This document shows positions 1 through 62,504 of a DNA stretch of 62,504 bases, piece by piece; within the stretch, counting starts at the first letter, position 1, and each line of letters opens with the position of its first letter. Made by a program: the position numbers and the translations under genes. The notes under the pieces were generated by a model that was not told where the DNA came from, searched no databases, and worked only from the letters and a program-made list of their open reading frames with translations. Origin of the DNA: a virus; the IMG/VR virus record IMGVR_UViG_3300021437_000019, positions 1-62,504 of that record. One strand, 5' to 3'.

Positions 1-657
1 TCACCAGGATGTCGTTGTCGCCACAACCCCTCAGAATCGTCAACTGCGGCTGGAGCACACCCTCGTACTCAACCAACCTCAGCATCTCGCTGATCTTGTC
101 GTAGCCGGCATACTGGCGATTCTTCTTTGCTGCCCGGAAGCTGATTCCGGCCTGGCGGTATCTGTCGAAGTAGTTCACGTCTTCGGCGGCATCGAAGTTC
201 TCGCCGGCGGGGTCCATCAAGTCAATGTAGGACTTTGGGAATAGCCCGAATTTCTCTACCGTCGATAGCTTCTCGACGTAATCGGTGCAACTTAGTCGCG
301 GTTGCTTGGCGTCATGCCTCTCCTGATTTTCTTCTTCTGGCCAGTAGGACCACGGCACAACCTTCCGGCCGTACTTGTTCACCATCAACCACACAAACGC
401 GTGGGCTCTCCGTGGATGTGGGTCACAGGCCAACCATACCGTCCACCTATCCGCAGTAATCGTTCCCCTGGGCGTAAGGAACTGATTTACGTAATGAATC
501 GATCGATCAAACTCCGGAAACCACTTCTGCCCGCCCCTCGCGTGGGCGTCAATCTCCATCTCGCGGTCCCACATCGTTACGTCGGGATACGCGCTCTTGA
601 GCAGGGCAACGCGCTCGGGCGTCATGCTCGGGTCAGCCAGGTAATGTAATCTTGCTA
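1..657. repeat. Imperfect direct terminal repeat, left copy
   Basis: This stretch aligns without gaps to 61848..62504. Reading by eye gives 21 mismatches in 657 positions (about 96.8% identity). In the terminase reading frame 20 of the changes are synonymous and one is Glu to Asp (Val-Glu-Lys here, Val-Asp-Lys in the other copy). This looks like two real strain variants of one gene at the two ends of a circularly permuted or concatemeric genome, not sequencing error and not an exact assembler overlap. Confidence 0.95.
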
Positions 658-718
658 CGGCTATTCCCGCCCCTGGTTTGCCTGCCGGGATTCGCCTTAC
701 GCTGAAACCGCGCACCAC
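1..718 (-). CDS. Terminase large subunit, C-terminal nuclease cistron (3' end cut by window edge)
   Basis: The frame runs from a GTG at 718 (second GTG at 715, first ATG at 625) to the window edge and continues, via the repeat, in 61651..62504. It holds the conserved beta-strand pattern RLHYLADPS just before the nuclease domain, then the RNase H-like nuclease region (acidic WLACDPHPR segment). The frame is closed by a stop just upstream of 727, so it cannot be read as one ORF with the ATPase half at 1221..1934. The start overlaps the end of the HNH gene by 22 nt. The GTG start is chosen because it keeps the conserved RLHY segment, which the ATG at 625 would lose. Family assignment is strong; the exact start is uncertain. 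Confidence 0.85.
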   Translation of the reverse strand, partial: MVRGFSVRRIPAGKPGAGIAVARLHYLADPSMTPERVALLKSAYPDVTMWDREMEIDAHARGGQKWFPEFDRSIHYVNQFLTPRGTITADRWTVWLACDPHPRRAHAFVWLMVNKYGRKVVPWSYWPEEENQERHDAKQPRLSCTDYVEKLSTVEKFGLFPKSYIDLMDPAGENFDAAEDVNYFDRYRQAGISFRAAKKNRQYAGYDKISEMLRLVEYEGVLQPQLTILRGCGDNDILV

Positions 719-1224
719 GCCGTCCCATTAAGCACATCCCGCATTGTGCTTCGGTGTACCCCGTACCGCGCCGCAAGAGACGCTATCTCTCCGTACTTGC
801 CAGTGAACTGATTTCGAGCCGCTTCAACCCGGGCTGGCGTTAATTTCGCCCGTCCATTCAGTTCACCGCGATTGCGATTGGGCGGCATAAGGCCGGTTCC
901 CCATGCGTGGAATTTGTTCTGAGAAGATGTCACCCACTCCAAATTAGTTAGCGCATTGTTCCAATGGTTGCCATCTATGTGATTGCCCTCATACCCCCCG
1001 GGGGGCCGAGGTCCGACAAAGTTCGTCAGCACGAGGTCATGAACATATCTGACGCGACGACCGCCCTCCCTGCACAAAGACACTGCTGGGTATTCCCATT
1101 GACCACTCGGCCAAGGTTTCAAAATTCGTCCAACCATTGGGCCGCAATCGCGCCGAACTTGCCCATGATCCGATACGCTGTAAATTCCTTCGTAACCAAC
1201 TATCGATTTCCAGGTTTCAATCAT
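697..1224 (-). CDS. HNH homing endonuclease (NUMOD4-HNH type) inside the terminase gene
   Basis: The 175-residue product starts with a NUMOD4-like segment (MIETWKSIVGYEGIYSVSDH), followed by the HNH core (GNHIDGNHWNNALTNLEWV, residues about 78-100) and a C-terminal helix-turn-helix-like DNA-binding segment (YGEIASLAARYGVHRSTMRDVL). The ATG at 1224 overlaps the TGA of the terminase ATPase half as ATGA, and the 3' end overlaps the nuclease half by 22 nt. A TTG six codons upstream is open but lacks support. There is no room for a ribozyme, so this is a free-standing homing endonuclease gene splitting terL, not an intron-borne one. Confidence 0.9.
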   Translation of the reverse strand: MIETWKSIVGYEGIYSVSDHGQVRRDCGPMVGRILKPWPSGQWEYPAVSLCREGGRRVRYVHDLVLTNFVGPRPPGGYEGNHIDGNHWNNALTNLEWVTSSQNKFHAWGTGLMPPNRNRGELNGRAKLTPARVEAARNQFTGKYGEIASLAARYGVHRSTMRDVLNGTAWCAVSA

Positions 1225-1934
1225 TGGGCAGGCACCGCGCAAGCAATAAGATCAAAGAACCAGCCCGGATAGGCGGAACTGAAGGCCAAGAGTTTTTGGG
1301 GCCTTGTGGACAGCGCATTAGCGTAAGCCTCGGCACCATTTGGATTGAATGCGCATTCGTCCATCACCACAATCGTTGGGTGCTCCGACCTGATCTTGTC
1401 AGGGTTCTTGCCGGGGAGGGCTTCGAACCAACCACCACCACCAAGCTCGAAGCGGTAGACGGCCTGATCCTCAACCGTCTTTTTCAATCGCGGCAACGGA
1501 TACAATTCTTTGAGGCGTTGGTCTTGCTGCGCATAGAGAACCTTGCAATACTCGATGCACTTCTCGGCGCGGTCCTGGTCGGGGCACCAGAAGATGCAGC
1601 TCGCCGGCTGGTGCGTTTGGATAAAGTGAACGCACTCACCGCACGCCCACCAAGTCGCCATAACCGTTCGACTCTTCTCGATGAAGAGTTTGTCTTCGGA
1701 ATGGAACAACTTGTGGAGTTCGTCGAAGTACGGGTAATCAGGGAGTGGTTTGTAAGGGTTCGCCGTGTCGTGCTCGTCCCAGGTCTTCGTCCACAGCCGC
1801 ATCCACGTCAATGATTGGACCAGCGGGGCTACGAGGGGCGAAGAGTCGAGCAAGAGTTGCTGCTGCTCTTTCGTCGCTGACGACCAAACATACGGTATTT
1901 CTTGAAGTTTGATCGTGACCCTTACTGGCGGCAT
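1221..1934 (-). CDS. Terminase large subunit, N-terminal ATPase cistron
   Basis: This cistron encodes the packaging motor ATPase. Visible motifs (numbering from the ATG at 1934) are the deviant Walker A EKSRTVMATW (86-95), Walker B TIVVMDE (187-193, D192/E193) and the coupling motif LAFSSAYPG (about 214-222). It ends a few residues later at a TGA that overlaps the HNH start as ATGA, so the nuclease domain is a separate protein (1..718). The ATG at 1934 overlaps the small terminase gene by about 200 nt; the ATG at 1802 (MRLWTKTWDEHD) is an alternative that keeps all motifs. The two halves must associate for a working terminase unless they are joined in some other way. Confidence 0.88.
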   Translation of the reverse strand: MPPVRVTIKLQEIPYVWSSATKEQQQLLLDSSPLVAPLVQSLTWMRLWTKTWDEHDTANPYKPLPDYPYFDELHKLFHSEDKLFIEKSRTVMATWWACGECVHFIQTHQPASCIFWCPDQDRAEKCIEYCKVLYAQQDQRLKELYPLPRLKKTVEDQAVYRFELGGGGWFEALPGKNPDKIRSEHPTIVVMDECAFNPNGAEAYANALSTRPQKLLAFSSAYPGWFFDLIACAVPAQ

Positions 1935-2337
1935 CCTCTATGTCCTTGTAGGCTCCGTGGGTGCGTAATGCCATGTCAACGGCGCTCACTTGAATGCTCA
2001 GAGCGTCTACTTCCCGCGAATCAAGCACTATCCCCTTGGAAGCAAAGAACTTAGTTTCCTTCGCATGGCGAAGCCTGTTCACGTCCTCGGCCAGACTCTC
2101 AAGGGTCAAGCCCATGCGGTGGAATACTTCAGGGGCCCTATCTCTGACCGCCTGCATGGCCTGAAACGCACCCTGCCGCGCCGATCGCGCCGGATACCCA
2201 ACCGCCCTACCGGCTTGGGCCAGCGTCTTCCCGGCCGCCACATGCCGTGCCACCTTCAAGTGCTTAGCGATTACTCGCTTCCGCCGCTTCTTCTTCGCCT
2301 TGGGCTCGTCACCTACGGGCTTTTGTTCTTCGCTCAT
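1738..2337 (-). CDS. Terminase small subunit
   Basis: The product is a 199-residue DNA-recognition subunit. A Lys/Arg-rich N-terminus (KAKKKRRKRV) is followed by a helix-turn-helix of the TerS kind (GKTLAQAGRAVGYPARSARQ, about residues 41-60) and helical segments ending near THGAY. The ATG at 2337 has GGCGAGG upstream; a TTG nine codons earlier is rejected. It overlaps the ATPase half of the terminase at its 3' end. A terminator-like hairpin and other stem-loops lie directly upstream, so the gene seems to head its own unit. Confidence 0.8.
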   Translation of the reverse strand: MSEEQKPVGDEPKAKKKRRKRVIAKHLKVARHVAAGKTLAQAGRAVGYPARSARQGAFQAMQAVRDRAPEVFHRMGLTLESLAEDVNRLRHAKETKFFASKGIVLDSREVDALSIQVSAVDMALRTHGAYKDIEDAASKGHDQTSRNTVCLVVSDERAAATLARLFAPRSPAGPIIDVDAAVDEDLGRARHGEPLQTTP

Positions 2338-2373
2338 TGTCCTCGCCTCGTCGGCGCTCCTCAAAAATCAATA

Positions 2374-2400
2374 CCGGGGACGACGGGCAATCGTCCCCGG
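2374..2400 (-). terminator. Intrinsic terminator-like hairpin upstream of the small terminase
   Basis: A perfect 10-bp stem, CCGGGGACGA / TCGTCCCCGG, has a 7-nt loop. On the minus strand it is followed by TATTGATTTTTG, a U-rich tail. It lies between the small basic-protein gene and the small terminase gene and would end the upstream transcript. Confidence 0.6.
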
Positions 2401-2448
2401 CCAACGTGCGTCCCGGTGAAAGGAGGAAACGTCCGGGTTCGCATCTCA

Positions 2449-2491
2449 GCGCCTTGTGGCGCATTCGCCAACGTCATCGCTCGCTGGCGAA
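2449..2491. other. Two stem-loops in the gap before the small terminase (candidate packaging-site region)
   Basis: The 156-nt gap 2338-2493 holds, besides the terminator-like hairpin, GCGCC-TTGT-GGCGC (2449..2462) and TTCGCCA...TGGCGAA (2464..2491). Packaging sites of many phages lie in or next to the small terminase gene, so this structured gap is a candidate; that is inference only. Confidence 0.4.
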
Positions 2492-2492
2492 A

Positions 2493-2508
2493 TCTAAACT
2501 TTAGACTT
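2493..2508 (-). promoter_or_regulatory. Dispersed junction motif, copy 1
   Basis: The minus-strand sequence AAGTCTAAAGTTTAGA matches the motif consensus exactly. It supplies the last codons and stop (Lys-Ser-Lys-Val-stop) of the small basic protein. Confidence 0.6.
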
Positions 2509-2741
2509 CTTACTTCCCATCGCTTTCGCCATCTTCTTGTACTTCGACTTCCCCTTGACCCGCTTCAGCCTCGGATTCGCTTTCTTCGCCGCGGGAGACG
2601 CGTTGCGCGAGGCCGCAGCCAGCACGGCACCGGGATTGCGAATACCCGATTCCTTGCCAATCTTCGCCTCGACGGCCTTGAATCCCGGGTGCGCTTTAAT
2701 GAATCCCCTTAAATTGAAGAAGCGCGGCTGCCCTGTTTCAT
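2494..2741 (-). CDS. Small basic phage protein, start unclear (possible frameshift)
   Basis: The frame ending at 2494 encodes a Lys/Ala-rich product containing HPGFKAVEAKIGKESGIR and ANPRLKRVKGKSKYKK, a composition common in small phage proteins often seen in head gene clusters. This frame has no in-frame ATG. A well-placed ATG at 2741 (GGAGG upstream) opens only MKQGSRASSI before a stop in the neighbouring frame. Either a -1 shift near 2710-2720 joins the two, a rare start such as ATT is used, or there is an indel. It ends in KKSKV, encoded by the dispersed motif. Confidence 0.5.
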
Positions 2742-2802
2742 GGCATGACCTCCGGCAATATCGTTTATTGCCGGCGCTCTATATCTGAGCTACGCGCGCT
2801 TC
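2719..2802 (-). ncRNA. Cloverleaf-like RNA structure over the start of the small basic gene
   Basis: On the minus strand an 8-bp perfect outer stem (GAAGCGCG / CGCGCTTC) encloses three arms: TAGCTCAGATATAGAGC, which looks like a tRNA D-arm; a 9-bp hairpin CCGGCAATA / TATTGCCGG with a 5-nt loop; and a 4-bp TGCC/GGCA arm whose loop contains the ATG at 2741. The Shine-Dalgarno GGAGG touches the 9-bp hairpin. There is no T-loop consensus and no anticodon arm of normal size, so it is not a tRNA. It may be a cis-regulatory leader. The rest of 2742-2966 has no gene that I can support. Confidence 0.35.
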
Positions 2803-2966
2803 CCCTCTATCAAAATATGGCCTTCAGGGGCGACCTTCCGCAACTTCTTCGGGGTGTGGACTCAGCGTACTGCATGGCTCATCGCCGTCGCGCCTTTTCT
2901 CTCGCCCGTACTCGGAAAACTACTGCCGCCCCTTCCGGCCTTCGTCGTGTGTTGGGTGGTATCTCG

Positions 2967-3707
2967 TCAGCCCATGGCCTTGGCCAAAGGGCTTTCACTG
3001 ACTACTTTCGTCGCAAACCTGCGGATCGCTTCAAGTGGCGGCTCGTCTGACATCATGGCCGCCAAACCCTGGTCTTCCCCGAGACGCGCATGGATTTCTA
3101 TGACCTTCCATCCCGTGATGGCCTCTCGCAGTTCAACGCAGAATGGGCAATCGTCCAGACCAACCGCATGGACGGCGGCTAGGGCCGCATCTTGAATTCC
3201 GGGCATTTCCGGCGTCGCGCGTCGGTACGCAAGTATTCTTGTACCGTCTCCAGACCATTCTTGCAGTAGGGGGTGAAATGTAAGCGCCTGGCCGCCCACA
3301 ATTGCGCCGTCTATTTCCCATGCGGCACCATCCAGGAATTCTTCCATTACCCCAAAGTGCACAAGTTCTGGCAGGTACTTCGTCAACAATTCGGTGTACT
3401 CTGTCGGGTGGTAAAATCGAACTCCCTGATTCAAAGAACTTGCCGCCGCCTTGACAGCGATTCTACGATCTGCCCACAACTTGATCGGCTCCCATTTCGG
3501 ATTCAGCCCAGTACCACTGAGCGCCACGCACTGCGCCAACCTAGACGTGCAGGCGGCAGCGGCCCCAGGGAGAAGGCGTCGATGGTTCGCATAATCCGCA
3601 CTGAAAGCTACCTCCAAAACGGTTTCCTCGACCAATGGCATAACGAACAACCCGTCATTGCTCGAGCTTATTGGCCAGTGCCCTGACTCACCTACCCACT
3701 TAATCAC
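2967..3707 (-). CDS. Unknown protein with a CPFC motif, in the redox cassette
   Basis: I do not recognise this 246-residue protein. The GTG at 3707 overlaps the TGA of the flavodoxin-like gene as GTGA, which fixes the start (VIKWVGESGHWPI). Notable segments are WEIDGAIVGGQALTFHP near the middle and a CxxC-type DDCPFCVELREAITGW in the C-terminal third. The CPFC could be a redox or metal site. It is the last gene of a three-gene run with a PP-loop enzyme and an FMN-reductase-like protein, which suggests a shared oxidation/reduction or sulfur-related task. Confidence 0.7.
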   Translation of the reverse strand: MIKWVGESGHWPISSSNDGLFVMPLVEETVLEVAFSADYANHRRLLPGAAAACTSRLAQCVALSGTGLNPKWEPIKLWADRRIAVKAAASSLNQGVRFYHPTEYTELLTKYLPELVHFGVMEEFLDGAAWEIDGAIVGGQALTFHPLLQEWSGDGTRILAYRRATPEMPGIQDAALAAVHAVGLDDCPFCVELREAITGWKVIEIHARLGEDQGLAAMMSDEPPLEAIRRFATKVVSESPLAKAMG

Positions 3708-4399
3708 GACGCCAAGATTCCGTCTTTCCCGGTTTTGTCTTCCTGCACAGTCTCGCCGATTCGCGAGTCTTTCAGTAGATTCGCCCACGCCACTAAGTTG
3801 CGCGCCATTGTCGCCACCTCTTCACGGGTGTCCTTATTCTTGGTCACATCCGCAAGCGACGTGCCAGCCCATGTGGCAAATGCTTCCGGGGGCACCGTGA
3901 ATCCGAGCTGTGAGAACAAGCAGTAGAACCGCGACATGCAACTCTGGAAACCGTCGTCCGTCCCGGTGACGATGCATCCGCCGACCTTTCCGTACAGATC
4001 GGACTTGCCACTTTCGATGTACTCGTCATCGTATGTCGTCATGCGCTCGATGACTTTTTGTAGGTAGGAACTCGGCTGATTCCACCAAATCGGCGTGGCG
4101 AACACCACAATGTCGGCCGCTTCTATCTGCGCAAAGATTTCGTCCATCTGGTCGCTGTCATCGCCCGAATCGCGTGCCACACCGGGGATGATCTGAAAAT
4201 CCGGCAGGTAGGAAATGTCAACCTCGGCACCGCGCCGCCTCATCTCATTCGCCACCGCGACCGCAAGAGCAAGCGTATGACTTTCCATTTCATCTGGCTT
4301 GAGCGAACCAACAAGAATCAGCGCCTTAACACCATCGCCTGCTGGCTCGCGCACATTCTCTTTCTTTTGTGTATTGGGCGGTGAAAGCGGGATTGTCAT
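3704..4399 (-). CDS. NADPH-dependent FMN reductase / flavodoxin-like protein
   Basis: This 231-residue protein has a flavodoxin-fold pattern: first strand and phosphate loop KALILVGSLKPDEMESHTL (about 25-43), then DIVVFATPIWWNQPSSYLQKVIERM (about 96-120) with the TPIWW flavin-contact segment, and GGCIVTGTDDGF. Members of this fold bind FMN and reduce it or quinones with NAD(P)H. It lies 12 nt after the PP-loop gene and overlaps the CPFC gene by GTGA, so the three are one translational unit. Such enzymes are unusual in phages; the substrate cannot be told. Confidence 0.8.
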   Translation of the reverse strand: MTIPLSPPNTQKKENVREPAGDGVKALILVGSLKPDEMESHTLALAVAVANEMRRRGAEVDISYLPDFQIIPGVARDSGDDSDQMDEIFAQIEAADIVVFATPIWWNQPSSYLQKVIERMTTYDDEYIESGKSDLYGKVGGCIVTGTDDGFQSCMSRFYCLFSQLGFTVPPEAFATWAGTSLADVTKNKDTREEVATMARNLVAWANLLKDSRIGETVQEDKTGKDGILAS

Positions 4400-4411
4400 G
4401 CGTTGCCGTCC

Positions 4412-5269
4412 TCAATTTCCACACACACCCAAGCACTCACGCGCGAAACCGATCCACCCTTGGGTTGCCCCTGCCACGGTGTTAAAAACCACTTCATCTA
4501 TCGGGATAAGCTGGCGATGCAAGAACATTGGCTGATTGTTCTTTCTCTTCCGATTGCCAAGAACAGCTTCCGAGCGAAGTGCTGAGTCCACCTTAATGAT
4601 CTCAGCCCATTCTTCGGGCCGTTCTTTCAGTTTGGCCCACGCAAGATCATCGTGGAATGGGCAATACCTGCAAGCCGACTTTGGAACCTTGTGGGGAACA
4701 CGGCTTACCAAGAACTGCTCACAGTGCACTCGCGCCATGAACATCTCGATCAACGGAAAATGCACCTTTAGGTATTTCGGCATCGGTGCTTTGGCGATCC
4801 GACCAGCTCTCCCGGACTCATCCAGCGATATACCCATGTACTGATGAACAACCATTCCCCTTGGAACGTGTGCCCCGGCCTTCAGCCCCAAGACTTCGCG
4901 GCGTAACGCTTGGCGGATCGGAATAATCTTGTATTCCTTTGAGCATTGCCTTCGAAGCTTGGACGTTTCGAGACCGTCAGGGCTTGGCGTGAACGCCGGG
5001 ATGCTGATCCAACGCTGACTCGTGGAGTTAACTCCATGAATCAGATCGTCACTCAGCTTCCCGATCGTTGTCCGAATAATGCGAGGACCACCGAGCGATT
5101 CCATCCATTCAAGGTGCCCATAGACTTCCTTCGGTTCATCTTGGGTGTCGGCAAAAATGGCCGCATCCAGTTTCACTGGAATACGCCCCTCCATGAACAT
5201 TAGGTAAAGGGCCGTGCTCTGAACCCCGGCGCCCAAATTAAGAACATGGAATTCTGCTTGGACGGCCAT
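4412..5269 (-). CDS. PAPS-reductase-like PP-loop (adenine nucleotide alpha-hydrolase) protein
   Basis: The 285-residue protein opens with an N-terminal PP-loop variant NLGAGVQSTAL (about 11-21) and ADTQDEP after the second strand, as in phage PAPS-reductase-family proteins. Cysteines are conserved-looking: RRQCSKEYK in the middle, SACRYCPFHDD, and CLGVC at the extreme C-terminus. These could bind a metal or Fe-S cluster or carry sulfur. Family members activate with ATP and act in sulfate reduction, tRNA thiolation or DNA modification; which applies here is unknown. It is followed by the flavodoxin-like and CPFC genes. Confidence 0.82.
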   Translation of the reverse strand: MAVQAEFHVLNLGAGVQSTALYLMFMEGRIPVKLDAAIFADTQDEPKEVYGHLEWMESLGGPRIIRTTIGKLSDDLIHGVNSTSQRWISIPAFTPSPDGLETSKLRRQCSKEYKIIPIRQALRREVLGLKAGAHVPRGMVVHQYMGISLDESGRAGRIAKAPMPKYLKVHFPLIEMFMARVHCEQFLVSRVPHKVPKSACRYCPFHDDLAWAKLKERPEEWAEIIKVDSALRSEAVLGNRKRKNNQPMFLHRQLIPIDEVVFNTVAGATQGWIGFARECLGVCGN

Positions 5270-5273
5270 TCGC

Positions 5274-5471
5274 TTATCCCATCCTCCGAGCCATGCGACG
5301 GTACTTCCGCTTCTTGCGCTTTGGTTGGTACTCTTTCTTGCCGCCCTCGGCGGCGCGCTTCTCGCTCAATATGATGGCGACGGCCTGCTTCTGGCTCTTC
5401 ACGGGCTCGCCGGAACCGCCCGACTTCAACGTGCCGGCCTTAAACTTCGACATCACCTGGTCGTACGGCAT
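5274..5471 (-). CDS. DUF6496-type small basic protein
   Basis: This 65-residue protein has the recognisable pattern MPYDQVMSKFKAGTLKSG followed by KSQKQAVAIILSEKRAAEGG and a strongly basic tail (KRKKRKYRRMARRMG). Proteins of this kind occur widely in phages and bacteria; their role is unknown, though the basic tail suggests nucleic-acid binding. It ends 4 nt before the PP-loop gene. Confidence 0.8.
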   Translation of the reverse strand: MPYDQVMSKFKAGTLKSGGSGEPVKSQKQAVAIILSEKRAAEGGKKEYQPKRKKRKYRRMARRMG

Positions 5472-5474
5472 GAA

Positions 5475-5660
5475 TCACTCGGGCGGGAGCGGACTTTGCT
5501 TCAGATAGGCACCGACCGTCGTTACGATGCTAACGGCGATGAGCGCCTTCAACTGGTGCGCCGTCACGCCAACTGCCCATCCGGTCATACCCGTCCCGAG
5601 GCCGGCAACCGCTGCGGCTATTAGGCCGCGAAACCATGTCTCGGTTTTACGCAAATCCAT
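5475..5660 (-). CDS. Small two-helix membrane protein, holin-like
   Basis: The 61-residue product has two hydrophobic segments: WFRGLIAAAVAGLGTGMTGW and LKALIAVSIVTTVGAYL. Size, topology and position between a peptide cluster and the spanin-like gene fit a holin or a small inner-membrane protein. The start at 5660 (MDLRKTETWF) is preferred over an upstream extension that is basic and non-hydrophobic and overlaps the neighbouring peptide. Confidence 0.6.
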   Translation of the reverse strand: MDLRKTETWFRGLIAAAVAGLGTGMTGWAVGVTAHQLKALIAVSIVTTVGAYLKQSPLPPE

Positions 5661-5668
5661 GCAATCAG

Positions 5669-5776
5669 TTACGCCTTGTTGATGAGACTGCGGAGTTTGG
5701 CGATCCCAACCGCCGCCAGTGCGGCAACCAACAGACCGATGAGTATCCACCAGCCACCGGAAATAGATGCGAACAT
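5669..5776 (-). CDS. 35-residue single-span membrane peptide
   Basis: The sequence is MFASISGGWWILIGLLVAAL followed by a short basic tail (KLRSLINKA). GGAGG stands 5 nt before the ATG, immediately after the stop of the upstream peptide gene. One transmembrane helix is likely. It is probably part of the lysis/membrane cluster. Confidence 0.6.
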   Translation of the reverse strand: MFASISGGWWILIGLLVAALAAVGIAKLRSLINKA

Positions 5777-5784
5777 GACGCCTC

Positions 5785-5874
5785 CTAACCGCGAAATTTG
5801 ACCTTACTGGCAAGATACGCCATTCCAGCAAAGAAACTCAGCGCAAAAACGAGAATAATTAAAACCCATTTCAT
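5785..5874 (-). CDS. 29-residue single-span membrane peptide
   Basis: The peptide MKWVLIILVFALSFFAGMAY plus a short basic end is a typical tiny membrane peptide. Its ATG at 5874 overlaps the TGA of the endonuclease VII-like gene as TGATG, which supports that it is real. Its stop runs straight into the Shine-Dalgarno of the next peptide. Confidence 0.6.
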   Translation of the reverse strand: MKWVLIILVFALSFFAGMAYLASKVKFRG

Positions 5875-6287
5875 CAAGATTCCTGCCTTGCGAGATATTC
5901 CCTGGCACCATCCAGGAGGTGGCCGTGCTTTTCGATGTAACCAACCATTGAATTGCAGACGTTACAGGGAAGCCCTCGGACTTTTTCCGTCTTGTGGTTA
6001 TGGCCAATGTAGAGCGGATGCAACTCGCTCACGCGAGATTTCCCCTTACAAATGGCGCAGACGCCACCCTGCTTTTCCACGAGAGCGTTGTACCCTTCTT
6101 GCGTCAAACCGTAATGCGATTTTAGATAGAGTACCCTTTGTGCCCTTGGATTCTGCTTCCTGTACCATTTCCAATAGCGGGAATAGCACATCTCGCGGCA
6201 ATAATTCTTCCGACTGGGATGGCACATGGCTGGCCGCTGCCTGGTTGGCCCTGAATATCTCTGCGTGTTAAAGAGTCGCCGTTGCAT
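5874..6287 (-). CDS. Recombination endonuclease VII-like HNH protein
   Basis: This 137-residue protein shows the Endonuclease_7 signature: YGLTQEGYNALVEKQGGVC, CAIC, then LYIGHNHKTEKVRGLPC and NVCN. The N-terminal part has further cysteines (CREMCYSRYWKWYRK) that could bind zinc. This family resolves branched DNA or acts as a homing nuclease. The start at 6287 (MQRRLFNTQ) has AGGGG upstream; the longer frame overlaps the spanin-like gene. Confidence 0.8.
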   Translation of the reverse strand: MQRRLFNTQRYSGPTRQRPAMCHPSRKNYCREMCYSRYWKWYRKQNPRAQRVLYLKSHYGLTQEGYNALVEKQGGVCAICKGKSRVSELHPLYIGHNHKTEKVRGLPCNVCNSMVGYIEKHGHLLDGAREYLARQES

Positions 6288-6295
6288 CTTGACCC

Positions 6296-6937
6296 CTAGC
6301 GACAATGCCCCGTACCACAGACGGCGACGGCCCCGCCGGCGGCCCCGATCGCAAACCACTTGGCCGACCGTTTCAGGTTCGACCAGAATCCGCCACCCTT
6401 CGCTGCGGACTTCCACTTACCCGCATCGTCATTCGCCATCTTGAGCTTGTTCACGTCGTCCGCGTGCCGCTGATCGGCGTAGGTAAGTTTCTGATTGGCC
6501 GCGTCCAGGTTCAGTTTGCAGGTCTCGCACGCTTGAACGTAGGCCTTCACCTGCGGCGCATCCTCGACGGGAACCTGTGCGACTGGCTGCGGGTGCGGAT
6601 TCTCTGGCGTCGCTGGCGGCGTCACAAACGTGATCGGCTTCTGTAGCGCCATGATTTGCTGAACCAGCGCCGCAATGTCTGGCGCGCTCTTGGCCTGGTC
6701 GAACCGACTGTTCATCGCATCCATCTGCGCTTGCTGCGACTTCACGAAGGCGTCGAGCTGCGCCCGGTTCGCGGCGTCATGCTGCTCGATGATCGCCAGC
6801 GCGTTCTTATTGGCCGCTTCGGTTGCCTCAGCTCGGGCCCGGGCCTCGCGCGCATTCACCCAAGAGAACACTAGCCAGCCGACAATCAAGATCCCTGCGG
6901 CCCCGGCAACGGTCTCGGCAATGGTGCGCTTGTTCAT
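6296..6937 (-). CDS. Membrane-anchored coiled-coil protein, possibly i-spanin-like
   Basis: The 213-residue product has an N-terminal transmembrane helix (AGAAGILIVGWLVFSWVNA, about 12-30), an Ala/Glu/Gln-rich coiled coil, a Pro-rich linker (TPPATPENPHPQP), a CETC pair, a second coiled stretch and a C-terminal hydrophobic Gly/Ala segment. Topology and location in the membrane-gene cluster resemble Rz-like spanins, though it is longer than most. The ATG lies 5 nt downstream of a dispersed motif copy and has no clear Shine-Dalgarno. Confidence 0.55.
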   Translation of the reverse strand: MNKRTIAETVAGAAGILIVGWLVFSWVNAREARARAEATEAANKNALAIIEQHDAANRAQLDAFVKSQQAQMDAMNSRFDQAKSAPDIAALVQQIMALQKPITFVTPPATPENPHPQPVAQVPVEDAPQVKAYVQACETCKLNLDAANQKLTYADQRHADDVNKLKMANDDAGKWKSAAKGGGFWSNLKRSAKWFAIGAAGGAVAVCGTGHCR

Positions 6938-6941
6938 AAAA

Positions 6942-6957
6942 TCTAAAATTTAGACTT
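6942..6957 (-). promoter_or_regulatory. Dispersed junction motif, copy 2
   Basis: The minus strand reads AAGTCTAAATTTTAGA, containing the perfect palindrome TCTAAAATTTAGA on the other strand. It contains the stop codon of 6950..7318 and ends 5 nt before the ATG of the coiled-coil membrane gene. Confidence 0.6.
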
Positions 6958-7318
6958 CTAGGCGTACCGGCTCACGCCGCATCTGAATCTGCCGGAGCAT
7001 CGCAACCGCCCAATTCTCTTTGTTTCGTACGGCTTCGGCGTGCTCGCCGCCAAGTTTGCAACTCAATCCACGTATCGGAATGGTTCGCATGCACTGAATA
7101 ACCCGCCCAGGAATCAGCCAGCGCAGGATGTAATCCGGCTCGTCCTTTGGTGCCACAAACCCGTGCGGCCTCATTGGCTCAAGAAAACCCTCGGTCCAGA
7201 GTTCGTTAATCTCGCGCCACGTTAAGTGGGAATGGGAAGCATGATCCTGGGAGGAAAAAGCTGCTTCGTCGCACCACAGGCCAACAAAGCAGAATGTTTG
7301 ACGGTTTTTCCCTGCCAT
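6950..7318 (-). CDS. Hypothetical protein
   Basis: I do not recognise this 122-residue protein. It has FCFVGLWCDEAAFSSQDH near the N-terminus and a central LTWREINELWTEGFLEP segment. AGGAG stands before the ATG at 7318. Its stop codon is part of motif copy 2. The 130 nt upstream (7319-7450) hold no gene I can support. Confidence 0.65.
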   Translation of the reverse strand: MAGKNRQTFCFVGLWCDEAAFSSQDHASHSHLTWREINELWTEGFLEPMRPHGFVAPKDEPDYILRWLIPGRVIQCMRTIPIRGLSCKLGGEHAEAVRNKENWAVAMLRQIQMRREPVRLEV

Positions 7319-7450
7319 CGAGGACAGTTCTCCTGGCGAGTCTGCCCCTACTCAGGCGCTCAGGGCATGGCGTGCGACCTGCGTGCGGCCGCAGTACACG
7401 TGTATATCTTCGGGTGGAACAAATGGCAATGCAAGTATTAATCGCTGATT

Positions 7451-7648
7451 TTACTTCGCGTTTTGTTCGTGGCGTATATTAGTGGGCGGCGCTAGGTCGT
7501 GTCGGATAAATTGTTCGCGCGTGTGAAAGTTTTCCCCGCAATTCAGGCATTTTCTGTGACGTACAATTATGTGTCCGAGATGTGGGATGTCCCTGTGGGT
7601 AGTTTTGGTGACTCGGTTTTTCCTGCTGCGGCAGGCCGGGCATTCCAT
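7451..7648 (-). CDS. Zinc-ribbon protein resembling the NrdR N-terminus
   Basis: This 65-residue protein has two CxxC pairs (CPAC at 3-6, CLNC at 34-37) with [20 protein letters not shown]. This spacing matches the DNA-binding zinc ribbon of NrdR-type regulators but lacks the ATP-cone. It is likely to bind DNA or a protein partner. It overlaps the 3' end of the RuvC-like gene by 82 nt. Confidence 0.7.
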   Translation of the reverse strand: MECPACRSRKNRVTKTTHRDIPHLGHIIVRHRKCLNCGENFHTREQFIRHDLAPPTNIRHEQNAK

Positions 7649-8163
7649 GAAGTTTCCCCTCCAAACTTCTCGAGTGCGTACCCCAAAAGCAAAATCGCGT
7701 CAGCCTCGTTGTCGTCCGTGATCGTCGGCCTGCCGGAGAGTCGGTTCAAATCGTAGAGTCGTACCTCGGCAGCTTCGATCATGGCCTTCTTATCGGCATT
7801 TCCGTGGCCAGTCGCCCATTTTTTTAACGTCGAACCGTGGATCGGCGAATGGTCAATCCCAAATCGGGCACACATCTCTTGCACGCGAGTCACTAGACCA
7901 ACGCAAATTTCCGTTGCCGCCCCGCCGCGGTGATGGGCCTGCTCAAACACAATCAGATCAATGCGGCGATCACTTCGGCATGACACAATCGGATGATCGT
8001 CGTTCAGGGCTATATCGGCCAGCCACTTGTTGAATTTCCAGAACAGCATCCCGTTCGATTCCCCGCGCTGCTTCGAGAAATCCTGGACGCCACTCTCAAG
8101 CCGCGCACCGTCCCACAGCGCCCAACCCGTACGAGTCGCTAAATCGAGCGCGAGGATCCTCAT
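7567..8163 (-). CDS. RuvC-like Holliday junction resolvase
   Basis: The 198-residue protein is an RNase H-fold nuclease. Catalytic acids are visible: D7 in [14 protein letters not shown]74 in LIVFEQAHH, and the D150/D151...D155 cluster in [14 protein letters not shown], with [16 protein letters not shown] typical of phage resolvases. It would cut branched DNA before packaging. The ATG at 8163 overlaps the stop of the small HNH gene as ATGA and has GGAG upstream. A diverged copy of its first 11 codons starts that upstream HNH gene. Confidence 0.85.
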
Positions 8164-8333
8164 TCGAGGTTTCTCCATTTCTTGGAATTGCACGACTTAC
8201 AGAGTGGTTGGATATTATCGATGGAGTCGCTGCCGCCCCGAGAAAGCGGGATGATGTGGTCCCGCGTTATATTTTGAGTTGCACCACACTTCGCGCTTCG
8301 TCGCGTTGCTAGATCCAGCGCCAAGATTTTCAT
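8160..8333 (-). CDS. Chimeric 57-residue HNH protein with a RuvC-like leader
   Basis: The first 11 residues, [11 protein letters not shown], match the start of the downstream resolvase ([11 protein letters not shown]) apart from Lys/Arg, with 24 of 32 bases equal. From residue 16 it is an HNH nuclease core: [19 protein letters not shown] then [14 protein letters not shown]. The first cysteine pair normally present in this HNH type is missing, replaced by the leader. Both ends are ATGA overlaps (with 8330..8962 and with the resolvase). It is probably the product of an insertion into a resolvase gene start. Confidence 0.75.
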
Positions 8334-8962
8334 TTCCCTTCCTGCCCCCCGGTGCGCTGCCCACCTGCCTTGGCGAGAGCGCGGAACTCAATAGCAAGCG
8401 CATTAAGCATCCTCGCTCGATGGGTATGTCCGCCTTTTTCATAGCCATGAGCCACGAGTTCCAGCCGCTGCGCTACTGCGCCAAATGCCTCTTCGCGCCC
8501 CTTCTCGATCCCCTGTTGCTCTATCCGCTTACACCAAGGATCGAACTCTTCATGTAACGCACGATCTCGCCCTCGCTGCTCGGCGAGGTCTTCGATGTCC
8601 TGCATCCCTATTCGAAGCGCATCGCCTGAATCCATTGCGCAAGCAGACAGATACCGCCAACGTTGTTTTTCATCTTTTAAGTCGCGGCGCAAGTCTTTTA
8701 GGTAATCGCTTTCCTGCGCTTCACTGACAGTAGTAGCGGGGGACGCGGGGAATGAAGTTGCAGCAACCATAAGTATTCGTTCAAACTCCGGCAAGTAATC
8801 TGCAACGTCAGGCTCACGACCGACACGGCTACGCATCCCCACAACAAGTTGCTTGGCGTAAATGGCGAGAAGTCTCGCCGTAGCCTTGACTTCCGGCCCC
8901 GCTTCCAGTTTCCCTGCTGCCCCGGCTCGTTCAGGCGCTCCGTCCACCCGTTCATTTCTCAT
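8330..8962 (-). CDS. Hypothetical helical protein
   Basis: This 210-residue protein is rich in Glu, Arg and Ala and is largely helical. Segments such as [19 protein letters not shown] and [19 protein letters not shown] have no family I can name. It sits in the replication/recombination block, with an ATGA overlap to the small HNH gene and the upstream small basic protein. Confidence 0.65.
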
Positions 8963-9096
8963 TGGCCCGCCTTTCGCTTGCTGAGTGGCTGTACTTCATC
9001 TTGGTAACAAACAGCGGGCTTGCACTCGATTGGCCCTTCCAAACAAATCCTCGCATACTGCCCCACCTTGAACTTCGGCTTGCGCTTCCTGGTTAT
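8959..9096 (-). CDS. Small basic protein with a non-standard start (ATA in an ATAA overlap)
   Basis: The 45-codon frame encodes TRKRKPKFKVGQYARICLEG then [19 protein letters not shown]. It ends in an ATGA overlap with the next gene. It has no ATG/GTG/TTG; the codon at the junction is ATA overlapping the upstream TAA (ATAA), exactly where other genes have ATGA. Either ATA is used as a start or the ATG has mutated. Confidence 0.45.
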   Translation of the reverse strand: MTRKRKPKFKVGQYARICLEGPIECKPAVCYQDEVQPLSKRKAGQ

Positions 9097-9299
9097 GGCT
9101 GGACCTCGATTACTTCGCCGTATTGCCGAAGACGCCTTCTCGCGGCAGAAGCTCCTTCAGTGACACCACGTAAGTTCCTGAATGCCCAAGTCCAAACTTC
9201 CTTTGGTGTGGCGGCTTTTGATGGCCGGACTTCGGCACTATCGTCTTTCCAGCGAAAAATGTACTTTATCTTGCGCTTCCCGGCTTCTTTAGCGGCCAT
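9093..9299 (-). CDS. Hypothetical small basic protein
   Basis: This 68-residue protein (MAAKEAGKRKIKYIFRW...) is rich in Lys/Arg and Trp. It overlaps the RusA gene by 11 nt and is followed by the ATA-start frame. The family is not recognised. Confidence 0.6.
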   Translation of the reverse strand: MAAKEAGKRKIKYIFRWKDDSAEVRPSKAATPKEVWTWAFRNLRGVTEGASAARRRLRQYGEVIEVQP

Positions 9300-9720
9300 C
9301 TGGTGCTCGCTTTCTGCCTTGCTTCACAACGTCATGCGCTGGCTGCCAAATGCTAATATAGGTGTTTGATTCCGGCGCCCGGCGCTTGTGCAAAGCCAAA
9401 TCCGTTACCGCTGCGTCGCTGTGAATGATCCCCGCTTTTGAGAGCGAATCGAGGATCATCTTTGCGCAATTGTCCACGTCCATCCGCTCTTTCGGCCCCA
9501 GATTCAAATAGATTTCTATGAAATAGTTTTCATATCGCACGGCCTCTCGCTTTGAGCAAATCGCAACGGCTTGCATGAATGCCTTCACTTCGGTTGTAAC
9601 ATAGTGCCTGCCGGAGCGCGTGTGCTTCACGTAGTGGTTCGCGCTCGGCGGGAGCATGGGAACCATAAAATTCATGTCCGCGCAGAGCGTTCGTCCGTTC
9701 AAATCCGCTGGCGGCTTCAT
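9289..9720 (-). CDS. rusA: RusA-like Holliday junction resolvase
   Basis: This 143-residue protein has the RusA fold signature: MLPPSANHYVK near the N-terminus and the catalytic acidic region ERMDVDNCAKMILDSL (D81, D83, D91), followed by AGIIHSDAAVTDLALHK. RusA dimers cut Holliday junctions. The start at 9720 is set by the ATGA overlap with the upstream HNH gene. A second, RuvC-type resolvase lies 1.1 kb downstream, so two unrelated resolvases coexist. Confidence 0.88.
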   Translation of the reverse strand: MKPPADLNGRTLCADMNFMVPMLPPSANHYVKHTRSGRHYVTTEVKAFMQAVAICSKREAVRYENYFIEIYLNLGPKERMDVDNCAKMILDSLSKAGIIHSDAAVTDLALHKRRAPESNTYISIWQPAHDVVKQGRKRAPDGR

Positions 9721-10160
9721 CGCTTGCTCCAGCGCGGCTTGCGCTCATCTTCTGCGTCGTGACACCATCCTGACAAATACGCGAGATTTGATAGGCGGTC
9801 ATCTCTACCCTTGCTGCGTCGGCGGATATGATGCGGGTCTCGCCCGTAGCCACTGCAAACCGCCGCATGGGGCCTACCTAGAATCTTTTCTCGCTCGCAC
9901 CTACCGCATGATCGATCAATCAATTCCAATCTCCGCTTAAGCCAGTCAGCACCCTTCAGAACCTCCGAACCATCCCGCCGAACGAAGCTAGATGGGTCGC
10001 TATAGCCCCTGGCAGCCTTCAGGGCCCCGTCACGATCCCTTGAGCCTCTTACCTGTCGCTTTGGCCCCAAGCCCCGCTGCACGCGATTCTCCGCACGTAT
10101 CCGCTTCCGCACGCTGCGCAGCTCTCGGACCAGTTCTTGCTCTCGCTGACGAAGAGTCAT
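9717..10160 (-). CDS. HNH nuclease-like protein
   Basis: The 147-residue protein has a basic coiled N-terminus (MTLRQREQELVRELRSVRKR) and a C-terminal zinc/HNH region: CGRC, RDPHHIRRRSKGRDDRLSN, LAYLSGWCHD. It is flanked by ATGA overlaps on both sides. Its first eight residues are repeated in a 9-codon stub (10396..10425) on the other side of the upstream gene. Confidence 0.75.
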   Translation of the reverse strand: MTLRQREQELVRELRSVRKRIRAENRVQRGLGPKRQVRGSRDRDGALKAARGYSDPSSFVRRDGSEVLKGADWLKRRLELIDRSCGRCEREKILGRPHAAVCSGYGRDPHHIRRRSKGRDDRLSNLAYLSGWCHDAEDERKPRWSKR

Positions 10161-10399
10161 GATTCTGCTCCTGCTAGTTGCTGTATCGCTTCCAAGTGCC
10201 GCCTGAGCCTTTTTATTTGTTCTTGCAGGGCCGCATTCTTTTCCCGCTCAAGCCGCAAATTCTTTTCCATCCGTTCTATCACGCCAAGCCGAATCACCGT
10301 TCCATCAGGAGCAATCTCAATCTCGCCGTCTTCGGTTTCGTTGAGCATTGCCTCAAGTTGTGCGATATTCGGCCTAGGTTGAATCTTTTCGTTGCTCAT
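10157..10399 (-). CDS. Coiled-coil protein between stub and HNH gene
   Basis: The 80-residue product has an acidic N-terminal half (LNETEDGEIEIAPDG) and a Leu/Glu/Lys coiled coil (EKNLRLEREKNAALQEQIKR). It has ATGA overlaps at both ends. It lies between a stub repeating MTLRQREQ and the complete gene that starts with the same residues, so it looks like an insertion. Function unknown. Confidence 0.65.
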   Translation of the reverse strand: MSNEKIQPRPNIAQLEAMLNETEDGEIEIAPDGTVIRLGVIERMEKNLRLEREKNAALQEQIKRLRRHLEAIQQLAGAES

Positions 10400-10425
10400 C
10401 GCTGCTCTCTTTGGCGCAAGGTCAT
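10396..10425 (-). other. Nine-codon stub repeating the start of the downstream HNH gene
   Basis: The frame reads MTLRQREQR-stop, with ATGA overlaps at both ends. The HNH gene at 10160 begins MTLRQREQE. Eight residues are identical while 7 of 24 bases differ, all synonymously. It may be translated as a leader that keeps translational coupling intact. Confidence 0.6.
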
Positions 10426-10517
10426 GGCGGTGATTCCCGCAATCCGCGTCTCTGCATTTCTGCTAACAGAATGTCTTTCAGCTCCTTGCCAATATTGCAG
10501 GCATAATCATGCTTCAA
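10422..10517 (-). CDS. 31-residue peptide with a TTG start
   Basis: The frame encodes LKHDYACNIGKELKDILLAE then MQRRGLRESPP. The TTG overlaps the TGA of the upstream gene as TTGA, parallel to ATGA elsewhere, and the end is an ATGA overlap with the stub. The open frame extends a few codons further upstream without an ATG. Confidence 0.45.
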   Translation of the reverse strand: MKHDYACNIGKELKDILLAEMQRRGLRESPP

Positions 10518-10630
10518 TTGTTCAAGCGAAATGTCTTGCTATTTAGATAAAGATGTAGCTCTAGATACGGACGACCATAATTCAGCACAACGTCAAACGT
10601 CTCCCTCACCTTCTTCTCTTTGGCTTTCAT
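10514..10630 (-). CDS. 38-residue small protein
   Basis: The peptide starts MKAKEKKVRETFDVVLNYGR and ends RLNN. Its ATG at 10630 forms an ATGA overlap with 10627..10923. The family is unknown; the coupled position supports expression. Confidence 0.55.
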   Translation of the reverse strand: MKAKEKKVRETFDVVLNYGRPYLELHLYLNSKTFRLNN

Positions 10631-10923
10631 GAAAAAAGGCCTTTTTGGACGTTCTCCGCGCCCGTTCTCACGTTACGGATCACCAAGTCGCTGCCCTTCG
10701 CGTACGTTCGCGTCACGTGCCGGAACTTCTGCAACCCCACTCCCTCCAAGTGCCCGACGTACCTTTCGCCATGAATCGTCCAGATGTGCGTATCCTCGTC
10801 GTACTCGCGGTCGCGGTGCGGCACTTTCATCTTGAGAAACTCGATGAAGTCCGGGTTGTAGGGAAACTCCAGGCGATACGTGTCCTGGCCCATTTCTTTG
10901 ATGTCGAGTTGGTCTTCGTTCAC
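10627..10923 (-). CDS. HARP-like small protein (putative)
   Basis: The 98-residue product contains YRLEFPYNPDFIEFLKMKVP then HRDREYDEDTHIWTIHGERY. This resembles the compact 'F-Y-x-F-hxxhK-hP...R-x-W' module (HARP-like) of SNF2-family annealing helicases that recognises forked DNA. The resemblance is by eye only. ATGA overlaps on both sides tie it to the replication block. Confidence 0.5.
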   Translation of the reverse strand: MNEDQLDIKEMGQDTYRLEFPYNPDFIEFLKMKVPHRDREYDEDTHIWTIHGERYVGHLEGVGLQKFRHVTRTYAKGSDLVIRNVRTGAENVQKGLFS

Positions 10924-11114
10924 AGCCCCACTCCTTCCAGTAGATTAACTACGCACCGTACACCCAAGATCGTTCGCCCTTTCGGCCTTCCGCGGTGAGG
11001 GTGCCTAACGAGTCCGAGGCGGCGGCGCCTCTCGTTTTCGTAGGCATTCTGTTCGGCGCGATGCTCGCGCTTCCATTTAGCCATTTGCCGCAAGTGATGC
11101 GCCCTGTTACGCAT
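10920..11114 (-). CDS. Small basic protein
   Basis: This 64-residue Arg/His-rich protein (MAKWKREHRAEQNAYENERRR...) may bind nucleic acid. It overlaps the HNH gene upstream by 8 nt and the next gene by ATGA. Confidence 0.55.
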   Translation of the reverse strand: MRNRAHHLRQMAKWKREHRAEQNAYENERRRRLGLVRHPHRGRPKGRTILGVRCVVNLLEGVGL

Positions 11115-11421
11115 GTTTCCGGTTCTTTCCCGTTCTATGGCACTCCGCGCACATCACCTGCAGGTTGTGCAGACAGTCGCAGCGCCCAACCAAACCACCC
11201 TGTTCGTGATCCATCTCGCCCCACTCCTTGCCAACCATGACGCCGCAGCGAACGCACCGGCCACCATCGCGCGCGAATACTTCCCGCCGGCGCTGGCGCT
11301 TGTCCTCGCCATAGAGGTACACATGCCCGTCACGACCGACGAAGGAGCGTTGGTCTCGAAAGTGGCCGACGGCACGACGCCACAGCGTGGCCTGCTCATC
11401 GACTTTGGCTGCGCGTGGCAT
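11107..11421 (-). CDS. HNH endonuclease
   Basis: The 104-residue protein has an N-terminal helical part and a compact HNH domain: RREVFARDGGRCVRCG, WGEMDHEQGG, LHNLQVMCAECHRTGKNRKH. The ATG at 11421 is directly abutted by motif copy 3 and has no clear Shine-Dalgarno. It sits next to the helicase operon and may be a homing nuclease or a packaging-associated HNH. Confidence 0.8.
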   Translation of the reverse strand: MPRAAKVDEQATLWRRAVGHFRDQRSFVGRDGHVYLYGEDKRQRRREVFARDGGRCVRCGVMVGKEWGEMDHEQGGLVGRCDCLHNLQVMCAECHRTGKNRKHA

Positions 11422-11436
11422 TTAAACTTTAGACTT
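11421..11436 (-). promoter_or_regulatory. Dispersed junction motif, copy 3
   Basis: The minus strand reads AAGTCTAAAGTTTAAA. It encodes the terminal Lys-Ser-Lys-Val-stop of 11422..11562 and touches the ATG of the HNH gene. Confidence 0.6.
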
Positions 11437-11562
11437 TCTTTCCAGTTTCCGCCGATATCCGGCAGCAAATCCGGCCATGAATGCCAAATCTGAGCGTCCG
11501 CGCAACCCGCACATTGTTCCGATTTTGAAGCACTTCCAAAGTATTCCCAGAAATTCCTTCAT
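11422..11562 (-). CDS. 46-residue basic peptide ending in KSKV
   Basis: MKEFLGILWKCFKIGTMCGL opens a short protein with an aromatic/hydrophobic N-terminal half and a basic C-terminus (YRRKLERKSKV). The ATG at 11562 overlaps the upstream stop as ATGA. The last codons are the dispersed motif. Function unknown. Confidence 0.6.
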   Translation of the reverse strand: MKEFLGILWKCFKIGTMCGLRGRSDLAFMAGFAAGYRRKLERKSKV

Positions 11563-12269
11563 GCCGCCTCCCCTCCGACCATCTCCGCAGTCAGAACTTC
11601 GTCCGGCGTGTCGTTAATGAGCGCCGCGATGGCCTCAAACACCTGTGCGCGCAGCCCCGCCTTCAATTCGATGTCTAACTCCTGCAGCCGCGCGACCTTC
11701 TTCTCGGCCTCTTCCCATTGCTTCGCTACGCTCTCTGGCACCTGCACGCCGATGTGGACGCGCTTCTCCTCGGGCGTGATGCCGTATTCCGCGCGCCGCT
11801 CCTCGACCATCTCCGCAAACTGGTCATTTGGTACCGTGATGGCCACGTCAAGGTACTGTGCGCGGTCCTGCTCTTTGAGTTGCGTCAGCAAGTACGCCTT
11901 ACCCTCGGTCAGCATTTTCACGCGCTCATCGGGAAGCCCATTCAGCGCCCGGGCGATCCGCAGACTCCTCTGAATCTTTGCCACGCTCGCCGTCTCGCCG
12001 AACACCGAAAGCATCCAGTCGTGGGCGTTCATGCCCATCGCAGTGGGAACGGATCGGTCTAAAGCTTCCTTCACGCGCTGGCCCATTGCCCACCAACCGG
12101 CGGTAAACGCCTGGAACTCTTTGCGCAGCGCGGCCGTTACAGCCTTCGCTTCGCGCTCCGTGGCCGCTACTACCCGCCGCACAGGTTTCTCAATGGTAGT
12201 GGGCGTTGTCTCCGCAGACACAGGCATTCCAGCAACGGTCGCGGACTCCGCTTTCTTCTTTTTACTCAC
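11559..12269 (-). CDS. Hypothetical protein in the DnaB operon
   Basis: This 236-residue, mostly helical protein has a Thr/Ala-rich N-terminus, a central region with RVKEALDRSVPTAMGMNAHDW and ETASVAKIQRSLRIARALNGLP (helix-turn-helix-like), and a long helix KQWEEAEKKVARLQELDIEL. Coupling to DnaB (ATGA) suggests a replication accessory role such as ParB-like or loader function; unproven. Confidence 0.55.
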   Translation of the reverse strand: MSKKKKAESATVAGMPVSAETTPTTIEKPVRRVVAATEREAKAVTAALRKEFQAFTAGWWAMGQRVKEALDRSVPTAMGMNAHDWMLSVFGETASVAKIQRSLRIARALNGLPDERVKMLTEGKAYLLTQLKEQDRAQYLDVAITVPNDQFAEMVEERRAEYGITPEEKRVHIGVQVPESVAKQWEEAEKKVARLQELDIELKAGLRAQVFEAIAALINDTPDEVLTAEMVGGEAA

Positions 12270-13678
12270 AGCCCCATCTCCCCCTGCCTATCCCTCTCGG
12301 CTTTCTCTGCCTGTTTCTTAGTCCGCTTTGGCTCCAGCTCAACACACTCATTCGTGAACAGCACGCGATCAGGATCAAAACCAATGTCCACGGCACCCGT
12401 CTTGTCATTCCGCGCCTTAAGCACATACGCCTTCGCAACGCGCTCGTACACCGGGTCCATGCCGGTCTGAAAAAACTTCCGAACCACCCACAGGATGTGG
12501 TGCGCCGTGTTCGCCGCCGCGCTTGATCCGAAAATCTGCTCGACGCGCGGGGGCTTCTTCCCACGGGCTACATCGTCGTCCAGCTTGTGCGGCTGGCAGA
12601 GCAGGATAAAACAAATATCGAGCCGCTTCGCCAAGGCCAGAGCCTCGGCCATGAACCGCGCCTGGGCCTTGAACTCGTCGTCCCGGCCGGAAAGCGCCGC
12701 GCGAATCACCAACTGGTCGTAGTCCACGATCACGAAATCTAAACCCTTAGACTTTTTCACCATCTCAGACAACGACCAAATCCGCTTCGGCGTCACGTCC
12801 TGGTCCACTACGAGCAGGCCGCGCTTCGACTCGCGCGCGGCGGCTGAAGTAAGGTCGGCAATCACCGAATCTGGACTCCGAATGATCTCCGGGCGACGCA
12901 GAAGGTACAGGGGAACATTTCCAGAGTGCGCCAGCTCGCGTAATGCGAGAGCCTCCTTGCTCATCTCCGCGCTGAAAATGAGTCCCTTGTACCCTGCGTC
13001 GTCCGAAGTCACGGCGTACTGGCCGGCCAACAAACTCTTCCCGTGCGAGGTCTGCCCCACGATCAACACCACGTCCTTGCGCCGGAAGCCTGCGGTCATG
13101 TCGTCAATCTTGGGAATCCCGCAGAAAATCCGCATCACGGCTTCTTTGTACCGAATAGCCTCAATCGTCTTGTCCATCGCGGACATGATGGCTTCTTCCC
13201 AGGTACTCGGCATGGATGCCGCGCCCAAATCGCTCATCATGGCGAGGAATGTAGAAACAGCACCGCCAAGTATCCCGTCGTCTTCCCCTTCAAACGCTCG
13301 TTGCTGAATGTTGTGGCAGGCGTGGATTACATTCCGAAGAATGGCCTTCTCTTTGACGATGGCGGCGTAGTGCGCGACATTCGAAACCTTCGGCATCCCG
13401 TCGGCTAGGCTTGCCAGATACGGAGCCCCGCCAGCGGCTTCCAGTTCGCCGGCCCTATGCAGTGCCTCGCTCAGTGTCACCAAGTCCACGGGGCCGGTAG
13501 CAGCAAGCGCCTGCATCGCGTTGAACACGCGCCGGTGCTGATCCAGGAAGAAATGCTCCCCGCCGATCACCTGCCCCGCAACCGGAATAGCGGCATTGTC
13601 CAAAAGGCAGGCACCGAGCACCGATCTCTCGGCGTCAAGGTTGTTTGGCAGTGGCCGCTCTATGGCTGTTTGATTCAC
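12266..13678 (-). CDS. dnaB: Replicative DNA helicase, DnaB-like
   Basis: The 470-residue product has an N-terminal DnaB domain (LPNNLDAERSVLGACLLDN, 10-28) followed by a RecA-like motor: Walker A GQTSHGKS (208-215), ending in Ser instead of Thr; AEMSKEALALRELA (H1a-like); Walker B VIVDYDQL (316-323); and LLCQPHK with the H3-type glutamine. It is hexameric and unwinds DNA at the phage fork. It overlaps the replication protein upstream and 11559..12269 downstream by ATGA. A longer-spaced copy of the dispersed motif lies in its coding sequence. Confidence 0.92.
   Translation of the reverse strand: MNQTAIERPLPNNLDAERSVLGACLLDNAAIPVAGQVIGGEHFFLDQHRRVFNAMQALAATGPVDLVTLSEALHRAGELEAAGGAPYLASLADGMPKVSNVAHYAAIVKEKAILRNVIHACHNIQQRAFEGEDDGILGGAVSTFLAMMSDLGAASMPSTWEEAIMSAMDKTIEAIRYKEAVMRIFCGIPKIDDMTAGFRRKDVVLIVGQTSHGKSLLAGQYAVTSDDAGYKGLIFSAEMSKEALALRELAHSGNVPLYLLRRPEIIRSPDSVIADLTSAAARESKRGLLVVDQDVTPKRIWSLSEMVKKSKGLDFVIVDYDQLVIRAALSGRDDEFKAQARFMAEALALAKRLDICFILLCQPHKLDDDVARGKKPPRVEQIFGSSAAANTAHHILWVVRKFFQTGMDPVYERVAKAYVLKARNDKTGAVDIGFDPDRVLFTNECVELEPKRTKKQAEKAERDRQGEMGL
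12738..12754 (-). promoter_or_regulatory. Dispersed motif variant inside dnaB
   Basis: The minus strand AAGTCTAAGGGTTTAGA carries the same half-sites with one extra central base. It encodes Lys-Ser-Lys-Gly-Leu just before the Walker B strand. It may be coincidental. Confidence 0.3.
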
Positions 13679-14547
13679 CGCATCAACTCCGGCGCTACCC
13701 CGCGGGGACCGGCCACCCGGGAAATCTCGTCAGATTCTTCCTCTGGCGGTGCGAGTGTCCCGTCGAGCTTCGCCTTAATCAGATCCTCAGCCTCGTCGTG
13801 CAGGAAATTACTGTCCGCATACTTGTTCTTGTAAAGCGCTGCCTTCCCATGAAGCGCCACATACGCATTGATCGCGTCGAGCACTTCATCCTCGCCAAAT
13901 CGCCGGCAGAGTTCCTGGTAGCGTTCGACGTTCTTCGGGTACGGTTTGGGCTTTGTGGCCCTACCGATGGCCGACTTGAAAGCCTCGCGGAATTTGTTGT
14001 AGTTGCCTTCCCGGTGGGTGGTGGGTACTTCTCCTTCTACTTCTCCTTCTTCTTTAACTTCTACTTCAACTTCTAATGCATGGCACTGAGCCGGGACCAC
14101 TCTACTACCTGAATCTAACTGCGTACGAACCGCTTTTTTCGGTTCTTCTGCGGTTCTGAGAACTGAACTGCGCCGTCCTTCTTTGGTGTAGCCCTGGCCG
14201 AGTTCCGGTGGGTGGATCGGGAATTGGACGCAAGCAAAACCATCCAGCCGTAAGTCCTGGTATTTCTCAAAGTCAACAATGTGCAGGTATTCGCGCTCGT
14301 CGGCGTCATACTTCACCACCAGGCCGACTTTCAGGAGTTCCTTGATGGCTCGTTCGGCGGAAGCCTCATCGGCTCCTTTTTTTTCGAGCATGAGTGCTGG
14401 GAACACCCTTCTAACATCCCGGTAGTAATTCCCATTGTCATCCACAACAGTCAGGAGCCTGAACCAGAGCGCCTCGGCCTCGAACGATATGGAGTTCACC
14501 TTCTGCGATTCGCAAACGTTGTCGTGAATCATTCTTTTCCCCGCCAC
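13675..14547 (-). CDS. Phage replication initiation-like protein
   Basis: The 290-residue protein has an N-terminal winged-helix-like region (FEAEALWFRLLTVVDDNGNYY, ADEASAERAIKELLKVGLVV), a variable basic linker, an acidic repeat (EVEVEVKEEGEVEGEV) and a C-terminal helical part (PKNVERYQELCRRFGEDEVLDAI) like replisome organisers. Placement directly upstream of dnaB with ATGA overlap supports a role in origin recognition or helicase loading. Confidence 0.65.
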   Translation of the reverse strand: MAGKRMIHDNVCESQKVNSISFEAEALWFRLLTVVDDNGNYYRDVRRVFPALMLEKKGADEASAERAIKELLKVGLVVKYDADEREYLHIVDFEKYQDLRLDGFACVQFPIHPPELGQGYTKEGRRSSVLRTAEEPKKAVRTQLDSGSRVVPAQCHALEVEVEVKEEGEVEGEVPTTHREGNYNKFREAFKSAIGRATKPKPYPKNVERYQELCRRFGEDEVLDAINAYVALHGKAALYKNKYADSNFLHDEAEDLIKAKLDGTLAPPEEESDEISRVAGPRGVAPELMR

Positions 14548-14568
14548 CGCGGCCCCCTCAGACTGAAA

Positions 14569-14745
14569 TTACTTGCAAATCTCGCCAGCCAGATCCCACA
14601 ACAAGCCATCCAACTCCGTTTTCTTCTCCGGCTTGAGTGCTTCGTCAATCCGCTCGAACCTCACGCACAGGGCGTAGTAGGTTGCTTCCTGGCCTATCGG
14701 CGGGGAAAGTTCGAGCCGTTGTAGTAACTTTGGCGCTTCCATCAT
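14569..14745 (-). CDS. Hypothetical small protein
   Basis: This 58-residue protein (MMEAPKLLQRLELSPP...) is helical and rich in Glu/Leu. The ATG at 14745 has GGAG upstream; the longer frame to 14796 is rejected because it swallows that site. Between it and 14851 a 14-codon frame, MHSACFIHDNCRVR, overlaps the upstream stop as TGATG and may be a tiny leader. Confidence 0.55.
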   Translation of the reverse strand: MMEAPKLLQRLELSPPIGQEATYYALCVRFERIDEALKPEKKTELDGLLWDLAGEICK

Positions 14746-14850
14746 CGTCTCCGATCTTGAAAATGGTGGGTTCGTGGACCGTCCAACCATGCCCATCCGC
14801 CCACCCCTACCGGACGCGGCAGTTATCGTGGATGAAGCAGGCCGAGTGCA

Positions 14851-15228
14851 TCAGAATGGGATATCGTCAGCGGCCGTGACGGGTGCCACTTCAGGAATAT
14901 GGGGGCCAATCAGCACGTCTTCCGCTACGGAGAGCAATGGTTCGCACTCCCACTTCTCTTCCTGCACCTTCCGGCACGCTACGCCTCGGCCAATAGTCAG
15001 ATGAAGGAGCGGGGCGCCCGCCGGTATAAATGTCAGATCGTATGTGTCGTAGCGTTTCTCGCCTGAACCAAAAGCCTTTGCTGCGGCGATGAACGCATCC
15101 TTTTCATATAAGAAACCGACGAAGAGGCGCGGTTCATGCTCATCCCGCCATCCGAGGGGCACATCCGGCCTGGAAAGAAGAAATGCGGCCGTTTCCTTTA
15201 ATTTTTCTGCGAGTTCGTGTGATTTCAT
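14851..15228 (-). CDS. Hypothetical protein with an SSB-like DDIPF tail
   Basis: The 125-residue product contains WRDEHEPRLFVGFLYEKDAF and a beta-rich core, and ends in ...VTAADDIPF. The acidic DDIPF end is the same as the protein-interaction tail of bacterial single-strand binding proteins. AAGGAG precedes the ATG at 15228. It lies in the recombination block next to the Cas4-like nuclease. Confidence 0.6.
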   Translation of the reverse strand: MKSHELAEKLKETAAFLLSRPDVPLGWRDEHEPRLFVGFLYEKDAFIAAAKAFGSGEKRYDTYDLTFIPAGAPLLHLTIGRGVACRKVQEEKWECEPLLSVAEDVLIGPHIPEVAPVTAADDIPF

Positions 15229-15241
15229 TTCTTGCTCCTTT

Positions 15242-15257
15242 TCTAAACTTTAGACTT
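15242..15257 (-). promoter_or_regulatory. Dispersed junction motif, copy 4
   Basis: An exact consensus AAGTCTAAAGTTTAGA on the minus strand, 14 nt before the ATG of 14851..15228 and directly before its Shine-Dalgarno. Confidence 0.6.
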
Positions 15258-15341
15258 GGCCCGAAACTTTTGGGGCGAACGGCCCAGGCCCTATCGCCCC
15301 TTGCCTATCTCCCGACCGGACGGGTGGAAGAGGGCAAACTC

Positions 15342-16391
15342 TTACGCCGCCCCCGCTTCCTGCGTCGCTGGTCCGGCAGCTTTGATGAACGTCACGCGTT
15401 GCTGCGTGTATGCCGGCTTTGCAGGCACAACCTTCTGTGGCTGCGCTTTCATTTCCACGCGCTTAATGTTGGCGACCCAATCCCCGTACACCACACTTTC
15501 GCCGCCATCGACGCAGAGTGCCTTGATTTCACCCTTCACTTCCTCGTCCAACTCCTCGAACTCCTTCGCCAACGGCTTGAGTTCTGTGAGCCGATCGGTC
15601 TTTGCCGCCAACTCGGACGCCATCTCGTCGGTGAGCACTTTCGCGGCGATGCCGAAATTCAGTTCTGGCAGGCAGACGTTGAAGAACTCGCACTCGGCGC
15701 ACAGGTCGGGCGTCGAAATCTTCATGCTCGCATCCGGCATCTGGCCGATCTGAACTAGCTTATTTGTCTTCTCGGCTTTGTCGGTCATGGCCGAAGCGAT
15801 GCGCAACTCGTCGTCGCCCAAGGTGTACTCGACAATTTTGATCTGCCCGCTAGCTTTGTTCTTGAGCACCAGCCAGTACCGCTCAACACCCTTGAGCACC
15901 ATGTAGAGACATACTTGGCGGTCCCACTTCTGGATGAATTCCCACTTATGGGTGCGGATGTCCTCGACGGAATTGATGCTGTCGTAGGTGAAGGGTGAAC
16001 AGGATTTGATTTCCGCGTCCACCCCGCGCTTCACGCCAACTTTGCGGATCGTCAGGTCCTTACGGCCAGAGATTTGATAGGCCGGCCACGCCATTTGTCC
16101 CTCCGCGCCTTCCACTTCGTACCCCATGTCGAGTAGGTCGCGCTTGATGGCCCGCGCTTGGTCGTCGCCCTCGGCGAAGATCATTCCGAGTTTGGGATCC
16201 AGCGCGCGGCGTTGCGGGGGCGGGACCGTGCGCATGTAAACTGCGTAAGCCTCGCAGGGATGCGCCAGCACGGTTGGCCAATTCGACGTTGCGAGCGAGC
16301 CGCCGTGCACCCTCGACGCTTTGTATTTCTGGTAGTCCTCAATGAGCCTGCCCGGGCTCAGCCGTTCTTGGATCGCTTCTTGAACCTCCAT
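15342..16391 (-). CDS. Cas4/RecB-like PD-(D/E)XK exonuclease with cysteine cluster
   Basis: The 349-residue protein shows the RecB-nuclease core: ISGRKDLTI (D112), DAEIKS (E127, K129) and the downstream DRQVCLYMVL (Q159...Y163) motif IV-like element. Cys46 (HPCEAYAVY) and CAECEFFNVC (C231, C234, C240) fit the four Fe-S ligands of Cas4/AddB-type nucleases. It would resect DNA ends for recombination with the putative annealing protein. AAAGGAGTAAGGGC precedes the ATG. Confidence 0.82.
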   Translation of the reverse strand: MEVQEAIQERLSPGRLIEDYQKYKASRVHGGSLATSNWPTVLAHPCEAYAVYMRTVPPPQRRALDPKLGMIFAEGDDQARAIKRDLLDMGYEVEGAEGQMAWPAYQISGRKDLTIRKVGVKRGVDAEIKSCSPFTYDSINSVEDIRTHKWEFIQKWDRQVCLYMVLKGVERYWLVLKNKASGQIKIVEYTLGDDELRIASAMTDKAEKTNKLVQIGQMPDASMKISTPDLCAECEFFNVCLPELNFGIAAKVLTDEMASELAAKTDRLTELKPLAKEFEELDEEVKGEIKALCVDGGESVVYGDWVANIKRVEMKAQPQKVVPAKPAYTQQRVTFIKAAGPATQEAGAA

Positions 16392-16409
16392 GCCCTTACT
16401 CCTTTCGTT

Positions 16410-16589
16410 TCACCGTTTCCTACCGACGTTCTCTCGCTTCCTCTGCTCGCGGCACATGACACAACGTGTACCCGTGGCCGCGCGTGGCCGATTCAAACAT
16501 CGCAAGCACAATCGCCCATCGGCCCGCACGATCTTGCGAACTTTGCTTACCGGCATCCCGTGTCTTGCCAACCATGCTCCCCTCGTCAT
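16410..16589 (-). CDS. 59-residue zinc-finger protein
   Basis: Two CxxC knuckles (GRLCLRCLNRP and TRCVMCREQRK) in a basic context (KVRKIVRADGR) indicate a small treble-clef or zinc-ribbon DNA-binding protein. AGGGG stands before the ATG at 16589. It lies between the putative annealing protein and the Cas4-like nuclease genes. Confidence 0.65.
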   Translation of the reverse strand: MTRGAWLARHGMPVSKVRKIVRADGRLCLRCLNRPRAATGTRCVMCREQRKRENVGRKR

Positions 16590-16598
16590 ACCCAGCCC

Positions 16599-17834
16599 CT
16601 AGAAGGGGATGTCCTCGTCCGTAGCAACATAACCATCGTCATCGCCTGGCTCGCGGCGCTGAATCACCGGCTGGCCCTGCTCGTCCCACTGATACACACC
16701 AATCCGCCGAGCGCCTTCGATGTAGTGCATCGTTTCCGCGCCCTTCTGCTTGCTGTCCACGACGAACTCGCAGAACTGGCCATTCGAGGCCACGATCAAA
16801 TCAAGGATGTTTTTCGGACCATCCTTCGTCTCGACTTCCTTGTTGTGGTAGCAGAAGAGGAAGAAGCCGTTCTGGACCACCTTCGCGTAAGGCTTGCCGC
16901 CACCTTTGCCATCCTTCGCCCTAGTCGTGTTCTTGTACGCCTCACTGATGATTCCCTTGCCGATGGGCAGTTCTCCCGTGGGCTTGGTCTTCTTTTCTCC
17001 TGAGGGGATCTGCGCCCTCGGAACCGCGGAGGGGGCACTGGCCGCTGCGGCCGTTGGGGGCTTCTGCTCTGGAGGAACCTGTGGTTTCTGGCTGGTGCCC
17101 TGCGGAGCCTGTTTGTCGCCGCCGAACTTCACGCGGTCCTTCACTTCGTCAAATTTGAAGCCGACGCCAGCGAGTTCTTTCCTGGATGGCTTGAGCCCCG
17201 CATCCTCGACAACGTGATTCCAGAGGTTCGTGATTGCGGCCTGCTTGATGGATGGAATGTCTACTTCGGAGAGCGGCAGGTAGTAGGTCGTTTTTTCCCA
17301 CCGCGCGCGCCCTTGAGTGCATTTCGCCCTACAGAGTGGCGTGTCATTCTTCCACTCAATGTCGGCGCCACAATTCTCGCAAGCGTACTTCGTGCGCTTC
17401 GCAAAGAAGTCATCGTACGTCGAGCGATTCCCCATTGTCCGGTAGTAGCGGCCGTCCGGGGTCAGCCAGGTCGCCCAAACCTCGAAGTCGATGTACGGCC
17501 CCTCGACACCCTCGTACCGTTTTTCGAGAATCCCTGTGTCCGGCTGGACCGTGATGCCTGCCCATGAGAGAACTTGCTTACAGGCGTGCTTTGTAAGATG
17601 GATGGTTTCTTTGTCACCATCCCCATAGATCGCCACGTCAGAGGGCTCAAGGTTCACCGCGATCAATTTCAGGATGCCTTTCCGGAACGCAACCTGTTTT
17701 TCGGCCTTGGCGAGTTTTTGCTCAACCGTCTCGTCGGCAAAGACTCCGAGCGCAGCCGGCGGCGCGCTAATGATTGCCTGAGTTGGCTCTGGCGCCCCAT
17801 GTCCGTTCGCCTTCCCTTCGTTTACTTCGCCCAT
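16599..17834 (-). CDS. Putative ssDNA-annealing / recombination protein with DEDIPF tail
   Basis: This 411-residue protein starts at an ATG preceded by AGGAGG. The N-terminal domain includes ETIHLTKHACKQVLSWAGI, a zinc knuckle CENC...CRAKC, then IPSIKQAAITNLWNHVVEDA, a layout like phage annealing proteins that test 'track of prior residues, ring assembly'. A Pro-rich linker follows, then a beta-rich domain, and the C-terminus is ATDEDIPF, an SSB-type tail. The neighbouring Cas4-like exonuclease supports an annealase/exonuclease pair. The recombinase assignment is inference from context. Confidence 0.5.
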   Translation of the reverse strand: MGEVNEGKANGHGAPEPTQAIISAPPAALGVFADETVEQKLAKAEKQVAFRKGILKLIAVNLEPSDVAIYGDGDKETIHLTKHACKQVLSWAGITVQPDTGILEKRYEGVEGPYIDFEVWATWLTPDGRYYRTMGNRSTYDDFFAKRTKYACENCGADIEWKNDTPLCRAKCTQGRARWEKTTYYLPLSEVDIPSIKQAAITNLWNHVVEDAGLKPSRKELAGVGFKFDEVKDRVKFGGDKQAPQGTSQKPQVPPEQKPPTAAAASAPSAVPRAQIPSGEKKTKPTGELPIGKGIISEAYKNTTRAKDGKGGGKPYAKVVQNGFFLFCYHNKEVETKDGPKNILDLIVASNGQFCEFVVDSKQKGAETMHYIEGARRIGVYQWDEQGQPVIQRREPGDDDGYVATDEDIPF

Positions 17835-17845
17835 AACCCCTCCTT

Positions 17846-18697
17846 TCACTTCACTGTCGTAAGTCGCCCGTTTTTCACGAAATACCAAGTGTCGGCCTTG
17901 ATTCCCTTTTCTCCAACGTGCCCGACCAGAATTCGCGGGTGGTTGCCTTCGCCCAAATACGCGATGGCAAACGCACCGTTGGGACCGACTTTTACTTTGC
18001 CACCAATTCCAGCCACCATTGCAATTGTGTTTTCTCCTTGCGCTTCCGCAGTGCTGTAGCTCCCCGAGGACGCGCTCTTGCTGGAGCTCCCCGAGGACGC
18101 GCTCGTGCTGTAGTCCCCCGAGGACGCGCTCGTGCTGTAGTCCCCCGAGGACGCGCTCTTGCTGGAGCTCCCCGAGGACGCGCTCGTGCTGCAGTCCCCC
18201 GAGGACGCGCTCGTGCTGTAGCTCCCCGAGGACGCGCTCTTGCTGGAGCTCCCCGAGGACGCGCTCGTGCTGGAGCTCCCCGAGGACGCGCTCTTGCTGG
18301 AGCTCCCCGAGGACGCGCTCGTGCTGTAGTCCCCCGAGGACTTTTCTTTCGCCTGTTCGCACAACCACTTAAACCGAATCTGGGAGCACAGCACATTCGT
18401 GATCGCGCGCCCCATATCTCCGGCGAAAATAACTTTGCCCTTGTGGAACTTCACTTTTTGCTCGTCAATTTTCACTAGATCGGTTTCTTCTACTTCAACG
18501 ACTTGCCAGATGGTGTCCGGATTATCGCGAAGCAATGACCAATCGCCATCACCCCATAGCAAGCCGTGCAGGCCACCGCCGCATTCCGGCTTAGGATTCC
18601 AATCCGGCGCCTCAACTGGGCCGGATTTCGGCCAAATAAATCCTTTGTACGAAGTCATGTCGGAGTTGCAGTTACGAAGAATTAAAACCTTCCCCAT
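17846..18697 (-). CDS. Repeat protein with 9-residue Ser-rich repeats
   Basis: The 283-residue product has three parts. The N-terminal domain contains MTSYKGFIWPKSG and PECGGGLHGLLWGDGDWSLL, a pattern shared by phage proteins that carry such repeats. Then come eleven 9-residue repeats SSG(D/S)(Y/C/S)S(T/K)SA (about 27 bp each), which should form a beta-helix or solenoid. A C-terminal cap follows (GENTIAMVAGIGGKVKVGPN). The ATG at 18697 has GGGG upstream; motif copy 5 precedes it. Function unknown. Confidence 0.75.
   Translation of the reverse strand: MGKVLILRNCNSDMTSYKGFIWPKSGPVEAPDWNPKPECGGGLHGLLWGDGDWSLLRDNPDTIWQVVEVEETDLVKIDEQKVKFHKGKVIFAGDMGRAITNVLCSQIRFKWLCEQAKEKSSGDYSTSASSGSSSKSASSGSSSTSASSGSSSKSASSGSYSTSASSGDCSTSASSGSSSKSASSGDYSTSASSGDYSTSASSGSSSKSASSGSYSTAEAQGENTIAMVAGIGGKVKVGPNGAFAIAYLGEGNHPRILVGHVGEKGIKADTWYFVKNGRLTTVK
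18044..18340 (-). repeat. Eleven tandem 27-bp coding repeats
   Basis: Units such as TCCTCGGGGGACTACAGCAC follow each other with a 27-bp period and encode SSGxxSxSA. Changes between units fall mainly at three codons. The periodicity opens long frames on all other reading frames, which are artefacts. Confidence 0.9.
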
Positions 18698-18710
18698 TGC
18701 CAATCCCCTT

Positions 18711-18726
18711 TCTAAACCTTAAACTT
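18711..18726 (-). promoter_or_regulatory. Dispersed junction motif, copy 5
   Basis: The minus-strand variant AAGTTTAAGGTTTAGA lies 13 nt before the ATG of the repeat protein (18697) and just before its Shine-Dalgarno. Confidence 0.5.
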
Positions 18727-18731
18727 CCGCC

Positions 18732-19040
18732 CTACTGCAAGAGCCGATGAATTACTGGATAAATCCAGGCGATCACGAAACCCCAAATTGCACCACTGAT
18801 CCCCAGGATCGCCGCCCAAACGCCAACTTTCACGATGCCGGAGCACTCGCGCCCGTAGTCAGATGTCTCCAACTCATCGGCTGACATTTGCTCGTACCAG
18901 CGAGGGAATTCATCCGATGGCACGCCGCTGAATGAACTTACGTGCCCGTCCTTCTGCGCCGCTTCGTTCATGGGCCAATCCTCGTGCGGCTGGATGAAGT
19001 CCTGATAATCATTCGTGCGCGACGTGCTCTCTTTCGCCAT
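18732..19040 (-). CDS. Tail-anchored membrane protein
   Basis: The 102-residue protein has a hydrophilic acidic N-terminal two-thirds and a C-terminal hydrophobic stretch (VGVWAAILGISGAIWGFVIA) ending in IYPVIHRLLQ. The topology suggests a C-terminal membrane anchor. The family is unknown. Confidence 0.55.
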   Translation of the reverse strand: MAKESTSRTNDYQDFIQPHEDWPMNEAAQKDGHVSSFSGVPSDEFPRWYEQMSADELETSDYGRECSGIVKVGVWAAILGISGAIWGFVIAWIYPVIHRLLQ

Positions 19041-19041
19041 G

Positions 19042-19275
19042 TCATGCCCCCTTCACGAGAAATAGCTTGAAACCTTCGCGAGCCCGCCGCGCCCACCGTT
19101 CGGCTTCCTGTCGGCGCTCCATTGCCCACGCCGCGCGCGACCACTCAATTTCTATTGGTGTCCAGTTGAAGCAGTCCGGGCATTCCAGTCCCATCCGGCC
19201 ATTCGGCCCGCGGCGAAGTAACTGCCGCGTCGCGTGCGGACAAAAACCAAAGAACAACTTGACCCATGCCCACAT
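19042..19275 (-). CDS. Small zinc-finger-like protein
   Basis: The 77-residue product has FCPHATRQLLRRG and LECPDCFNW, which could form a CPH...CPDC zinc site, then a basic helical tail (ERRQEAERWARRAREG). AGGAGG stands before the ATG. Confidence 0.6.
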   Translation of the reverse strand: MWAWVKLFFGFCPHATRQLLRRGPNGRMGLECPDCFNWTPIEIEWSRAAWAMERRQEAERWARRAREGFKLFLVKGA

Positions 19276-19284
19276 GAGGGCCTC

Positions 19285-19383
19285 CTAGCGACTGAACATC
19301 ACAAGCGCGAAACACAAACCGACGGCGATCACGAACGCCGCGCCCACGATGAATCCGTGCAGAAACTCAGTGCCGCGTCTCAT
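19285..19383 (-). CDS. 32-residue membrane peptide
   Basis: MRRGTEFLHGFIVGAAFVIA followed by VGLCFALVMFSR is a single hydrophobic helix. The ATG overlaps the upstream stop as ATGA and the stop precedes the AGGAGG of the next gene. Confidence 0.55.
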   Translation of the reverse strand: MRRGTEFLHGFIVGAAFVIAVGLCFALVMFSR

Positions 19384-19673
19384 GCCGAAGCCCCTCTCTT
19401 CCCGACCACCCTCTTGGGTTCCGGTACGTCTGGCTTACCCGGTACACTTGGTCCCTGAATCCCATTACGGGGATTACTCCGTACCCGCTGGACGGCTTCC
19501 AGGTTCCACTCGATAATCCCCTGGTCAATGAGGTCGTATGCGTAGCGAATCAATTCCCGGCCTACGGCGCTGCGCCCCTCGCAGAAAGGGGCGAATCGTT
19601 GAACGTCCCGGTCCATACGTTCCACGATCTCAGGGTCCAGCTTCATCGGTACTTGGATTTTCCATTCGCCCAC
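19380..19673 (-). CDS. Possible ribbon-helix-helix regulator
   Basis: The 97-residue protein has an N-terminal beta-strand then helices: WKIQVPMKLDPEIVERMDRD and GRSAVGRELIRYAYDLIDQG, the size and order of a ribbon-helix-helix DNA-binding domain. It is read away from two palindromes (19704, 19748) in the divergent gap to the plus-strand gene at 19791, so it is a natural candidate for an autorepressor. TGTAAT upstream is a possible -10. Confidence 0.55.
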   Translation of the reverse strand: MGEWKIQVPMKLDPEIVERMDRDVQRFAPFCEGRSAVGRELIRYAYDLIDQGIIEWNLEAVQRVRSNPRNGIQGPSVPGKPDVPEPKRVVGKRGASA

Positions 19674-19703
19674 GCCTCATCCCCATGACGACAATTACAT
19701 CGT

Positions 19704-19719
19704 TAGTACGTTGGTACTA
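19704..19719. promoter_or_regulatory. Palindrome 1 in the divergent regulatory gap
   Basis: TAGTAC-GTTG-GTACTA is a perfect 6-4-6 inverted repeat between divergently read genes. Together with the second palindrome it resembles an operator pair. Confidence 0.55.
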
Positions 19720-19747
19720 TTGCCTTACCCGCCCCGTACTGGAACCC

Positions 19748-19763
19748 TTGTGTACGAACACAA
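19748..19763. promoter_or_regulatory. Palindrome 2 in the divergent regulatory gap
   Basis: TTGTGT-ACGA-ACACAA is a second perfect 6-4-6 inverted repeat with a different sequence, 28 nt before the plus-strand start. The same spacing suggests the same architecture of operator binding, possibly by two different regulators. Confidence 0.5.
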
Positions 19764-19790
19764 CAAATTGAACTTTCAGGAAAGGACAAA

Positions 19791-20057
19791 ATGGGCAGTC
19801 CCGCCCTTCCCACGCTCGAATATCTGTTTGAATGCTCTGACCAGTCCCTACACGACCTGGAGCTGGCCGCGCTGGACCGATCCGCACAATGTCTCAGGAA
19901 AGCCAAGGAGGAATGGATGGAGGGCGCGGCGCAGCGCGAATCCGCAGGAGTGGCCAGATGGCTGATTACCAACCGCGCCGGGATTCTGGAAATGGCCCGG
20001 CGAACCGTGGACGCACAAACAGCAATACCGTTCCCGCAGGCGCGGAGGCGCGCATAG
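19791..20057 (+). CDS. Hypothetical plus-strand protein
   Basis: The 88-residue helical protein (LEYLFECSDQSLHDLELAAL...) has AGGAAAGGAC 8-10 nt before its ATG. It is one of only three plus-strand genes I support, and is divergent from the ribbon-helix-helix-like gene with two palindromes between. It may be an early or lysogeny-type gene; not recognised. Confidence 0.65.
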   Translation: MGSPALPTLEYLFECSDQSLHDLELAALDRSAQCLRKAKEEWMEGAAQRESAGVARWLITNRAGILEMARRTVDAQTAIPFPQARRRA

Positions 20058-20183
20058 CCACGTTCTGTTAACCGAGATATATGGATGGGTTTATTGCTTG
20101 CCGCCAGTAAGTTGTTCTGATTAAAGTAGTTAATATACCTTATGGGACGCGATGTGGCGGATTGAGGGAAGGAATTCATTGTG

Positions 20184-20345
20184 CTAGGCTGCCTGTTCCT
20201 TGGATTGCCGTGACCTGAGGGCCTCGGTGACCAAGAATGCGACGGTTTGGGAAATGGTGCGCTGTTCGCGTTGAGCAAGTTCGCGTACTTGCTGCTTCGT
20301 TTTGGCATCGACCCGCGTCGAGAGGTACTGTTTCTTCGTTGCCAT
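20184..20345 (-). CDS. CopG-like ribbon-helix-helix protein
   Basis: MATKKQYLSTRVDAKTKQQV then RELAQREQRTISQTVAFLVTEAL is a compact 53-residue strand-helix-helix DNA-binding protein. The start at 20345 is preferred over an upstream hydrophobic extension. It is divergent from the plus-strand gene at 20420 across 74 nt; TTGACG at 20376-20381 (minus) is a possible -35 with a weak -10. A likely autoregulator. Confidence 0.75.
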   Translation of the reverse strand: MATKKQYLSTRVDAKTKQQVRELAQREQRTISQTVAFLVTEALRSRQSKEQAA

Positions 20346-20419
20346 GGGCCAAAGGTACACGAAAAGAAAAAAACGCGTCAAGAGGTATTTTCAATTATTT
20401 TCCACAGGAGAAACCCGGC

Positions 20420-20722
20420 ATGTTGAAAAGTCAGAAACACAAGCCCCGGCGCACGATGATGGTCTTCTCCTGGTCGCCGGCGTGGCTCAAGGCATTCCGC
20501 CTGCTGGCGGATCGCTTCCCTGTCAGTATTGGCAGGAAGAACGGTGCCGCACTCGCGCGTGCCATCTTGGAACAGTGGGCGTTCTCCGTGCTGGACTTAC
20601 AGGAAGCAGTCAAACTCGGCCTTGTGAGCCCCTGGGACGCCAAAGAGGGGCAATACCCGCGGCCCTCCCTGCTCCGGTTGGCGCTCTCAAAACACGACGG
20701 TCGCAAACGGTCTAAAGTTTAG
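20420..20722 (+). CDS. Hypothetical plus-strand protein ending in KRSKV
   Basis: The 100-residue product contains MMVFSWSPAWLKAFRLLADR and GRKNGAALARAILEQWAFSV, amphipathic helices with possible helix-turn-helix character. AGGAG precedes the ATG. Its last codons and stop are dispersed motif copy 6, in the same orientation relative to the gene as in the minus-strand genes. Its 3' end overlaps that of the methyltransferase fragment by 4 nt. Confidence 0.65.
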   Translation: MLKSQKHKPRRTMMVFSWSPAWLKAFRLLADRFPVSIGRKNGAALARAILEQWAFSVLDLQEAVKLGLVSPWDAKEGQYPRPSLLRLALSKHDGRKRSKV

Positions 20723-20723
20723 A
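20711..20723 (+). promoter_or_regulatory. Dispersed junction motif, copy 6
   Basis: TCTAAAGTTTAGA on the plus strand, encoding Ser-Lys-Val-stop of the plus-strand gene. Its orientation follows the gene, not the genome. Confidence 0.55.
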
Positions 20724-20919
20724 CAAACTCCAAAACTTCTTGCGCGAGGCGCCGTTTGGCGATTTCGATGTATGCCGGATTCAGTTCGAGGCCCACGGCG
20801 TTGCATTGGAGGTTTCGCGCTACCAGGGCTGTGGTGCCGCTACCCATGAAATGGTCGAGCACCGTCCCGCCTGCCGGACACCCGGCCAAGATGCACGGCT
20901 TGATGAGTGTGGTAATCAT
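20719..20919 (-). CDS. DNA methyltransferase, C-terminal fragment
   Basis: The 66-residue frame covers only the C-terminal part of a beta-type N4/N6 DNA methyltransferase: KPCILAGCPAGGTVLDHFMG then SGTTALVARNLQCNAVGLEL and NPAYIEIAKRRL. The SAM-binding motif I (HFMGSGTT) is intact but the catalytic (D/N)PP(Y/W) region, normally N-terminal in this class, is absent. It starts 0 nt after the stop of the zinc-finger gene (TAAATG). It is either a remnant or a repurposed SAM-binding domain. Confidence 0.75.
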   Translation of the reverse strand: MITTLIKPCILAGCPAGGTVLDHFMGSGTTALVARNLQCNAVGLELNPAYIEIAKRRLAQEVLEFV

Positions 20920-21159
20920 TTAGACCGAAGCTTGCGCCTCGCCGGGAGGCTTGTCTGCGCAGACAACGGCATTCCTGACGACGGCCTGACCGCATCTTGG
21001 GCAGCGTTTACCGGGTTGCTTGGCGCGTTGGAGTTGCTTCTTTCCGAGATTGTCGGCGTTCAAGCAAGGGCGCGAACAGAAGTGTTTACGGAAGGAAGGC
21101 GAGCCGTCGGAGTTAAGGAGGGGCTGGCCGCAGCCAGCACGGTTACAGACACGTGACAT
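20920..21159 (-). CDS. Double zinc-finger protein
   Basis: The 79-residue product has VCNRAGCGQPLL...FCSRPCLNAD (a CxxxxC...CxxxC knuckle) and CPRCGQAVV. It is followed directly by the methyltransferase fragment. It may replace the missing N-terminal part functionally, or simply be a neighbour. Confidence 0.6.
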   Translation of the reverse strand: MSRVCNRAGCGQPLLNSDGSPSFRKHFCSRPCLNADNLGKKQLQRAKQPGKRCPRCGQAVVRNAVVCADKPPGEAQASV

Positions 21160-21195
21160 ACGTTTCGTTATACCTCAAGCACTACCATTGGTCAA

Positions 21196-22230
21196 TCACC
21201 AAGTTCTATATTTGTCGTTCTTTTCGTAGAATCCGCGATCAAAGAAGCCGAGGAACTCAACGCGGAAACGGTTGATCTCGCCGCTGTCGGCCTGATGGAA
21301 GTCGATAATCGTGCCGCCAACGTCCACACGAATCTTCTGGCGGCGCAAAAATGCTGTCTGGTCGCACGTGCAGGCCGTCTGGACCGTGTAAACCTCGCGC
21401 GGATACCCCTGGTCAAATTTGTGGTAATGCCCAATCAGCATGAACCGTGGCTTCTCGCCGCCCTGCAGCGCTTCCACAATCTTCTGCTCGGTGTAGCTTG
21501 TCGCGTATGCTGAACCGCCGCCCGGGTGCATTAAGCGCCCCCAAGACATCCCGTTCTTGGCCTTAAAGTGGATGTCGCGCTCAAGGTGCCCAATCCACTT
21601 CAAATCATGGCGGCCGGCTTTTTCCGCGCTTTGCTGCATCCGCTCGCCAACGTTGATGGCCTCGCGCTGGACCCACCACCCTTCATGGTCTTCACCAGTG
21701 ATGAACCATGTTTCGATTCCCTTCCGTTCCGGGTACTCATTCACGAGGTATTCGATTTGAGGTTCAAACCCGCTCCGGACAAGGAGCTCGTGACGGTTGA
21801 AACGGAACTCTCCGTCCACGATATTGCCGGTATGGAACACGCGCGTGATGCCCTCGCGCTCGTAAATATCGTAGAGGGAATTGAGAACGTCCAGCCGGGC
21901 ATGGCGGTTACAAAGGTGGGAATCCCCGAGTGCTCCAAACTTATACCGCTTGCCATCGAAGAAGTCTTTGGAATTGACGACGAGTGGAGGGGCCGAGGGG
22001 ATTTCGCAGGAGAGGAAGACTTCTCCGTCTTTCAGGCTCACGTTGTAGCCATCCAGTTTCAGCTTTTCGATGATCGCTTCGGCCTTGGAAGGCGAACAAT
22101 CAAGGCCATTGGCAAACTCAACCAGCGTGACATTCCGGCGCCGAAGGAGTTTCTTGGCTTTCTTTTCCTGTGCGGCCGCTTCGGTAACCGTGGCGCTCTT
22201 CGCGGCCTTCAATAGCTGGTCTGCCTTCAT
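21196..22230 (-). CDS. Calcineurin-like metallophosphoesterase with N-terminal winged helix
   Basis: This 344-residue protein has an N-terminal helix-turn-helix-like part (RRNVTLVEFANGLDCSPSKA) fused to a phosphoesterase core with the metal ligands FGALGDSHLC (DxH), FHTGNIVDG, ITGEDHEGWW (a GNxH variant) and LIGHYHK (GHxH). Such phage enzymes are often nucleases or phosphatases. The GN in place of GD in motif II is unusual. The start at 22230 is set by the ATGA overlap and AAGGAG. Confidence 0.82.
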   Translation of the reverse strand: MKADQLLKAAKSATVTEAAAQEKKAKKLLRRRNVTLVEFANGLDCSPSKAEAIIEKLKLDGYNVSLKDGEVFLSCEIPSAPPLVVNSKDFFDGKRYKFGALGDSHLCNRHARLDVLNSLYDIYEREGITRVFHTGNIVDGEFRFNRHELLVRSGFEPQIEYLVNEYPERKGIETWFITGEDHEGWWVQREAINVGERMQQSAEKAGRHDLKWIGHLERDIHFKAKNGMSWGRLMHPGGGSAYATSYTEQKIVEALQGGEKPRFMLIGHYHKFDQGYPREVYTVQTACTCDQTAFLRRQKIRVDVGGTIIDFHQADSGEINRFRVEFLGFFDRGFYEKNDKYRTW

Positions 22231-22511
22231 GCCAGGATCTCCTTGTGCTTGCGAAGTTCGCGGATGGTCTTCGGATTGCCCCACACGATTGCGGGCGATG
22301 GAAAGCGAACGATGGCGCGGTATTCGGCGAGTGCTGGGTTGGTCTTATATTGGTTGAATGAGCCAACCGTATAGCCCGTTCTTTGTGCGGCCTCCGACGT
22401 GTTGAGCAGGTCGCCGTCGGGCAACTTCGAGAGAACTTCCACGATCCGCAGGGCGGCGCGGCAGATGGGAACAGCTTCAAACACCTTACCGTTCAGGCGG
22501 AAGCCTTTCAC
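22227..22511 (-). CDS. Small helix-turn-helix-like protein
   Basis: The 94-residue product contains LLNTSEAAQRTGYTVGSFNQ, a plausible helix-turn-helix, and a basic C-terminus. It begins with GTG overlapping the preceding stop (GTGA). It is coupled to the phosphoesterase gene. Confidence 0.6.
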   Translation of the reverse strand: MKGFRLNGKVFEAVPICRAALRIVEVLSKLPDGDLLNTSEAAQRTGYTVGSFNQYKTNPALAEYRAIVRFPSPAIVWGNPKTIRELRKHKEILA

Positions 22512-22741
22512 GTTCGTACCTCCGTAACCATGTGGCGGCCGCCGGGATGTGTGTTCACCGTACCACCGCCGCGCTCGATAATTGCTTTCTTGAGGTACAT
22601 CACAAGATCCAACGCCTCTTCGTATGCCTCCACGATGGAATCCCTGCCGTCGTGCGGCTGCATGGGGCCACCGTAGGACTGCCTGCCAAGTTCGTTCCTC
22701 GCATCTAAGTCCCTCTTCACCTCATCGAAGATGTCCACCAT
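22508..22741 (-). CDS. MazG-like / dNTP-pyrophosphohydrolase-like small protein
   Basis: The 77-residue protein has RDSIVEAYEEALDLVMYLKK, matching the E-x3-E...E-x2-D helix pattern of MazG-like NTP pyrophosphohydrolases, preceded by NELGRQSYGG as in small phage relatives. It may clean nucleotide pools. Catalytic competence of this short form is uncertain. Confidence 0.55.
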   Translation of the reverse strand: MVDIFDEVKRDLDARNELGRQSYGGPMQPHDGRDSIVEAYEEALDLVMYLKKAIIERGGGTVNTHPGGRHMVTEVRT

Positions 22742-22746
22742 TCCCC

Positions 22747-23178
22747 CTAAGAGTAGTTTTTGATCCTGGCCAACACCTCGGCCGGGTAGTTCGAATTCCC
22801 GCCGCCGTTCCAGGCAAGCAGCGCCTTCGTGAAGTCGCCGCCGAACGCGGCGAGTTTAACTTTTAGATGGGTGCAACCCCACACCAGCCCAAATGTCGGG
22901 TCGCAAAGTTGCGGAATGTCGCCGGTGTAGCCATGCTCGCACGCGCTCTGCCCCATAAGCTGCATAAGGCCCCAACTGATCGACCGCGCCCACTCTTCGG
23001 TTGGCGTTTTGTGAAGCGGCTGAACGTACTTCGCATCGAACGCGGGCTCTGCGCGGATCGCCCATGTATTCCACCCGCTCTCTTGCTCGACAACCGCGCA
23101 TACAAGAATGGGATCTATGCCGAATTGCGTGGCGATGCTCTTCGCCAGCGCGATCAACTCATCCTTCGTCAACGTCAC
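22747..23178 (-). CDS. Lytic transglycosylase / endolysin (SLT type)
   Basis: The 143-residue protein shows the SLT lysozyme fold: catalytic glutamate in VVEQESGW (E33), then ISWGLMQLMG and LLAWNGGGNSNYPAEVL. It has no signal peptide and no binding domain, so it would be released through a holin. It overlaps the membrane protein gene at 23159 by 20 nt, giving a compact lysis pair. Confidence 0.88.
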   Translation of the reverse strand: MTLTKDELIALAKSIATQFGIDPILVCAVVEQESGWNTWAIRAEPAFDAKYVQPLHKTPTEEWARSISWGLMQLMGQSACEHGYTGDIPQLCDPTFGLVWGCTHLKVKLAAFGGDFTKALLAWNGGGNSNYPAEVLARIKNYS

Positions 23179-23425
23179 GTCTCGGCCCCCACGACCTTCC
23201 GTTAAGGTCTACGAATTGTACGAGCGGCGGTTCTTTCAGTTCGATTCCCTGGGCCTCCGCGAGTTGGCGAAGTGCGCCGTACAGATGTGGCAGGTGATTT
23301 GTGGCCATATCGCGTACGAAGGCGCGGTTAATTTCGTCGTTCCTGGCCCTGCGGTACAACCAGCGCACGAAAAGCACAAACTGCACACACACCACAACCA
23401 ACGCAGTGACCCATCCGGGATTCAT
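23159..23425 (-). CDS. Membrane protein in the lysis cassette (holin- or spanin-like)
   Basis: The 88-residue protein has an N-terminal transmembrane helix (WVTALVVVCVQFVLFVRWLY), basic residues after it, and a soluble C-terminal part. Position directly upstream of and overlapping the lysozyme gene suggests a holin or signal-anchor partner. Confidence 0.6.
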   Translation of the reverse strand: MNPGWVTALVVVCVQFVLFVRWLYRRARNDEINRAFVRDMATNHLPHLYGALRQLAEAQGIELKEPPLVQFVDLNGRSWGPRRDVDEG

Positions 23426-23453
23426 GCAAGTCTCCTGAAATTATCGAATTGAA

Positions 23454-23735
23454 TTACTCAAACACAGGGAATCGGCGCGGGCCACCACCAAGGATGGGGC
23501 CAGCATCACCATCATCGCCAAACGGGAACCTGAACCGCGGGTTGGGCATCGGCGGCTCCGGCAAGCCTGGCATCGGCGGTTGCGGTGGCAATTCCGGTTT
23601 TGGGAAACTCGCCGGATTGCCCGCGTCAAAGTTCTGCGGCGCGCCGCCTTGATAGGTGATCGGCGCCTGAAAATTGCCACCACTCCCAAGCGGCTGCGCG
23701 CCGCCGAACAGTTTTGGTTGTGTTCCCGAGCACAT
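23454..23735 (-). CDS. Pro/Gly-rich protein
   Basis: This 93-residue, low-complexity product (PPQPPMPGLPEPPMPNPRFR) begins Met-Cys (MCSGTQ) like the two internal-virion genes. AGGGAG precedes the ATG. It may be a virion linker or a membrane-associated protein; function unknown. Confidence 0.6.
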   Translation of the reverse strand: MCSGTQPKLFGGAQPLGSGGNFQAPITYQGGAPQNFDAGNPASFPKPELPPQPPMPGLPEPPMPNPRFRFPFGDDGDAGPILGGGPRRFPVFE

Positions 23736-23750
23736 GAAGTCTCCCTAAAA

Positions 23751-26700
23751 TTATCTGCCAACTGCGATACACGATAAAATATCGCTAGCTGCCCACGGTG
23801 CGGCTACCGCACTGGAATTGAAATTACCGATGGTCGCAGTCGTTGTTGTGGACGCTGTTTGGCGCGTTCTAAAAACCGTCGTAGAAAAAGTTGTTACATC
23901 CTCACAAAATACATTCCAGCCCGACGAAGCAGCGGTGGGGAACCCGATCACTCCGCTTGTGGCCGTCCCGCCCGTTCCGACGTTGATCGTAAAACTGATG
24001 GAATCGTTGGTAACGGGCAGACTAGGTGCTGTTCCAAACCCCGATGAAATTGTTGGTATTCCGCCGATGAATGCGGGGCTGCTCCCGCCGAACGATGCCG
24101 AAGTGGTTCCCAGGTTTAAGACACCCTGAAGGCTATTGCTCGCATTGCTCATCACTAGAGAACCTGAAAACGTTGCCGGGCCGCTTATGGTTCCGCTCAA
24201 CACTGGGGTGGTTAAAGTTGGGCTGGTCAGTGTCTTGTTCGTGAGCGTCTGCGTGGCGGCCAGAAGGGCTAACGTATCCGTTGCGTCAGGCACCGTTAAG
24301 GTGCGGTTCGCCGTGAACGTCCCGCTGATGGTGTTCTTGAACCCGCCACTAAGAACGATTGCGGACGCGTTGATGTTGCTCTGACTGAGGCCGGACGCCA
24401 GAGCCAGGGCCGCCGGTGGGGCGCCTGCCGTGAAACCAAACGTGTCCACCATATTGGTTCCCCAAGCGTTGGGGCCAGCGTTGACCGCGCCTTGTCCCCC
24501 ACCGGGATTGTGACGATACGCTTTGTAGGTTACGGAACCTGTTGGAGCGGCGGGTGGAGTAATCGTGACGGTTTGGTTGCCAGTAGTGGTGGTGACGGTT
24601 ACGTTAGAACTCAAATTGCTTTCGTTTCCGTTTGCGTCAAGCGCGGTCAGTTGGTAGAACCAAGTCCCGACCGGCACGGAGCCGCCAGCGGAAACGACCG
24701 CCGTTGGCGCGGCCGGCGTGCTCATCTGATAGCCGATGGAGCCCAACGTCCCGTTTACCTGCACCGAATTGTTCGAGAAAAATCCAGTACTTAGATTAAC
24801 AACATTTGTGTTCTGTCCTACCGGCCCGCCAGTACTTGTGAAAATCGCCGCTCCCGCCGGACTGCCGGTGATATAAGGCAGGGCGCTCGATGGAGCGCCG
24901 GTGTTGACAAAGAGCGCGCTGGCATTTGAACCGCTCCCTGCTACGGGCAGGTTCGCATACATCGCGTGCGCCATCGTGTCCAACTCATAGTTCTGGAAGG
25001 AATAGAAGCCGCCAATCGTGCCCGCTATGGATGGAATAGCTGTAAACAACGGCATGATCCCACCCTGGATTCTTCCTCCCTTGAGATGGAAGTCTGCGTT
25101 GCTAGATGACGGGGTATAGGCAATCGACCTGCCGCTCATGCTGATGTTATCAAGCAGCGTCTCGCCGCAGAATGAACAAAGGAAGAACGGCGTGGCCGTG
25201 GCTCCCAACGGCGTAACCTGCGGGCTTACGAACGTAATGTTCGTCAGCTTATTGGGGAAGGCTGTGTTGGTGTTCGAGCCGCGCAGCGTCAACCCCACAC
25301 CCGTCTGGTCGGCGTTGGTCGTCCCGCCGAAGAAGTTCACGTTGTCCAGAACGTTGAAATCGCCTTCCAGAAACATCAGGCTGTAGGCGTTGGTCTGGTT
25401 GGTGGTAAACCCTACATTATGGAAGCTGGGAGATGTGGCAGACGTAAACGGCTGATAGATGCCCGGATTCGCCCGGCCAACCGTAATTGCATTCTGCGCT
25501 TCCCATGCGAACGACGGCGCGCCTGCCTGTTGCGGGGTTAGGTTGCCGAACCAACGTTCGTTGCTTCCAGGCTCTACCGTATCGTTCAAGAGCAATGAGC
25601 CAGCCACGTTGACGCCAATAAAACCGCCGAGCGTCAAATAGGAATTCACGACAAACGCTGTCGAAGCAACGGGAATATATAACGTCCCAAAAGTTGTCAA
25701 TCGCGCGGCATTGTGAGCAGCCAAGATGGTGGGGGCGTTGTCGAACAGAATCGTTGCAGCAGCCAGCGTCGCCCCCGCCGTATTCGCCAGCGTCAGCGTC
25801 GTGGTGCCCGCGCCAGATACAATCGTGGTCGAAAGCGAGTTGTTCGTGGCCGCTACTGGCGGCGTCGTAGGCACGAAGTAAGGAGCAAGAAAGCCATCCA
25901 TCATCGGGGAGCCGAAGTCATCCCACGAAAGAGCCGTTGAACCGTTGTCCGGGCTGCTCACGCCCAGCAACGTCAAGGCCCCGCCGGTGCGCCCATAGAT
26001 GTAGTACTTAATCGCTCCTGCAACGCTTGTCCACGTCAGATGGTTGCAGTTGAACCAGTGTGCGTTGCCGCCTGTTACGCCCGCGCCAGTAGGGGCACCC
26101 GAAGCGGTATCCAGCGGCTGAGAGTAGGTGTAGTGGGTCGTGTCCGCAACCGTGACAACCTGAAACCATCCCCCGAAGTTCGTCGTGTCGCTGCTGCCCT
26201 CCTGGTAGACCATCGAACCTACTGAGAGCCCGTGCGCCGCCGTAGTGGTGACGGTCACGGTGGTGCCTGAGCGGGAGTACGAGGTAATAGCGACCTGCTG
26301 TGGGCCGAGCGAAGCCGACCCAATAGCGGTTGTGCCGACCGCGCTGGCCGCTGTCAGCCCACCTGCCTTATTTTGCGCGACGAGCTGGTAGTTATAGGTA
26401 GTCGTTCCGCCAGCCGGAGCCGCAACCGTGAAACCCGTGCCGGTCAGGGCTGCCGCCCGCGAGGGCGTTACCGTTGGCGCGCCCGGCGTGGTCATGGTGT
26501 GGGCCGCTCCTGCGCCAAACACAACCACGCCATCCCCATTCAGAAAGCACACGCTGCTGGTCTGTTGTGCGCAGGTTGCGGTTGAAACTGTCACCGTGGC
26601 CAAGCCAGAGGTCGTACTCGCCGTGATCCCTGGAACAGCGGGAATGTTGGCATTGGACAACAGTGACCGCGCCCCGTAGCGGCGGATGTCTACGTTCGGG

Positions 26701-27380
26701 TTCGGACCTTTGAAGCCCAAGTCCACGTCAAAATTTAACGGACTCGGCGTTGTCACCGGGCTGGTGAGCGGGGTGTTTGTCCCGCACGGACCACTGGCAG
26801 TTGTCAACAGGCCGCCAGTAGATGCTTGGACGCAATTCCCAGCAGTGAGAGTCGAACCCGTGATCGCGGGGCTTGTAACCCCTCCGCTTAATGTGAGTGG
26901 TCCGGGAATGGGGCTGTTCCCCCCATCCTTTCGGATATAGGTGTTGTCTCCTGTCGGCGCAGGAACGGTCGGAACCGTGCTGTTCGGGGTTGCGGTATTC
27001 AAATTGAACAGGCTGCCATTGATCGTGTACGGTTGGCATCGGAACTGCTGGCCCCAATAGAAAATGCAGACTTGATACCACGTGCCACCGGGAAGCGAGG
27101 CACCACCGATCGTGATCGTGTCGTTCCCCTGGACCGTGCCGGAAATGTTCCCGCTGGCGTCGGGCTTGAAGTCCTTGTATGGGACAGCAATGACATTCGT
27201 CGAGGTCACCCGCGGGATGTTGCCGCCGAAGCCGGTGAGCGTGAATCGGACGTAAGTGTTTGAAGCCGTCACGTTCGCAACTCCGGCATCTTTTAGGTTC
27301 CCGCTGACGGTCACTTGAGCACGCAGCCCGAGTGGGGCCAATAGACACACCAGCGCGAGTAGAAGAAAACACCTCTTCAT
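23751..27380 (-). CDS. Large exported spike/fibre-like beta protein
   Basis: The 1209-residue protein has a clear N-terminal signal peptide (MKRCFLLLALVC...LRAQ) followed by Thr/Gly/Asn-rich beta-sheet repeats, Fn3-like segments (TYNYQLVAQNKAGG, GTWFYQLTALDANGNESN), a right-handed beta-helix-like middle with LTLRGSN and a repeat-rich end (TLTNKTLTSPTLTTPVL) typical of tail fibres. A signal peptide on a fibre-like protein is odd and suggests an exported surface protein. Motif copy 7 lies 10 nt before the ATG. Confidence 0.7.
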   Translation of the reverse strand: MKRCFLLLALVCLLAPLGLRAQVTVSGNLKDAGVANVTASNTYVRFTLTGFGGNIPRVTSTNVIAVPYKDFKPDASGNISGTVQGNDTITIGGASLPGGTWYQVCIFYWGQQFRCQPYTINGSLFNLNTATPNSTVPTVPAPTGDNTYIRKDGGNSPIPGPLTLSGGVTSPAITGSTLTAGNCVQASTGGLLTTASGPCGTNTPLTSPVTTPSPLNFDVDLGFKGPNPNVDIRRYGARSLLSNANIPAVPGITASTTSGLATVTVSTATCAQQTSSVCFLNGDGVVVFGAGAAHTMTTPGAPTVTPSRAAALTGTGFTVAAPAGGTTTYNYQLVAQNKAGGLTAASAVGTTAIGSASLGPQQVAITSYSRSGTTVTVTTTAAHGLSVGSMVYQEGSSDTTNFGGWFQVVTVADTTHYTYSQPLDTASGAPTGAGVTGGNAHWFNCNHLTWTSVAGAIKYYIYGRTGGALTLLGVSSPDNGSTALSWDDFGSPMMDGFLAPYFVPTTPPVAATNNSLSTTIVSGAGTTTLTLANTAGATLAAATILFDNAPTILAAHNAARLTTFGTLYIPVASTAFVVNSYLTLGGFIGVNVAGSLLLNDTVEPGSNERWFGNLTPQQAGAPSFAWEAQNAITVGRANPGIYQPFTSATSPSFHNVGFTTNQTNAYSLMFLEGDFNVLDNVNFFGGTTNADQTGVGLTLRGSNTNTAFPNKLTNITFVSPQVTPLGATATPFFLCSFCGETLLDNISMSGRSIAYTPSSSNADFHLKGGRIQGGIMPLFTAIPSIAGTIGGFYSFQNYELDTMAHAMYANLPVAGSGSNASALFVNTGAPSSALPYITGSPAGAAIFTSTGGPVGQNTNVVNLSTGFFSNNSVQVNGTLGSIGYQMSTPAAPTAVVSAGGSVPVGTWFYQLTALDANGNESNLSSNVTVTTTTGNQTVTITPPAAPTGSVTYKAYRHNPGGGQGAVNAGPNAWGTNMVDTFGFTAGAPPAALALASGLSQSNINASAIVLSGGFKNTISGTFTANRTLTVPDATDTLALLAATQTLTNKTLTSPTLTTPVLSGTISGPATFSGSLVMSNASNSLQGVLNLGTTSASFGGSSPAFIGGIPTISSGFGTAPSLPVTNDSISFTINVGTGGTATSGVIGFPTAASSGWNVFCEDVTTFSTTVFRTRQTASTTTTATIGNFNSSAVAAPWAASDILSCIAVGR

Positions 27381-27390
27381 AAAACACCTC

Positions 27391-27403
27391 TCTAAAGTTT
27401 AGA
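27391..27403 (+). promoter_or_regulatory. Dispersed junction motif, copy 7
   Basis: TCTAAAGTTTAGA (plus orientation) lies in the gap between the exported spike gene (minus) and the plus-strand membrane gene. Confidence 0.5.
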
Positions 27404-27465
27404 AGTTGACTTTCGCCGTTTGTTCGTCTTGAAATATCGCGAACTGCGGGCGCAGAATTGCCGTC

Positions 27466-27747
27466 ATGGCACTTACCAAACGGCTTGTCCACCTGCTAAT
27501 AATTTTGACCTGCTACTTTTACGTTCTTCCCGCGGGGTTTGCTTCACTACTTCTCTGGCTGCAGGCCGTCAACGTTGGCCACCAAGAAAGACTCTTCATC
27601 GTCCAAAATCTCCGCATGGCAGCGATTCTTTTACTTGTTGGCTGGCTAGCCTGGACTCTCTATGGCGTTGCGGTCATCGCCGCGCCTGGCGGTCGCCGCG
27701 GGATTGCGGCACTCCGCACCTTCTTCAGTCGTTCCGCTAAAATCTGA
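27466..27747 (+). CDS. Small plus-strand membrane protein
   Basis: The 93-residue product has hydrophobic helices LVHLLIILTCYFYVLPAGF plus SLLLWLQAV, and MAAILLLVGWLAWTLYGVAV. It fills the 280-nt gap before the giant gene and overlaps that gene's 3' end by 88 nt. No strong Shine-Dalgarno is seen. It could be an early superinfection-exclusion or holin-type protein. Confidence 0.5.
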   Translation: MALTKRLVHLLIILTCYFYVLPAGFASLLLWLQAVNVGHQERLFIVQNLRMAAILLLVGWLAWTLYGVAVIAAPGGRRGIAALRTFFSRSAKI

Positions 27748-30700
27748 TCGCCGATCTGTGCTCTGGCATCCCGCTCGGCTTGGTGAATGGCGTCCTCTGA
27801 CGCCTGAATCTTGTCTTCGTCGCTCATCTGCTTGTATTCTGGTGCATTAAACGTCTGTCGCAGGTAAGATTGCAGGTACGCCCCGCGCAGTTTTTGATAG
27901 CGATCTTGCTCATCTATGGACAATGCCACCTTGTAACCTTCCACCACTAAATGTTTTCCGGCGAAGCCAACATTCTTCAGCCCTAGCTTGTTCAGGCGAT
28001 CAAGTTCTGCGTCAATGGCGCTTTTTGGTTCGTCTTTTGAAAACCCTCCGGGGAACAGGGCCGCGAAACCGCTTGAACCTTCCTTCGTGGAAGGGCGCCC
28101 AAGAGTATCGAGTTTCGGTGCAACCGTTTTGCTCAACACCGGGAGGCCTGCCGCGATTCGTTCATACATCGTTTGCGGATTACGCACCGTAGGATCAAGT
28201 GCATCCCCGAGCGTACGCAGTGCGGACTCCATGGGAACAAACCCGCCGAGCCAACTAGAAACAAGGCGCCCGGAAAAACGTTCGGGATCCTGCATTGCAT
28301 CAAGGCCGCCCTTGAGTCCCCGCAAGAAGGATTCATCGGCGAGCGCCCGCCCCATCGCACCGCCAAATGCTAGAATCTGGTCAGTGGCGGGCATATCATT
28401 TTTCTTTTCGTTTCGGTCATGCCATGCAGCTACCGCCGCCGCCGTCAACGCAAATGGGCCGGCCGCCTTGTACGATACCCACCGGTTTCCAATTTTTATC
28501 GAGTACGGTTGTTTTCCTGAACGGTAGAACTCATCACGTCCAGCGGGATCATTCGGTGCCGCCCCTGTGAGCATTTTCTTGGCAGCAAAGTACGCGAACA
28601 GGCCCACGATGGCAGTACCGATCAGTGCGCGGCTGATGGTCTTTGTCGCTTCCGGGGATTTCGCGTGTTCGAAGTCGTTCAAACGTGCAAAGCCAAAGGG
28701 TGAATATCGGAGGGAGTGCTTCGTCAGATTGTAAGGAATCTGGACAAAGGGGATCACGAACCGCAACGGGTGTAGTCCTCCAATGAGAGGAATTCCCTTT
28801 GGGAGCGCCACTTTGTCGCGCATACTCATCAGGATGCGCGAAAGAACATCCGGGCGTTCCGTGAATGTTTGAAATTCACCGGCCTTCATCGCCGCGTCAA
28901 TCATGTCTTCGGTCGGATGCTGGATCAACTCAGCCGCACGGTTCTTCAACCCTTCGCCCTTCAATCCTTCACTGGCCGCTTGTCTTACTGCTTGGGCGTG
29001 CATCTCTCCTTGAAAGGCGAGCACCTGAAAGAACTTCGTCGCGGCGGAAAGAGCGCGCCCAGGCACGTTGAGCGGGTTCTTGATACCTCCCGGGAATTCG
29101 TACCTGCGCGGCAACTCAAAGGTGAGTGGATCGCCGGTGTCAAACCCGTGCATGATGATGTACGAGGCCTTGCGAATGCCTTCTGGCAGTGCGGATAGAT
29201 AGGATAGCGGCGCAACCAGCGCCTCACGGAGAGTCGTCTCGCTCTTGCGGCCCTGAATTGCCGCCATGATCTTATCCACAGGGACATCAACAAAACGTCG
29301 CGCCGTTTCAACGATCCCGAGCGAAACATCCCCCAACACTTTTTTTATTGGCGTGCGCGGACTTGAAAGCACGTTCGCAATCCAGTAGGCTTCAATCTTC
29401 TGTGCCGTTGTCCAATGCTTCTGCGAACGCAGGAAGTTGTTCAGTGCCACGGAATCATCTTCTGGAATCTCAGCCAACCGCCGCGCGGCGTCTTCGCTCA
29501 ATTCCTTCCCGCCAAGGGCCTCGAGCACGCGCTCATGTGCCGTCTGGTCTTTGCCTTCGAGGGCTTTCGCTACCATCCGTTGCTGTGACAGCGCCCGACC
29601 TGCTTCTGCGACGGCACCGGAAACCGCTTTCTGGATACCATCATGACGCAAGAGAGCTTCCTGGAATGCCAGAACGTTATCAACGTTCCCATTGGTCCTA
29701 ACCTTCGCGGCCGCCTCGCGGACCTTCTGCGCACTGGCGATCAGCATGGATCGCGCCGCCTGCAACTCTTCGGCATTCAGGGCCGTCCCAGCCTTCATGC
29801 TTTTGAGGTCTTTTTCAGTGAACATCCCCTCTTCGACAAGCTTCTTCGCCATGTCACGCGTCTCGTTGAATGGGATACTCCCGCGGCGTTGCTCATTGAA
29901 CTCCGGAGCATTCTCTTTAGCCGCCCTGCGAATCTCGTTGAGTACATCCTCGGGCGCGTTCAGCTTGTCAAGGCGGATGTTGCCCGCGTGTTCCACCGGG
30001 CGCTTGTCAGGCGCGGTTCGGGGAACGCCAGACGATTCAACCCTTGCACCTACTGGAATAGGTTCTCCCGACGCAGGTACGCGTTTGCCGCGAAGTGCCC
30101 TGAATGCCCGATAAATCAGGTGCCCGAGTTCGATAAGTGGATTGAAGCCGAAACCGGCTTCGGGATTCTCCGGGTTGACGATGCGCCGGGGGATTTCGGA
30201 AAGCCCCTCCCCCTCTCCTGGTACGACATGGGAAGGCGCAATCTCTTTGAAATTATCGTCAAACTCCTGCCCCTCGCGGGCGCCGGCCATGGTCTTATCT
30301 TCTTTGTTCACGGCGAGGGCTTCGTTCAACTCCTTCTGCTTGGCAAGCAGTTTGTTGAGTTGCGCCTGCTTGTTAAATGGTTTTTCGAGTTCCGCCTTGC
30401 GCGCTTCCAGGTCGCGCCGCAAGGCTTTAATATCCTCTTCCCTGTTCGCGGCGTAGGTTTCCAGGTTCCCGATGTTCCGCTCTGCGCTCTGGATCGTGCC
30501 AATCGGACTTTCATGATTCACCGTGAATCCGTGCGAGGATTTCCCGTACAGGTAGGGGTTTCCACTTCCATCGGCCTCAATGTCGAATCCCTGGAAGGTT
30601 CCAACCTTCATCCGGCCACTGCCGCGGTTAGCCTCGACGGCAGCATTCAGTGCGGCACCGGCATCCTTCCGGTCGGTGTAGGTTTTCTTCCCAACCGTCA

Positions 30701-33700
30701 TCTGGAATTCTTCGCGCTTGTTTGCATCGCGCGTTTTTATGTCTTGCAGGATGGCGTCCCGTGACGCTTCAGTGCCAGAAATCCGCTCCGGGATCTGCGC
30801 GAGCCGAATCCGGTTCGTGATCGCCGACTGTTCGTGAATCTGTTTCAACTTCTGTAGGCGGTCCACATCGGCATCCGTTTGGACCTTTTCGAGCACGCGC
30901 TTGTCGCCGGTGGCAATCGCGGCCGCCTCGGCATAACTCAGCGTCGCACCGTCCACGTCTTCGAGTTCGCGCTGATCATAGCCGTGCTGCATCATCTCTT
31001 TGATAAAAGACGCCTTGCGCGCGATCGTGCTCCACATATAGGCGTCAAACGTGCCCTGAGTCACGTAGCGATAGATTTGCACGGTTGGGTTGGTATTTCC
31101 TTGCCGGATGATGCGGCCTTCCCGCTGTTCGATGTCTGACGGGCGCCACGGAGCATCTACGTGGTGAAGGGCCAAAAGGCGCTCCTGAATGTTCGTTCCA
31201 ACCCCCATCTTATCGCTCGAACCAATAATGACGGCCTTCTCGCCGGAGTTCACGGCATCGAATAGTGCCTGCTTGGCGGCGTCGCTTTTCGCGTCGTGGA
31301 TGAACGCAACCTGGTCGGCCGGCACGCCCATGCCAACCAGTTTGTTTTTCAGGTCCGCGTAGGCGTTGAACTGGCCGCGTTTCTTCCCGGCATCGCTCGG
31401 GGTCATCAAATCGAGCATGACGGCTTGGGCTCGCTTCGTGCTCCGCGTTTCATGGTAGATGTCGGCAACTTTCTTCGCCGCCGCGGCAATCTTGCTCTCG
31501 CCGTCGTCGTTTGCGCCCGGGACCATCGAGCGGTAGTCTAGCGCGACCTTCCGCCCCTCGCTCGTGATCTTGAGCATATTATCTTCGGTGGGATCGACTT
31601 CTTTCCTGCGGATGGCCTTGGCGCGCTCGCCGAGTGTCTGGATGTAGTCAAGTACCCGCTGGCTGGCGGGAACCTCGATTACCTTCGCCTTCCCGCCCTC
31701 GACGTCCGGCACCTTGACGATGCCCTCCAAGTCCTCCGGGTGAATCACATCGGCGGTCTGCCGGAACATGCGCTTGAGTTCCGGCACGTTCATAAACTTG
31801 GCGAAGCGGGTGCTCACGCGAAACTTTGTCGGATCCTCCGGCGAAACTTCCATGTTCTGTACGGTATTCCCGAAGGCGGCTGCCCAGGAATCGAAGTGCG
31901 ACAGGTTCCCGGCCTCAAGGCGCCCTTCATCGAGATACCGCATCATCGTGTAAATCTCGGCCATGGTGTTGCTGATCGGCGTGCCGGTTGCAAACGCCAC
32001 ATTCGCACCATTGTTCAGGTCGGAAATGTACTTCGTTTTCAAATACATATCGAACGCGCGCTGCGCGTCTGACTTCGGGATGCCATTGATATTCCCCATC
32101 TTCGTCGAGAAGAAGAGGTTCTTATACATATGCGCTTCGTCAACGTAAAGCGCGTCCACGCCGGTATCCTCAAAATTAATGGTGTTGTCTTTGCGTTCCC
32201 TGTTGGCCGCACGCTCCATTCGGACCTTGATGCGCTCTTTGGCCTTCTCCAACTCCTTCACCGTGCGCCGGTTACTCTGCCCGCGCTCGTCTTTCAGTTC
32301 TCGAATGTGATCTTCGAGCATGTCGAGTTGCTTCTGTGCGTAGCGCTGCAAGGTCTCGATGCTGACGGGAAGTAACCCAAAACTCGCGTGTGGAACAATT
32401 ACCGCATCCCAATCGCCAGTGGCAATGCGGCTCATAATCGTCTTGCGATTCTTTGCTTCAAAGTCCTCTTTTGAGGCCGCAAGAATGCGCGCCTGTGGGT
32501 AGAGTCGCAGGAAGTCCGCGCCCCATTGCTCGACCAGGTGGTTCGGAACGACGATCATGGGCTTCTTCGCCAGACCGAGGCGCCTCTTTTCCATGGCCGA
32601 GCCGATGATCGTGTACGTCTTGCCGGCACCGACAACGTGTGCCAGAAGGGTGTTGCCGCCCACAACGCTGCGCCAGATGGCATTCATCTGGTGCGGCCGC
32701 ATGGTGATGCCAGCAGATTTTCCGGGGAGTGTCAGGTGGGAGCCATCATAGTTTCGGTCAACGATGTTGTTCCGATTCTCGTTGTACCACTTCGTTAGTC
32801 GTTCGGCCCGGTCGGGGTCTTTGAACATCCACTTCGAGAACTCTTCCTCGATCTGTTCAAGTTTCTCGCGCGCGGCGAGGGTTTCTTTCTCATTGACGCT
32901 GCGCTTCCCGTCGGCAGCCTCATCATAAACCGTTGGGCGCTTGAGGTTTAACGCACCCTCGATGATCTCCAATGGGCGCATCCGCGCCGTGCCCCACTTC
33001 GTCTGTGCGGCCTCATTGTACCGGGCTTGCCCGTTTTCTAATTTCCAGATCGCTTCGCTCGCAATATGTCGGACGGTCGTGCGGTTGCCGTACCGCTGAT
33101 GACCCAAAATCGCTTCGTCGATGAAGTTCGCGATGTCTTCTTCGGGAATCCACGGCGTACCGAGTCGCACGCTGATCTCGCCGGGTTCTAGGTCTCGCGG
33201 CTGAACCTGCTTCAATGCCTCGACATTTTGCGTGAAGTCTTTGTCCAACTTCGCCGCTTCTTCCGCATCGCGCAGTTTCGCGCGCACGTCGCCAGAGAGG
33301 TATTCATCCTTCGTTTCCCAGTGTCCCTGCGGTGCCTGAAAAGCCAATCCCGCCGCGCGAAGTTCTGTCCTAATCTCGTCTTCTGGCCGCCCGGAAATCT
33401 TCGACATATAATCGAAGTCAATCTTCCCTTTCTCCGCGAGGGATGCCGGGAGCGCGTCCGCGACGTTGTCAACGCTCGTTACTTCCTTCCGCGGCGCGAT
33501 GGTCTGTTTGAAGAACACATCGGCCTTGCTAGCCGTGCGCTCTTTCGCGTTCCACTTCTCAAGCGCCAGAAGTAGCGGTGCGTCTGGATCTTCTGCGACG
33601 ATCCGGTAATTCTTTGGCTGGTTGAGGTAGCCGTGTTTCTTGACAAAAGCATCGTAGGCGCGGTTCAGGCGGCCGCGGATCGCCGTCAAGTCTTTCCCTG

Positions 33701-36700
33701 GCCTTCCATTCCCTTCGGCCTGGAATAGTTCGCGCGTGACATCGCGGATGCCAAGCATTTGTTTCAATGGCTCAACGTTCGCCTTTGGAAATTCCGCCCG
33801 ATGGACCATCTGCCCATCGCGGTTTTGGAAAACCCTGCCATCTTGGACCTTGTACCCCCACGGCTTCGTGTCACCCCAATCGGGGATGCTTTCGACGGTC
33901 GCGGCCCTGGTCACGGACGCCGGTGCTTCGTGCTCGCCCATGACTTGTTCGGGCAGCTTCTCGATCGCGCCCTTGAGCAATCCCGGCAGAGGCTCTTTTC
34001 CGGCCTTCAACTCATAGTTCTGCCCATGCCCATACATCGTCCCTTCGAGGGTATGTTCTCCGAGCGCCATCGACGGATGGTCGTGGAAATACTCATTTAC
34101 TTGGGCTTCGCCGCCAGGAAGTTCCATTTCTTTGGTGGCGACGAAGTTCTGGCCGCCGGGCTTTTCGCCCGTGCCGCGCTTGCGGAAGAACAGCATATCT
34201 GTCGTGACTTCGGTTCCAGCGTTCTTTTGGAACGCGCCACCGGGCAGGCGAATCGCGCCAATCAGGTCTGCGTGGTCAAGGAAGGCTTGCCGTGCGCGGT
34301 TGTCGTAAGCATCGAGGGAGTGGTGCGAAGTAATGATCGCCGCGAGGCCGCCCGGGCGCACCTTGTCAAGCATCCGAGCGATGAAATAGTTGTGAATGCT
34401 CTCGGTGAGATACTTCTTGCCTTTATAGGTAGGATCGTTGACAGGGTAGTTGCCGAATGGGACGTTCGAGATTGCAAGGTCGTAGAAGTCGTTCAGGCCC
34501 TTGAGTTCTTGGAAACGCTGAATGCGTACATCGGCATTCTGATAAAGTTGGCGAAGAATCTTGCCGGAAGTCTGGTCAAGTTCAATCGCGGTTTTCTTCG
34601 ATCCCGCGAAGATGTCGTCGGGCATTAAGCCGAGGAAATGGCCGATACCAGCCGAGGGTTCCAAGATGCGACCAGCCCTGAACCCAAGGCGGCTGACTGC
34701 ATCCCACATGGCGGTAACAACTTCAGGGGAAGTGTAGTGCGCGTTCGTGGTGGAACGTACTGCGGAGTCGTATTCTTCTTCTGTGAGGAGTTTCTTCAGT
34801 TCGGCGCGTTCATTGCGCCACTTGTCGTGGTTCTTGTTGAGGAGGTTCCCTGTCCACCCCCAACCACTGTAACGGACTAATTTGGCTTGTTCGTCGGGTG
34901 TGGCGTTGCGCCCGGAGGCTTCAAGTTCCTTGAGAACGCGGATGGCGGCGACGTTGAGTCGGTACTTTTCTTGAATGGAGCCTTCGCCAATGTGGTCGGT
35001 TTCGGTGATCCGGTAGTCGTTACCAGACTGGCCGGATCTGGACTGGACGGCTGGCTCTCCCCCAGGTGCGGCTGGTCCTCCTCGCTCGGCAACAGGTAAT
35101 GGTTCAACTTCGCCTCCCTCTGTGCCTCGAACGGGTGTATTCCGTTCTGGATGCTGCGCGCCGACTCCTCGACCGCTCGGTTCGCCGCGTTCTGCGCCCA
35201 ATCGTCCAGCTTGCCGGCTTGCGACAACTGGCTCGCCATTTTCGGCCGGTACTTTTCGAGGTGCTTCTTCGCCTCGACCGCCCATGGACTCAATTGCTTG
35301 GACATTGGCAGGCTCCTTCTCTGGCTGGATTGTGCGCTCCGGTTCTTCGTTTGTCAAGTGACTCAAGGGCACGAATTCGATACGGCCAATAGGCACCACG
35401 CCAGAACGGCCGGGGATACGCATGACGGCTTGCTGATCGACATCGACAATGGCCTCGCCGCGGCCCGCGTCCACTGACTGAATCTTCCCGGTGAGTTTCT
35501 GCCCCTTGGAATTGGTATAGCTTACGCGGTCGCCCTTTCTAAACTTTACACTTTCAGACGCGGCACCTTCGGCGGTCCGGGCAACCTCGGCAGGCTTGGT
35601 GGATGTATTTGCGGGGGCCGTGGCAACTTCGGCAACCCGATTTTCGGCAGGCTTGGCTTTGACGGCTTCGGACTTTTCGGCTGCTTCGGCAGTAGGCTTT
35701 TCGCCCTTTGCAAGAACTGGTTTACCTGCTGCGGACTCGCGTACTGGTTCTGCATTGACAGCCTCCATCTTGTCCATCAGCGCATGGCCCTCTGTCAGTT
35801 CGGCCACTGGAATCTGATCACCGGCCACCGCGCGCGCCTCAATGGATGCAACTTTTTGCTCAAGTTCGTGTTGGTCCATCGCCCGAAGAATTTCATCGGA
35901 TGAGGTCGATTCCGTTCCAATCTCCCCAAGATCATGTACACCAACGGCGGGGTGCACTTCCTCTGCGGCCTTGGACGCCGGCTGCCCCTTGGTCGGGAGT
36001 GCCTTCGCGCCTTCGTTAAGCGTGGTTTCGGTGCCATTGGCCTGCCTGGACACAATCCGATCATACGGGCCAGCCTTGGCGTCCACCGCTTCCGGGCCGA
36101 TGAGCGGCGTTTCCTTGCCCGTGCGCGTGTCGATCCTCACCCGCTGGACACCACTCGCTTTTTCATTGCGTGTGCGGCTGATTGCTTCAAGGCTTGCACC
36201 AGACTCCGCGCTGGCATTCGGAAGTCCCTGTACTGGCCGTGTCTCCGCAGACAACGGCGTTTCCGTGGCGGAAGTTTCCGGCTTGGGGATAGAGGCTTGC
36301 CGTCCCGCGACGACGTTCTCGGGCGTCTCTATGCCGATTTGCGCGCCGGGGAACTGGTCGGCAAGTTTCTGTGCTTGCGCCTGAACCGCTTCGGGCTTGC
36401 TGGTATCGACTACTGAGGCTTTCTGTTCTGTGCCCCTCGCGTCGCGGGCGACTACTGCGGCGGGTTGGCCTTGCGCGGCTGCCTCTTTCGTTTGGACATT
36501 GCCAAGGAGTTCACCGTACGTGCCATTCTTGACCGCCTTTCGAATGTCCGCTGGCGTCACACTGTCGTCGTGGTAGTACGTTCCCGCGCCTGGCTTGTCG
36601 CCCTTTACAATGGTCACATTGGCATCTTCCGGGGGTGCGGGGATCGTCTGCGTGCCCTTCGGGAAGTACACAACCTTGTTCGTACCCTTCGCCAGCGCAT

Positions 36701-37982
36701 CCACCTGGGCGTTGAGAGTTTCCGGCTTTTCGGGAACGGTCGCTTCACCGGCACCTACGGATGCGGGTGCACCGGGAAGTTGTGCCGGTTGAGGCGGTTG
36801 CTGTGGACGCTCAGGAACTTGCGGCGTGCGCTTCGCGGATACTTCCTGCCCTTCTGTCGCTTTCCGCGCCGCCTCAAATGTTTCTGCCTTGACCTGCTTC
36901 TCCGCGCCACCACCACGAACTGCGCCAACCGCTGCGGCACCACCAAGAGCGGCTTGCCCCAATCCTTCCAGAACCTTCGAAGCGTCTTTATCCTTCACGC
37001 CTTCGACGATGTTTCCGCCGCCCTGTGCGGCGAAGCCGCCCGCAGCGGCTTGTCCGGCAACCTTTCCAGCCGTCGCGGCTTTCTGCGCCTTTGCTGCCGC
37101 GATGATGGTCTCCTTCATCTTCGTTTCCACGTCAGCGAGCTCGGCACCCGTAGCTCCCGCTGCGCGCATCGCTTCATACTCTTGCGCTATCTTCGCCGCT
37201 CTGCCGCCAAACTGCCCGGCCTTCGAAAGCGCAACTGTCTCTCCAAGGCCGAGCGCGGAAACACCGAGCCCAATAGGAGACAAAAACATATCGTTAAGAG
37301 TTTTGACGGTATCGGCCGTCGCACCCGCAAAGAAGGCTTCGCCGCGTGTCTTGGGAATGTCGGGACGGTTCAGAAATTCGCTTGCAAGGTCGGTCAGTTC
37401 ACCGACATTCGAAGTGCGAACTCCAAGAGGGAATGGGTTGGTCGGTCCGGGTTCCGTAAAAGCGGGAAGTGGCATCTTGCGTGAGCCGGATTGGAGGTCA
37501 GTGGAGAATTGATCCTGGGCACGCTGCGCCTCTTCAATCCCCTCGGCGGTAGTCGGGCCCCCACGCTGCGCGCTGGCTCCAATCTCGGCGGGGTTCAATT
37601 TCCTTGTACGCTCGGTTTCAGCGGCAAGAGCTGCGCGCTCGGCCGCTTGCTGCTCCTCGACGGTTTGCGGAGTCTGAGAAGGATCGTAGTAGCGATTCGT
37701 GAACGGATTTAGCGGAATTTTTGTGGCATCAACAAAAGGAGGATTCTGCGGAGGGGGCAGCTTCGTCATCGGCTGTCCCATCTTCGCTGCGCGCGTGCTC
37801 AGTGGGGTTGTCTGTGTTTCGGGGGATTGTCCTGTGGCAAGTTCGTTCAGAGTTGGGGTGCGAAGGTTTGTTCCCGGCTTCGGCCCGCGGATCGCTGAAA
37901 GGATTGGGTCGTCTTCTTCCTCGTCAGCAACCGCAACTCCACCGCCGCCCTGAATCGCTTTCAGGATAGGGTCGTCTGCCAT
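27660..37982 (-). CDS. Giant polyvalent (DarB-like) protein: methyltransferase + helicase + LPD38
   Basis: The 3440-residue protein is likely carried in the virion and injected with the DNA. Rough layout: disordered Ala/Pro/Lys-rich N-terminus (1-1000); N6-type methyltransferase with motif I LEPSAGIGHFLG (about 1107) and SNVPFGNYP in place of NPPF (about 1169); SNF2/DEAD-like helicase with Walker A HVVGAGKT (about 1781), YVDEAHMYKN (about 1944), ATGTPISNTMAE and motif VI QREGRIIRQGN (about 2284); coiled coils; then a hydrophobic segment and an LPD38-like C-terminal domain (about 3130-3350). Relatives such as P1 DarB protect incoming DNA from restriction. AGGAC precedes the ATG. Confidence 0.88.
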   Translation of the reverse strand: MADDPILKAIQGGGGVAVADEEEDDPILSAIRGPKPGTNLRTPTLNELATGQSPETQTTPLSTRAAKMGQPMTKLPPPQNPPFVDATKIPLNPFTNRYYDPSQTPQTVEEQQAAERAALAAETERTRKLNPAEIGASAQRGGPTTAEGIEEAQRAQDQFSTDLQSGSRKMPLPAFTEPGPTNPFPLGVRTSNVGELTDLASEFLNRPDIPKTRGEAFFAGATADTVKTLNDMFLSPIGLGVSALGLGETVALSKAGQFGGRAAKIAQEYEAMRAAGATGAELADVETKMKETIIAAAKAQKAATAGKVAGQAAAGGFAAQGGGNIVEGVKDKDASKVLEGLGQAALGGAAAVGAVRGGGAEKQVKAETFEAARKATEGQEVSAKRTPQVPERPQQPPQPAQLPGAPASVGAGEATVPEKPETLNAQVDALAKGTNKVVYFPKGTQTIPAPPEDANVTIVKGDKPGAGTYYHDDSVTPADIRKAVKNGTYGELLGNVQTKEAAAQGQPAAVVARDARGTEQKASVVDTSKPEAVQAQAQKLADQFPGAQIGIETPENVVAGRQASIPKPETSATETPLSAETRPVQGLPNASAESGASLEAISRTRNEKASGVQRVRIDTRTGKETPLIGPEAVDAKAGPYDRIVSRQANGTETTLNEGAKALPTKGQPASKAAEEVHPAVGVHDLGEIGTESTSSDEILRAMDQHELEQKVASIEARAVAGDQIPVAELTEGHALMDKMEAVNAEPVRESAAGKPVLAKGEKPTAEAAEKSEAVKAKPAENRVAEVATAPANTSTKPAEVARTAEGAASESVKFRKGDRVSYTNSKGQKLTGKIQSVDAGRGEAIVDVDQQAVMRIPGRSGVVPIGRIEFVPLSHLTNEEPERTIQPEKEPANVQAIESMGGRGEEAPRKVPAENGEPVVASRQAGRLGAERGEPSGRGVGAQHPERNTPVRGTEGGEVEPLPVAERGGPAAPGGEPAVQSRSGQSGNDYRITETDHIGEGSIQEKYRLNVAAIRVLKELEASGRNATPDEQAKLVRYSGWGWTGNLLNKNHDKWRNERAELKKLLTEEEYDSAVRSTTNAHYTSPEVVTAMWDAVSRLGFRAGRILEPSAGIGHFLGLMPDDIFAGSKKTAIELDQTSGKILRQLYQNADVRIQRFQELKGLNDFYDLAISNVPFGNYPVNDPTYKGKKYLTESIHNYFIARMLDKVRPGGLAAIITSHHSLDAYDNRARQAFLDHADLIGAIRLPGGAFQKNAGTEVTTDMLFFRKRGTGEKPGGQNFVATKEMELPGGEAQVNEYFHDHPSMALGEHTLEGTMYGHGQNYELKAGKEPLPGLLKGAIEKLPEQVMGEHEAPASVTRAATVESIPDWGDTKPWGYKVQDGRVFQNRDGQMVHRAEFPKANVEPLKQMLGIRDVTRELFQAEGNGRPGKDLTAIRGRLNRAYDAFVKKHGYLNQPKNYRIVAEDPDAPLLLALEKWNAKERTASKADVFFKQTIAPRKEVTSVDNVADALPASLAEKGKIDFDYMSKISGRPEDEIRTELRAAGLAFQAPQGHWETKDEYLSGDVRAKLRDAEEAAKLDKDFTQNVEALKQVQPRDLEPGEISVRLGTPWIPEEDIANFIDEAILGHQRYGNRTTVRHIASEAIWKLENGQARYNEAAQTKWGTARMRPLEIIEGALNLKRPTVYDEAADGKRSVNEKETLAAREKLEQIEEEFSKWMFKDPDRAERLTKWYNENRNNIVDRNYDGSHLTLPGKSAGITMRPHQMNAIWRSVVGGNTLLAHVVGAGKTYTIIGSAMEKRRLGLAKKPMIVVPNHLVEQWGADFLRLYPQARILAASKEDFEAKNRKTIMSRIATGDWDAVIVPHASFGLLPVSIETLQRYAQKQLDMLEDHIRELKDERGQSNRRTVKELEKAKERIKVRMERAANRERKDNTINFEDTGVDALYVDEAHMYKNLFFSTKMGNINGIPKSDAQRAFDMYLKTKYISDLNNGANVAFATGTPISNTMAEIYTMMRYLDEGRLEAGNLSHFDSWAAAFGNTVQNMEVSPEDPTKFRVSTRFAKFMNVPELKRMFRQTADVIHPEDLEGIVKVPDVEGGKAKVIEVPASQRVLDYIQTLGERAKAIRRKEVDPTEDNMLKITSEGRKVALDYRSMVPGANDDGESKIAAAAKKVADIYHETRSTKRAQAVMLDLMTPSDAGKKRGQFNAYADLKNKLVGMGVPADQVAFIHDAKSDAAKQALFDAVNSGEKAVIIGSSDKMGVGTNIQERLLALHHVDAPWRPSDIEQREGRIIRQGNTNPTVQIYRYVTQGTFDAYMWSTIARKASFIKEMMQHGYDQRELEDVDGATLSYAEAAAIATGDKRVLEKVQTDADVDRLQKLKQIHEQSAITNRIRLAQIPERISGTEASRDAILQDIKTRDANKREEFQMTVGKKTYTDRKDAGAALNAAVEANRGSGRMKVGTFQGFDIEADGSGNPYLYGKSSHGFTVNHESPIGTIQSAERNIGNLETYAANREEDIKALRRDLEARKAELEKPFNKQAQLNKLLAKQKELNEALAVNKEDKTMAGAREGQEFDDNFKEIAPSHVVPGEGEGLSEIPRRIVNPENPEAGFGFNPLIELGHLIYRAFRALRGKRVPASGEPIPVGARVESSGVPRTAPDKRPVEHAGNIRLDKLNAPEDVLNEIRRAAKENAPEFNEQRRGSIPFNETRDMAKKLVEEGMFTEKDLKSMKAGTALNAEELQAARSMLIASAQKVREAAAKVRTNGNVDNVLAFQEALLRHDGIQKAVSGAVAEAGRALSQQRMVAKALEGKDQTAHERVLEALGGKELSEDAARRLAEIPEDDSVALNNFLRSQKHWTTAQKIEAYWIANVLSSPRTPIKKVLGDVSLGIVETARRFVDVPVDKIMAAIQGRKSETTLREALVAPLSYLSALPEGIRKASYIIMHGFDTGDPLTFELPRRYEFPGGIKNPLNVPGRALSAATKFFQVLAFQGEMHAQAVRQAASEGLKGEGLKNRAAELIQHPTEDMIDAAMKAGEFQTFTERPDVLSRILMSMRDKVALPKGIPLIGGLHPLRFVIPFVQIPYNLTKHSLRYSPFGFARLNDFEHAKSPEATKTISRALIGTAIVGLFAYFAAKKMLTGAAPNDPAGRDEFYRSGKQPYSIKIGNRWVSYKAAGPFALTAAAVAAWHDRNEKKNDMPATDQILAFGGAMGRALADESFLRGLKGGLDAMQDPERFSGRLVSSWLGGFVPMESALRTLGDALDPTVRNPQTMYERIAAGLPVLSKTVAPKLDTLGRPSTKEGSSGFAALFPGGFSKDEPKSAIDAELDRLNKLGLKNVGFAGKHLVVEGYKVALSIDEQDRYQKLRGAYLQSYLRQTFNAPEYKQMSDEDKIQASEDAIHQAERDARAQIGDQILAERLKKVRSAAIPRRPPGAAMTATP
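35538..35553 (-). promoter_or_regulatory. Dispersed motif variant inside the giant gene
   Basis: The minus strand AAGTGTAAAGTTTAGA differs from the consensus at one base. It encodes Ser-Val-Lys-Phe-Arg in the linker-rich N-terminal part. It may be coincidental or mark an internal site. Confidence 0.35.
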
Positions 37983-37985
37983 GTC

Positions 37986-39443
37986 CTACTGTTCTTCGTC
38001 GTCTGTAACGGAACTTGCTGTTGGACTAAGACCTGCGGCTTTCGCGTCCTCCGGAGAGAGTGACAACCGTTTCTTGCCTTGCTTCGAACGGTCGCGGATA
38101 TGTTGGCGAATCTTCGGCAACATCGCCTGTAGGCGTTTCTGTGCATCCGGATCGCCCACCTGAAGGCCGTTCAGGAATTGAATGGCCTTGTCGGGATCGT
38201 TGCCGTTACGCTTTAGGGCTTCCGCCGCGTAGGTTTCAACCTGTGAATTTACCTCGTTCGTCTTATCTGTTCGATCTGCCGCGCGGTCGGGTACTGGCTG
38301 GCGCGTGTTGTCAGTCGAAGCAATTTTCTTTCCAAATGTCGGGCTGTTCGGATTCGTGTCGAGAATGTTATCCGTCTCGATACCGGCACCATTCCGACTG
38401 GCGCGCACCACCGCCTTTGGTGTGTTGTATCCCGGGGATCGGAGTGGAATGCTCGCAGCCACACCAGAAGGCGACTGGCTCGCCGTTCCGCTTCCCGGCG
38501 TTAACCCTCCCGGAGAACCCGGTATCTCGTCAAATGGCCCTGTCCGCGAAGTCACTCCCGTAATAGGATTTTTCATTCTCTGAAAATTCGGCCTGCTTGG
38601 ATTGTCGATGCCAAATGGCGGTCTGGTTGGCAGTGGAACCGCACCGGATGGAGAAATGCTCGACGGTAGTGGTACGGCACCAGAAGACCCGGAACCGCCG
38701 GGAAGCGGAACGGCCCCAGATGTTGTGGCGCCCGGTAATGTCAACAACCTTGTGGGTGCCTGGCCGTGCTTATCGTAAGTGACGATGCCCTGATCAGTAT
38801 TCGTCGCCGCGTAGTCGGCGTTGCTCTCTGGCTGGATTCCCTCGATCGGCTCGTACCGCAACGTGTGCGGGTTCAGAGTCATGTAAATTTCGTTGCCCTG
38901 CGGATCGTGCCCCTTGATCGCGTTTGGCACACGGCTAATCGGCGGCAACTGCATCTCGTGCAGCGTGCGGGCGTATTCGAGCAAGTTCTTGAATTGATCG
39001 TTCACTTGCTGACGCTGGAGCATCATCTTCTGCATCTGGAATGCACGCTGACGGTCATAGAAATCTTGCGCCGCGCCAAAACCGCCGCCGGGATGCCCCT
39101 TGCCGCCAGCGAGTCCAATCAAGCCGCCTTGCAAAGCTGGGCCAAGTACCCGCGCCAGCATCCCCCACTTCGTCAGTTTGCCGTTATCGTTGTCCGGATG
39201 TCCCGCTCCGGGTAACCCAAGATTTTGCATGAAGTCGCCAAATCCCGTAGTGCGCGTAACTGGAAGATTTACCGATGGGCGCGCGCCACCGGTCGCGTTC
39301 AGCGGATCAACACCTGGCGGAAGGGGGCTTGGTGCGCTGACGCCGTTGGCGTCCGTACTTGCTGGCGCTCCGAAATCAGACTGGTCCGTGCTCCCGCTGG
39401 CCTGTGTCAACGGCATTTGATCTGTCTGATGCGTGTGGCACAT
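37986..39443 (-). CDS. Putative internal virion protein (linker-rich)
   Basis: The 485-residue product begins Met-Cys (MCHTHQTDQ), has a Pro/Ser/Gly-rich first half (repeated SGAVPLP), a helical middle (FQMQKMMLQRQQVNDQFKNL) and a basic C-terminus (KQGKKRLSLSPEDAKAAG). Position between tail genes and the giant polyvalent protein matches internal or ejection proteins of podoviruses. AGGAGC precedes the ATG. Confidence 0.55.
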   Translation of the reverse strand: MCHTHQTDQMPLTQASGSTDQSDFGAPASTDANGVSAPSPLPPGVDPLNATGGARPSVNLPVTRTTGFGDFMQNLGLPGAGHPDNDNGKLTKWGMLARVLGPALQGGLIGLAGGKGHPGGGFGAAQDFYDRQRAFQMQKMMLQRQQVNDQFKNLLEYARTLHEMQLPPISRVPNAIKGHDPQGNEIYMTLNPHTLRYEPIEGIQPESNADYAATNTDQGIVTYDKHGQAPTRLLTLPGATTSGAVPLPGGSGSSGAVPLPSSISPSGAVPLPTRPPFGIDNPSRPNFQRMKNPITGVTSRTGPFDEIPGSPGGLTPGSGTASQSPSGVAASIPLRSPGYNTPKAVVRASRNGAGIETDNILDTNPNSPTFGKKIASTDNTRQPVPDRAADRTDKTNEVNSQVETYAAEALKRNGNDPDKAIQFLNGLQVGDPDAQKRLQAMLPKIRQHIRDRSKQGKKRLSLSPEDAKAAGLSPTASSVTDDEEQ

Positions 39444-39450
39444 GAAGCTC

Positions 39451-39972
39451 CTATACGGAGAAAAGTCCCGGATTCTGCACAAGTCCCTGTGCCAATCCAC
39501 CAACAAAGTTCCCGAACCCGCCGCTGTTCACCGGTGGCGCACTGAGCACTGAGCCCGCCGCGCCACTGCCTGCGGTAGCGTAACCCAAAGGATTCAGCAT
39601 GTTCGCGGCGTTTTCCTTTGCCGCCTCGTTTGCGCCAAGCGCGCCAACGATGTTGCTGTCAAAGCCCCGCGCCAAGTTTGCGTTGAAGTCTCCGACGACT
39701 CCTTCCTTAAATCCCGATGGAAGCGTATCGCCAAAACCGGACAAGCGGCGCAATAACGACGCCCGCTCCGGGGCCGCCGCGCGCGCCAGCGTGCCGTTGT
39801 TGAAATCAATCAGGTCGTTGAAATACGGCAGGCCGTTCTTCAACCGGTCCATCAAAAATGGGGTTTGCGCGTTATTCCGCTGCGTGTATCCGGCCGTCAG
39901 TGCCCGGTTCAAGTCGATCTGTGACTGCGCCGATTGCTTTTTTTCATCCGCAAGTGCATCGCCCCCACACAT
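39451..39972 (-). CDS. Putative internal virion protein
   Basis: The 173-residue helical, Ala/Asn/Gly-rich protein (KKQSAQSQIDLNRALTAGYT...; ARGFDSNIVGALGANEAAKE) starts Met-Cys (MCGGDA) with GGAGG upstream. It resembles small ejection proteins in composition and place. The C-terminus is Gly-rich and hydrophobic (GGFGNFVGGLAQGLVQN), perhaps membrane-active. Confidence 0.55.
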   Translation of the reverse strand: MCGGDALADEKKQSAQSQIDLNRALTAGYTQRNNAQTPFLMDRLKNGLPYFNDLIDFNNGTLARAAAPERASLLRRLSGFGDTLPSGFKEGVVGDFNANLARGFDSNIVGALGANEAAKENAANMLNPLGYATAGSGAAGSVLSAPPVNSGGFGNFVGGLAQGLVQNPGLFSV

Positions 39973-39995
39973 GGAACCTCCGGCCGCATTTGCGG

Positions 39996-40430
39996 CTAAA
40001 CTTCCACTTCCCATCGGTTCGCTGGCTTCGCCCGAATTAGCCGTAAAAATCCACGCCAGAACCGTTCTTTCTCCGGTGCCACATGCACCATGATCCGCGT
40101 ACCGACGCCGAACTGATCCTGCAGAAACGCCGCGGCGCGCTTCATCAGCATGTCGCGCACGCCGCGCGCCAGTTCGCGGCCTTCTTCGTCGTCAGCGGAC
40201 GTCACATGGAAGGTCGGGCAATCCAGCATGAATCGCAGGATTGTCAGTCCGTGAACGGTGTAACCCTCGTCACTTTCGCTTACCACGGCCCATGCCTTCA
40301 GGTTCCCGTGCAGCGGAATCCGCCCGCCAAATTCGTTCTCGCAATACTTCTGGACTGCATCGAATAGGTGCGGATTCTTCGGGTTCGTCGAACCTTCGAA
40401 AAACTCGACAGGGAAGATTGCCCTTGTCAT
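39996..40430 (-). CDS. Hypothetical protein, possibly acetyltransferase-like
   Basis: The 144-residue alpha/beta protein contains WAVVSESDEGYTVHGLTILR and ARGVRDMLMKRAAAFLQDQF, reminiscent of the GNAT-like proteins found beside podovirus ejection genes. No acetyl-CoA loop is obvious. ATGA overlap with the upstream gene. Confidence 0.45.
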   Translation of the reverse strand: MTRAIFPVEFFEGSTNPKNPHLFDAVQKYCENEFGGRIPLHGNLKAWAVVSESDEGYTVHGLTILRFMLDCPTFHVTSADDEEGRELARGVRDMLMKRAAAFLQDQFGVGTRIMVHVAPEKERFWRGFLRLIRAKPANRWEVEV

Positions 40431-40927
40431 AACAGGATAATCCGGCCGCTTCCACCGCCTGTCGGTTCGGACGGGTATCCGGGCGGCGGCGGCGCCGCCG
40501 ATCCGCCGGTCCCGCCGGCCGTGCCAGCCACAACGTATTGATCGGTATTCGCCTTACCAATGATTTGTACCTTGCTGCTTTCCGCACCGCGCGTGCTGAC
40601 TGACGAAACGTATAAAGCGACCGAAGTGTTCGCTGGAACTTTGACCCTTGTCTGCCGCGCGGATGGATCCGTGATGTTCTGCACCAGGTTCGTTTCATTG
40701 TCACGGTACACACGCCAGCCAGCAATGTCGCTGCTACGAATCTGCGGCGCGTTCCACGTGATGAGTAGTTCCAGGCTTCCACCCTGCGCGATTAAATTGC
40801 GTGGCGGGAGCGGTCGTTTCTTTGCACCTGAAATCTTCAATAGCGTGGCGGAATTTTCTTGGAGCAGTCTTTGAAGTATCGGCATGGCCTGCTGATACGT
40901 TCCAGGCAATTGAAATTCGTTGTTCAT
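40427..40927 (-). CDS. Fibronectin type III-like virion protein
   Basis: The 166-residue product has a helical N-terminus and an Fn3-like sandwich (PRNLIAQGGSLELLITWNAP, IAGWRVYRDNETN, VKVPANTSVALYVSSVS) and a Pro/Gly-rich tail. Such domains decorate tails or capsids and help surface adhesion. ATGA overlaps on both sides. Confidence 0.65.
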   Translation of the reverse strand: MNNEFQLPGTYQQAMPILQRLLQENSATLLKISGAKKRPLPPRNLIAQGGSLELLITWNAPQIRSSDIAGWRVYRDNETNLVQNITDPSARQTRVKVPANTSVALYVSSVSTRGAESSKVQIIGKANTDQYVVAGTAGGTGGSAAPPPPGYPSEPTGGGSGRIILL

Positions 40928-42873
40928 CGCGCTTCCTGCCTGGCCGCACCAAGTTTCGGCATCACCATGTTGATTCGTCCGTAGGTCGCCACCGGGATTT
41001 CTTCGTTAGTCACCGTCAATGTCCCATCTGCCGGATGTGAGGTAAGCTGGACACGCCCGAATATCCAGCGTGCCTCGGTCCCAATCTTTGCGGCATATCG
41101 GTTATCGCTGGCGCTGATCTGGTCCGTATCAGCCACCGTCCAATCCGCGAGCGCAAGGTCGGTTTCCGCCGCGTAGGACCACTGTGCGAGGCCATCGCCC
41201 TGCCACTCGATCTCACTCACTAGCACGTTGTTGTTTCCAACGTTCAGCAGCGTGATGTAATCGCCCGTGTAGGTGGAACCGTTGTCCGAGTCACCATCTT
41301 CGAGTTGGTACACCTTCCCGTTGTCGGCGGCGCCCCACAGGCGCTCTCTCCCGTTCACGTCGCGCACATTCTGCCGCGGCGTGTAGCCCGTGCCAGCCAG
41401 CGTCTTCAGGGTTATGCCTGAATACGTTGCATCGTATGCCTGCCCGTGCGGACTGAGTTCGTCGCGCAGCAGGTAGTCGTGGACAACGACAATTGGATTG
41501 CCATTCGTGTCTTTACCGAACACGTACACGCAATCAATTTCCTTGATCGGGTCGCGCAGATAGGCCAGTTCCACCGTCGAAACGAACTGGTCGGCAATCT
41601 GATTGAGCAGCATTCGCTCATACTCGTTGCTGATCGGCGTCGGCCCGTAATAACCCGAATTCAGCAGCGTGTTGTAACCCTGGCCAAAGCTCATCAACTG
41701 CTTGTCGGTTGTGAACCACACGGGCCCGTACGGCGTTTCGATCCACGCGCGCTGCCCGGAACAGCCACCAACCCACGGTCCGCGCCACGGGTTTGCGCCC
41801 TGATCGCGCAATGCCTGCGACCAGATCGCCAGATAATTCTTACTGTGGAACCAGCCTTCCAGCCGATAGGTGTGCAGGCACGTCGGCACTTCCCCGGTCG
41901 GAAAAGGTTCGATGTTGTTCGCCGGCCACGCTTCCGGTGCCGAACCAACAAATTCTCCCACATTGAAAGCTGTGTCGTCTTCCGAGTAGTAGATGTTTAC
42001 ATCGCCATCTCGCGCGGCGAAGACCCGATTGCCAACCCTGGTAAACCTGTTCAGGCCGCTGATTGGCAAACCATTGCGGATCGGAAGTTCCTGGTTCGCG
42101 GCAATCGTCGGCGCGGTGAATGTCGCCACGGTTGCGGCATTTCCAACGATGATGCGGTTTCCGTTCGCATCCACCAACCAGTAAGGCACCTGACCGCCAT
42201 CGTTCGTGCGCCCGATGCCCTTCACCCACTCAGTATTTACACCCGCAAGGCTTGGCAGGCCGCTCACCACAAGCGAGTATCCGGCCGTCCCAACCGTGAA
42301 GGTCGAGCCGATCTGGACGCAATTGCCGACAGCGCCGGTGACCTGGTTGTAATACACCATCCAGAGGCCAAAGCCGCCCAAGACGGTAATTGCCCACGTT
42401 CCCGTTACGCCGTTCGTAAGGTTGTTTGTGACACCAGAGGATTCCGTGCTGTTTGGTGCCCGGATGCCCACCGGCCGCAGTGTCGTGCCGTCGTAGCTGT
42501 CGAAGTCCGTACCGTTCCCGATGAAGATGCGATTCGCGGCCCGGAAGTGTCCCCACGGGTTCCCACTCGCTAGCGCCGCGATGGTCGTGACCGCGCCGCC
42601 GTTTATGGCAACGCGCTTCAAATTCGCACCTTGGCCGAAAAGTGCGTACTGCGTTCCACCGTACTGCTCGTAATAGGCAATGGAATGAATCGCCGTCGTG
42701 TTATCGACGGCGCTCATCGCCGGCGCCGTGTAACCCCAGCGCAACTTCAGCCGGCCGGATTGATGCACCCGGAAATTCCGACACCGCTGGCTGCGCTTCG
42801 GCGGGAAATTGAGCGGATTGCTGCGACTGTCTACCCCGCCAAACTCGAAGTCATCGATCTTCTTGAGTGGCAT
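40924..42873 (-). CDS. Tail nozzle-like protein (tail tubular B-type)
   Basis: The 649-residue protein opens with FEFGGVDSRSNPLNFPPKRS, the pattern at the start of podovirus nozzle proteins that list surface-contact residues, then beta-propeller-like repeats (IHSIAYYEQYGGTQYALFGQ; ANRIFIGNGTDFDSYDGTTL; LNRFTRVGNRVFAARDGDV; YNTLLNSGYYGPTPISNEYE). It follows the adaptor gene, the usual order of tail tubular A and B. Confidence 0.75.
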   Translation of the reverse strand: MPLKKIDDFEFGGVDSRSNPLNFPPKRSQRCRNFRVHQSGRLKLRWGYTAPAMSAVDNTTAIHSIAYYEQYGGTQYALFGQGANLKRVAINGGAVTTIAALASGNPWGHFRAANRIFIGNGTDFDSYDGTTLRPVGIRAPNSTESSGVTNNLTNGVTGTWAITVLGGFGLWMVYYNQVTGAVGNCVQIGSTFTVGTAGYSLVVSGLPSLAGVNTEWVKGIGRTNDGGQVPYWLVDANGNRIIVGNAATVATFTAPTIAANQELPIRNGLPISGLNRFTRVGNRVFAARDGDVNIYYSEDDTAFNVGEFVGSAPEAWPANNIEPFPTGEVPTCLHTYRLEGWFHSKNYLAIWSQALRDQGANPWRGPWVGGCSGQRAWIETPYGPVWFTTDKQLMSFGQGYNTLLNSGYYGPTPISNEYERMLLNQIADQFVSTVELAYLRDPIKEIDCVYVFGKDTNGNPIVVVHDYLLRDELSPHGQAYDATYSGITLKTLAGTGYTPRQNVRDVNGRERLWGAADNGKVYQLEDGDSDNGSTYTGDYITLLNVGNNNVLVSEIEWQGDGLAQWSYAAETDLALADWTVADTDQISASDNRYAAKIGTEARWIFGRVQLTSHPADGTLTVTNEEIPVATYGRINMVMPKLGAARQEAR

Positions 42874-42876
42874 GAA

Positions 42877-43578
42877 TCAGCCGTGCGCCTGCACGGTGTT
42901 GACCGTCAACTCGTTCGCGCGAGCTTCCTGGGTCTTGCGTCCTGACCAGTGCGGTGTACGGGATGCCTTGAGGACGAAGTTCTCACGGTTCGCGCTCGCA
43001 ACGGCAAAGCGCGGGTCTTCCTGGCCGTAGAGAAACTCATACACGCGCTTCTCCAAACACGGCAGCATTCCCCAGTGAAGATAGGGCGGCAGAAGCGGGA
43101 TCGTATCCTGGGTGGGATCCGTCACCATCGGAATGGCCCAGTAGCCGTAGAGGATTTTTTGCGCGACGTTGGCGGGCGCCTGCAGAAAAAGTGTCCAGAT
43201 GGAGGTCTTGGGATCGATGAAATACGAGGCGGGAGTATCTTGTACGTTTTGCACCGTAGCGGCAAGAATTTGCTGAGGATCGAAGAGGGGGATAAGCTCG
43301 GCGGCAACTGTAACGCCGTCAGCGTTCAGGAGTATCATTTCGTCGAGTTCAACTAGGTCCGGGGAACTTCCACCGGCGGCAACGGACAGGTCGTAACTTT
43401 GCGTGTTGATGGCAGTGGTAAAACTCGACCGCTTCTTTCGCCACCAAAAATGCTGCTCGTTACAGAACTCGTCCAGCGCGAGAAAGAATTCCATGCGCAG
43501 ATCGATCAACTTGCTCGCGCGGTTCTCCGTGCGCCTGTTCACCTGCTCGACGATCTGTGTGACGCTCCAACCCGCCAT
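42877..43578 (-). CDS. Head-tail adaptor-like protein (tail tubular A / gp6-type)
   Basis: The 233-residue protein is mostly helical at the N-terminus (WSVTQIVEQVNRRTENRASK; FFLALDEFCNEQHFWW) with a beta-rich middle and a hydrophobic patch (LLPPYLHWGMLPCLEKRVYE). This arrangement is seen in adaptor proteins joining portal and nozzle. AGGGAG precedes the ATG. Confidence 0.65.
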   Translation of the reverse strand: MAGWSVTQIVEQVNRRTENRASKLIDLRMEFFLALDEFCNEQHFWWRKKRSSFTTAINTQSYDLSVAAGGSSPDLVELDEMILLNADGVTVAAELIPLFDPQQILAATVQNVQDTPASYFIDPKTSIWTLFLQAPANVAQKILYGYWAIPMVTDPTQDTIPLLPPYLHWGMLPCLEKRVYEFLYGQEDPRFAVASANRENFVLKASRTPHWSGRKTQEARANELTVNTVQAHG

Positions 43579-43585
43579 GAGCTCC

Positions 43586-44527
43586 CTAACCGACTGCGAT
43601 TCCGACTTTGTTTTCTTGTTGTGCTACCGGCCAGCGCCCCTGCCGCTTTTCTTCTTCGACGTGGCCGCGATAATCCATAATCGAGAATCCGTAGTCCCCG
43701 ATGTGCCCGGGCAGCACTTGCGGATCGGCATAGATGCGAAAGCCGAGTTTCTTGGCTTTCCAGCAGAATCCCAAGTCCTCACCAAGCTCCCCCTGCTGGC
43801 TATCCACAATGTTGTCAAGAAACTGGAACCACCAACCATCGGCAAACTTCCAGTCGCCGCCTGGCGCGGTCGACCCAGCGAACAGATCGCGGCGGCGCTT
43901 CTCTTTCTTGTCCCAGTAGGCGTCGATGCACGCCCGCGAGCCACAACCATCGTCTGGTACTTTCCGCTTATCCTCTTCCCGCTCGAAGTAGCAACTTCGG
44001 TATGCTTCGCCCATTTTCTCGAGAACGCGCCGATGGACCAGCATGTACGCTGCGCCAGCGCCGTCAATCTCCATCAATTTGTTCGAGTCGAAGTCCCATT
44101 CCAGCGGGTCAACGTAGCCCTCTTTTTCCTTATTCCAGAAGCGGATATTCGGCACGGGCGGATCACGACGCACCGTCGCTATCCCGCAAACTATGTCGAG
44201 TTTGTAGGAAAGCAGCCGCGCAAGGTGCCCCGGCTGGCACAGCATGTCATCGTCCATCAGAAAGAAGTATTCCGGCTCCGGCCGGCCATCGGGCAATTGG
44301 TTCATGCCGTACATGGATACGGTCAACGTCTGATTCCTCGACCAGTGAACGACAGAGGCCCCTTTGACGCTCGGTGGGAAGCGGAGGCTATGCTTCCCTT
44401 TCTTGCATTTCCAGGGTGCGTGGTCGCCGCATTGGCATTGTGTCGCCTGAATCATCTGAATCAGCGACGCGCGGGATTCTTCCTTCATGCCGCGGTATGT
44501 CGGCACCACGATGTCACAAACGGCCAT
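43586..44527 (-). CDS. GT-A type glycosyltransferase
   Basis: The 313-residue product has a nucleotide-sugar binding fold: DIVVPTYRG (5-13) and the metal-binding YFFLMDDDMLCQPG with a DxD at 92-94, and GEDLGFCWKAKKLGFRIYAD late. Cys-rich insertion QCQCGDHAPWKCKKGK could bind zinc. Located between capsid and tail genes, it may glycosylate virion proteins or host surface glycans. Confidence 0.8.
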   Translation of the reverse strand: MAVCDIVVPTYRGMKEESRASLIQMIQATQCQCGDHAPWKCKKGKHSLRFPPSVKGASVVHWSRNQTLTVSMYGMNQLPDGRPEPEYFFLMDDDMLCQPGHLARLLSYKLDIVCGIATVRRDPPVPNIRFWNKEKEGYVDPLEWDFDSNKLMEIDGAGAAYMLVHRRVLEKMGEAYRSCYFEREEDKRKVPDDGCGSRACIDAYWDKKEKRRRDLFAGSTAPGGDWKFADGWWFQFLDNIVDSQQGELGEDLGFCWKAKKLGFRIYADPQVLPGHIGDYGFSIMDYRGHVEEEKRQGRWPVAQQENKVGIAVG

Positions 44528-44530
44528 ACG

Positions 44531-44797
44531 TCAGTCTCTCGCCTCTCTCCATGGATAACGCCTTCGGGTTTCTGCTGCGCGCCGCGCGATCTTTTCACCA
44601 AACGCGTGAATTTTTTCGCGGTTACGCTCTACGCCGTCAACCTGGATGCCAGTCCAAATCTTTTTTCCGGTGTAGAGATTCTGCTCGTATCGCACTGGCA
44701 CGCAGGTATGGCATCCTTCAATCACCTTGCCCGCGGGCGTGACCTTAATGAGTAGTGCGGTCACTTCACGGCCGCACCTTCGGTTCGGGCAGCGCAT
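44531..44797 (-). CDS. Zinc-ribbon protein
   Basis: The 88-residue product has RCPNRRCGREV and EGCHTCVPVRYEQ, a four-cysteine zinc ribbon, and a basic helical tail. It sits between the head decoration-like gene and the glycosyltransferase. Confidence 0.6.
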   Translation of the reverse strand: MRCPNRRCGREVTALLIKVTPAGKVIEGCHTCVPVRYEQNLYTGKKIWTGIQVDGVERNREKIHAFGEKIARRAAETRRRYPWREARD

Positions 44798-45220
44798 CTA
44801 CGCCGCCGGCGGGGCGTTGCGCGGGCCGATCCTCTTGTCTGCCAGCTTCGCCCGAAGTTCTTCGATTTCCTTGTCCTTCTTGGCGTTCTCAGCCGCCAGA
44901 CCATCGTTCAGTTTGATGGCTCGCTTGGCCTGATCCTCCGGTTTCATGGTGTGCCGGAGGTACACTTCTTTGTCTTCCGTGATCGTGTCGCCGCCCTGGA
45001 TGAGTTTGCGGATCTGCGCGATCACCTCGGGATCATCGGTGTGCAACAGACCCATGGTGAAGCGCACTTCTTTGTGTTCCAGCGCCATGATTGCGCCGGA
45101 GTTGGCATCCTTCACGCGCTGGCCACCACTGATTCGAATGGTCACACTGGAAGGCGACCCGTGGGGCGCGGTGTCAATCCAGGAATAAAAGGTCACTACT
45201 TCCTGCTTCGTTGCTGTCAT
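44798..45220 (-). CDS. Head-associated hypothetical protein
   Basis: The 140-residue protein has a beta-rich N-terminal half (TFYSWIDTAPHGSPSSVTIR) and a coiled-coil end (NAKKDKEIEELRAKLADKR). Its stop abuts the ATG of the zinc-ribbon gene. It may be a capsid decoration or completion protein. Confidence 0.5.
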   Translation of the reverse strand: MTATKQEVVTFYSWIDTAPHGSPSSVTIRISGGQRVKDANSGAIMALEHKEVRFTMGLLHTDDPEVIAQIRKLIQGGDTITEDKEVYLRHTMKPEDQAKRAIKLNDGLAAENAKKDKEIEELRAKLADKRIGPRNAPPAA

Positions 45221-45243
45221 ACAGTCCTCTCAAAAGGAATCGG

Positions 45244-45266
45244 GGCTGGAAGTCGTCCCTCCAGCC
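45244..45266 (-). terminator. Hairpin after the capsid-side HNH gene
   Basis: GGCTGGA-9 nt-TCCAGCC is a perfect 7-bp stem. On the minus strand it is followed by CCGATTCCTTTT, a weak T-run. It could end the HNH transcript started at the promoter near 45850. Confidence 0.4.
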
Positions 45267-45296
45267 ACGAGCTGAATTGTTGAGTTACGGTAAAAG

Positions 45297-45833
45297 TTAG
45301 GTTGCTTTGTGCGGGCAGATGCCGCCGTTCATCCGTTTGCCAAACTTACAATTCATGCAAAGCACTTGGAATCCGGGCGGAAAATGGTGTTTCAAGAGCC
45401 AGCGATAGATCGCGCCCGTGCGGCTTCCGTTGAAAATGCTGCGACGGTGTTGTGCGCTGTTGTTGTCCTCGTGATCCAGGGAAAGAAATTCAAATATTGA
45501 TTCACCGCAACACGCGCATTTTGCACCGCCGTAAGCCTCAAAAACTTCACGTTTTATTTCTGCGTGACGCTTCCGCACGACGGCGTTATATGCAGGCGTC
45601 GGTGGTCGATATTTGTAGTGCTTCCTTCCATATATCCGCTGCTTCTTGAGACACTTCTTGCACCGCAAGCCATTTGGTTCATGTGGGCGTTTTCCACATC
45701 GGTAGCAGAGGCCACCCTTAACTCTTTTCAGGGTAGTCCTTGCCACCGATGTGGAATTTTCGTTTTTGTAATACCCGGGTGTAATTAGATTTCGCTCAAG
45801 CCGTTCTATTGCCCTCGAAACATCTGTAAACAT
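45297..45833 (-). CDS. HNH endonuclease downstream of the capsid gene
   Basis: The 178-residue product has two zinc knuckles (CYRCGKRPHEPNGLRCKKC) followed by the nuclease: CACCGESIFEFLSLDHEDNN and LCMNCKFGKR. It is a likely free-standing homing nuclease that interrupts the structural operon. Base composition is lower in GC than the neighbours. GGAGG precedes the ATG and a sigma70-like promoter stands upstream. Confidence 0.8.
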   Translation of the reverse strand: MFTDVSRAIERLERNLITPGYYKNENSTSVARTTLKRVKGGLCYRCGKRPHEPNGLRCKKCLKKQRIYGRKHYKYRPPTPAYNAVVRKRHAEIKREVFEAYGGAKCACCGESIFEFLSLDHEDNNSAQHRRSIFNGSRTGAIYRWLLKHHFPPGFQVLCMNCKFGKRMNGGICPHKAT

Positions 45834-45849
45834 GGCACCTCCATTACGA

Positions 45850-45879
45850 AGTATGCCATATTATGCAAATGTGCGTCAA
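45850..45879 (-). promoter_or_regulatory. Sigma70-like promoter for the HNH gene
   Basis: TTGACG and CATACT are separated by 18 nt on the minus strand, just upstream of the HNH start. A 7-bp inverted repeat GCAAATG/CATTTGC surrounds the -35 region (45865..45891) and may be an operator or the end of the capsid transcript. Confidence 0.5.
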
Positions 45880-45892
45880 TAGAACATTTGCT

Positions 45893-47107
45893 TCAAGCGA
45901 ATGCCGTCACATTATACATTCGGGCATGGCGGCTTTCGAACCGAATCACCCATGCGCCTTCCGTGATGTACTCATCCTGGTACTTGTCGCTGCCGTCTTT
46001 CACGACGTCAGTCAACAGGTGAGTGTCGCGGTTTTCGCCGTTGCCGGACAGTGGTGCGAACTCGATCGAGTCCACGTCGAGTGCGTAGGCTTCGTCAGCC
46101 CATCCCAATGCACCGGTGGGACCGCCTTCGAGCAACAGGTCGCGGGTAATCATGAAGTCGCCATGCGACGTCACGTACCGCTTGACCTTCACTCCGTACA
46201 GTTCCTCACCGGGCTGATGCCGCATGTGGCCGAGCGAGAAGAAGTCGAACGCCGAGATGACTTTCTTCGCGGCAACGAGCAGTTTCTCGTGCCCTTCGTA
46301 GTAGGTGCCGAAGGACAGTTCTGCGAACGATTCCAGGCCGGTCTCGGTCAGGGTGTTGTTCGCGTTGTAAACGTTGGTGACGATGCGGCTCTTCAGCCCC
46401 ATCGTAGTGCGGATGGTTCCAGGTGCGCCAAGCGCCAGCAACTCGGAAGCACGCCCCCACAGGCCGGTTGATTCGATTTCCTTGCGGATCTCTTCCAGTG
46501 CTTTGCGGCGCTGAAAGAGGCGCTCGTTGGACGGCCCGAACTGAGCTTGTGCGACCATCGACTTCGTGATCTGCACGGGACGCCGGAAGATTTGTGTGTA
46601 ACTGATCTTCACGGCCTTGGTGGTTGTGCGCGGCGTTCCAAACGCAGCGCCTTCGGCGTATGCCGAACCGACGATGCGGATGTCTGCCGTAGCGCCGATC
46701 GTGTCTGCGCCAGCGCCGCCAACACCGCGGGTGAGCGTCAGGGTGTTGGTTGCAACCGCACTGACGCGAGCGATTTCTTCCGCCGCAGAGTTGGAATTGG
46801 CTTTCGGAATGGCGATCAAGTCGCCGGGATTGAACAGGGTGCCGTCCACAACCAGAAGTGCGGTGGCAACCGAACTCTGATCGGAACCGGCATTTGCTTG
46901 TCCCCAATGCCCAACGTAGTCGTCTTCGATCCACTCGACGCGGGCACTGGCGGTTGACTTCTTGCGGTTACCAATTTTGGTAACCAGCGTAAAGATCGGG
47001 GTGAGGCTCGGGTTCAACAGAACGTCCGACTCACCCAGGAAAATACGCTTTTGTACTGTTTCTGAAATGGCCTGGTCGATTGACCGAGGCACCGTGTTAA
47101 CGGCCAT
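45893..47107 (-). CDS. Major capsid protein (DUF5309/SU10-type, HK97-like fold)
   Basis: The 404-residue protein has the pattern of the DUF5309 capsid family: VLLNPSLTPIFTLVTKIGNR and SARVEWIEDDYVG at the N-terminus, a beta-rich middle (IAIPKANSNSAAEEIARVSA), YTQIFRRPVQITKS, a helix EEIRKEIESTGLWGR and the C-terminal DEYITEGAWVIRFESRHARM. It is the main shell protein. It follows the scaffold-like gene as expected. Confidence 0.85.
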   Translation of the reverse strand: MAVNTVPRSIDQAISETVQKRIFLGESDVLLNPSLTPIFTLVTKIGNRKKSTASARVEWIEDDYVGHWGQANAGSDQSSVATALLVVDGTLFNPGDLIAIPKANSNSAAEEIARVSAVATNTLTLTRGVGGAGADTIGATADIRIVGSAYAEGAAFGTPRTTTKAVKISYTQIFRRPVQITKSMVAQAQFGPSNERLFQRRKALEEIRKEIESTGLWGRASELLALGAPGTIRTTMGLKSRIVTNVYNANNTLTETGLESFAELSFGTYYEGHEKLLVAAKKVISAFDFFSLGHMRHQPGEELYGVKVKRYVTSHGDFMITRDLLLEGGPTGALGWADEAYALDVDSIEFAPLSGNGENRDTHLLTDVVKDGSDKYQDEYITEGAWVIRFESRHARMYNVTAFA

Positions 47108-47141
47108 GTATTTCTTCCCGGCAAAGCCGGGCAGGGGTTAC

Positions 47142-48383
47142 CTAACTACCGGGTCGCTTTATAACACGGCCTGCGGTCGCCAGCGCGTGGGAGAATTTGC
47201 TTCCGCCGCCGCTGACAATCTCGTTGACCGTTTGCTGCCCCGGTGATGGTCCCTTGCCGATTTCGCCTTTGGTTTTTCCGGGAGTCGTGCGGCCGGCGGC
47301 GATTTTCTTCGCCCGTTCGGCCTCTTGTTTCTTGCCAGTCTGGACAGCCTTTTGAACTGTTTCAGGGTTCACCTGTTCCCCGCGCGCGATCTTGTACGCA
47401 GCCTCAACCTGCGCTGCGTAGTTCGCCACCCTGTCGCGGCCGTTGCCAGCCACAACGTTCTTGATCCACGCATTCGACTGCATCGCGCGCTGGATCGCTC
47501 CACTCTCCACCATCTGCTCGAGGTTCGGGTAGAGTTGCTTTCCAGTCGCTTTGTCGGTCAACCCATCGAGGTGCTCGAAAGCCGCTTCACGAATCGCCAT
47601 CGTCTCGACGCGCCCGATTACCGGGTCATTACCAAGTGCGCCGCGCATCGAATTGTAAATGGCTGGCAGTGCGTCTTCGAGTTGCATCCAGAACGCTTGC
47701 GACAGTGCGGTAGTGATTCCATCCGCCTGCTGCTGGCTGAGTTTCTCCGGAGCCTCATCGCCCCAAAGGGCCTTCACAAAGGTGGTCGCAACGTGCATGG
47801 ACACTTCTGGCACGACACGCGCCTTCGCAACCTCGCCAGCGTTCTTGATGAACGCTTGGATCTGTTCAGGTGTAGGCTTGGTCGGCTGCGCCGCCGCTTC
47901 AACCTTCTCCTCGGGCTTCTCGTCGTCACCCTTGGCTTCGGCCTCTGCGCGCTCGGCTTGCTGCCGCTTCAGCGCCTCGCCGCGGTCAATGACCTCTTTC
48001 AAGAGGGCATGATGCGCGGGGTCATTCGGGTCCAATTGGACCTTGTAAGTCTTAGAGTAGTGGTCAGCGGCCTTCTTGTAGGCGGCTTCGGAGTAATCGC
48101 GGTCGTTCTCGTCGATAGAGAATTCGCTTTCTTCCTCTGCCGCTTCTTCTTCGGCCTCTTCGGCTTCGGCTTCCTCTTCGGGTGCCTCTTCCTTGCCGGC
48201 TTCTTCGCCGGCTTCTTCACTACCGGTTTCGGGCGTATCGGTTTCAGTTTCCGCCGCCGACTCCTCGGTTTGTGTTGCTTCGGCAGAACTTGATTCCGGT
48301 CCCGCACCTCCAAGCAGGGCGTTCAGTTCCGACTCACTGCTTGGTACTGCTGTTTCTTGGCTCGTCGCCGTTTCCGTTGCCAT
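47142..48383 (-). CDS. Scaffolding-like protein
   Basis: The 413-residue protein has a very acidic Glu/Ala-rich N-terminal third (EEEAEAEEAEEEAAEEE), then helical coiled-coil segments (ALKRQQAERAEAEAKGD; TTALSQAFWMQLEDALPAIY) and a basic C-terminus (KKIAAGRTTPGKTKGEIGKG). This is typical of a scaffold whose C-terminus contacts the capsid protein. The start at 48383 has AGGAG upstream; a longer frame is rejected. Confidence 0.7.
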   Translation of the reverse strand: MATETATSQETAVPSSESELNALLGGAGPESSSAEATQTEESAAETETDTPETGSEEAGEEAGKEEAPEEEAEAEEAEEEAAEEESEFSIDENDRDYSEAAYKKAADHYSKTYKVQLDPNDPAHHALLKEVIDRGEALKRQQAERAEAEAKGDDEKPEEKVEAAAQPTKPTPEQIQAFIKNAGEVAKARVVPEVSMHVATTFVKALWGDEAPEKLSQQQADGITTALSQAFWMQLEDALPAIYNSMRGALGNDPVIGRVETMAIREAAFEHLDGLTDKATGKQLYPNLEQMVESGAIQRAMQSNAWIKNVVAGNGRDRVANYAAQVEAAYKIARGEQVNPETVQKAVQTGKKQEAERAKKIAAGRTTPGKTKGEIGKGPSPGQQTVNEIVSGGGSKFSHALATAGRVIKRPGS

Positions 48384-48479
48384 ACTCGCTCCTACCGCTC
48401 GTCGCGGACAAAAGAAAACGGCAGCGGTGATACGCTCTTCGCGCATTCCACTGCCGTCGAAAATCGGATGGTTCTAAAC

Positions 48480-48552
48480 TGGTGGCGGGGCTCGGAGTCG
48501 CACCGAGTTCAGGGGGTCATGAACCGCCTATGGACTGTTCCACTTCCCCGCA
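48480..48552 (-). tRNA. tRNA-CAU-like gene (Met/Ile2-type anticodon) with encoded CCA
   Basis: A 73-nt cloverleaf can be drawn: acceptor TGCGGGG/CCCCGCC (1:72 is U-C, the other six pair), D-arm GTGG/CCAT, anticodon stem GGCGG/CCCCC with one C-C mismatch and loop TTCATGA (anticodon CAT), T-arm CTCGG/CCGAG with loop TGCGACT, discriminator A and CCA. It lies in a 267-nt gene-free gap, with a motif copy 8 nt before its 5' end. The D-loop lacks GG, so activity is uncertain. An unpaired 1:72 is also a hallmark of bacterial initiator tRNAs. Confidence 0.65.
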
Positions 48553-48559
48553 CAGCACT

Positions 48560-48572
48560 TCTAAACCTTAGA
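48560..48572 (-). promoter_or_regulatory. Dispersed junction motif, copy 8
   Basis: The minus-strand TCTAAGGTTTAGA lies just upstream of the tRNA-like gene. A half-site TTCTAAACT lies just past the tRNA 3' end (48472-48480). Confidence 0.5.
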
Positions 48573-48576
48573 AAAC

Positions 48577-48644
48577 GGGGCGGTGCCTGGTAGCTCGCTC
48601 CCTAAAGGTCGCGTTCCCACCGCCCCAACCCCGCAAAAGCGGGG
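48577..48644. other. Structured gap: 9-bp long-range stem and 6-bp hairpin
   Basis: GGGGCGGTG (48577..48585) pairs with CACCGCCCC (48618..48626), and CCCCGC-AAAA-GCGGGG (48629..48644) follows the stop of the exported protein gene. With the tRNA-like gene this makes the whole 48384-48650 gap RNA-structured; no protein gene is seen there. Confidence 0.5.
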
Positions 48645-48650
48645 ATCTCG

Positions 48651-49130
48651 TCAGTTCGGATTACCGAAGCAGCCCCACGAAACCACATCCGTGGCGCCAA
48701 CAGTATCGGTAAGAACCACCTGCGTTGCGGTCGCTAGCGCTTTCACGAGTTGTGGCGTGGTTTGGTCTGTCGCAAAGCAGATTGGCGCATTCGTGAATGG
48801 CTTCGCAAATACCACCGTGGCAGTGTTGGCAGCCAGCGTTACTTGCCCCCAAGCAAAGGGGCCCGCCGGCGCGGTCGTGGTGTTTGCCACTGAGCCGCCG
48901 CCACCCACGTTTCCAGAAATGCCAAGGACATTCACGCCGTTCTTCTGCAGATAAATGTCCGAAGTGGTGGTATCCCCAAAGGCCAGGTAAAACACGGACG
49001 GAATGAGCAGGTTGCGACTCGCTTGGTTGCCATTCCACTGCGCGTATCCCGCAACCACCAGAAGGAACGCCAGCGCGAACACTCCGAACACCGCGAGCGC
49101 ACCCCTTACCGCCGAAAATAGCTTCTTCAT
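48651..49130 (-). CDS. Exported small beta protein
   Basis: The 159-residue protein starts with a signal peptide or anchor (MKKLFSAVRGALAVF...AGYAQ) and continues as a Gly/Thr/Val-rich beta protein (VLGISGNVGGGGSVANTTTA). AGGAG precedes the ATG at 49130; the longer frame has no hydrophobic start. It is one of a set of exported proteins in the structural region; function unknown. Confidence 0.65.
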   Translation of the reverse strand: MKKLFSAVRGALAVFGVFALAFLLVVAGYAQWNGNQASRNLLIPSVFYLAFGDTTTSDIYLQKNGVNVLGISGNVGGGGSVANTTTAPAGPFAWGQVTLAANTATVVFAKPFTNAPICFATDQTTPQLVKALATATQVVLTDTVGATDVVSWGCFGNPN

Positions 49131-49168
49131 GTATCTCTCCTGATTTGAAGTTGGGAAACCCTTGAAAT

Positions 49169-49579
49169 CTATCGCCAAGTCACCGTGATCTCGCCCGGGG
49201 TCGTACCCGCAGTCAAGACGCACAGGCCGGTGCTGAAATCCAGATTGAAATCCAGCGATGTGCTGGCTGCGGGTACGGTCACGGCCGTAGCACCGAAAAT
49301 TGCTGGCGCGGCACAACTCGTGTTATCGAAAACCTGAATCGTCCACGCCGAGCCCGGCCCGGAAACGATGAGCTTGCCCAGGGTTCCCGTACTCGATTTG
49401 ATCTGAGTGCTGGCATTGGTCGTAATCTTTGAGTATGAGAAAGGTGCAATGATGATTCGTTGCTGCCCATCCGCGCGCATCCCGTTCGAGAGTACGAAGC
49501 CGGCCTGACCCTCGACGATCCCGACAATAACAAGTGCCGCCAAGGAGATTGCGGCAAGGGAAAGCAGTATTCTTTTCAT
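49169..49579 (-). CDS. Exported small beta protein
   Basis: The 136-residue product starts with a signal peptide (MKRILLSLAAISLAALVIVG...) and has a Thr/Ser/Ala-rich beta body (TNASTQIKSSTGTLGKLIVS). It overlaps the methyltransferase gene as ATGA, so it belongs to the accessory cassette. Function unknown. Confidence 0.65.
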   Translation of the reverse strand: MKRILLSLAAISLAALVIVGIVEGQAGFVLSNGMRADGQQRIIIAPFSYSKITTNASTQIKSSTGTLGKLIVSGPGSAWTIQVFDNTSCAAPAIFGATAVTVPAASTSLDFNLDFSTGLCVLTAGTTPGEITVTWR

Positions 49580-50175
49580 GCTCTAACTCCCCGGGCCAGC
49601 CCAATGGTATAGCTGCCCATTTTGAATTTTTCACCGTCGCGCATGTTGTGGCCACCCGCATGAAACCAGCCCCGCAGGTCATCCTCGCTGAACGACCAGC
49701 AGTGATCGCCGCCGGACAGGCCCGAATCCAATGCCTCATCCAGCGGATGCGAAATCACCGACGCGCGGCATTTCGGCAGCCACTTCTTGACCAGGGTAGC
49801 TGGGTCTTCCAGGTGTTCTAGGACTTCACAGAACACCACCACATCTGCATCGAAAGGCTCTACTTCCTCAATCGAACCATCTCTGACGAGTGCGAACGGG
49901 TACAACTCCCTCGCCGTGGCGATGCAACCCTGATTACACTCGACGCCAATGACTTCGTGGTAGTCGGATAGCGGCCCGGAGATGTCCAACGTCCCGCAAC
50001 CCAATTCCACAATCGTTTTCTTCCCGGGCCCGAGTTCGACCAGGGCAAAGGTCAGCATCCGCCGCGCCTTCTTTACGCGATCCTCTTGCACGCCGTCACG
50101 GGAGTACACGCGAACGGGGTTCAACTTGTGGTGCTCGATTCCTTCCACTACAGCCCGCACCTTCATCTGTTTCAT
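49576..50175 (-). CDS. Class I SAM-dependent methyltransferase
   Basis: The 199-residue protein has motif I IVELGCGTLDISG (about 55-67), an acidic end of the second strand (VIGVECNQGC) and VVVFCEVLEHLEDP as motif IV region, like small-molecule or glycan methyltransferases (3-O type). It is coupled by ATGA to the radical SAM gene upstream and the exported protein downstream, so it may methylate the product of the cassette. Confidence 0.82.
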   Translation of the reverse strand: MKQMKVRAVVEGIEHHKLNPVRVYSRDGVQEDRVKKARRMLTFALVELGPGKKTIVELGCGTLDISGPLSDYHEVIGVECNQGCIATARELYPFALVRDGSIEEVEPFDADVVVFCEVLEHLEDPATLVKKWLPKCRASVISHPLDEALDSGLSGGDHCWSFSEDDLRGWFHAGGHNMRDGEKFKMGSYTIGLARGVRA

Positions 50176-51215
50176 AGCAATTCCGGGAGTGCCTCATTCT
50201 TCACCACGTACTTCTCAATCGCTCGATTTGTCCCGCACTGCACGCACCTTCCACAAAGTTTGGGGGTTATGCTCGCCGCTATCTCCCGGTGCTTCTGCGA
50301 CAGCCAGATATGCCGGAAGGGCGTCTCATTGACGTTCCCGAACACGATGTCTCGCCGGTCACAGCACGCCGACACATCACCGTTCGCGCCGATAACCGCC
50401 AAGGTCAGGGCCGCATAGCACTTCTCAAACTCGCGCTGATAAAACACGTCTCTGTGACGCTGGCCAAGAATCTCTAATCGGAACGATTGACCGCCCGGCG
50501 CCAGTGCTCGGCGCTCAATCTGCCCCCATAGCCCCGAGGCAGCCGTAAGGAGTGCCGGTGTCTCCTCAGACAACGGGCGCACCTGCACGAAGTCCACGCC
50601 CAAGTCCTCTGCCAGCCTGAAAAGGCGTTCAAGGCTCTCCGTGGAACTATTGCAGTCCGCGACGTTGTAGGCGATGCCCACTTCCGGACCGCCACCAGCG
50701 AACTTCCGCCCTACCAGGGCCCGAATGTTTTCGATAACCTTCCCGAACTCTCCCGCTTTCGACCCATGCATCTTTTGGTGCTCTTCCTCGCACGACGCAT
50801 CGAGAGATACACGCACATGGTCCGCACCATGAAAGAGAAGCTCAAGCCAACGATCAATAAAACCGCCGTGAGTGATAACGAAGGTACGGAAACCATGCTG
50901 TTTGGCCGTACAAAGGGCCGCGCCGAAGCCCGGATGCAGCGTTGGTTCGCCGCCTCCGGAAAACTGAATCGCCCGGCAATCCAACTCTGCCAGATCGGCC
51001 AATACGGCTTCAATTACGGTGTTACTGAGGCTGTGCCGCTTGTCCGCAATTGTCGCCTTGCGGAAGTCCAGCGGCTCGCACCATGGGCAGGCGTGGCTGC
51101 AAAGGTTCGTCAGGTCGATGTTCGCCCGGATCGGCCCATGCGTTTCGCCAGCGAGAATCCCCTGAATCCTGTCCGTCCATCTCAGGACACGCAACTCGGA
51201 ATGGCGCTCACTCAC
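50172..51215 (-). CDS. Radical SAM enzyme with SPASM-like C-terminus
   Basis: The 347-residue product contains the 4Fe-4S motif CSHACPWC (C39, C43, C46), the SAM-binding GGGEPTLHPG (88-97) and a C-terminal cysteine set: GDVSACCDRRDIVFGNV and CGRCVQCG, like SPASM/twitch domains holding auxiliary clusters. Such enzymes modify peptides, sugars or cofactors by radical chemistry. It is flanked by ATGA overlaps with a glycosyltransferase and a methyltransferase, an unusual trio in a phage. Confidence 0.85.
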   Translation of the reverse strand: MSERHSELRVLRWTDRIQGILAGETHGPIRANIDLTNLCSHACPWCEPLDFRKATIADKRHSLSNTVIEAVLADLAELDCRAIQFSGGGEPTLHPGFGAALCTAKQHGFRTFVITHGGFIDRWLELLFHGADHVRVSLDASCEEEHQKMHGSKAGEFGKVIENIRALVGRKFAGGGPEVGIAYNVADCNSSTESLERLFRLAEDLGVDFVQVRPLSEETPALLTAASGLWGQIERRALAPGGQSFRLEILGQRHRDVFYQREFEKCYAALTLAVIGANGDVSACCDRRDIVFGNVNETPFRHIWLSQKHREIAASITPKLCGRCVQCGTNRAIEKYVVKNEALPELL

Positions 51216-52264
51216 TGAACGGTCTCGCGCACGCCAATCTTCTCGAGGATGACCGTCAACCGCTTCTCAAGCGAGTGCTTTTCGTGGACCTCGCGGCATC
51301 CTTCTGCGGCGATCCGTTCGCGCTCTTCGGCCTTCTCGTCGCTTGGCCACTCCCTCAGAAGTTGCGCCACGTAAGGCAAGTTGCTCGATCTGTAATAGAC
51401 GAGGTGGCGACCAGATTCGAACGCTTCCTGGTTCTTCGAGATACCACGGTCGGCACTCAACTGCGGGGTAAGGAGAAACGTTCCGCACGCCATAACCTCG
51501 TAAATCTTCGTCACCAGCAACGCGCTCATCGCCGGCAGGTTGAAGAATACCTTCACGCGCCTGTAGTTCTCGACCAGACGCCGCACGCTCTCTTCCGAGC
51601 AGTACCCGCTCAGGTCGTTGATGGACACGTTGCCAATCCGGATCGGCGGATGGTCATGTTGGCTCAGGGCTTGCAGGAAGCGCCCGCGCTTCTCGTAGAC
51701 CAGGCCAACGAAAGCGATGGGCCAAGTCTTTTCGTAGTTCAGGCGACCGTGCTTGTCGATTACGTTATCCTCACGATCGCCGAGTCGGCACGGTCTGAAC
51801 ATTTCCGTATCCACCCCAAACGGCAACCAGTGAACGTGCCCCTTGCCGAACATCTCCTGGTCGAGCCATTCGGCATCCTGGTACGCCGGCACGAAGTTCT
51901 CGTCGGCCCACATGCTCACGCTGTCCCAATCAAGCGTGTAGTCGGCGCGGTGCATCGTCTCGTGCCACCAAGCCGCCTTCGGGACGCCGATATTCTTCCA
52001 TTCGTACTTCGTGTAGACAGCATCCAGCCACGGGGCGATGTGCTCCGGACCGCTCACCAAGATTGCGTCGCACTTCTTGAGGGTATCCAGCGCTGGCAGT
52101 TGCGCCTTGATGCCTTCAAACACTCGTTGTGGCATCTCGGCACCCGCTCCCGGCATCTCGCCGGGCACCACCTCGTGCCCCATGCGCCGAAGCGTGGTCA
52201 CCAAGCCGTTGCTCATCGACCATGCTGCGTACTGCGACTTCGGGTATAGCACCGCGATTCTCAT
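51212..52264 (-). CDS. GT-B type glycosyltransferase (CgeB-like)
   Basis: The 350-residue protein has the two-domain GT-B layout: N-terminal IAVLYPKSQYAAWSMSNGL and GHEVVPGEMPG, linker VHWLPFGVDTEMFRP, and a C-terminal nucleotide-sugar site TKIYEVMACGTFLLTPQL then FESGRHLVYYR, as in CgeB/family-1 enzymes. It probably transfers a sugar to a virion or host glycan, or to the substrate of the radical SAM enzyme. ATGA overlap. Confidence 0.8.
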   Translation of the reverse strand: MRIAVLYPKSQYAAWSMSNGLVTTLRRMGHEVVPGEMPGAGAEMPQRVFEGIKAQLPALDTLKKCDAILVSGPEHIAPWLDAVYTKYEWKNIGVPKAAWWHETMHRADYTLDWDSVSMWADENFVPAYQDAEWLDQEMFGKGHVHWLPFGVDTEMFRPCRLGDREDNVIDKHGRLNYEKTWPIAFVGLVYEKRGRFLQALSQHDHPPIRIGNVSINDLSGYCSEESVRRLVENYRRVKVFFNLPAMSALLVTKIYEVMACGTFLLTPQLSADRGISKNQEAFESGRHLVYYRSSNLPYVAQLLREWPSDEKAEERERIAAEGCREVHEKHSLEKRLTVILEKIGVRETVQ

Positions 52265-52309
52265 ACATCTCCTGTGCGCGCGCCGATCACCACGAATCCA
52301 GCGAGTGGC

Positions 52310-52498
52310 TTATTCGCCGCCGCCGGCCGGTGTGTTCGCTTCCGCGTCGTTGCTCGCATCGCCGGGAACCAAACTCACCTCGTGACGTCCGGGCACAACT
52401 TGCTGGCTTCCGGCCGGGCCCAAGTCTTTCGGGCTTCGGCTGCCGTGGCCGGTTTCCTTGCTGCCGAGATTCCGTTCCCCATACATTTTCTTGTTCAT
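52310..52498 (-). CDS. 62-residue hydrophilic peptide before the accessory cassette
   Basis: MNKKMYGERNLGSKETGHGS begins a small Gly/Ser/Pro-rich peptide without cysteine. It lies 45 nt upstream of the glycosyltransferase. It is the only small non-membrane peptide beside the cassette and could be a substrate, but nothing in it proves so. AGGAG precedes the ATG. Confidence 0.55.
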   Translation of the reverse strand: MNKKMYGERNLGSKETGHGSRSPKDLGPAGSQQVVPGRHEVSLVPGDASNDAEANTPAGGGE

Positions 52499-52525
52499 GC
52501 TGTTCTCCTTGGAAAAGTTAAAGGC

Positions 52526-52777
52526 TCACAAACACACTGCCTTCCGAATGATTTGCTCGAACTGATTTGCTTCGGCGGCGCGCGCGGCATATTCGATCAA
52601 CCGCGCCATCGACGGATTGCCGTTCAGTGCCTCGGCGTCACCGTGCCGCCGCCAGTACGTACGTTCCTCTTCCCACACCTTACGAAGTGCGGAGAGCAGA
52701 ACGCCATGATCAAGCAGCATCAATAGCTGCGACGCCTCTTCCGTTGTTAGGTCGTTAAGAATCGGCACTGCCAGCAC
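52526..52777 (-). CDS. Hypothetical helical protein
   Basis: The 83-codon frame (LTTEEASQLLMLLDHGVLLS; RKVWEEERTYWRRHG) starts at GTG 52777 or 52768, overlapping the end of the portal-adjacent gene. No family recognised. Confidence 0.55.
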   Translation of the reverse strand: MLAVPILNDLTTEEASQLLMLLDHGVLLSALRKVWEEERTYWRRHGDAEALNGNPSMARLIEYAARAAEANQFEQIIRKAVCL

Positions 52778-53354
52778 CCTGTCCGGCCAGACCCTTCACG
52801 CCGGGGCCCTTCGGCTCCTGGTGAGCCGGTTCGGCTAACTTCGCCGCGGAATCGGCCGCCCTCCCAACGTGTTCAACCATGTCGGCGGTATGCTTCACGG
52901 TGCTCATAATGCCCGTGCCTTCCGTTGGCAGGCCCACGGCACTGAGAATCGCCGCCTGAACGTCGGCAGACAACTCTTCGAACTTTGCTGTGACGTTGAA
53001 ACCGATCTTCACTGGCGGCGCTTGCGGCTGAGGCGCTGGTGCCAAACCCTCTTCCGGGGAAATTCCCGGTACTGACTTGAGATACGCGGCCGCGATCCCG
53101 CGAACGTTGAATACTTGGGGAGCACTCAGCGCCAACGCCAAGAGCTGCTGCAAACTTTTCGTCCGGTAGGAATCGTCATCAGCCAGCGTCGAACCTTCCT
53201 CGGGTTCAATCTGGAACTCTTCCTGAATGTCCATCGGGTCGATGCGAATCGTTCGCGGGTTTCCACCCGGAGTATTCGCGCTGAGAGCCTCAACGGTCGT
53301 CTTTTGCTGTGGCTCCTGCGGTGGTTGCGGTGGTCCCGGCGGCATCGTACTCAT
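52755..53354 (-). CDS. Hypothetical protein downstream of portal
   Basis: The 199-residue product has a Pro/Gln-rich N-terminus (PPGPPQPPQEPQQK), a helical middle (LQQLLALALSAPQVFNVRGI) and an Ala-rich C-terminus. It is coupled to the portal gene by ATGA. It may be a head-completion or scaffold-assisting protein. Confidence 0.5.
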   Translation of the reverse strand: MSTMPPGPPQPPQEPQQKTTVEALSANTPGGNPRTIRIDPMDIQEEFQIEPEEGSTLADDDSYRTKSLQQLLALALSAPQVFNVRGIAAAYLKSVPGISPEEGLAPAPQPQAPPVKIGFNVTAKFEELSADVQAAILSAVGLPTEGTGIMSTVKHTADMVEHVGRAADSAAKLAEPAHQEPKGPGVKGLAGQGAGSADS

Positions 53355-55006
53355 TGCTGTGCCCCTTGATTCTTAAAGAGTTGATCGATGCGCTGGTTTT
53401 GCCCCAAAGGAATCTCGGCAGCATCTTCCATGGCCTGTTGATTGAACCACAGCCACAACTCCAAAGTGTCTCGAATGAACTGGCCCATGTTGTTCAACTC
53501 ATCGGCTAGCACCGCATCGGCGCCCTGCTTCTGCAGGAGTGCCGTTGTTGCCAGCTTCCCGCTCTGCGGCACACCCTCCGTCCCGGGCTGGTAGTCGTTC
53601 ATCCCGGGCTCGACCTGCTGCATCTCTCGAATCCACTGCGCCTGATCCTGCAACGCTTCTGCGGGGAAAGGCGGATCCTGCTGGAACTCCAATTCGGCCA
53701 TGTTCCGCACTTCTAGGATGCGGGCGAAAGAGGTCCGAATTAGATTCGCATCCGTGATGTTGCCGCCCTCCAACTTCTTGAGTAACGGGAGGAGCTTGTT
53801 GTTGATGAAGTCCGTCGTCTGATTCGCGCGCGAGTTCCGCAACTGCATCAGGAACCGGCTGATCCGCAATGTCGAGTCGCCAATCCCCTCGATCATGTCA
53901 GGGATCAGCACCATCTCCGTGTAGGTGTAGCGTCCGTAAGTCTCCCACGGGAACCACAGCCTGCCGAGGTTGATATTCTCCTCGCCAACAAAGTCGATGG
54001 CTAAACGGCCATCCACAACGCTTTGCCGTTCGTCAACCATGAACCGCTTCCGCGGCGGCTTTAACGGCCTGCCAGCAGTACGCGGATCGGCAATCGCTAC
54101 CGCTTCGCGCATCGCCCGGCGCAAGCTGATCGATTTTTCGTCGATGTAGTTCCGGTCGCCAGCCGCGTCAAGCACCTCTTGGGCCTTCTTTGGATCAATC
54201 ACCGGAGATTTCTCGCCCGTCTCGGGATCTTCGCTTTCCTGACGCGTCCAGTAATCGAGCCACTGTTCATCGCGGATGCTGTTCTCGATCACATAGGCCG
54301 ACTCGTTCAGCGAACGGAAGCCGGGCTCGAGGAACGAATCACCGGCAAACACGTAATCAAGCTTCGAGCCCTCGTACTTCGTGACCGGAATACCCAAACT
54401 TACCCGATCGCCATGCTCGGCAATGGCCTGCGAAATCTGAACCTCGTTCGGTTGCGCACCCTGCTTCTCGGCGTGGGCAATCTCGTCCTCGGGAGCGCCC
54501 TGCAAGCGCATCAGATCGCCCATGCTCAACTTCGAAGTCACCCTCTTCAGGCGCCGCGTTACCACCACCTTGTCGTAATAGTTCTTTCCAAGGCACCATC
54601 CAAACGCGCGCGCACAGTTAATGACCTTCCGGAAAGCTAGTTGCGATTCACTTTTGTCCCACTGCCACATCAACAACGCTGCGGCCTTGTCGGACTGCCC
54701 GGGCTGGCCGCCACGCAACCGGAGATTCGGGGCGTTGCGCGTCAGCCGTGCTACGCCATGCCGATGCATCACGAAATGGTCTGGCAGGCAGACGTTTGAC
54801 CGCGACTTGTCCTCAACCTCTTCGCCTTTCTGGTTCGTCCGCATGATCGGTCGCACGCGAGCTTTCAGGTTCCGGTAAATCTCCGTCCACTCGTCGTAAT
54901 AGTTGTTCTGCATGTAGCGCTGAGATGCTTTGCGCTGCTCGAGAATCTCTGCGGCCGTGTCATCCGTCACCTTGTCGATTACCGCTGCACTTTGGTTGTC
55001 AGCCAT
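53351..55006 (-). CDS. Portal protein
   Basis: This 551-residue protein has the portal layout: N-terminal SQRYMQNNYYDEWTEIYRNL and KSRSNVCLPDHFVMHRHGVA, a DKSESQLAFRKVINCARAFG...GKNYYDKVV segment, a stem region and GIGDSTLRISRFLMQLRNSR followed by NQTTDFINNKLLPLLKKLEG, and a C-terminal barrel (QQVEPGMNDYQPG). It forms the dodecameric DNA gate. It overlaps the upstream exported gene by 8 nt. Confidence 0.85.
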   Translation of the reverse strand: MADNQSAAVIDKVTDDTAAEILEQRKASQRYMQNNYYDEWTEIYRNLKARVRPIMRTNQKGEEVEDKSRSNVCLPDHFVMHRHGVARLTRNAPNLRLRGGQPGQSDKAAALLMWQWDKSESQLAFRKVINCARAFGWCLGKNYYDKVVVTRRLKRVTSKLSMGDLMRLQGAPEDEIAHAEKQGAQPNEVQISQAIAEHGDRVSLGIPVTKYEGSKLDYVFAGDSFLEPGFRSLNESAYVIENSIRDEQWLDYWTRQESEDPETGEKSPVIDPKKAQEVLDAAGDRNYIDEKSISLRRAMREAVAIADPRTAGRPLKPPRKRFMVDERQSVVDGRLAIDFVGEENINLGRLWFPWETYGRYTYTEMVLIPDMIEGIGDSTLRISRFLMQLRNSRANQTTDFINNKLLPLLKKLEGGNITDANLIRTSFARILEVRNMAELEFQQDPPFPAEALQDQAQWIREMQQVEPGMNDYQPGTEGVPQSGKLATTALLQKQGADAVLADELNNMGQFIRDTLELWLWFNQQAMEDAAEIPLGQNQRIDQLFKNQGAQQ

Positions 55007-55838
55007 GAATTTTGGGTTGTGCGCGGGCTGCGTTGTCTTGCGACCTATCCCGAATCAGAAGTGCAGTCTGGTCGTCTAGCTGTTCGAGTTTCTGGCGCTT
55101 GTTAATTCCCATGGGAGCCGCACCCCCAGCCACCGCCGGGTAAAAGGCCACAATACAAGCGCGCCAGAAATTGGAGGTAGCTCCGGCATTCCACGTCGCA
55201 TTGGTCGCGCTTCCGCCCCCTCCCACGAGGATGCGGTCTTCGTCCGCAAAGCCTGTCGAGGTGTCATTGTCGAGCAGAGTGAAGCTCGTTCCCGCCCCGA
55301 CGATGGCGGTGCTGTAGGTCAGCGACGAATAAATAAGCGCGTTGTCGTTCGCCGGGGTGATATTCGCCGACGTGTAAGTGCCCGAGCCGCTTCCATTCGC
55401 CGTGTTGTCCGCTGGCCCCAGGACGGTGCTGTTTGTAATCGCCCCTTTCCAACTGGAGGCCGTCATGGCCAGGAACGTGGCAGCGGCGCTCAACGTTACC
55501 GTGATGGTTACGGAGCCCCCGCCAGAGTTGGCAAAATACCAACTCTGGGTGATCTGACCGATGTTCGTGTCGTTGACCGACGCGATGGCCACGGGATAAT
55601 TCCCCGCGTTCACGTTATCGGCGCAGGTCGCGGTAGGCGTCCCAGCGTTGTTCCAAGTGGCGGAGACAACGATCAGGTCGCCCGCCGTCACCGCCAGCGT
55701 CACCGAAAGGGTGGAAGCTGAAACGCTCCCATTGTCCGCCCCGCCGTGCGTGTCTGGAGTAATGGCCGCTTCTGAAGGAAATGCTCCTAGTAGAAGTAGC
55801 AGGGCGATAAGCACCGCTTTCTTCATACAACTTTTCAT
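54999..55838 (-). CDS. Exported beta protein (concanavalin-like)
   Basis: The 279-residue product has a signal peptide (MKKAVLIALLLLLGAFPSEA, from residue 5) and a beta-sandwich body (TLSVTLAVTAGDLIVVSATW; ATFLAMTASSWKGAITNSTV) of a type found in secreted soil-bacterial proteins. The C-terminal part contains a basic helical tail (KRQKLEQLDDQTALL). Start by ATGA overlap with the large exported gene. Confidence 0.65.
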   Translation of the reverse strand: MKSCMKKAVLIALLLLLGAFPSEAAITPDTHGGADNGSVSASTLSVTLAVTAGDLIVVSATWNNAGTPTATCADNVNAGNYPVAIASVNDTNIGQITQSWYFANSGGGSVTITVTLSAAATFLAMTASSWKGAITNSTVLGPADNTANGSGSGTYTSANITPANDNALIYSSLTYSTAIVGAGTSFTLLDNDTSTGFADEDRILVGGGGSATNATWNAGATSNFWRACIVAFYPAVAGGAAPMGINKRQKLEQLDDQTALLIRDRSQDNAARAQPKIHG

Positions 55839-58633
55839 AGCCCCGTCGTCTCTATCCATTGAAAGGTGATATTGAAAGAGCTGCCCGTTACCGTCACGCC
55901 GTTCAAGTTCACGGCAAGCTGTTGTGTTGTTCCGCGAAGCGCAACCGACTGGCCCATTCCAGGTTTCCAGATGTAAATATCGGACGGAGTCGCTGTTCCT
56001 GGGGCCATGCAACCCAATTTTGCGCTATCCACGTTACCGACCGCCGTGCCCACTGTCGGATTCGCGGTGTAGGTTAGGGGCGCTGAAACAGCAGCCGCAT
56101 CATTCGAATCCAACGGCACAATCGTCATGGCCGACGAAGTTCCAAGCGTATCCGCCGTGGACCGCTTGATAAGTTGCAGGTCGATGATGCCAGCGGTTGT
56201 CTGCGTGCAGGTGACTTGAACACGCGTGACGAGTACCGTGTTCGTCGCGTTGCCCGGAAGGATTGCTATATCGGTGGCGGATGCCACTGACGCCAAACCA
56301 ACCTTGTTGGCTGCATAAGTGGTCAGGTCCGTCTCGGGCAGTACCGTAGAACGAAGAACGCCGTGCAGGCCAGTATTCAGCGCAGCATCCCGGCCAGCCG
56401 TCGCTGCGGCAGGAAGATTCGTTCGCGCAATTGCTGGAAGCGTGCCAAGGCGATTCGTGGCCGCCGCAACTCCATTATCCGCCAGCGTTCCAGCGAGCGA
56501 GGAATCATTCGAAACGGTCACCCGTGGAATGCCTGCGCCGCTAGCGCCCGTACCGGTTACGACTCCAGACCCACCAACTTGTGCAAGGTTGACGCTTTGG
56601 TTGGCGGATAGTGCCCCAATCGTGTTTGTACCCGCTGCCAGGGAAACCGTAGGAGCCGCTTCGACAGGTGCGGCGCTGAGAGTGATCCCAACGTTTGCCG
56701 TTCCTGACGTCCACGCGCTTGCCCTTACGCGGAAATTGCTGGCTGCATATACGGAGCAGTTCCACGCCCTCGTTTGGTTGGAAGGAAGGGCTTCGCTGCC
56801 TTCTTGAATCGAAGTGTCTGTCCGGGTACAGGTATCGCTGTACCAGATCGTGCCGCCATCATCGGAAAATTCAAAGTTGATCGTGACGCCAGCATAAGTT
56901 CCATTCACCGTCACCGTGGATACGCCGTAGCCATTGACTGTTACCGGGCCGACCACTGAAGTCGCGGAAGTGACCGTCCCGGTTGTCCTGGTCGGCTGCG
57001 CCATCGAAATGCCGCTCGTTGTTCCAGCGGTGGTCTGGTCAATACCGACCTTCCCAACGATTGCCGCGCCAGCGACCAATCCAACGGTTGAATCATTGGA
57101 CACAGTGACGCGCGGGATCCCCGTTCCAGAAGCTCCCGTTCCCGTGGCTACTGCCACGCCACCGAACTGTGTAACGTTAGTTGAAGCGTTCGCTGGAGGA
57201 GAGGTTGTTACCGTCCCACTGACCGGCTGAGTGACCGCACTACCATCAACCTTCCACGCGGTCGTATTGGCCGTGTTGCCAGGTTGGACCGTCCAAGTGC
57301 CGCCTTGATTCGCGGTTACGGCCCCTGATACCGGCTGTGTAACACCCGAACCATCCACCGGTAACCTGCCAGCAACCGGCGTGTACTGCGCCAAATTCAC
57401 CCCGCCGATCGTGTTCGCACCGGTCGGCAGAGCACTCGTGATATTCGCCAGCACTGCGCTCAGGTTCGGAGAGCCAAGCGCCTGCGGAATGACGTTAACA
57501 TTCGCCGTTCCCGCTCCAGTGATTACCGTCGAGAGCCGTACGCGGAAGTTTGTGTACCCGCCAACGGCAAAAGTCCAGCTTTGATTCGCGCCCGTCAGCG
57601 TGTACGTTGTCTCAAAAGCGCCAGCATCGCCACGCACGCCCGCCTTTGCGTACCACGTTGTGTTGTCCGGGCTAACCTCAAACGTTACTGCGCCACCAGT
57701 GATACTTGAACCGTTGAAGGATACTGTGACCGTGGATCGCTGCGACACCGCCGCGGAAAGTGCCGTATTCAGTGCCGTCGCACTTGTCCATGCCGTCGTC
57801 GAAGCCGTGTCCTGATTGGGCGACACGATCGGGTCAGCAAACGTCGCCGTGCCATCGGCATTCGAGATGGGAACCTGCCCAGCCACTCCCTTATTCGTCG
57901 AGCCGATGAGCAGGCGATCCGCGCCATTCACCCAGGCGTGCCACACTCCATCCGTTGAATTCTGCCCAATGTCACCGTTCGCCGAAGTGGTAAGCCCTGT
58001 ACCCACGCGCAGCTTGAAGAATGTCGCGCCGGTGAAATCCCAACTATTGCCCGAGGCACTGAAAGCGCCAGCATTGACGTTTGCCGCCGCGGTAATCGCG
58101 CTCCATGCCGTGCTCGCAGTGCTCGCCGAGGAAATTGCCATCGTACTGCCCGATGGCGTGCATGTGATGTTTGTCGAGCACTGAATCGAGAAAGGGGCAG
58201 CATAGGTCTTGAGCGTTGCGCCACCGCTATCTTTGAACTTGATAACGTCAATTTGTGCGTGGGCTGGCCGAGCCAGTAGCAAGCCTAGGATTCCCAAAAC
58301 GCCAAGCAGCAGTATGATCCGCCACACCCACAAAAGCCGCCGATCACGGTCAATGCGCCGCACAAATTCAGGGTGCGCTTTTGGCCTTACGTGCTGACGC
58401 CATGCCACGCGCGCAACTGCCCGGGCAATGGCCTCGTCCTGTGTGTGATCTTCATGTTGACGGCGCACGTGGATGTATTCGGCCAGTACCGCATCCCGCG
58501 GCAAACTCATTTTCGCAGGAAGTTCAGTGAAGCCCATCGCTCGCATGGTATTCGCCACGTGTGTCGGATAATGGCCTTCTTCGATCAGCGCGAGGACGGC
58601 TTCTATTGGCCCTTTGGTGAAAGATGCGTTCAC
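55835..58633 (-). CDS. Large membrane-anchored fibre-like protein
   Basis: The 932-residue protein starts at GTG 58633. A ~100-residue cytoplasmic-type N-terminal part (LALIEEGHYPTHVANTMRAM; DEAIARAVARVAWRQHVRPK) is followed by a strong hydrophobic segment (LLWVWRIILLLGVLGILGLL) ending in ARPAHAQ, a cleavage-like site, and then a long Ser/Thr/Asn/Gly-rich beta region with repeated blocks (TQPVSGTVT; GTGASGTGIPRVTVSNDS occurs twice or more). Architecture suggests a surface-exposed or exported fibre anchored in the membrane. Confidence 0.6.
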   Translation of the reverse strand: MNASFTKGPIEAVLALIEEGHYPTHVANTMRAMGFTELPAKMSLPRDAVLAEYIHVRRQHEDHTQDEAIARAVARVAWRQHVRPKAHPEFVRRIDRDRRLLWVWRIILLLGVLGILGLLLARPAHAQIDVIKFKDSGGATLKTYAAPFSIQCSTNITCTPSGSTMAISSASTASTAWSAITAAANVNAGAFSASGNSWDFTGATFFKLRVGTGLTTSANGDIGQNSTDGVWHAWVNGADRLLIGSTNKGVAGQVPISNADGTATFADPIVSPNQDTASTTAWTSATALNTALSAAVSQRSTVTVSFNGSSITGGAVTFEVSPDNTTWYAKAGVRGDAGAFETTYTLTGANQSWTFAVGGYTNFRVRLSTVITGAGTANVNVIPQALGSPNLSAVLANITSALPTGANTIGGVNLAQYTPVAGRLPVDGSGVTQPVSGAVTANQGGTWTVQPGNTANTTAWKVDGSAVTQPVSGTVTTSPPANASTNVTQFGGVAVATGTGASGTGIPRVTVSNDSTVGLVAGAAIVGKVGIDQTTAGTTSGISMAQPTRTTGTVTSATSVVGPVTVNGYGVSTVTVNGTYAGVTINFEFSDDGGTIWYSDTCTRTDTSIQEGSEALPSNQTRAWNCSVYAASNFRVRASAWTSGTANVGITLSAAPVEAAPTVSLAAGTNTIGALSANQSVNLAQVGGSGVVTGTGASGAGIPRVTVSNDSSLAGTLADNGVAAATNRLGTLPAIARTNLPAAATAGRDAALNTGLHGVLRSTVLPETDLTTYAANKVGLASVASATDIAILPGNATNTVLVTRVQVTCTQTTAGIIDLQLIKRSTADTLGTSSAMTIVPLDSNDAAAVSAPLTYTANPTVGTAVGNVDSAKLGCMAPGTATPSDIYIWKPGMGQSVALRGTTQQLAVNLNGVTVTGSSFNITFQWIETTGL

Positions 58634-58635
58634 GC

Positions 58636-58914
58636 TCAATCTTCCTCTTGGGCCAAGGTAATCGTGCCCGTAACTGCTTTCACGTATCCAACCACATCGC
58701 CTGGGTTCCAAAATACCCCTGGGCTGCGTTCGAATTCTTTTTTAGACCCTGCTGGCTTGGTAATCTGCGCGTCGTTCGCGGTGGGTGCCGCAAGAATCCA
58801 GTCCGTTGTGCCCGCTTGGTCGTTTTCGTATATCGTGACCTTGCGACAGACAGACTGCACCGTAACCGCGTGGAGACTGAGATTGTCCACGCTCATCGTG
58901 AAGGTTTTCGCCAT
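58636..58914 (-). CDS. Hypothetical small beta protein
   Basis: The 92-residue product (MAKTFTMSVDNLSLHAVTVQ...) has a beta-sheet composition and may be a virion decoration. The start at 58914 shares a TGATG overlap with the preceding nuclease gene; the longer frame is rejected. Confidence 0.55.
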   Translation of the reverse strand: MAKTFTMSVDNLSLHAVTVQSVCRKVTIYENDQAGTTDWILAAPTANDAQITKPAGSKKEFERSPGVFWNPGDVVGYVKAVTGTITLAQEED

Positions 58915-59420
58915 CAATGCTTCTTGGGCATTCTCTGATACACCGCAAACCAGTCGGTTGCGATGTCGTGCTGGGCTTTGGCCAGCGGGATGCGACCGGA
59001 GCAGACTTCTCGGTGTAGCCAGTTCTCGACGGCGTCTTTCTCGTGCGCGCCTGGGCGCGGTTCGTAGGGTTGCGGCCAAAGGTTCTTCACATCATCGGCC
59101 CCACCGAGTTCAAGGCTGATCAGGTGGTCAACTTCACAACAGATGCCAGGCTTCTTTTTCGCGCCATATTGCGCATAGACCCTGTTCTTCATCGCCTCGG
59201 TGGTATGACGAAACTGCTTTGTTGACCCGCCACCGCAGACCGCCTTGGCGTCCGTCGTGCGCACCGCACCGGGCGTCACAGTAACATCATTGAGCAGGGC
59301 ACCCGTGCCAACCCGGTAATGCGCCTCCTGTGCCGCGGCCACCAACGCCACCACCAAGAGAATTGCAAGCAACGACAGGGCATCCAGCAACAGCATGTGG
59401 TAGGTGCGGGGCTGCTTCAT
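58914..59420 (-). CDS. Exported HNH nuclease-like protein
   Basis: The 168-residue protein has an N-terminal hydrophobic signal/anchor (MLLLDALSLLAILLVVALVA) and the HNH-like core CCEVDHLISLELGGADDVKN then LWPQP, preceded by VTPGAVRTTDAKAVCGGG as in secreted bacterial HNH proteins. It may degrade extracellular DNA or RNA or act in the periplasm; a role in phage exclusion is possible. TAATG overlap at the start. Confidence 0.72.
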   Translation of the reverse strand: MKQPRTYHMLLLDALSLLAILLVVALVAAAQEAHYRVGTGALLNDVTVTPGAVRTTDAKAVCGGGSTKQFRHTTEAMKNRVYAQYGAKKKPGICCEVDHLISLELGGADDVKNLWPQPYEPRPGAHEKDAVENWLHREVCSGRIPLAKAQHDIATDWFAVYQRMPKKH

Positions 59421-59740
59421 TAGCTCGCCTTCCCGACCGATGCCCTTGTTGGCATCATCGGATCATTCGACCGCTCTTCCACGGCCTCGTCTCCGTCGGG
59501 CTCATCTTCCGGGGTTGCGGTCATCTGCCCCACCAGATTCTTCACATGCGAATGTGCGGCACCCTTCCCCTTGTGGTAGGTCTCTTCGGGCGGCTCGTAC
59601 TTCCCGATCGCGCCGCTGAAGCCCTTCCCGGACTTGCCGGGGCTGTCGTGGTAATGCGCCGTGACTTTGTGAAGATGGCCACCCTTGCCGTCTTTCACTT
59701 TTTCAATCTCGACACGCCGAACTTTTTTGCCATGCTTCAT
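59420..59740 (-). CDS. Hypothetical Lys/His/Gly-rich protein
   Basis: The 106-residue product (RRVEIEKVKDGKGGHLHKVT; KYEPPEETYHKGKGAAHSHV) has a beta N-terminal part and an acidic C-terminus. No family recognised. Confidence 0.55.
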   Translation of the reverse strand: MKHGKKVRRVEIEKVKDGKGGHLHKVTAHYHDSPGKSGKGFSGAIGKYEPPEETYHKGKGAAHSHVKNLVGQMTATPEDEPDGDEAVEERSNDPMMPTRASVGKAS

Positions 59741-59744
59741 GCTG

Positions 59745-60119
59745 TTACCTCGCTCTCGCCAATCTCAGCGCCGCCTGGTAAGCGTGCTCAAGCCACTCAG
59801 TCCGCACCAGATACCCGCGCCGCAATTTCTTCTTGCACCATAGATCGGCCTCTTTCAACTCTCTGTGGGCATCCAACTCATTCCCTCGCAGCATCGCCAC
59901 GAATCGCCCCGCCGCCCAGTTCGCGTACGCCTTCCCCGCCATCTGCCGGCTTGCTTCGTGGACCTCGGCAATCTCGATCGCGGACAGCGCCAGCACTTCG
60001 CGCCCAACTGCAGCGTCTATCTCTTCCCGCTTCGCTGTGGGCGATACCCCTTGCGCCGATTGCAGGTTGCGCTTTACTCGCGCCAAAACTTCCAGCGCCC
60101 GCGGAGATAGGCCGCCCAT
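59745..60119 (-). CDS. Hypothetical helical protein
   Basis: The 124-residue helical protein (LSPRALEVLARVKRNLQSAQ; LKEADLWCKKKLRRGYLVRT) has no recognised family. It starts at the ATG at 60119 close to the end of the paralogue pair. Confidence 0.5.
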   Translation of the reverse strand: MGGLSPRALEVLARVKRNLQSAQGVSPTAKREEIDAAVGREVLALSAIEIAEVHEASRQMAGKAYANWAAGRFVAMLRGNELDAHRELKEADLWCKKKLRRGYLVRTEWLEHAYQAALRLARAR

Positions 60120-60131
60120 GATCACAATCGC

Positions 60132-60377
60132 TTACGACAGGACCAGCGCGCCTTCACTGCCGATGTGGACCGGCTGGGAGTTGAGTAGTTCAATAACCTC
60201 TCCCGCGCGCACGGGGATGTCCGCATTGAGCACCGTGAGAATATCCTTCGGATGCTGACTGATCGCCGACACCAGCGCAACCCGCGAGGGCAGCCTATAC
60301 TGGTCGGCATTCCCGGGGAAACCGCTTGCGGCCTTTTTAATCTGAAATTCCACCCTGCACACCATCAATGTCGCCAT
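60132..60377 (-). CDS. Small protein, paralogue A
   Basis: The 81-residue protein contains ALVSAISQHPKDILTVLNAD then IPVRAGEVIELLNSQ. The neighbouring gene 60387..60626 has the same arrangement (VVAAGQDPPTLSAVINANIA, LQAGKVYDILEVEQ). The pair looks like an old tandem duplication. Function unknown. Confidence 0.6.
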   Translation of the reverse strand: MATLMVCRVEFQIKKAASGFPGNADQYRLPSRVALVSAISQHPKDILTVLNADIPVRAGEVIELLNSQPVHIGSEGALVLS

Positions 60378-60386
60378 GAACTCTCC

Positions 60387-60626
60387 TTATTGAAAGAGGG
60401 GCTTAGTGCCGAACATCACTTGCTCAACCTCAAGGATGTCGTAAACCTTGCCAGCCTGCAGCGCTATATTCGCGTTGATTACCGCTGAAAGCGTTGGCGG
60501 ATCCTGCCCTGCGGCCACAACAATGGCTTCCACGGGATCCCTGCGGTACACGTCCGCTTTCGTGTCTCCCTGGGTCGTGTCCGGCAAATGAACCTGGTAA
60601 GTGACTTGATAAATATTGTTTGCCAT
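60387..60626 (-). CDS. Small protein, paralogue B
   Basis: The 79-residue product (MANNIYQVTYQVHLPDTTQG...) shares the DP-x-LxxVhNAxIxhxAGxVhxhL pattern with its neighbour. GAGGAGGAG precedes the ATG at 60626, inside the end of the exported gene upstream. Confidence 0.6.
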   Translation of the reverse strand: MANNIYQVTYQVHLPDTTQGDTKADVYRRDPVEAIVVAAGQDPPTLSAVINANIALQAGKVYDILEVEQVMFGTKPLFQ

Positions 60627-60628
60627 GC

Positions 60629-60964
60629 TCACTCCTCCTCAAAACGAATTCCCTTCACCTCAAAGACTTGCTCACCCGCAGCGCATGTCAGCGTCAGCGT
60701 TGTAACCGTTGCCGGTTGGTCTTTTTCGATCACTGTGTGCGTGTCGCGACCGGGAATGCACAGGAAAATGTCTCCTTGACCTAGGGCCCGCGGCCCCTTC
60801 TTGAGTTGCACTTCAATCTTTACGGGCAGGATCGGCTGAAACACTGCCACATTGTGCTTTAAATCGTTTCCAACGAACTTGAACGCGCAAGATGAAGAGC
60901 CGGCACGTACCTGCCACGAGGCCAGCAAGAGCAATAAGACGCCGATACATGCCACCCTCTTCAC
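60629..60964 (-). CDS. Exported small protein
   Basis: The 111-residue protein starts with a signal peptide (MKRVACIGVLLLLLASWQVRA) and has a beta body (FKFVGNDLKHNVAVFQPILP; TATVTTLTLTC-like strands) with several cysteines that could form disulfides in the periplasm. Function unknown. Confidence 0.6.
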   Translation of the reverse strand: MKRVACIGVLLLLLASWQVRAGSSSCAFKFVGNDLKHNVAVFQPILPVKIEVQLKKGPRALGQGDIFLCIPGRDTHTVIEKDQPATVTTLTLTCAAGEQVFEVKGIRFEEE

Positions 60965-60973
60965 TGCCGACCC

Positions 60974-61285
60974 CTACGCGGCCGCCGCGAATACCTCGAC
61001 GGCCACAAACCCGAACTGCTTTACGATGTCCCCGCAGAAATATCCGTGACGCTTCACGGCCTCGATGGCCCCGCATTCATCCACATCACCGGCAACCGTG
61101 AACTTGAACTCGATGCCCACACCCGCCGGCACGACCACCTCGCGCACCTGTCGAGACCACTCAAGCCGCACGACCGTCCTGGGCAATGGCTGATACACGG
61201 CCGTTACCCGCCATCGCCGCTTCATGCACTGCGGCCTCCCGCGCAACCGGAGAATAAGATCACGCCACTTCGCGCGGACGCTCAC
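60974..61285 (-). CDS. Hypothetical protein
   Basis: The 103-residue product (RRWRVTAVYQPLPRTVVRLE; EFKFTVAGDVDECGAIEAVK) is beta-rich with a basic N-terminus. It is a small head-region gene of unknown role. Confidence 0.5.
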   Translation of the reverse strand: MSVRAKWRDLILRLRGRPQCMKRRWRVTAVYQPLPRTVVRLEWSRQVREVVVPAGVGIEFKFTVAGDVDECGAIEAVKRHGYFCGDIVKQFGFVAVEVFAAAA

Positions 61286-61289
61286 TGGC

Positions 61290-61559
61290 CTACCGATACA
61301 TCCGCTTGAACGCTTCCCATGCTATTTGGCGCTTCCAGGAGATTCGACGTAGTTCGCCGGGCCAACCAATCTTGTTTTCGACCAACCCCCGAAGTTGTGT
61401 CGGGGTCATCAGGATGGATTCTTTCGCTTCTTCAACTGTCATCCGGCCAGAGAACACAAGACGGATGAAGTCTTTCGCTTCACCTCGCGGCGAGAAGTTG
61501 GCGGTCAGGGCATCGCCAATGTCATCCCGCGAAACGTTGTAATGATGCGAAGCGCCCAT
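61290..61559 (-). CDS. Hypothetical protein
   Basis: The 89-residue helical protein (FSPRGEAKDFIRLVFSGRMT; LRGLVENKIGWPGELRRISW) lies 91 nt after the large terminase. No family recognised. Confidence 0.55.
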   Translation of the reverse strand: MGASHHYNVSRDDIGDALTANFSPRGEAKDFIRLVFSGRMTVEEAKESILMTPTQLRGLVENKIGWPGELRRISWKRQIAWEAFKRMYR

Positions 61560-61650
61560 TTACGACTCCTTTGCGAAAAAACGGCCCAACCAGAGGCTCT
61601 CTGGCGCACGATCTCAGTGGCCCTATGGATAGATGGTCGGGTAAAATGGC

Positions 61651-62504
61651 CTAATACCCGATGGCGCCGTAGATCGGTTCCCATCCTCCAACCGACTGCC
61701 TCGGCTCAATGAATCGCGGTTCATCCAGCAGGATGTAACTCAGGCAGTCGATCAGGTGCTTGTCCTTGTTCAACGGATCGGGTGGCGGATCCTTCTCTGC
61801 TGCAGCCACGCCCTTGAGTTCTTTGTATCGCAGCGCCTCGATCTGACTCACCAGGATGTCGTTGTCGCCACAACCCCTCAGAATCGTCAACTGCGGCTGG
61901 AGCACACCCTCGTACTCAACCAGCCTCAGCATCTCGCTGATCTTGTCGTAGCCGGCATACTGCCGATTTTTCTTTGCTGCCCGAAAGCTGATTCCGGCCT
62001 GGCGGTATCTGTCGAAGTAGTTCACGTCTTCGGCGGCATCGAAGTTCTCGCCAGCCGGGTCCATCAAGTCAATGTAGGACTTTGGGAAGAGTCCGAATTT
62101 CTCTACCGTCGATAGCTTGTCGACGTAATCGGTGCAACTTAGTCGCGGCTGCTTCGCGTCATGCCTCTCCTGATTTTCTTCCTCTGGCCAGTAGGACCAC
62201 GGCACAACCTTCCGGCCATACTTGTTCACCATCAACCACACGAACGCGTGGGCTCTTCGGGGATGTGGGTCGCAGGCCAACCATACCGTCCACCTGTCCG
62301 CAGTGATCGTTCCCCTGGGCGTAAGGAACTGATTTACGTAATGAATCGAGCGATCAAACTCCGGAAACCACTTCTGGCCGCCCCTCGCGTGGGCGTCAAT
62401 CTCCATCTCGCGGTCCCACATCGTTACGTCGGGATACGCGCTCTTGAGCAGGGCAACGCGCTCGGGCGTCATGCTCGGGTCAGCCAGGTAATGTAATCTT
62501 GCTA
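61651..62504 (-). CDS. Terminase large subunit, C-terminal nuclease cistron (5' end cut by window edge)
   Basis: This is the second, slightly different copy of the nuclease half. Its 5' end is cut by the window edge; the part shared with 1..657 reads the same protein but for one Glu/Asp change. It adds the true C-terminus: EKDPPPDPLNKDKHLIDCLS and DEPRFIEPRQSVGGWEPIYG, with the late acidic KHLID region of the nuclease active site. In the circular genome it joins 1..718. Whether this strain's copy is also interrupted by the HNH gene cannot be seen. Confidence 0.9.
   Translation of the reverse strand, partial: ARLHYLADPSMTPERVALLKSAYPDVTMWDREMEIDAHARGGQKWFPEFDRSIHYVNQFLTPRGTITADRWTVWLACDPHPRRAHAFVWLMVNKYGRKVVPWSYWPEEENQERHDAKQPRLSCTDYVDKLSTVEKFGLFPKSYIDLMDPAGENFDAAEDVNYFDRYRQAGISFRAAKKNRQYAGYDKISEMLRLVEYEGVLQPQLTILRGCGDNDILVSQIEALRYKELKGVAAAEKDPPPDPLNKDKHLIDCLSYILLDEPRFIEPRQSVGGWEPIYGAIGY
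61848..62504. repeat. Imperfect direct terminal repeat, right copy
   Basis: This is the counterpart of 1..657, gapless with 21 mismatches. The mismatches are spread over the first 530 positions of the alignment; the last 130 are identical. Confidence 0.95.

Follow-up and report, generated by a model that had tools for sequence, protein, structure and literature searches.

The large terminase subunits (TerL) of T4 (gp17), D6E, Sf6 (gp2) and P74-26 share one order of parts, an ASCE ATPase core, a coupling motif, a lid and an RNase H nuclease, and in all four phages these parts form a single polypeptide. The lid coordinates movement between the domains (PMC7617512), and reviews take the covalent arrangement of ATPase and nuclease to be general or even universal among tailed phages (PMC7824862, PMC7617512). 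In Aeromonas phage Aeh1 the essential nrdA gene is carried as two cistrons, nrdA-a and nrdA-b, around the free-standing HNH gene mobE with no intron, and the split relative to related phages is ascribed to insertion of mobE (PMC2988022). The DNA polymerase gene of Aeromonas phages 25 and 44RR is also split (43A/43B); an endonuclease gene goes with the split in one phage and different sequence in its relative. For gene 43 of phage 25 it was suggested that the split may have come first, with the homing gene invading later (PMC2988022). The terL gene of Campylobacter phage IBB_35 is reported to be interrupted by an intein and by an intron enclosing an endonuclease, with involvement of an HNH mobE-like gene (PMC3322345).

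Here we analyse a window of 62,504 nucleotides, the whole of the stretch from IMG/VR record IMGVR_UViG_3300021437_000019. As in IBB_35 its terL is interrupted and an HNH gene is involved, but there is neither intein nor intron; as in Aeh1 two cistrons surround a free-standing HNH gene. Unlike the single-chain terminases above, the ATPase core and the lid plus nuclease appear to be encoded by separate cistrons. The features of the locus are as follows.

1738..2364, minus strand: probable small terminase ORF, upstream, assigned from its position only
1221..1934, minus strand: TerL ATPase cistron, 237 aa, assigned from a phrog_2 match, motifs and fold
1221..1224, minus strand: intercistronic junction ATGA, in which the ATPase stop TGA (1223-1221) shares bases with the HNH start ATG (1224-1222)
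697..1224, minus strand: free-standing, homing endonuclease-type HNH gene with NUMOD4 and HNH_3, 175 aa
1..718, minus strand: 5′ part of the cistron for the TerL lid and RNase H nuclease, starting at GTG 718 or 715 and running out of the left end of the window
61651..62504, minus strand: second haplotype copy of the nuclease cistron, including its 3′ end, at the right contig end, with the stop at 61651
1..657, no strand: terminal redundancy of the assembly, 97% identical to 61848-62504, so that the genome closes on itself

All three ORFs lie on the minus strand where a preliminary description had placed them, and both the ATGA overlap of the ATPase stop with the HNH start and the GTG start of the nuclease half inside the end of the HNH gene were confirmed. 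The ATPase cistron matches PHROG_2 'terminase large subunit' (E=1.9e-7) and contains a Walker A-like motif, KSRTVMATW, that departs from GK[ST], a Walker B motif, VVMDEC, and the coupling motif SSAYPGWFF, after which the stop codon is next. The nuclease ORF begins with GTG at 718 or 715, ~20 nt inside the HNH 3′ end. Homology with relatives (MKGLSARR / VRGFSVRR) suggests that 715 is the better start, and no clear Shine-Dalgarno sequence was found at the nuclease start in the window. The family nuclease profile matches the 5′ part of this cistron with E=4e-116. Because the window ends overlap by 657 bp (97%), the cistron recurs at the right end (62502-61651), where its stop at 61651 is reached. 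There the second haplotype ends 58 nt inside the nuclease gene, near the HNH junction, and the assembly may have broken at this point for want of an HNH in the other haplotype. The small terminase candidate has no family matches; it overlaps the ATPase cistron by 197 bp (1738-1934) in a different frame, and a similarly long overlap of these two ORFs is seen in the related lineages L003, L004, L005 and L011.

The HNH ORF contains HNH_3 (Pfam, E=4e-11) and NUMOD4 (E=2e-6) domains and matches phrog_59 (E=4e-42). Its nearest annotated relative is an HNH of phage D6E (39.7%), and no close relatives were found among viral contigs. Both domains sit in a self-contained ORF outside any intron. Moreover, neither an intron nor an intein was found at the locus, terL sequence flanks the ORF directly, and the insert gave zero Rfam matches for a ribozyme even at E<=5. 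These results bear out the earlier statements that there is no room for an intron ribozyme, the HNH ORF occupying the whole insert, and that a free-standing HNH gene lies between two separate cistrons. The HNH was most likely acquired as a free-standing mobile gene of predicted homing type. In some cos phages packaging is known to involve HNH genes that lie beside the terminase genes, and the HNH could instead be such a packaging-associated partner, of the HK97 gp74 type. We hold this to be highly improbable: the combination of NUMOD4 and HNH_3 is of homing type, the best relatives are free-standing HNHs and a junction HNH is absent from all relatives of the window.

The preliminary description had the insertion falling at the boundary between the ATPase and nuclease domains. 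The break comes earlier, directly after the coupling motif (SSAxPGWFF) and before the lid subdomain. The next conserved block of the continuous gene of lineage L005/L006, GLTLKKIP...LHYTADPTMTPERVAELK...WDREMEI, comprising strands and helices, is found on the nuclease cistron. Thus the ATPase lid appears, from alignments and secondary structure rather than superposed coordinates, to be encoded with the nuclease; therefore the ATPase protein would need a partner to complete its catalytic module. Global profile alignment to RM378/MMP17 was unreliable beyond the coupling motif. The AF2 model of the continuous L006 protein (mean pLDDT 81.5, pTM 0.58) matched T4 gp17 over its full length (E=3e-13), with a low full-length TM because domain placement is uncertain, and matched the P22 nuclease domain 4dkw with TMt 0.67. 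The window ATPase protein modelled alone gave pLDDT 87.4 and pTM 0.87, with the T4 gp17 ATPase as best PDB match. Against the T4 ATPase domain, the window cistron aligned over 216 columns (TMt 0.47) versus 294 (TMt 0.57) for L006, that is ~80 fewer gp17 columns. The RNase H-like nuclease motifs with their acidic triad (CDPH, LMDPAG and HLIDC) are conserved. Every lineage retains the catalytic motifs, with the one exception of the divergent L012, whose nuclease motifs vary.

Relatives were sought with five scans blind to split status, two with protein profiles and three with DNA patterns (KSRTxMATW, HYxADPxMT and PDKIRSEHP), and with two further, earlier scans using the window's own parts as queries. 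Near-identical pairs (L005/L006 and L046/L048) were collapsed into single lineages. All relatives recovered are metagenomic contigs, from different datasets; the 15 contigs represent 13 lineages beside the window (16 contigs and 14 lineages with it). The ATPase and nuclease parts are adjacent in 14/14 lineages. They are separate ORFs, broken at the same place, in 13 of the 14, namely the window and 12 lineages without a junction HNH, and only L005/L006 encodes both domains in one polypeptide, a single ORF of 547 aa. An ATPase profile search of genome contigs found no prophage relatives, and none of the 12 stretches with KSRTxMATW in these contigs scored as a window-type TerL. Annotated phage relatives of the window TerL are distant and continuous, being one polypeptide in all those checked.

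The contents of the junction between the two cistrons in the other split lineages are as follows.

L003 and L023: bare ATGA overlap
L011: 19-bp overlap
L012: TAA, followed directly by ATG
L004: ATGA, then a 51-aa Cys-rich ORF (MNCQECGHVHKEEDF...) at L004:4723-4878, in the slot of the HNH, with no family match
L027: ATGA, then an ORF of 58 aa that resembles part of a DNA methyltransferase
L044: GTGA, then a 45-aa membrane-like ORF
L047: ATGA, then an ORF of 143 aa, nucleoside deoxyribosyltransferase-like by a sub-threshold Pfam match, and two small ORFs
L045: a 183-aa ORF
L028: three small ORFs
L026: ~1.3 kb, including a glycosyltransferase-like ORF
L046/L048: ~1.4 kb with several ORFs

This one junction is empty in some phages and carries unrelated genes in others; an HNH occurs in it once. 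The ATPase stop lies in ATGA (the window, L003, L004, L023, L027 and L047) or GTGA (L044) in seven lineages, and inserts of ~115 bp to 1.4 kb part the cistrons in nine. The L044 and L047 junctions also share related small ORFs of membrane-like type (...AVVxEIRD...), and one such ORF may be a conserved junction gene of this subclade. Frameshifting that fuses the two products was considered and ruled out, given that inserts of up to 1.4 kb part the cistrons in many lineages.

The same observations bear on whether the split is real. Each sequence is a single metagenomic contig, and L003 taken alone is compatible with a one-base error, so errors that place false stops or frameshifts in a terL that is really continuous have to be weighed, as has recoding of a stop. 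Such an explanation has next to no chance of being correct: the split is present in 13 lineages of different datasets, nine carry inserts of ~115 bp to 1.4 kb, and the stop sits on the next start codon as ATGA or GTGA. Recoding of the stop is of no help because the frame changes between the cistrons.

The preliminary description attributed the split to insertion of the HNH gene, citing Aeh1 nrdA, and proposed a search for HNH-less relatives with one continuous terL. That search yielded L005/L006 alone, which is nested in the split clade, and the 12 HNH-less lineages split at the same position speak against the HNH as the cause. For a homing gene to have divided a continuous terL, with the other lineages later losing or replacing it, there is the exact placement of the HNH at the junction, the continuous gene in the near relatives L005/L006 and the precedent of mobE in nrdA (PMC2988022). 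However, the HNH is sporadic, occurring in the window only (1 of 13 split lineages); the sisters L003 and L004 and all outgroup lineages are split without it, and many losses, each leaving the gene split, would be needed. We therefore regard this history as very improbable. Because the HNH is present only in the window, and other junctions are bare or hold unrelated genes, it most likely entered a junction that already existed. The likeness to Aeh1 thus stands for how the system works and fails for its origin, since in Aeh1 the split is ascribed to mobE (PMC2988022) whereas HNH-less relatives of the window are split too. Gene 43 of phage 25 is the better parallel: the comparison of terL genes favours a homing gene entering a prior split, as proposed for 43A/43B (PMC2988022), although that gene encodes a DNA polymerase and its split is seen in far fewer lineages.

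In trees built from the joined ATPase and nuclease sequences, L005/L006 comes out with full support as the sister of window + (L003, L004), and every other row is split; L003 and L004 have 74-75% identity to the window ATPase cistron. The continuous pair is still nested when distant continuous terminases serve as outgroups, in trees with long outgroup branches and some supports <95. On the rooted tree the history costs one fission and one fusion, versus at least three fissions. One split followed by one fusion is therefore the cheapest account of these sequences, its direction coming from parsimony and distant outgroups. The ATPase proteins of L011, L023, L026, L028, L045 and L046 have in common a tail with (D/E/P)WP, and a common origin of the split is favoured because of this tail. 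The alternative is that independent fissions occurred at one permissive loop and were later filled differently, L005/L006 keeping the ancestral continuous gene. The varied geometry of the junctions (ATGA, 19-bp overlap, TAA|ATG, inserts up to 1.4 kb) and the continuity of TerLs in general are in keeping with this, but the shared tail and the greater number of fissions are not, and we consider parallel fission unlikely, if still a serious contender. It concerns history alone; a two-protein motor would be unchanged. Under single or parallel splits, the sequences are most simply explained if the HNH was unneeded for the split and arrived late in the window lineage.

Between the window, L003 and L004, dN is ~0.17-0.26 with synonymous sites near saturation in both cistrons. 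The two haplotype copies in the window differ at 21/657 bases, 20 of the 21 being third codon positions, and by a single amino acid. Both proteins are kept, because dN is low against near-saturated synonymous change and the haplotype differences fall at third positions; these substitution patterns indicate that purifying selection acts on both cistrons. As both are conserved, a two-subunit packaging motor is likely.

We therefore consider it highly probable that the window and its relatives have an old, stable two-gene TerL with a gene-accumulating junction, entered later by the HNH, whose products assemble noncovalently into the motor. A lineage of tailed phages would long have encoded TerL in two adjacent, mostly translationally coupled genes, giving one protein of ~240 aa with the ATPase core and another of ~300 aa with the lid and the RNase H nuclease. 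Both would be made from one mRNA, the overlapping stop and start codons coupling their translation, and would assemble noncovalently through the core-lid interface, the lid of the nuclease protein closing the ATPase of its partner. The junction accepts and accumulates accessory genes; a homing-type gene, NUMOD4-HNH, would have entered it late in the window lineage, by homing, keeping the ATGA overlap of its start with the gene upstream and having its C-terminus encoded within the 5′ end of the nuclease gene. A different arrangement, in which the nuclease-lid protein is a separable motor subunit that can detach and return, for instance joining for the cuts that begin and end packaging, seems to us improbable; if true, translocation would be uncoupled from cleavage in a manner closed to a one-chain terminase.

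Elsewhere in the window, a probable portal gene of the head module, assigned from position with no family matches, is also in two cistrons (55006-53351 and 53354-52755, minus strand; 551 and 199 aa) joined by ATGA, for which a one-base error is possible; its homologues are continuous in L005/L006, L022, L023 and L028. Positions 27660-37982 (minus strand) encode a 3440-aa protein with DarB-like antirestriction and methyltransferase-helicase matches (phrog_10089, 1683 bits), which also matches an internal virion protein. At least 11 copies of a 27-bp tandem repeat lie at 17997-18401 inside a 589-aa ORF (LQHERVLGE repeats). The phage also carries genes for a Radical SAM/SPASM protein, a methyltransferase and an NADPH-dependent FMN reductase-like protein (50172-51215, 49576-50175 and 3704-4399, minus strand).

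Nuclease-only pieces of TerL are already catalogued, unlabelled as two-gene systems: PHROG 6672 and 5653, both 'terminase large subunit' with profiles of 145 and 199 positions, match only the nuclease part of L026, and do so weakly. Separate terms for terminase genes with the ATPase domain and for those with the nuclease domain already exist in some annotation schemes. Split terL genes have thus probably been seen before in isolated cases. Our search of open papers turned up no large terminase encoded by two genes in which intron and intein are both absent; IBB_35 comes closest. What is new here is the stable, lineage-wide two-gene arrangement, the position of the break relative to the predicted lid and the probable late entry of the HNH. 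A natural lineage with a two-gene TerL would offer a ready-made test of whether force can be transmitted without a covalent linker, and of the way in which the nuclease is restrained during packaging. Moreover, a homing gene found between the two halves of a gene need not have caused their split.
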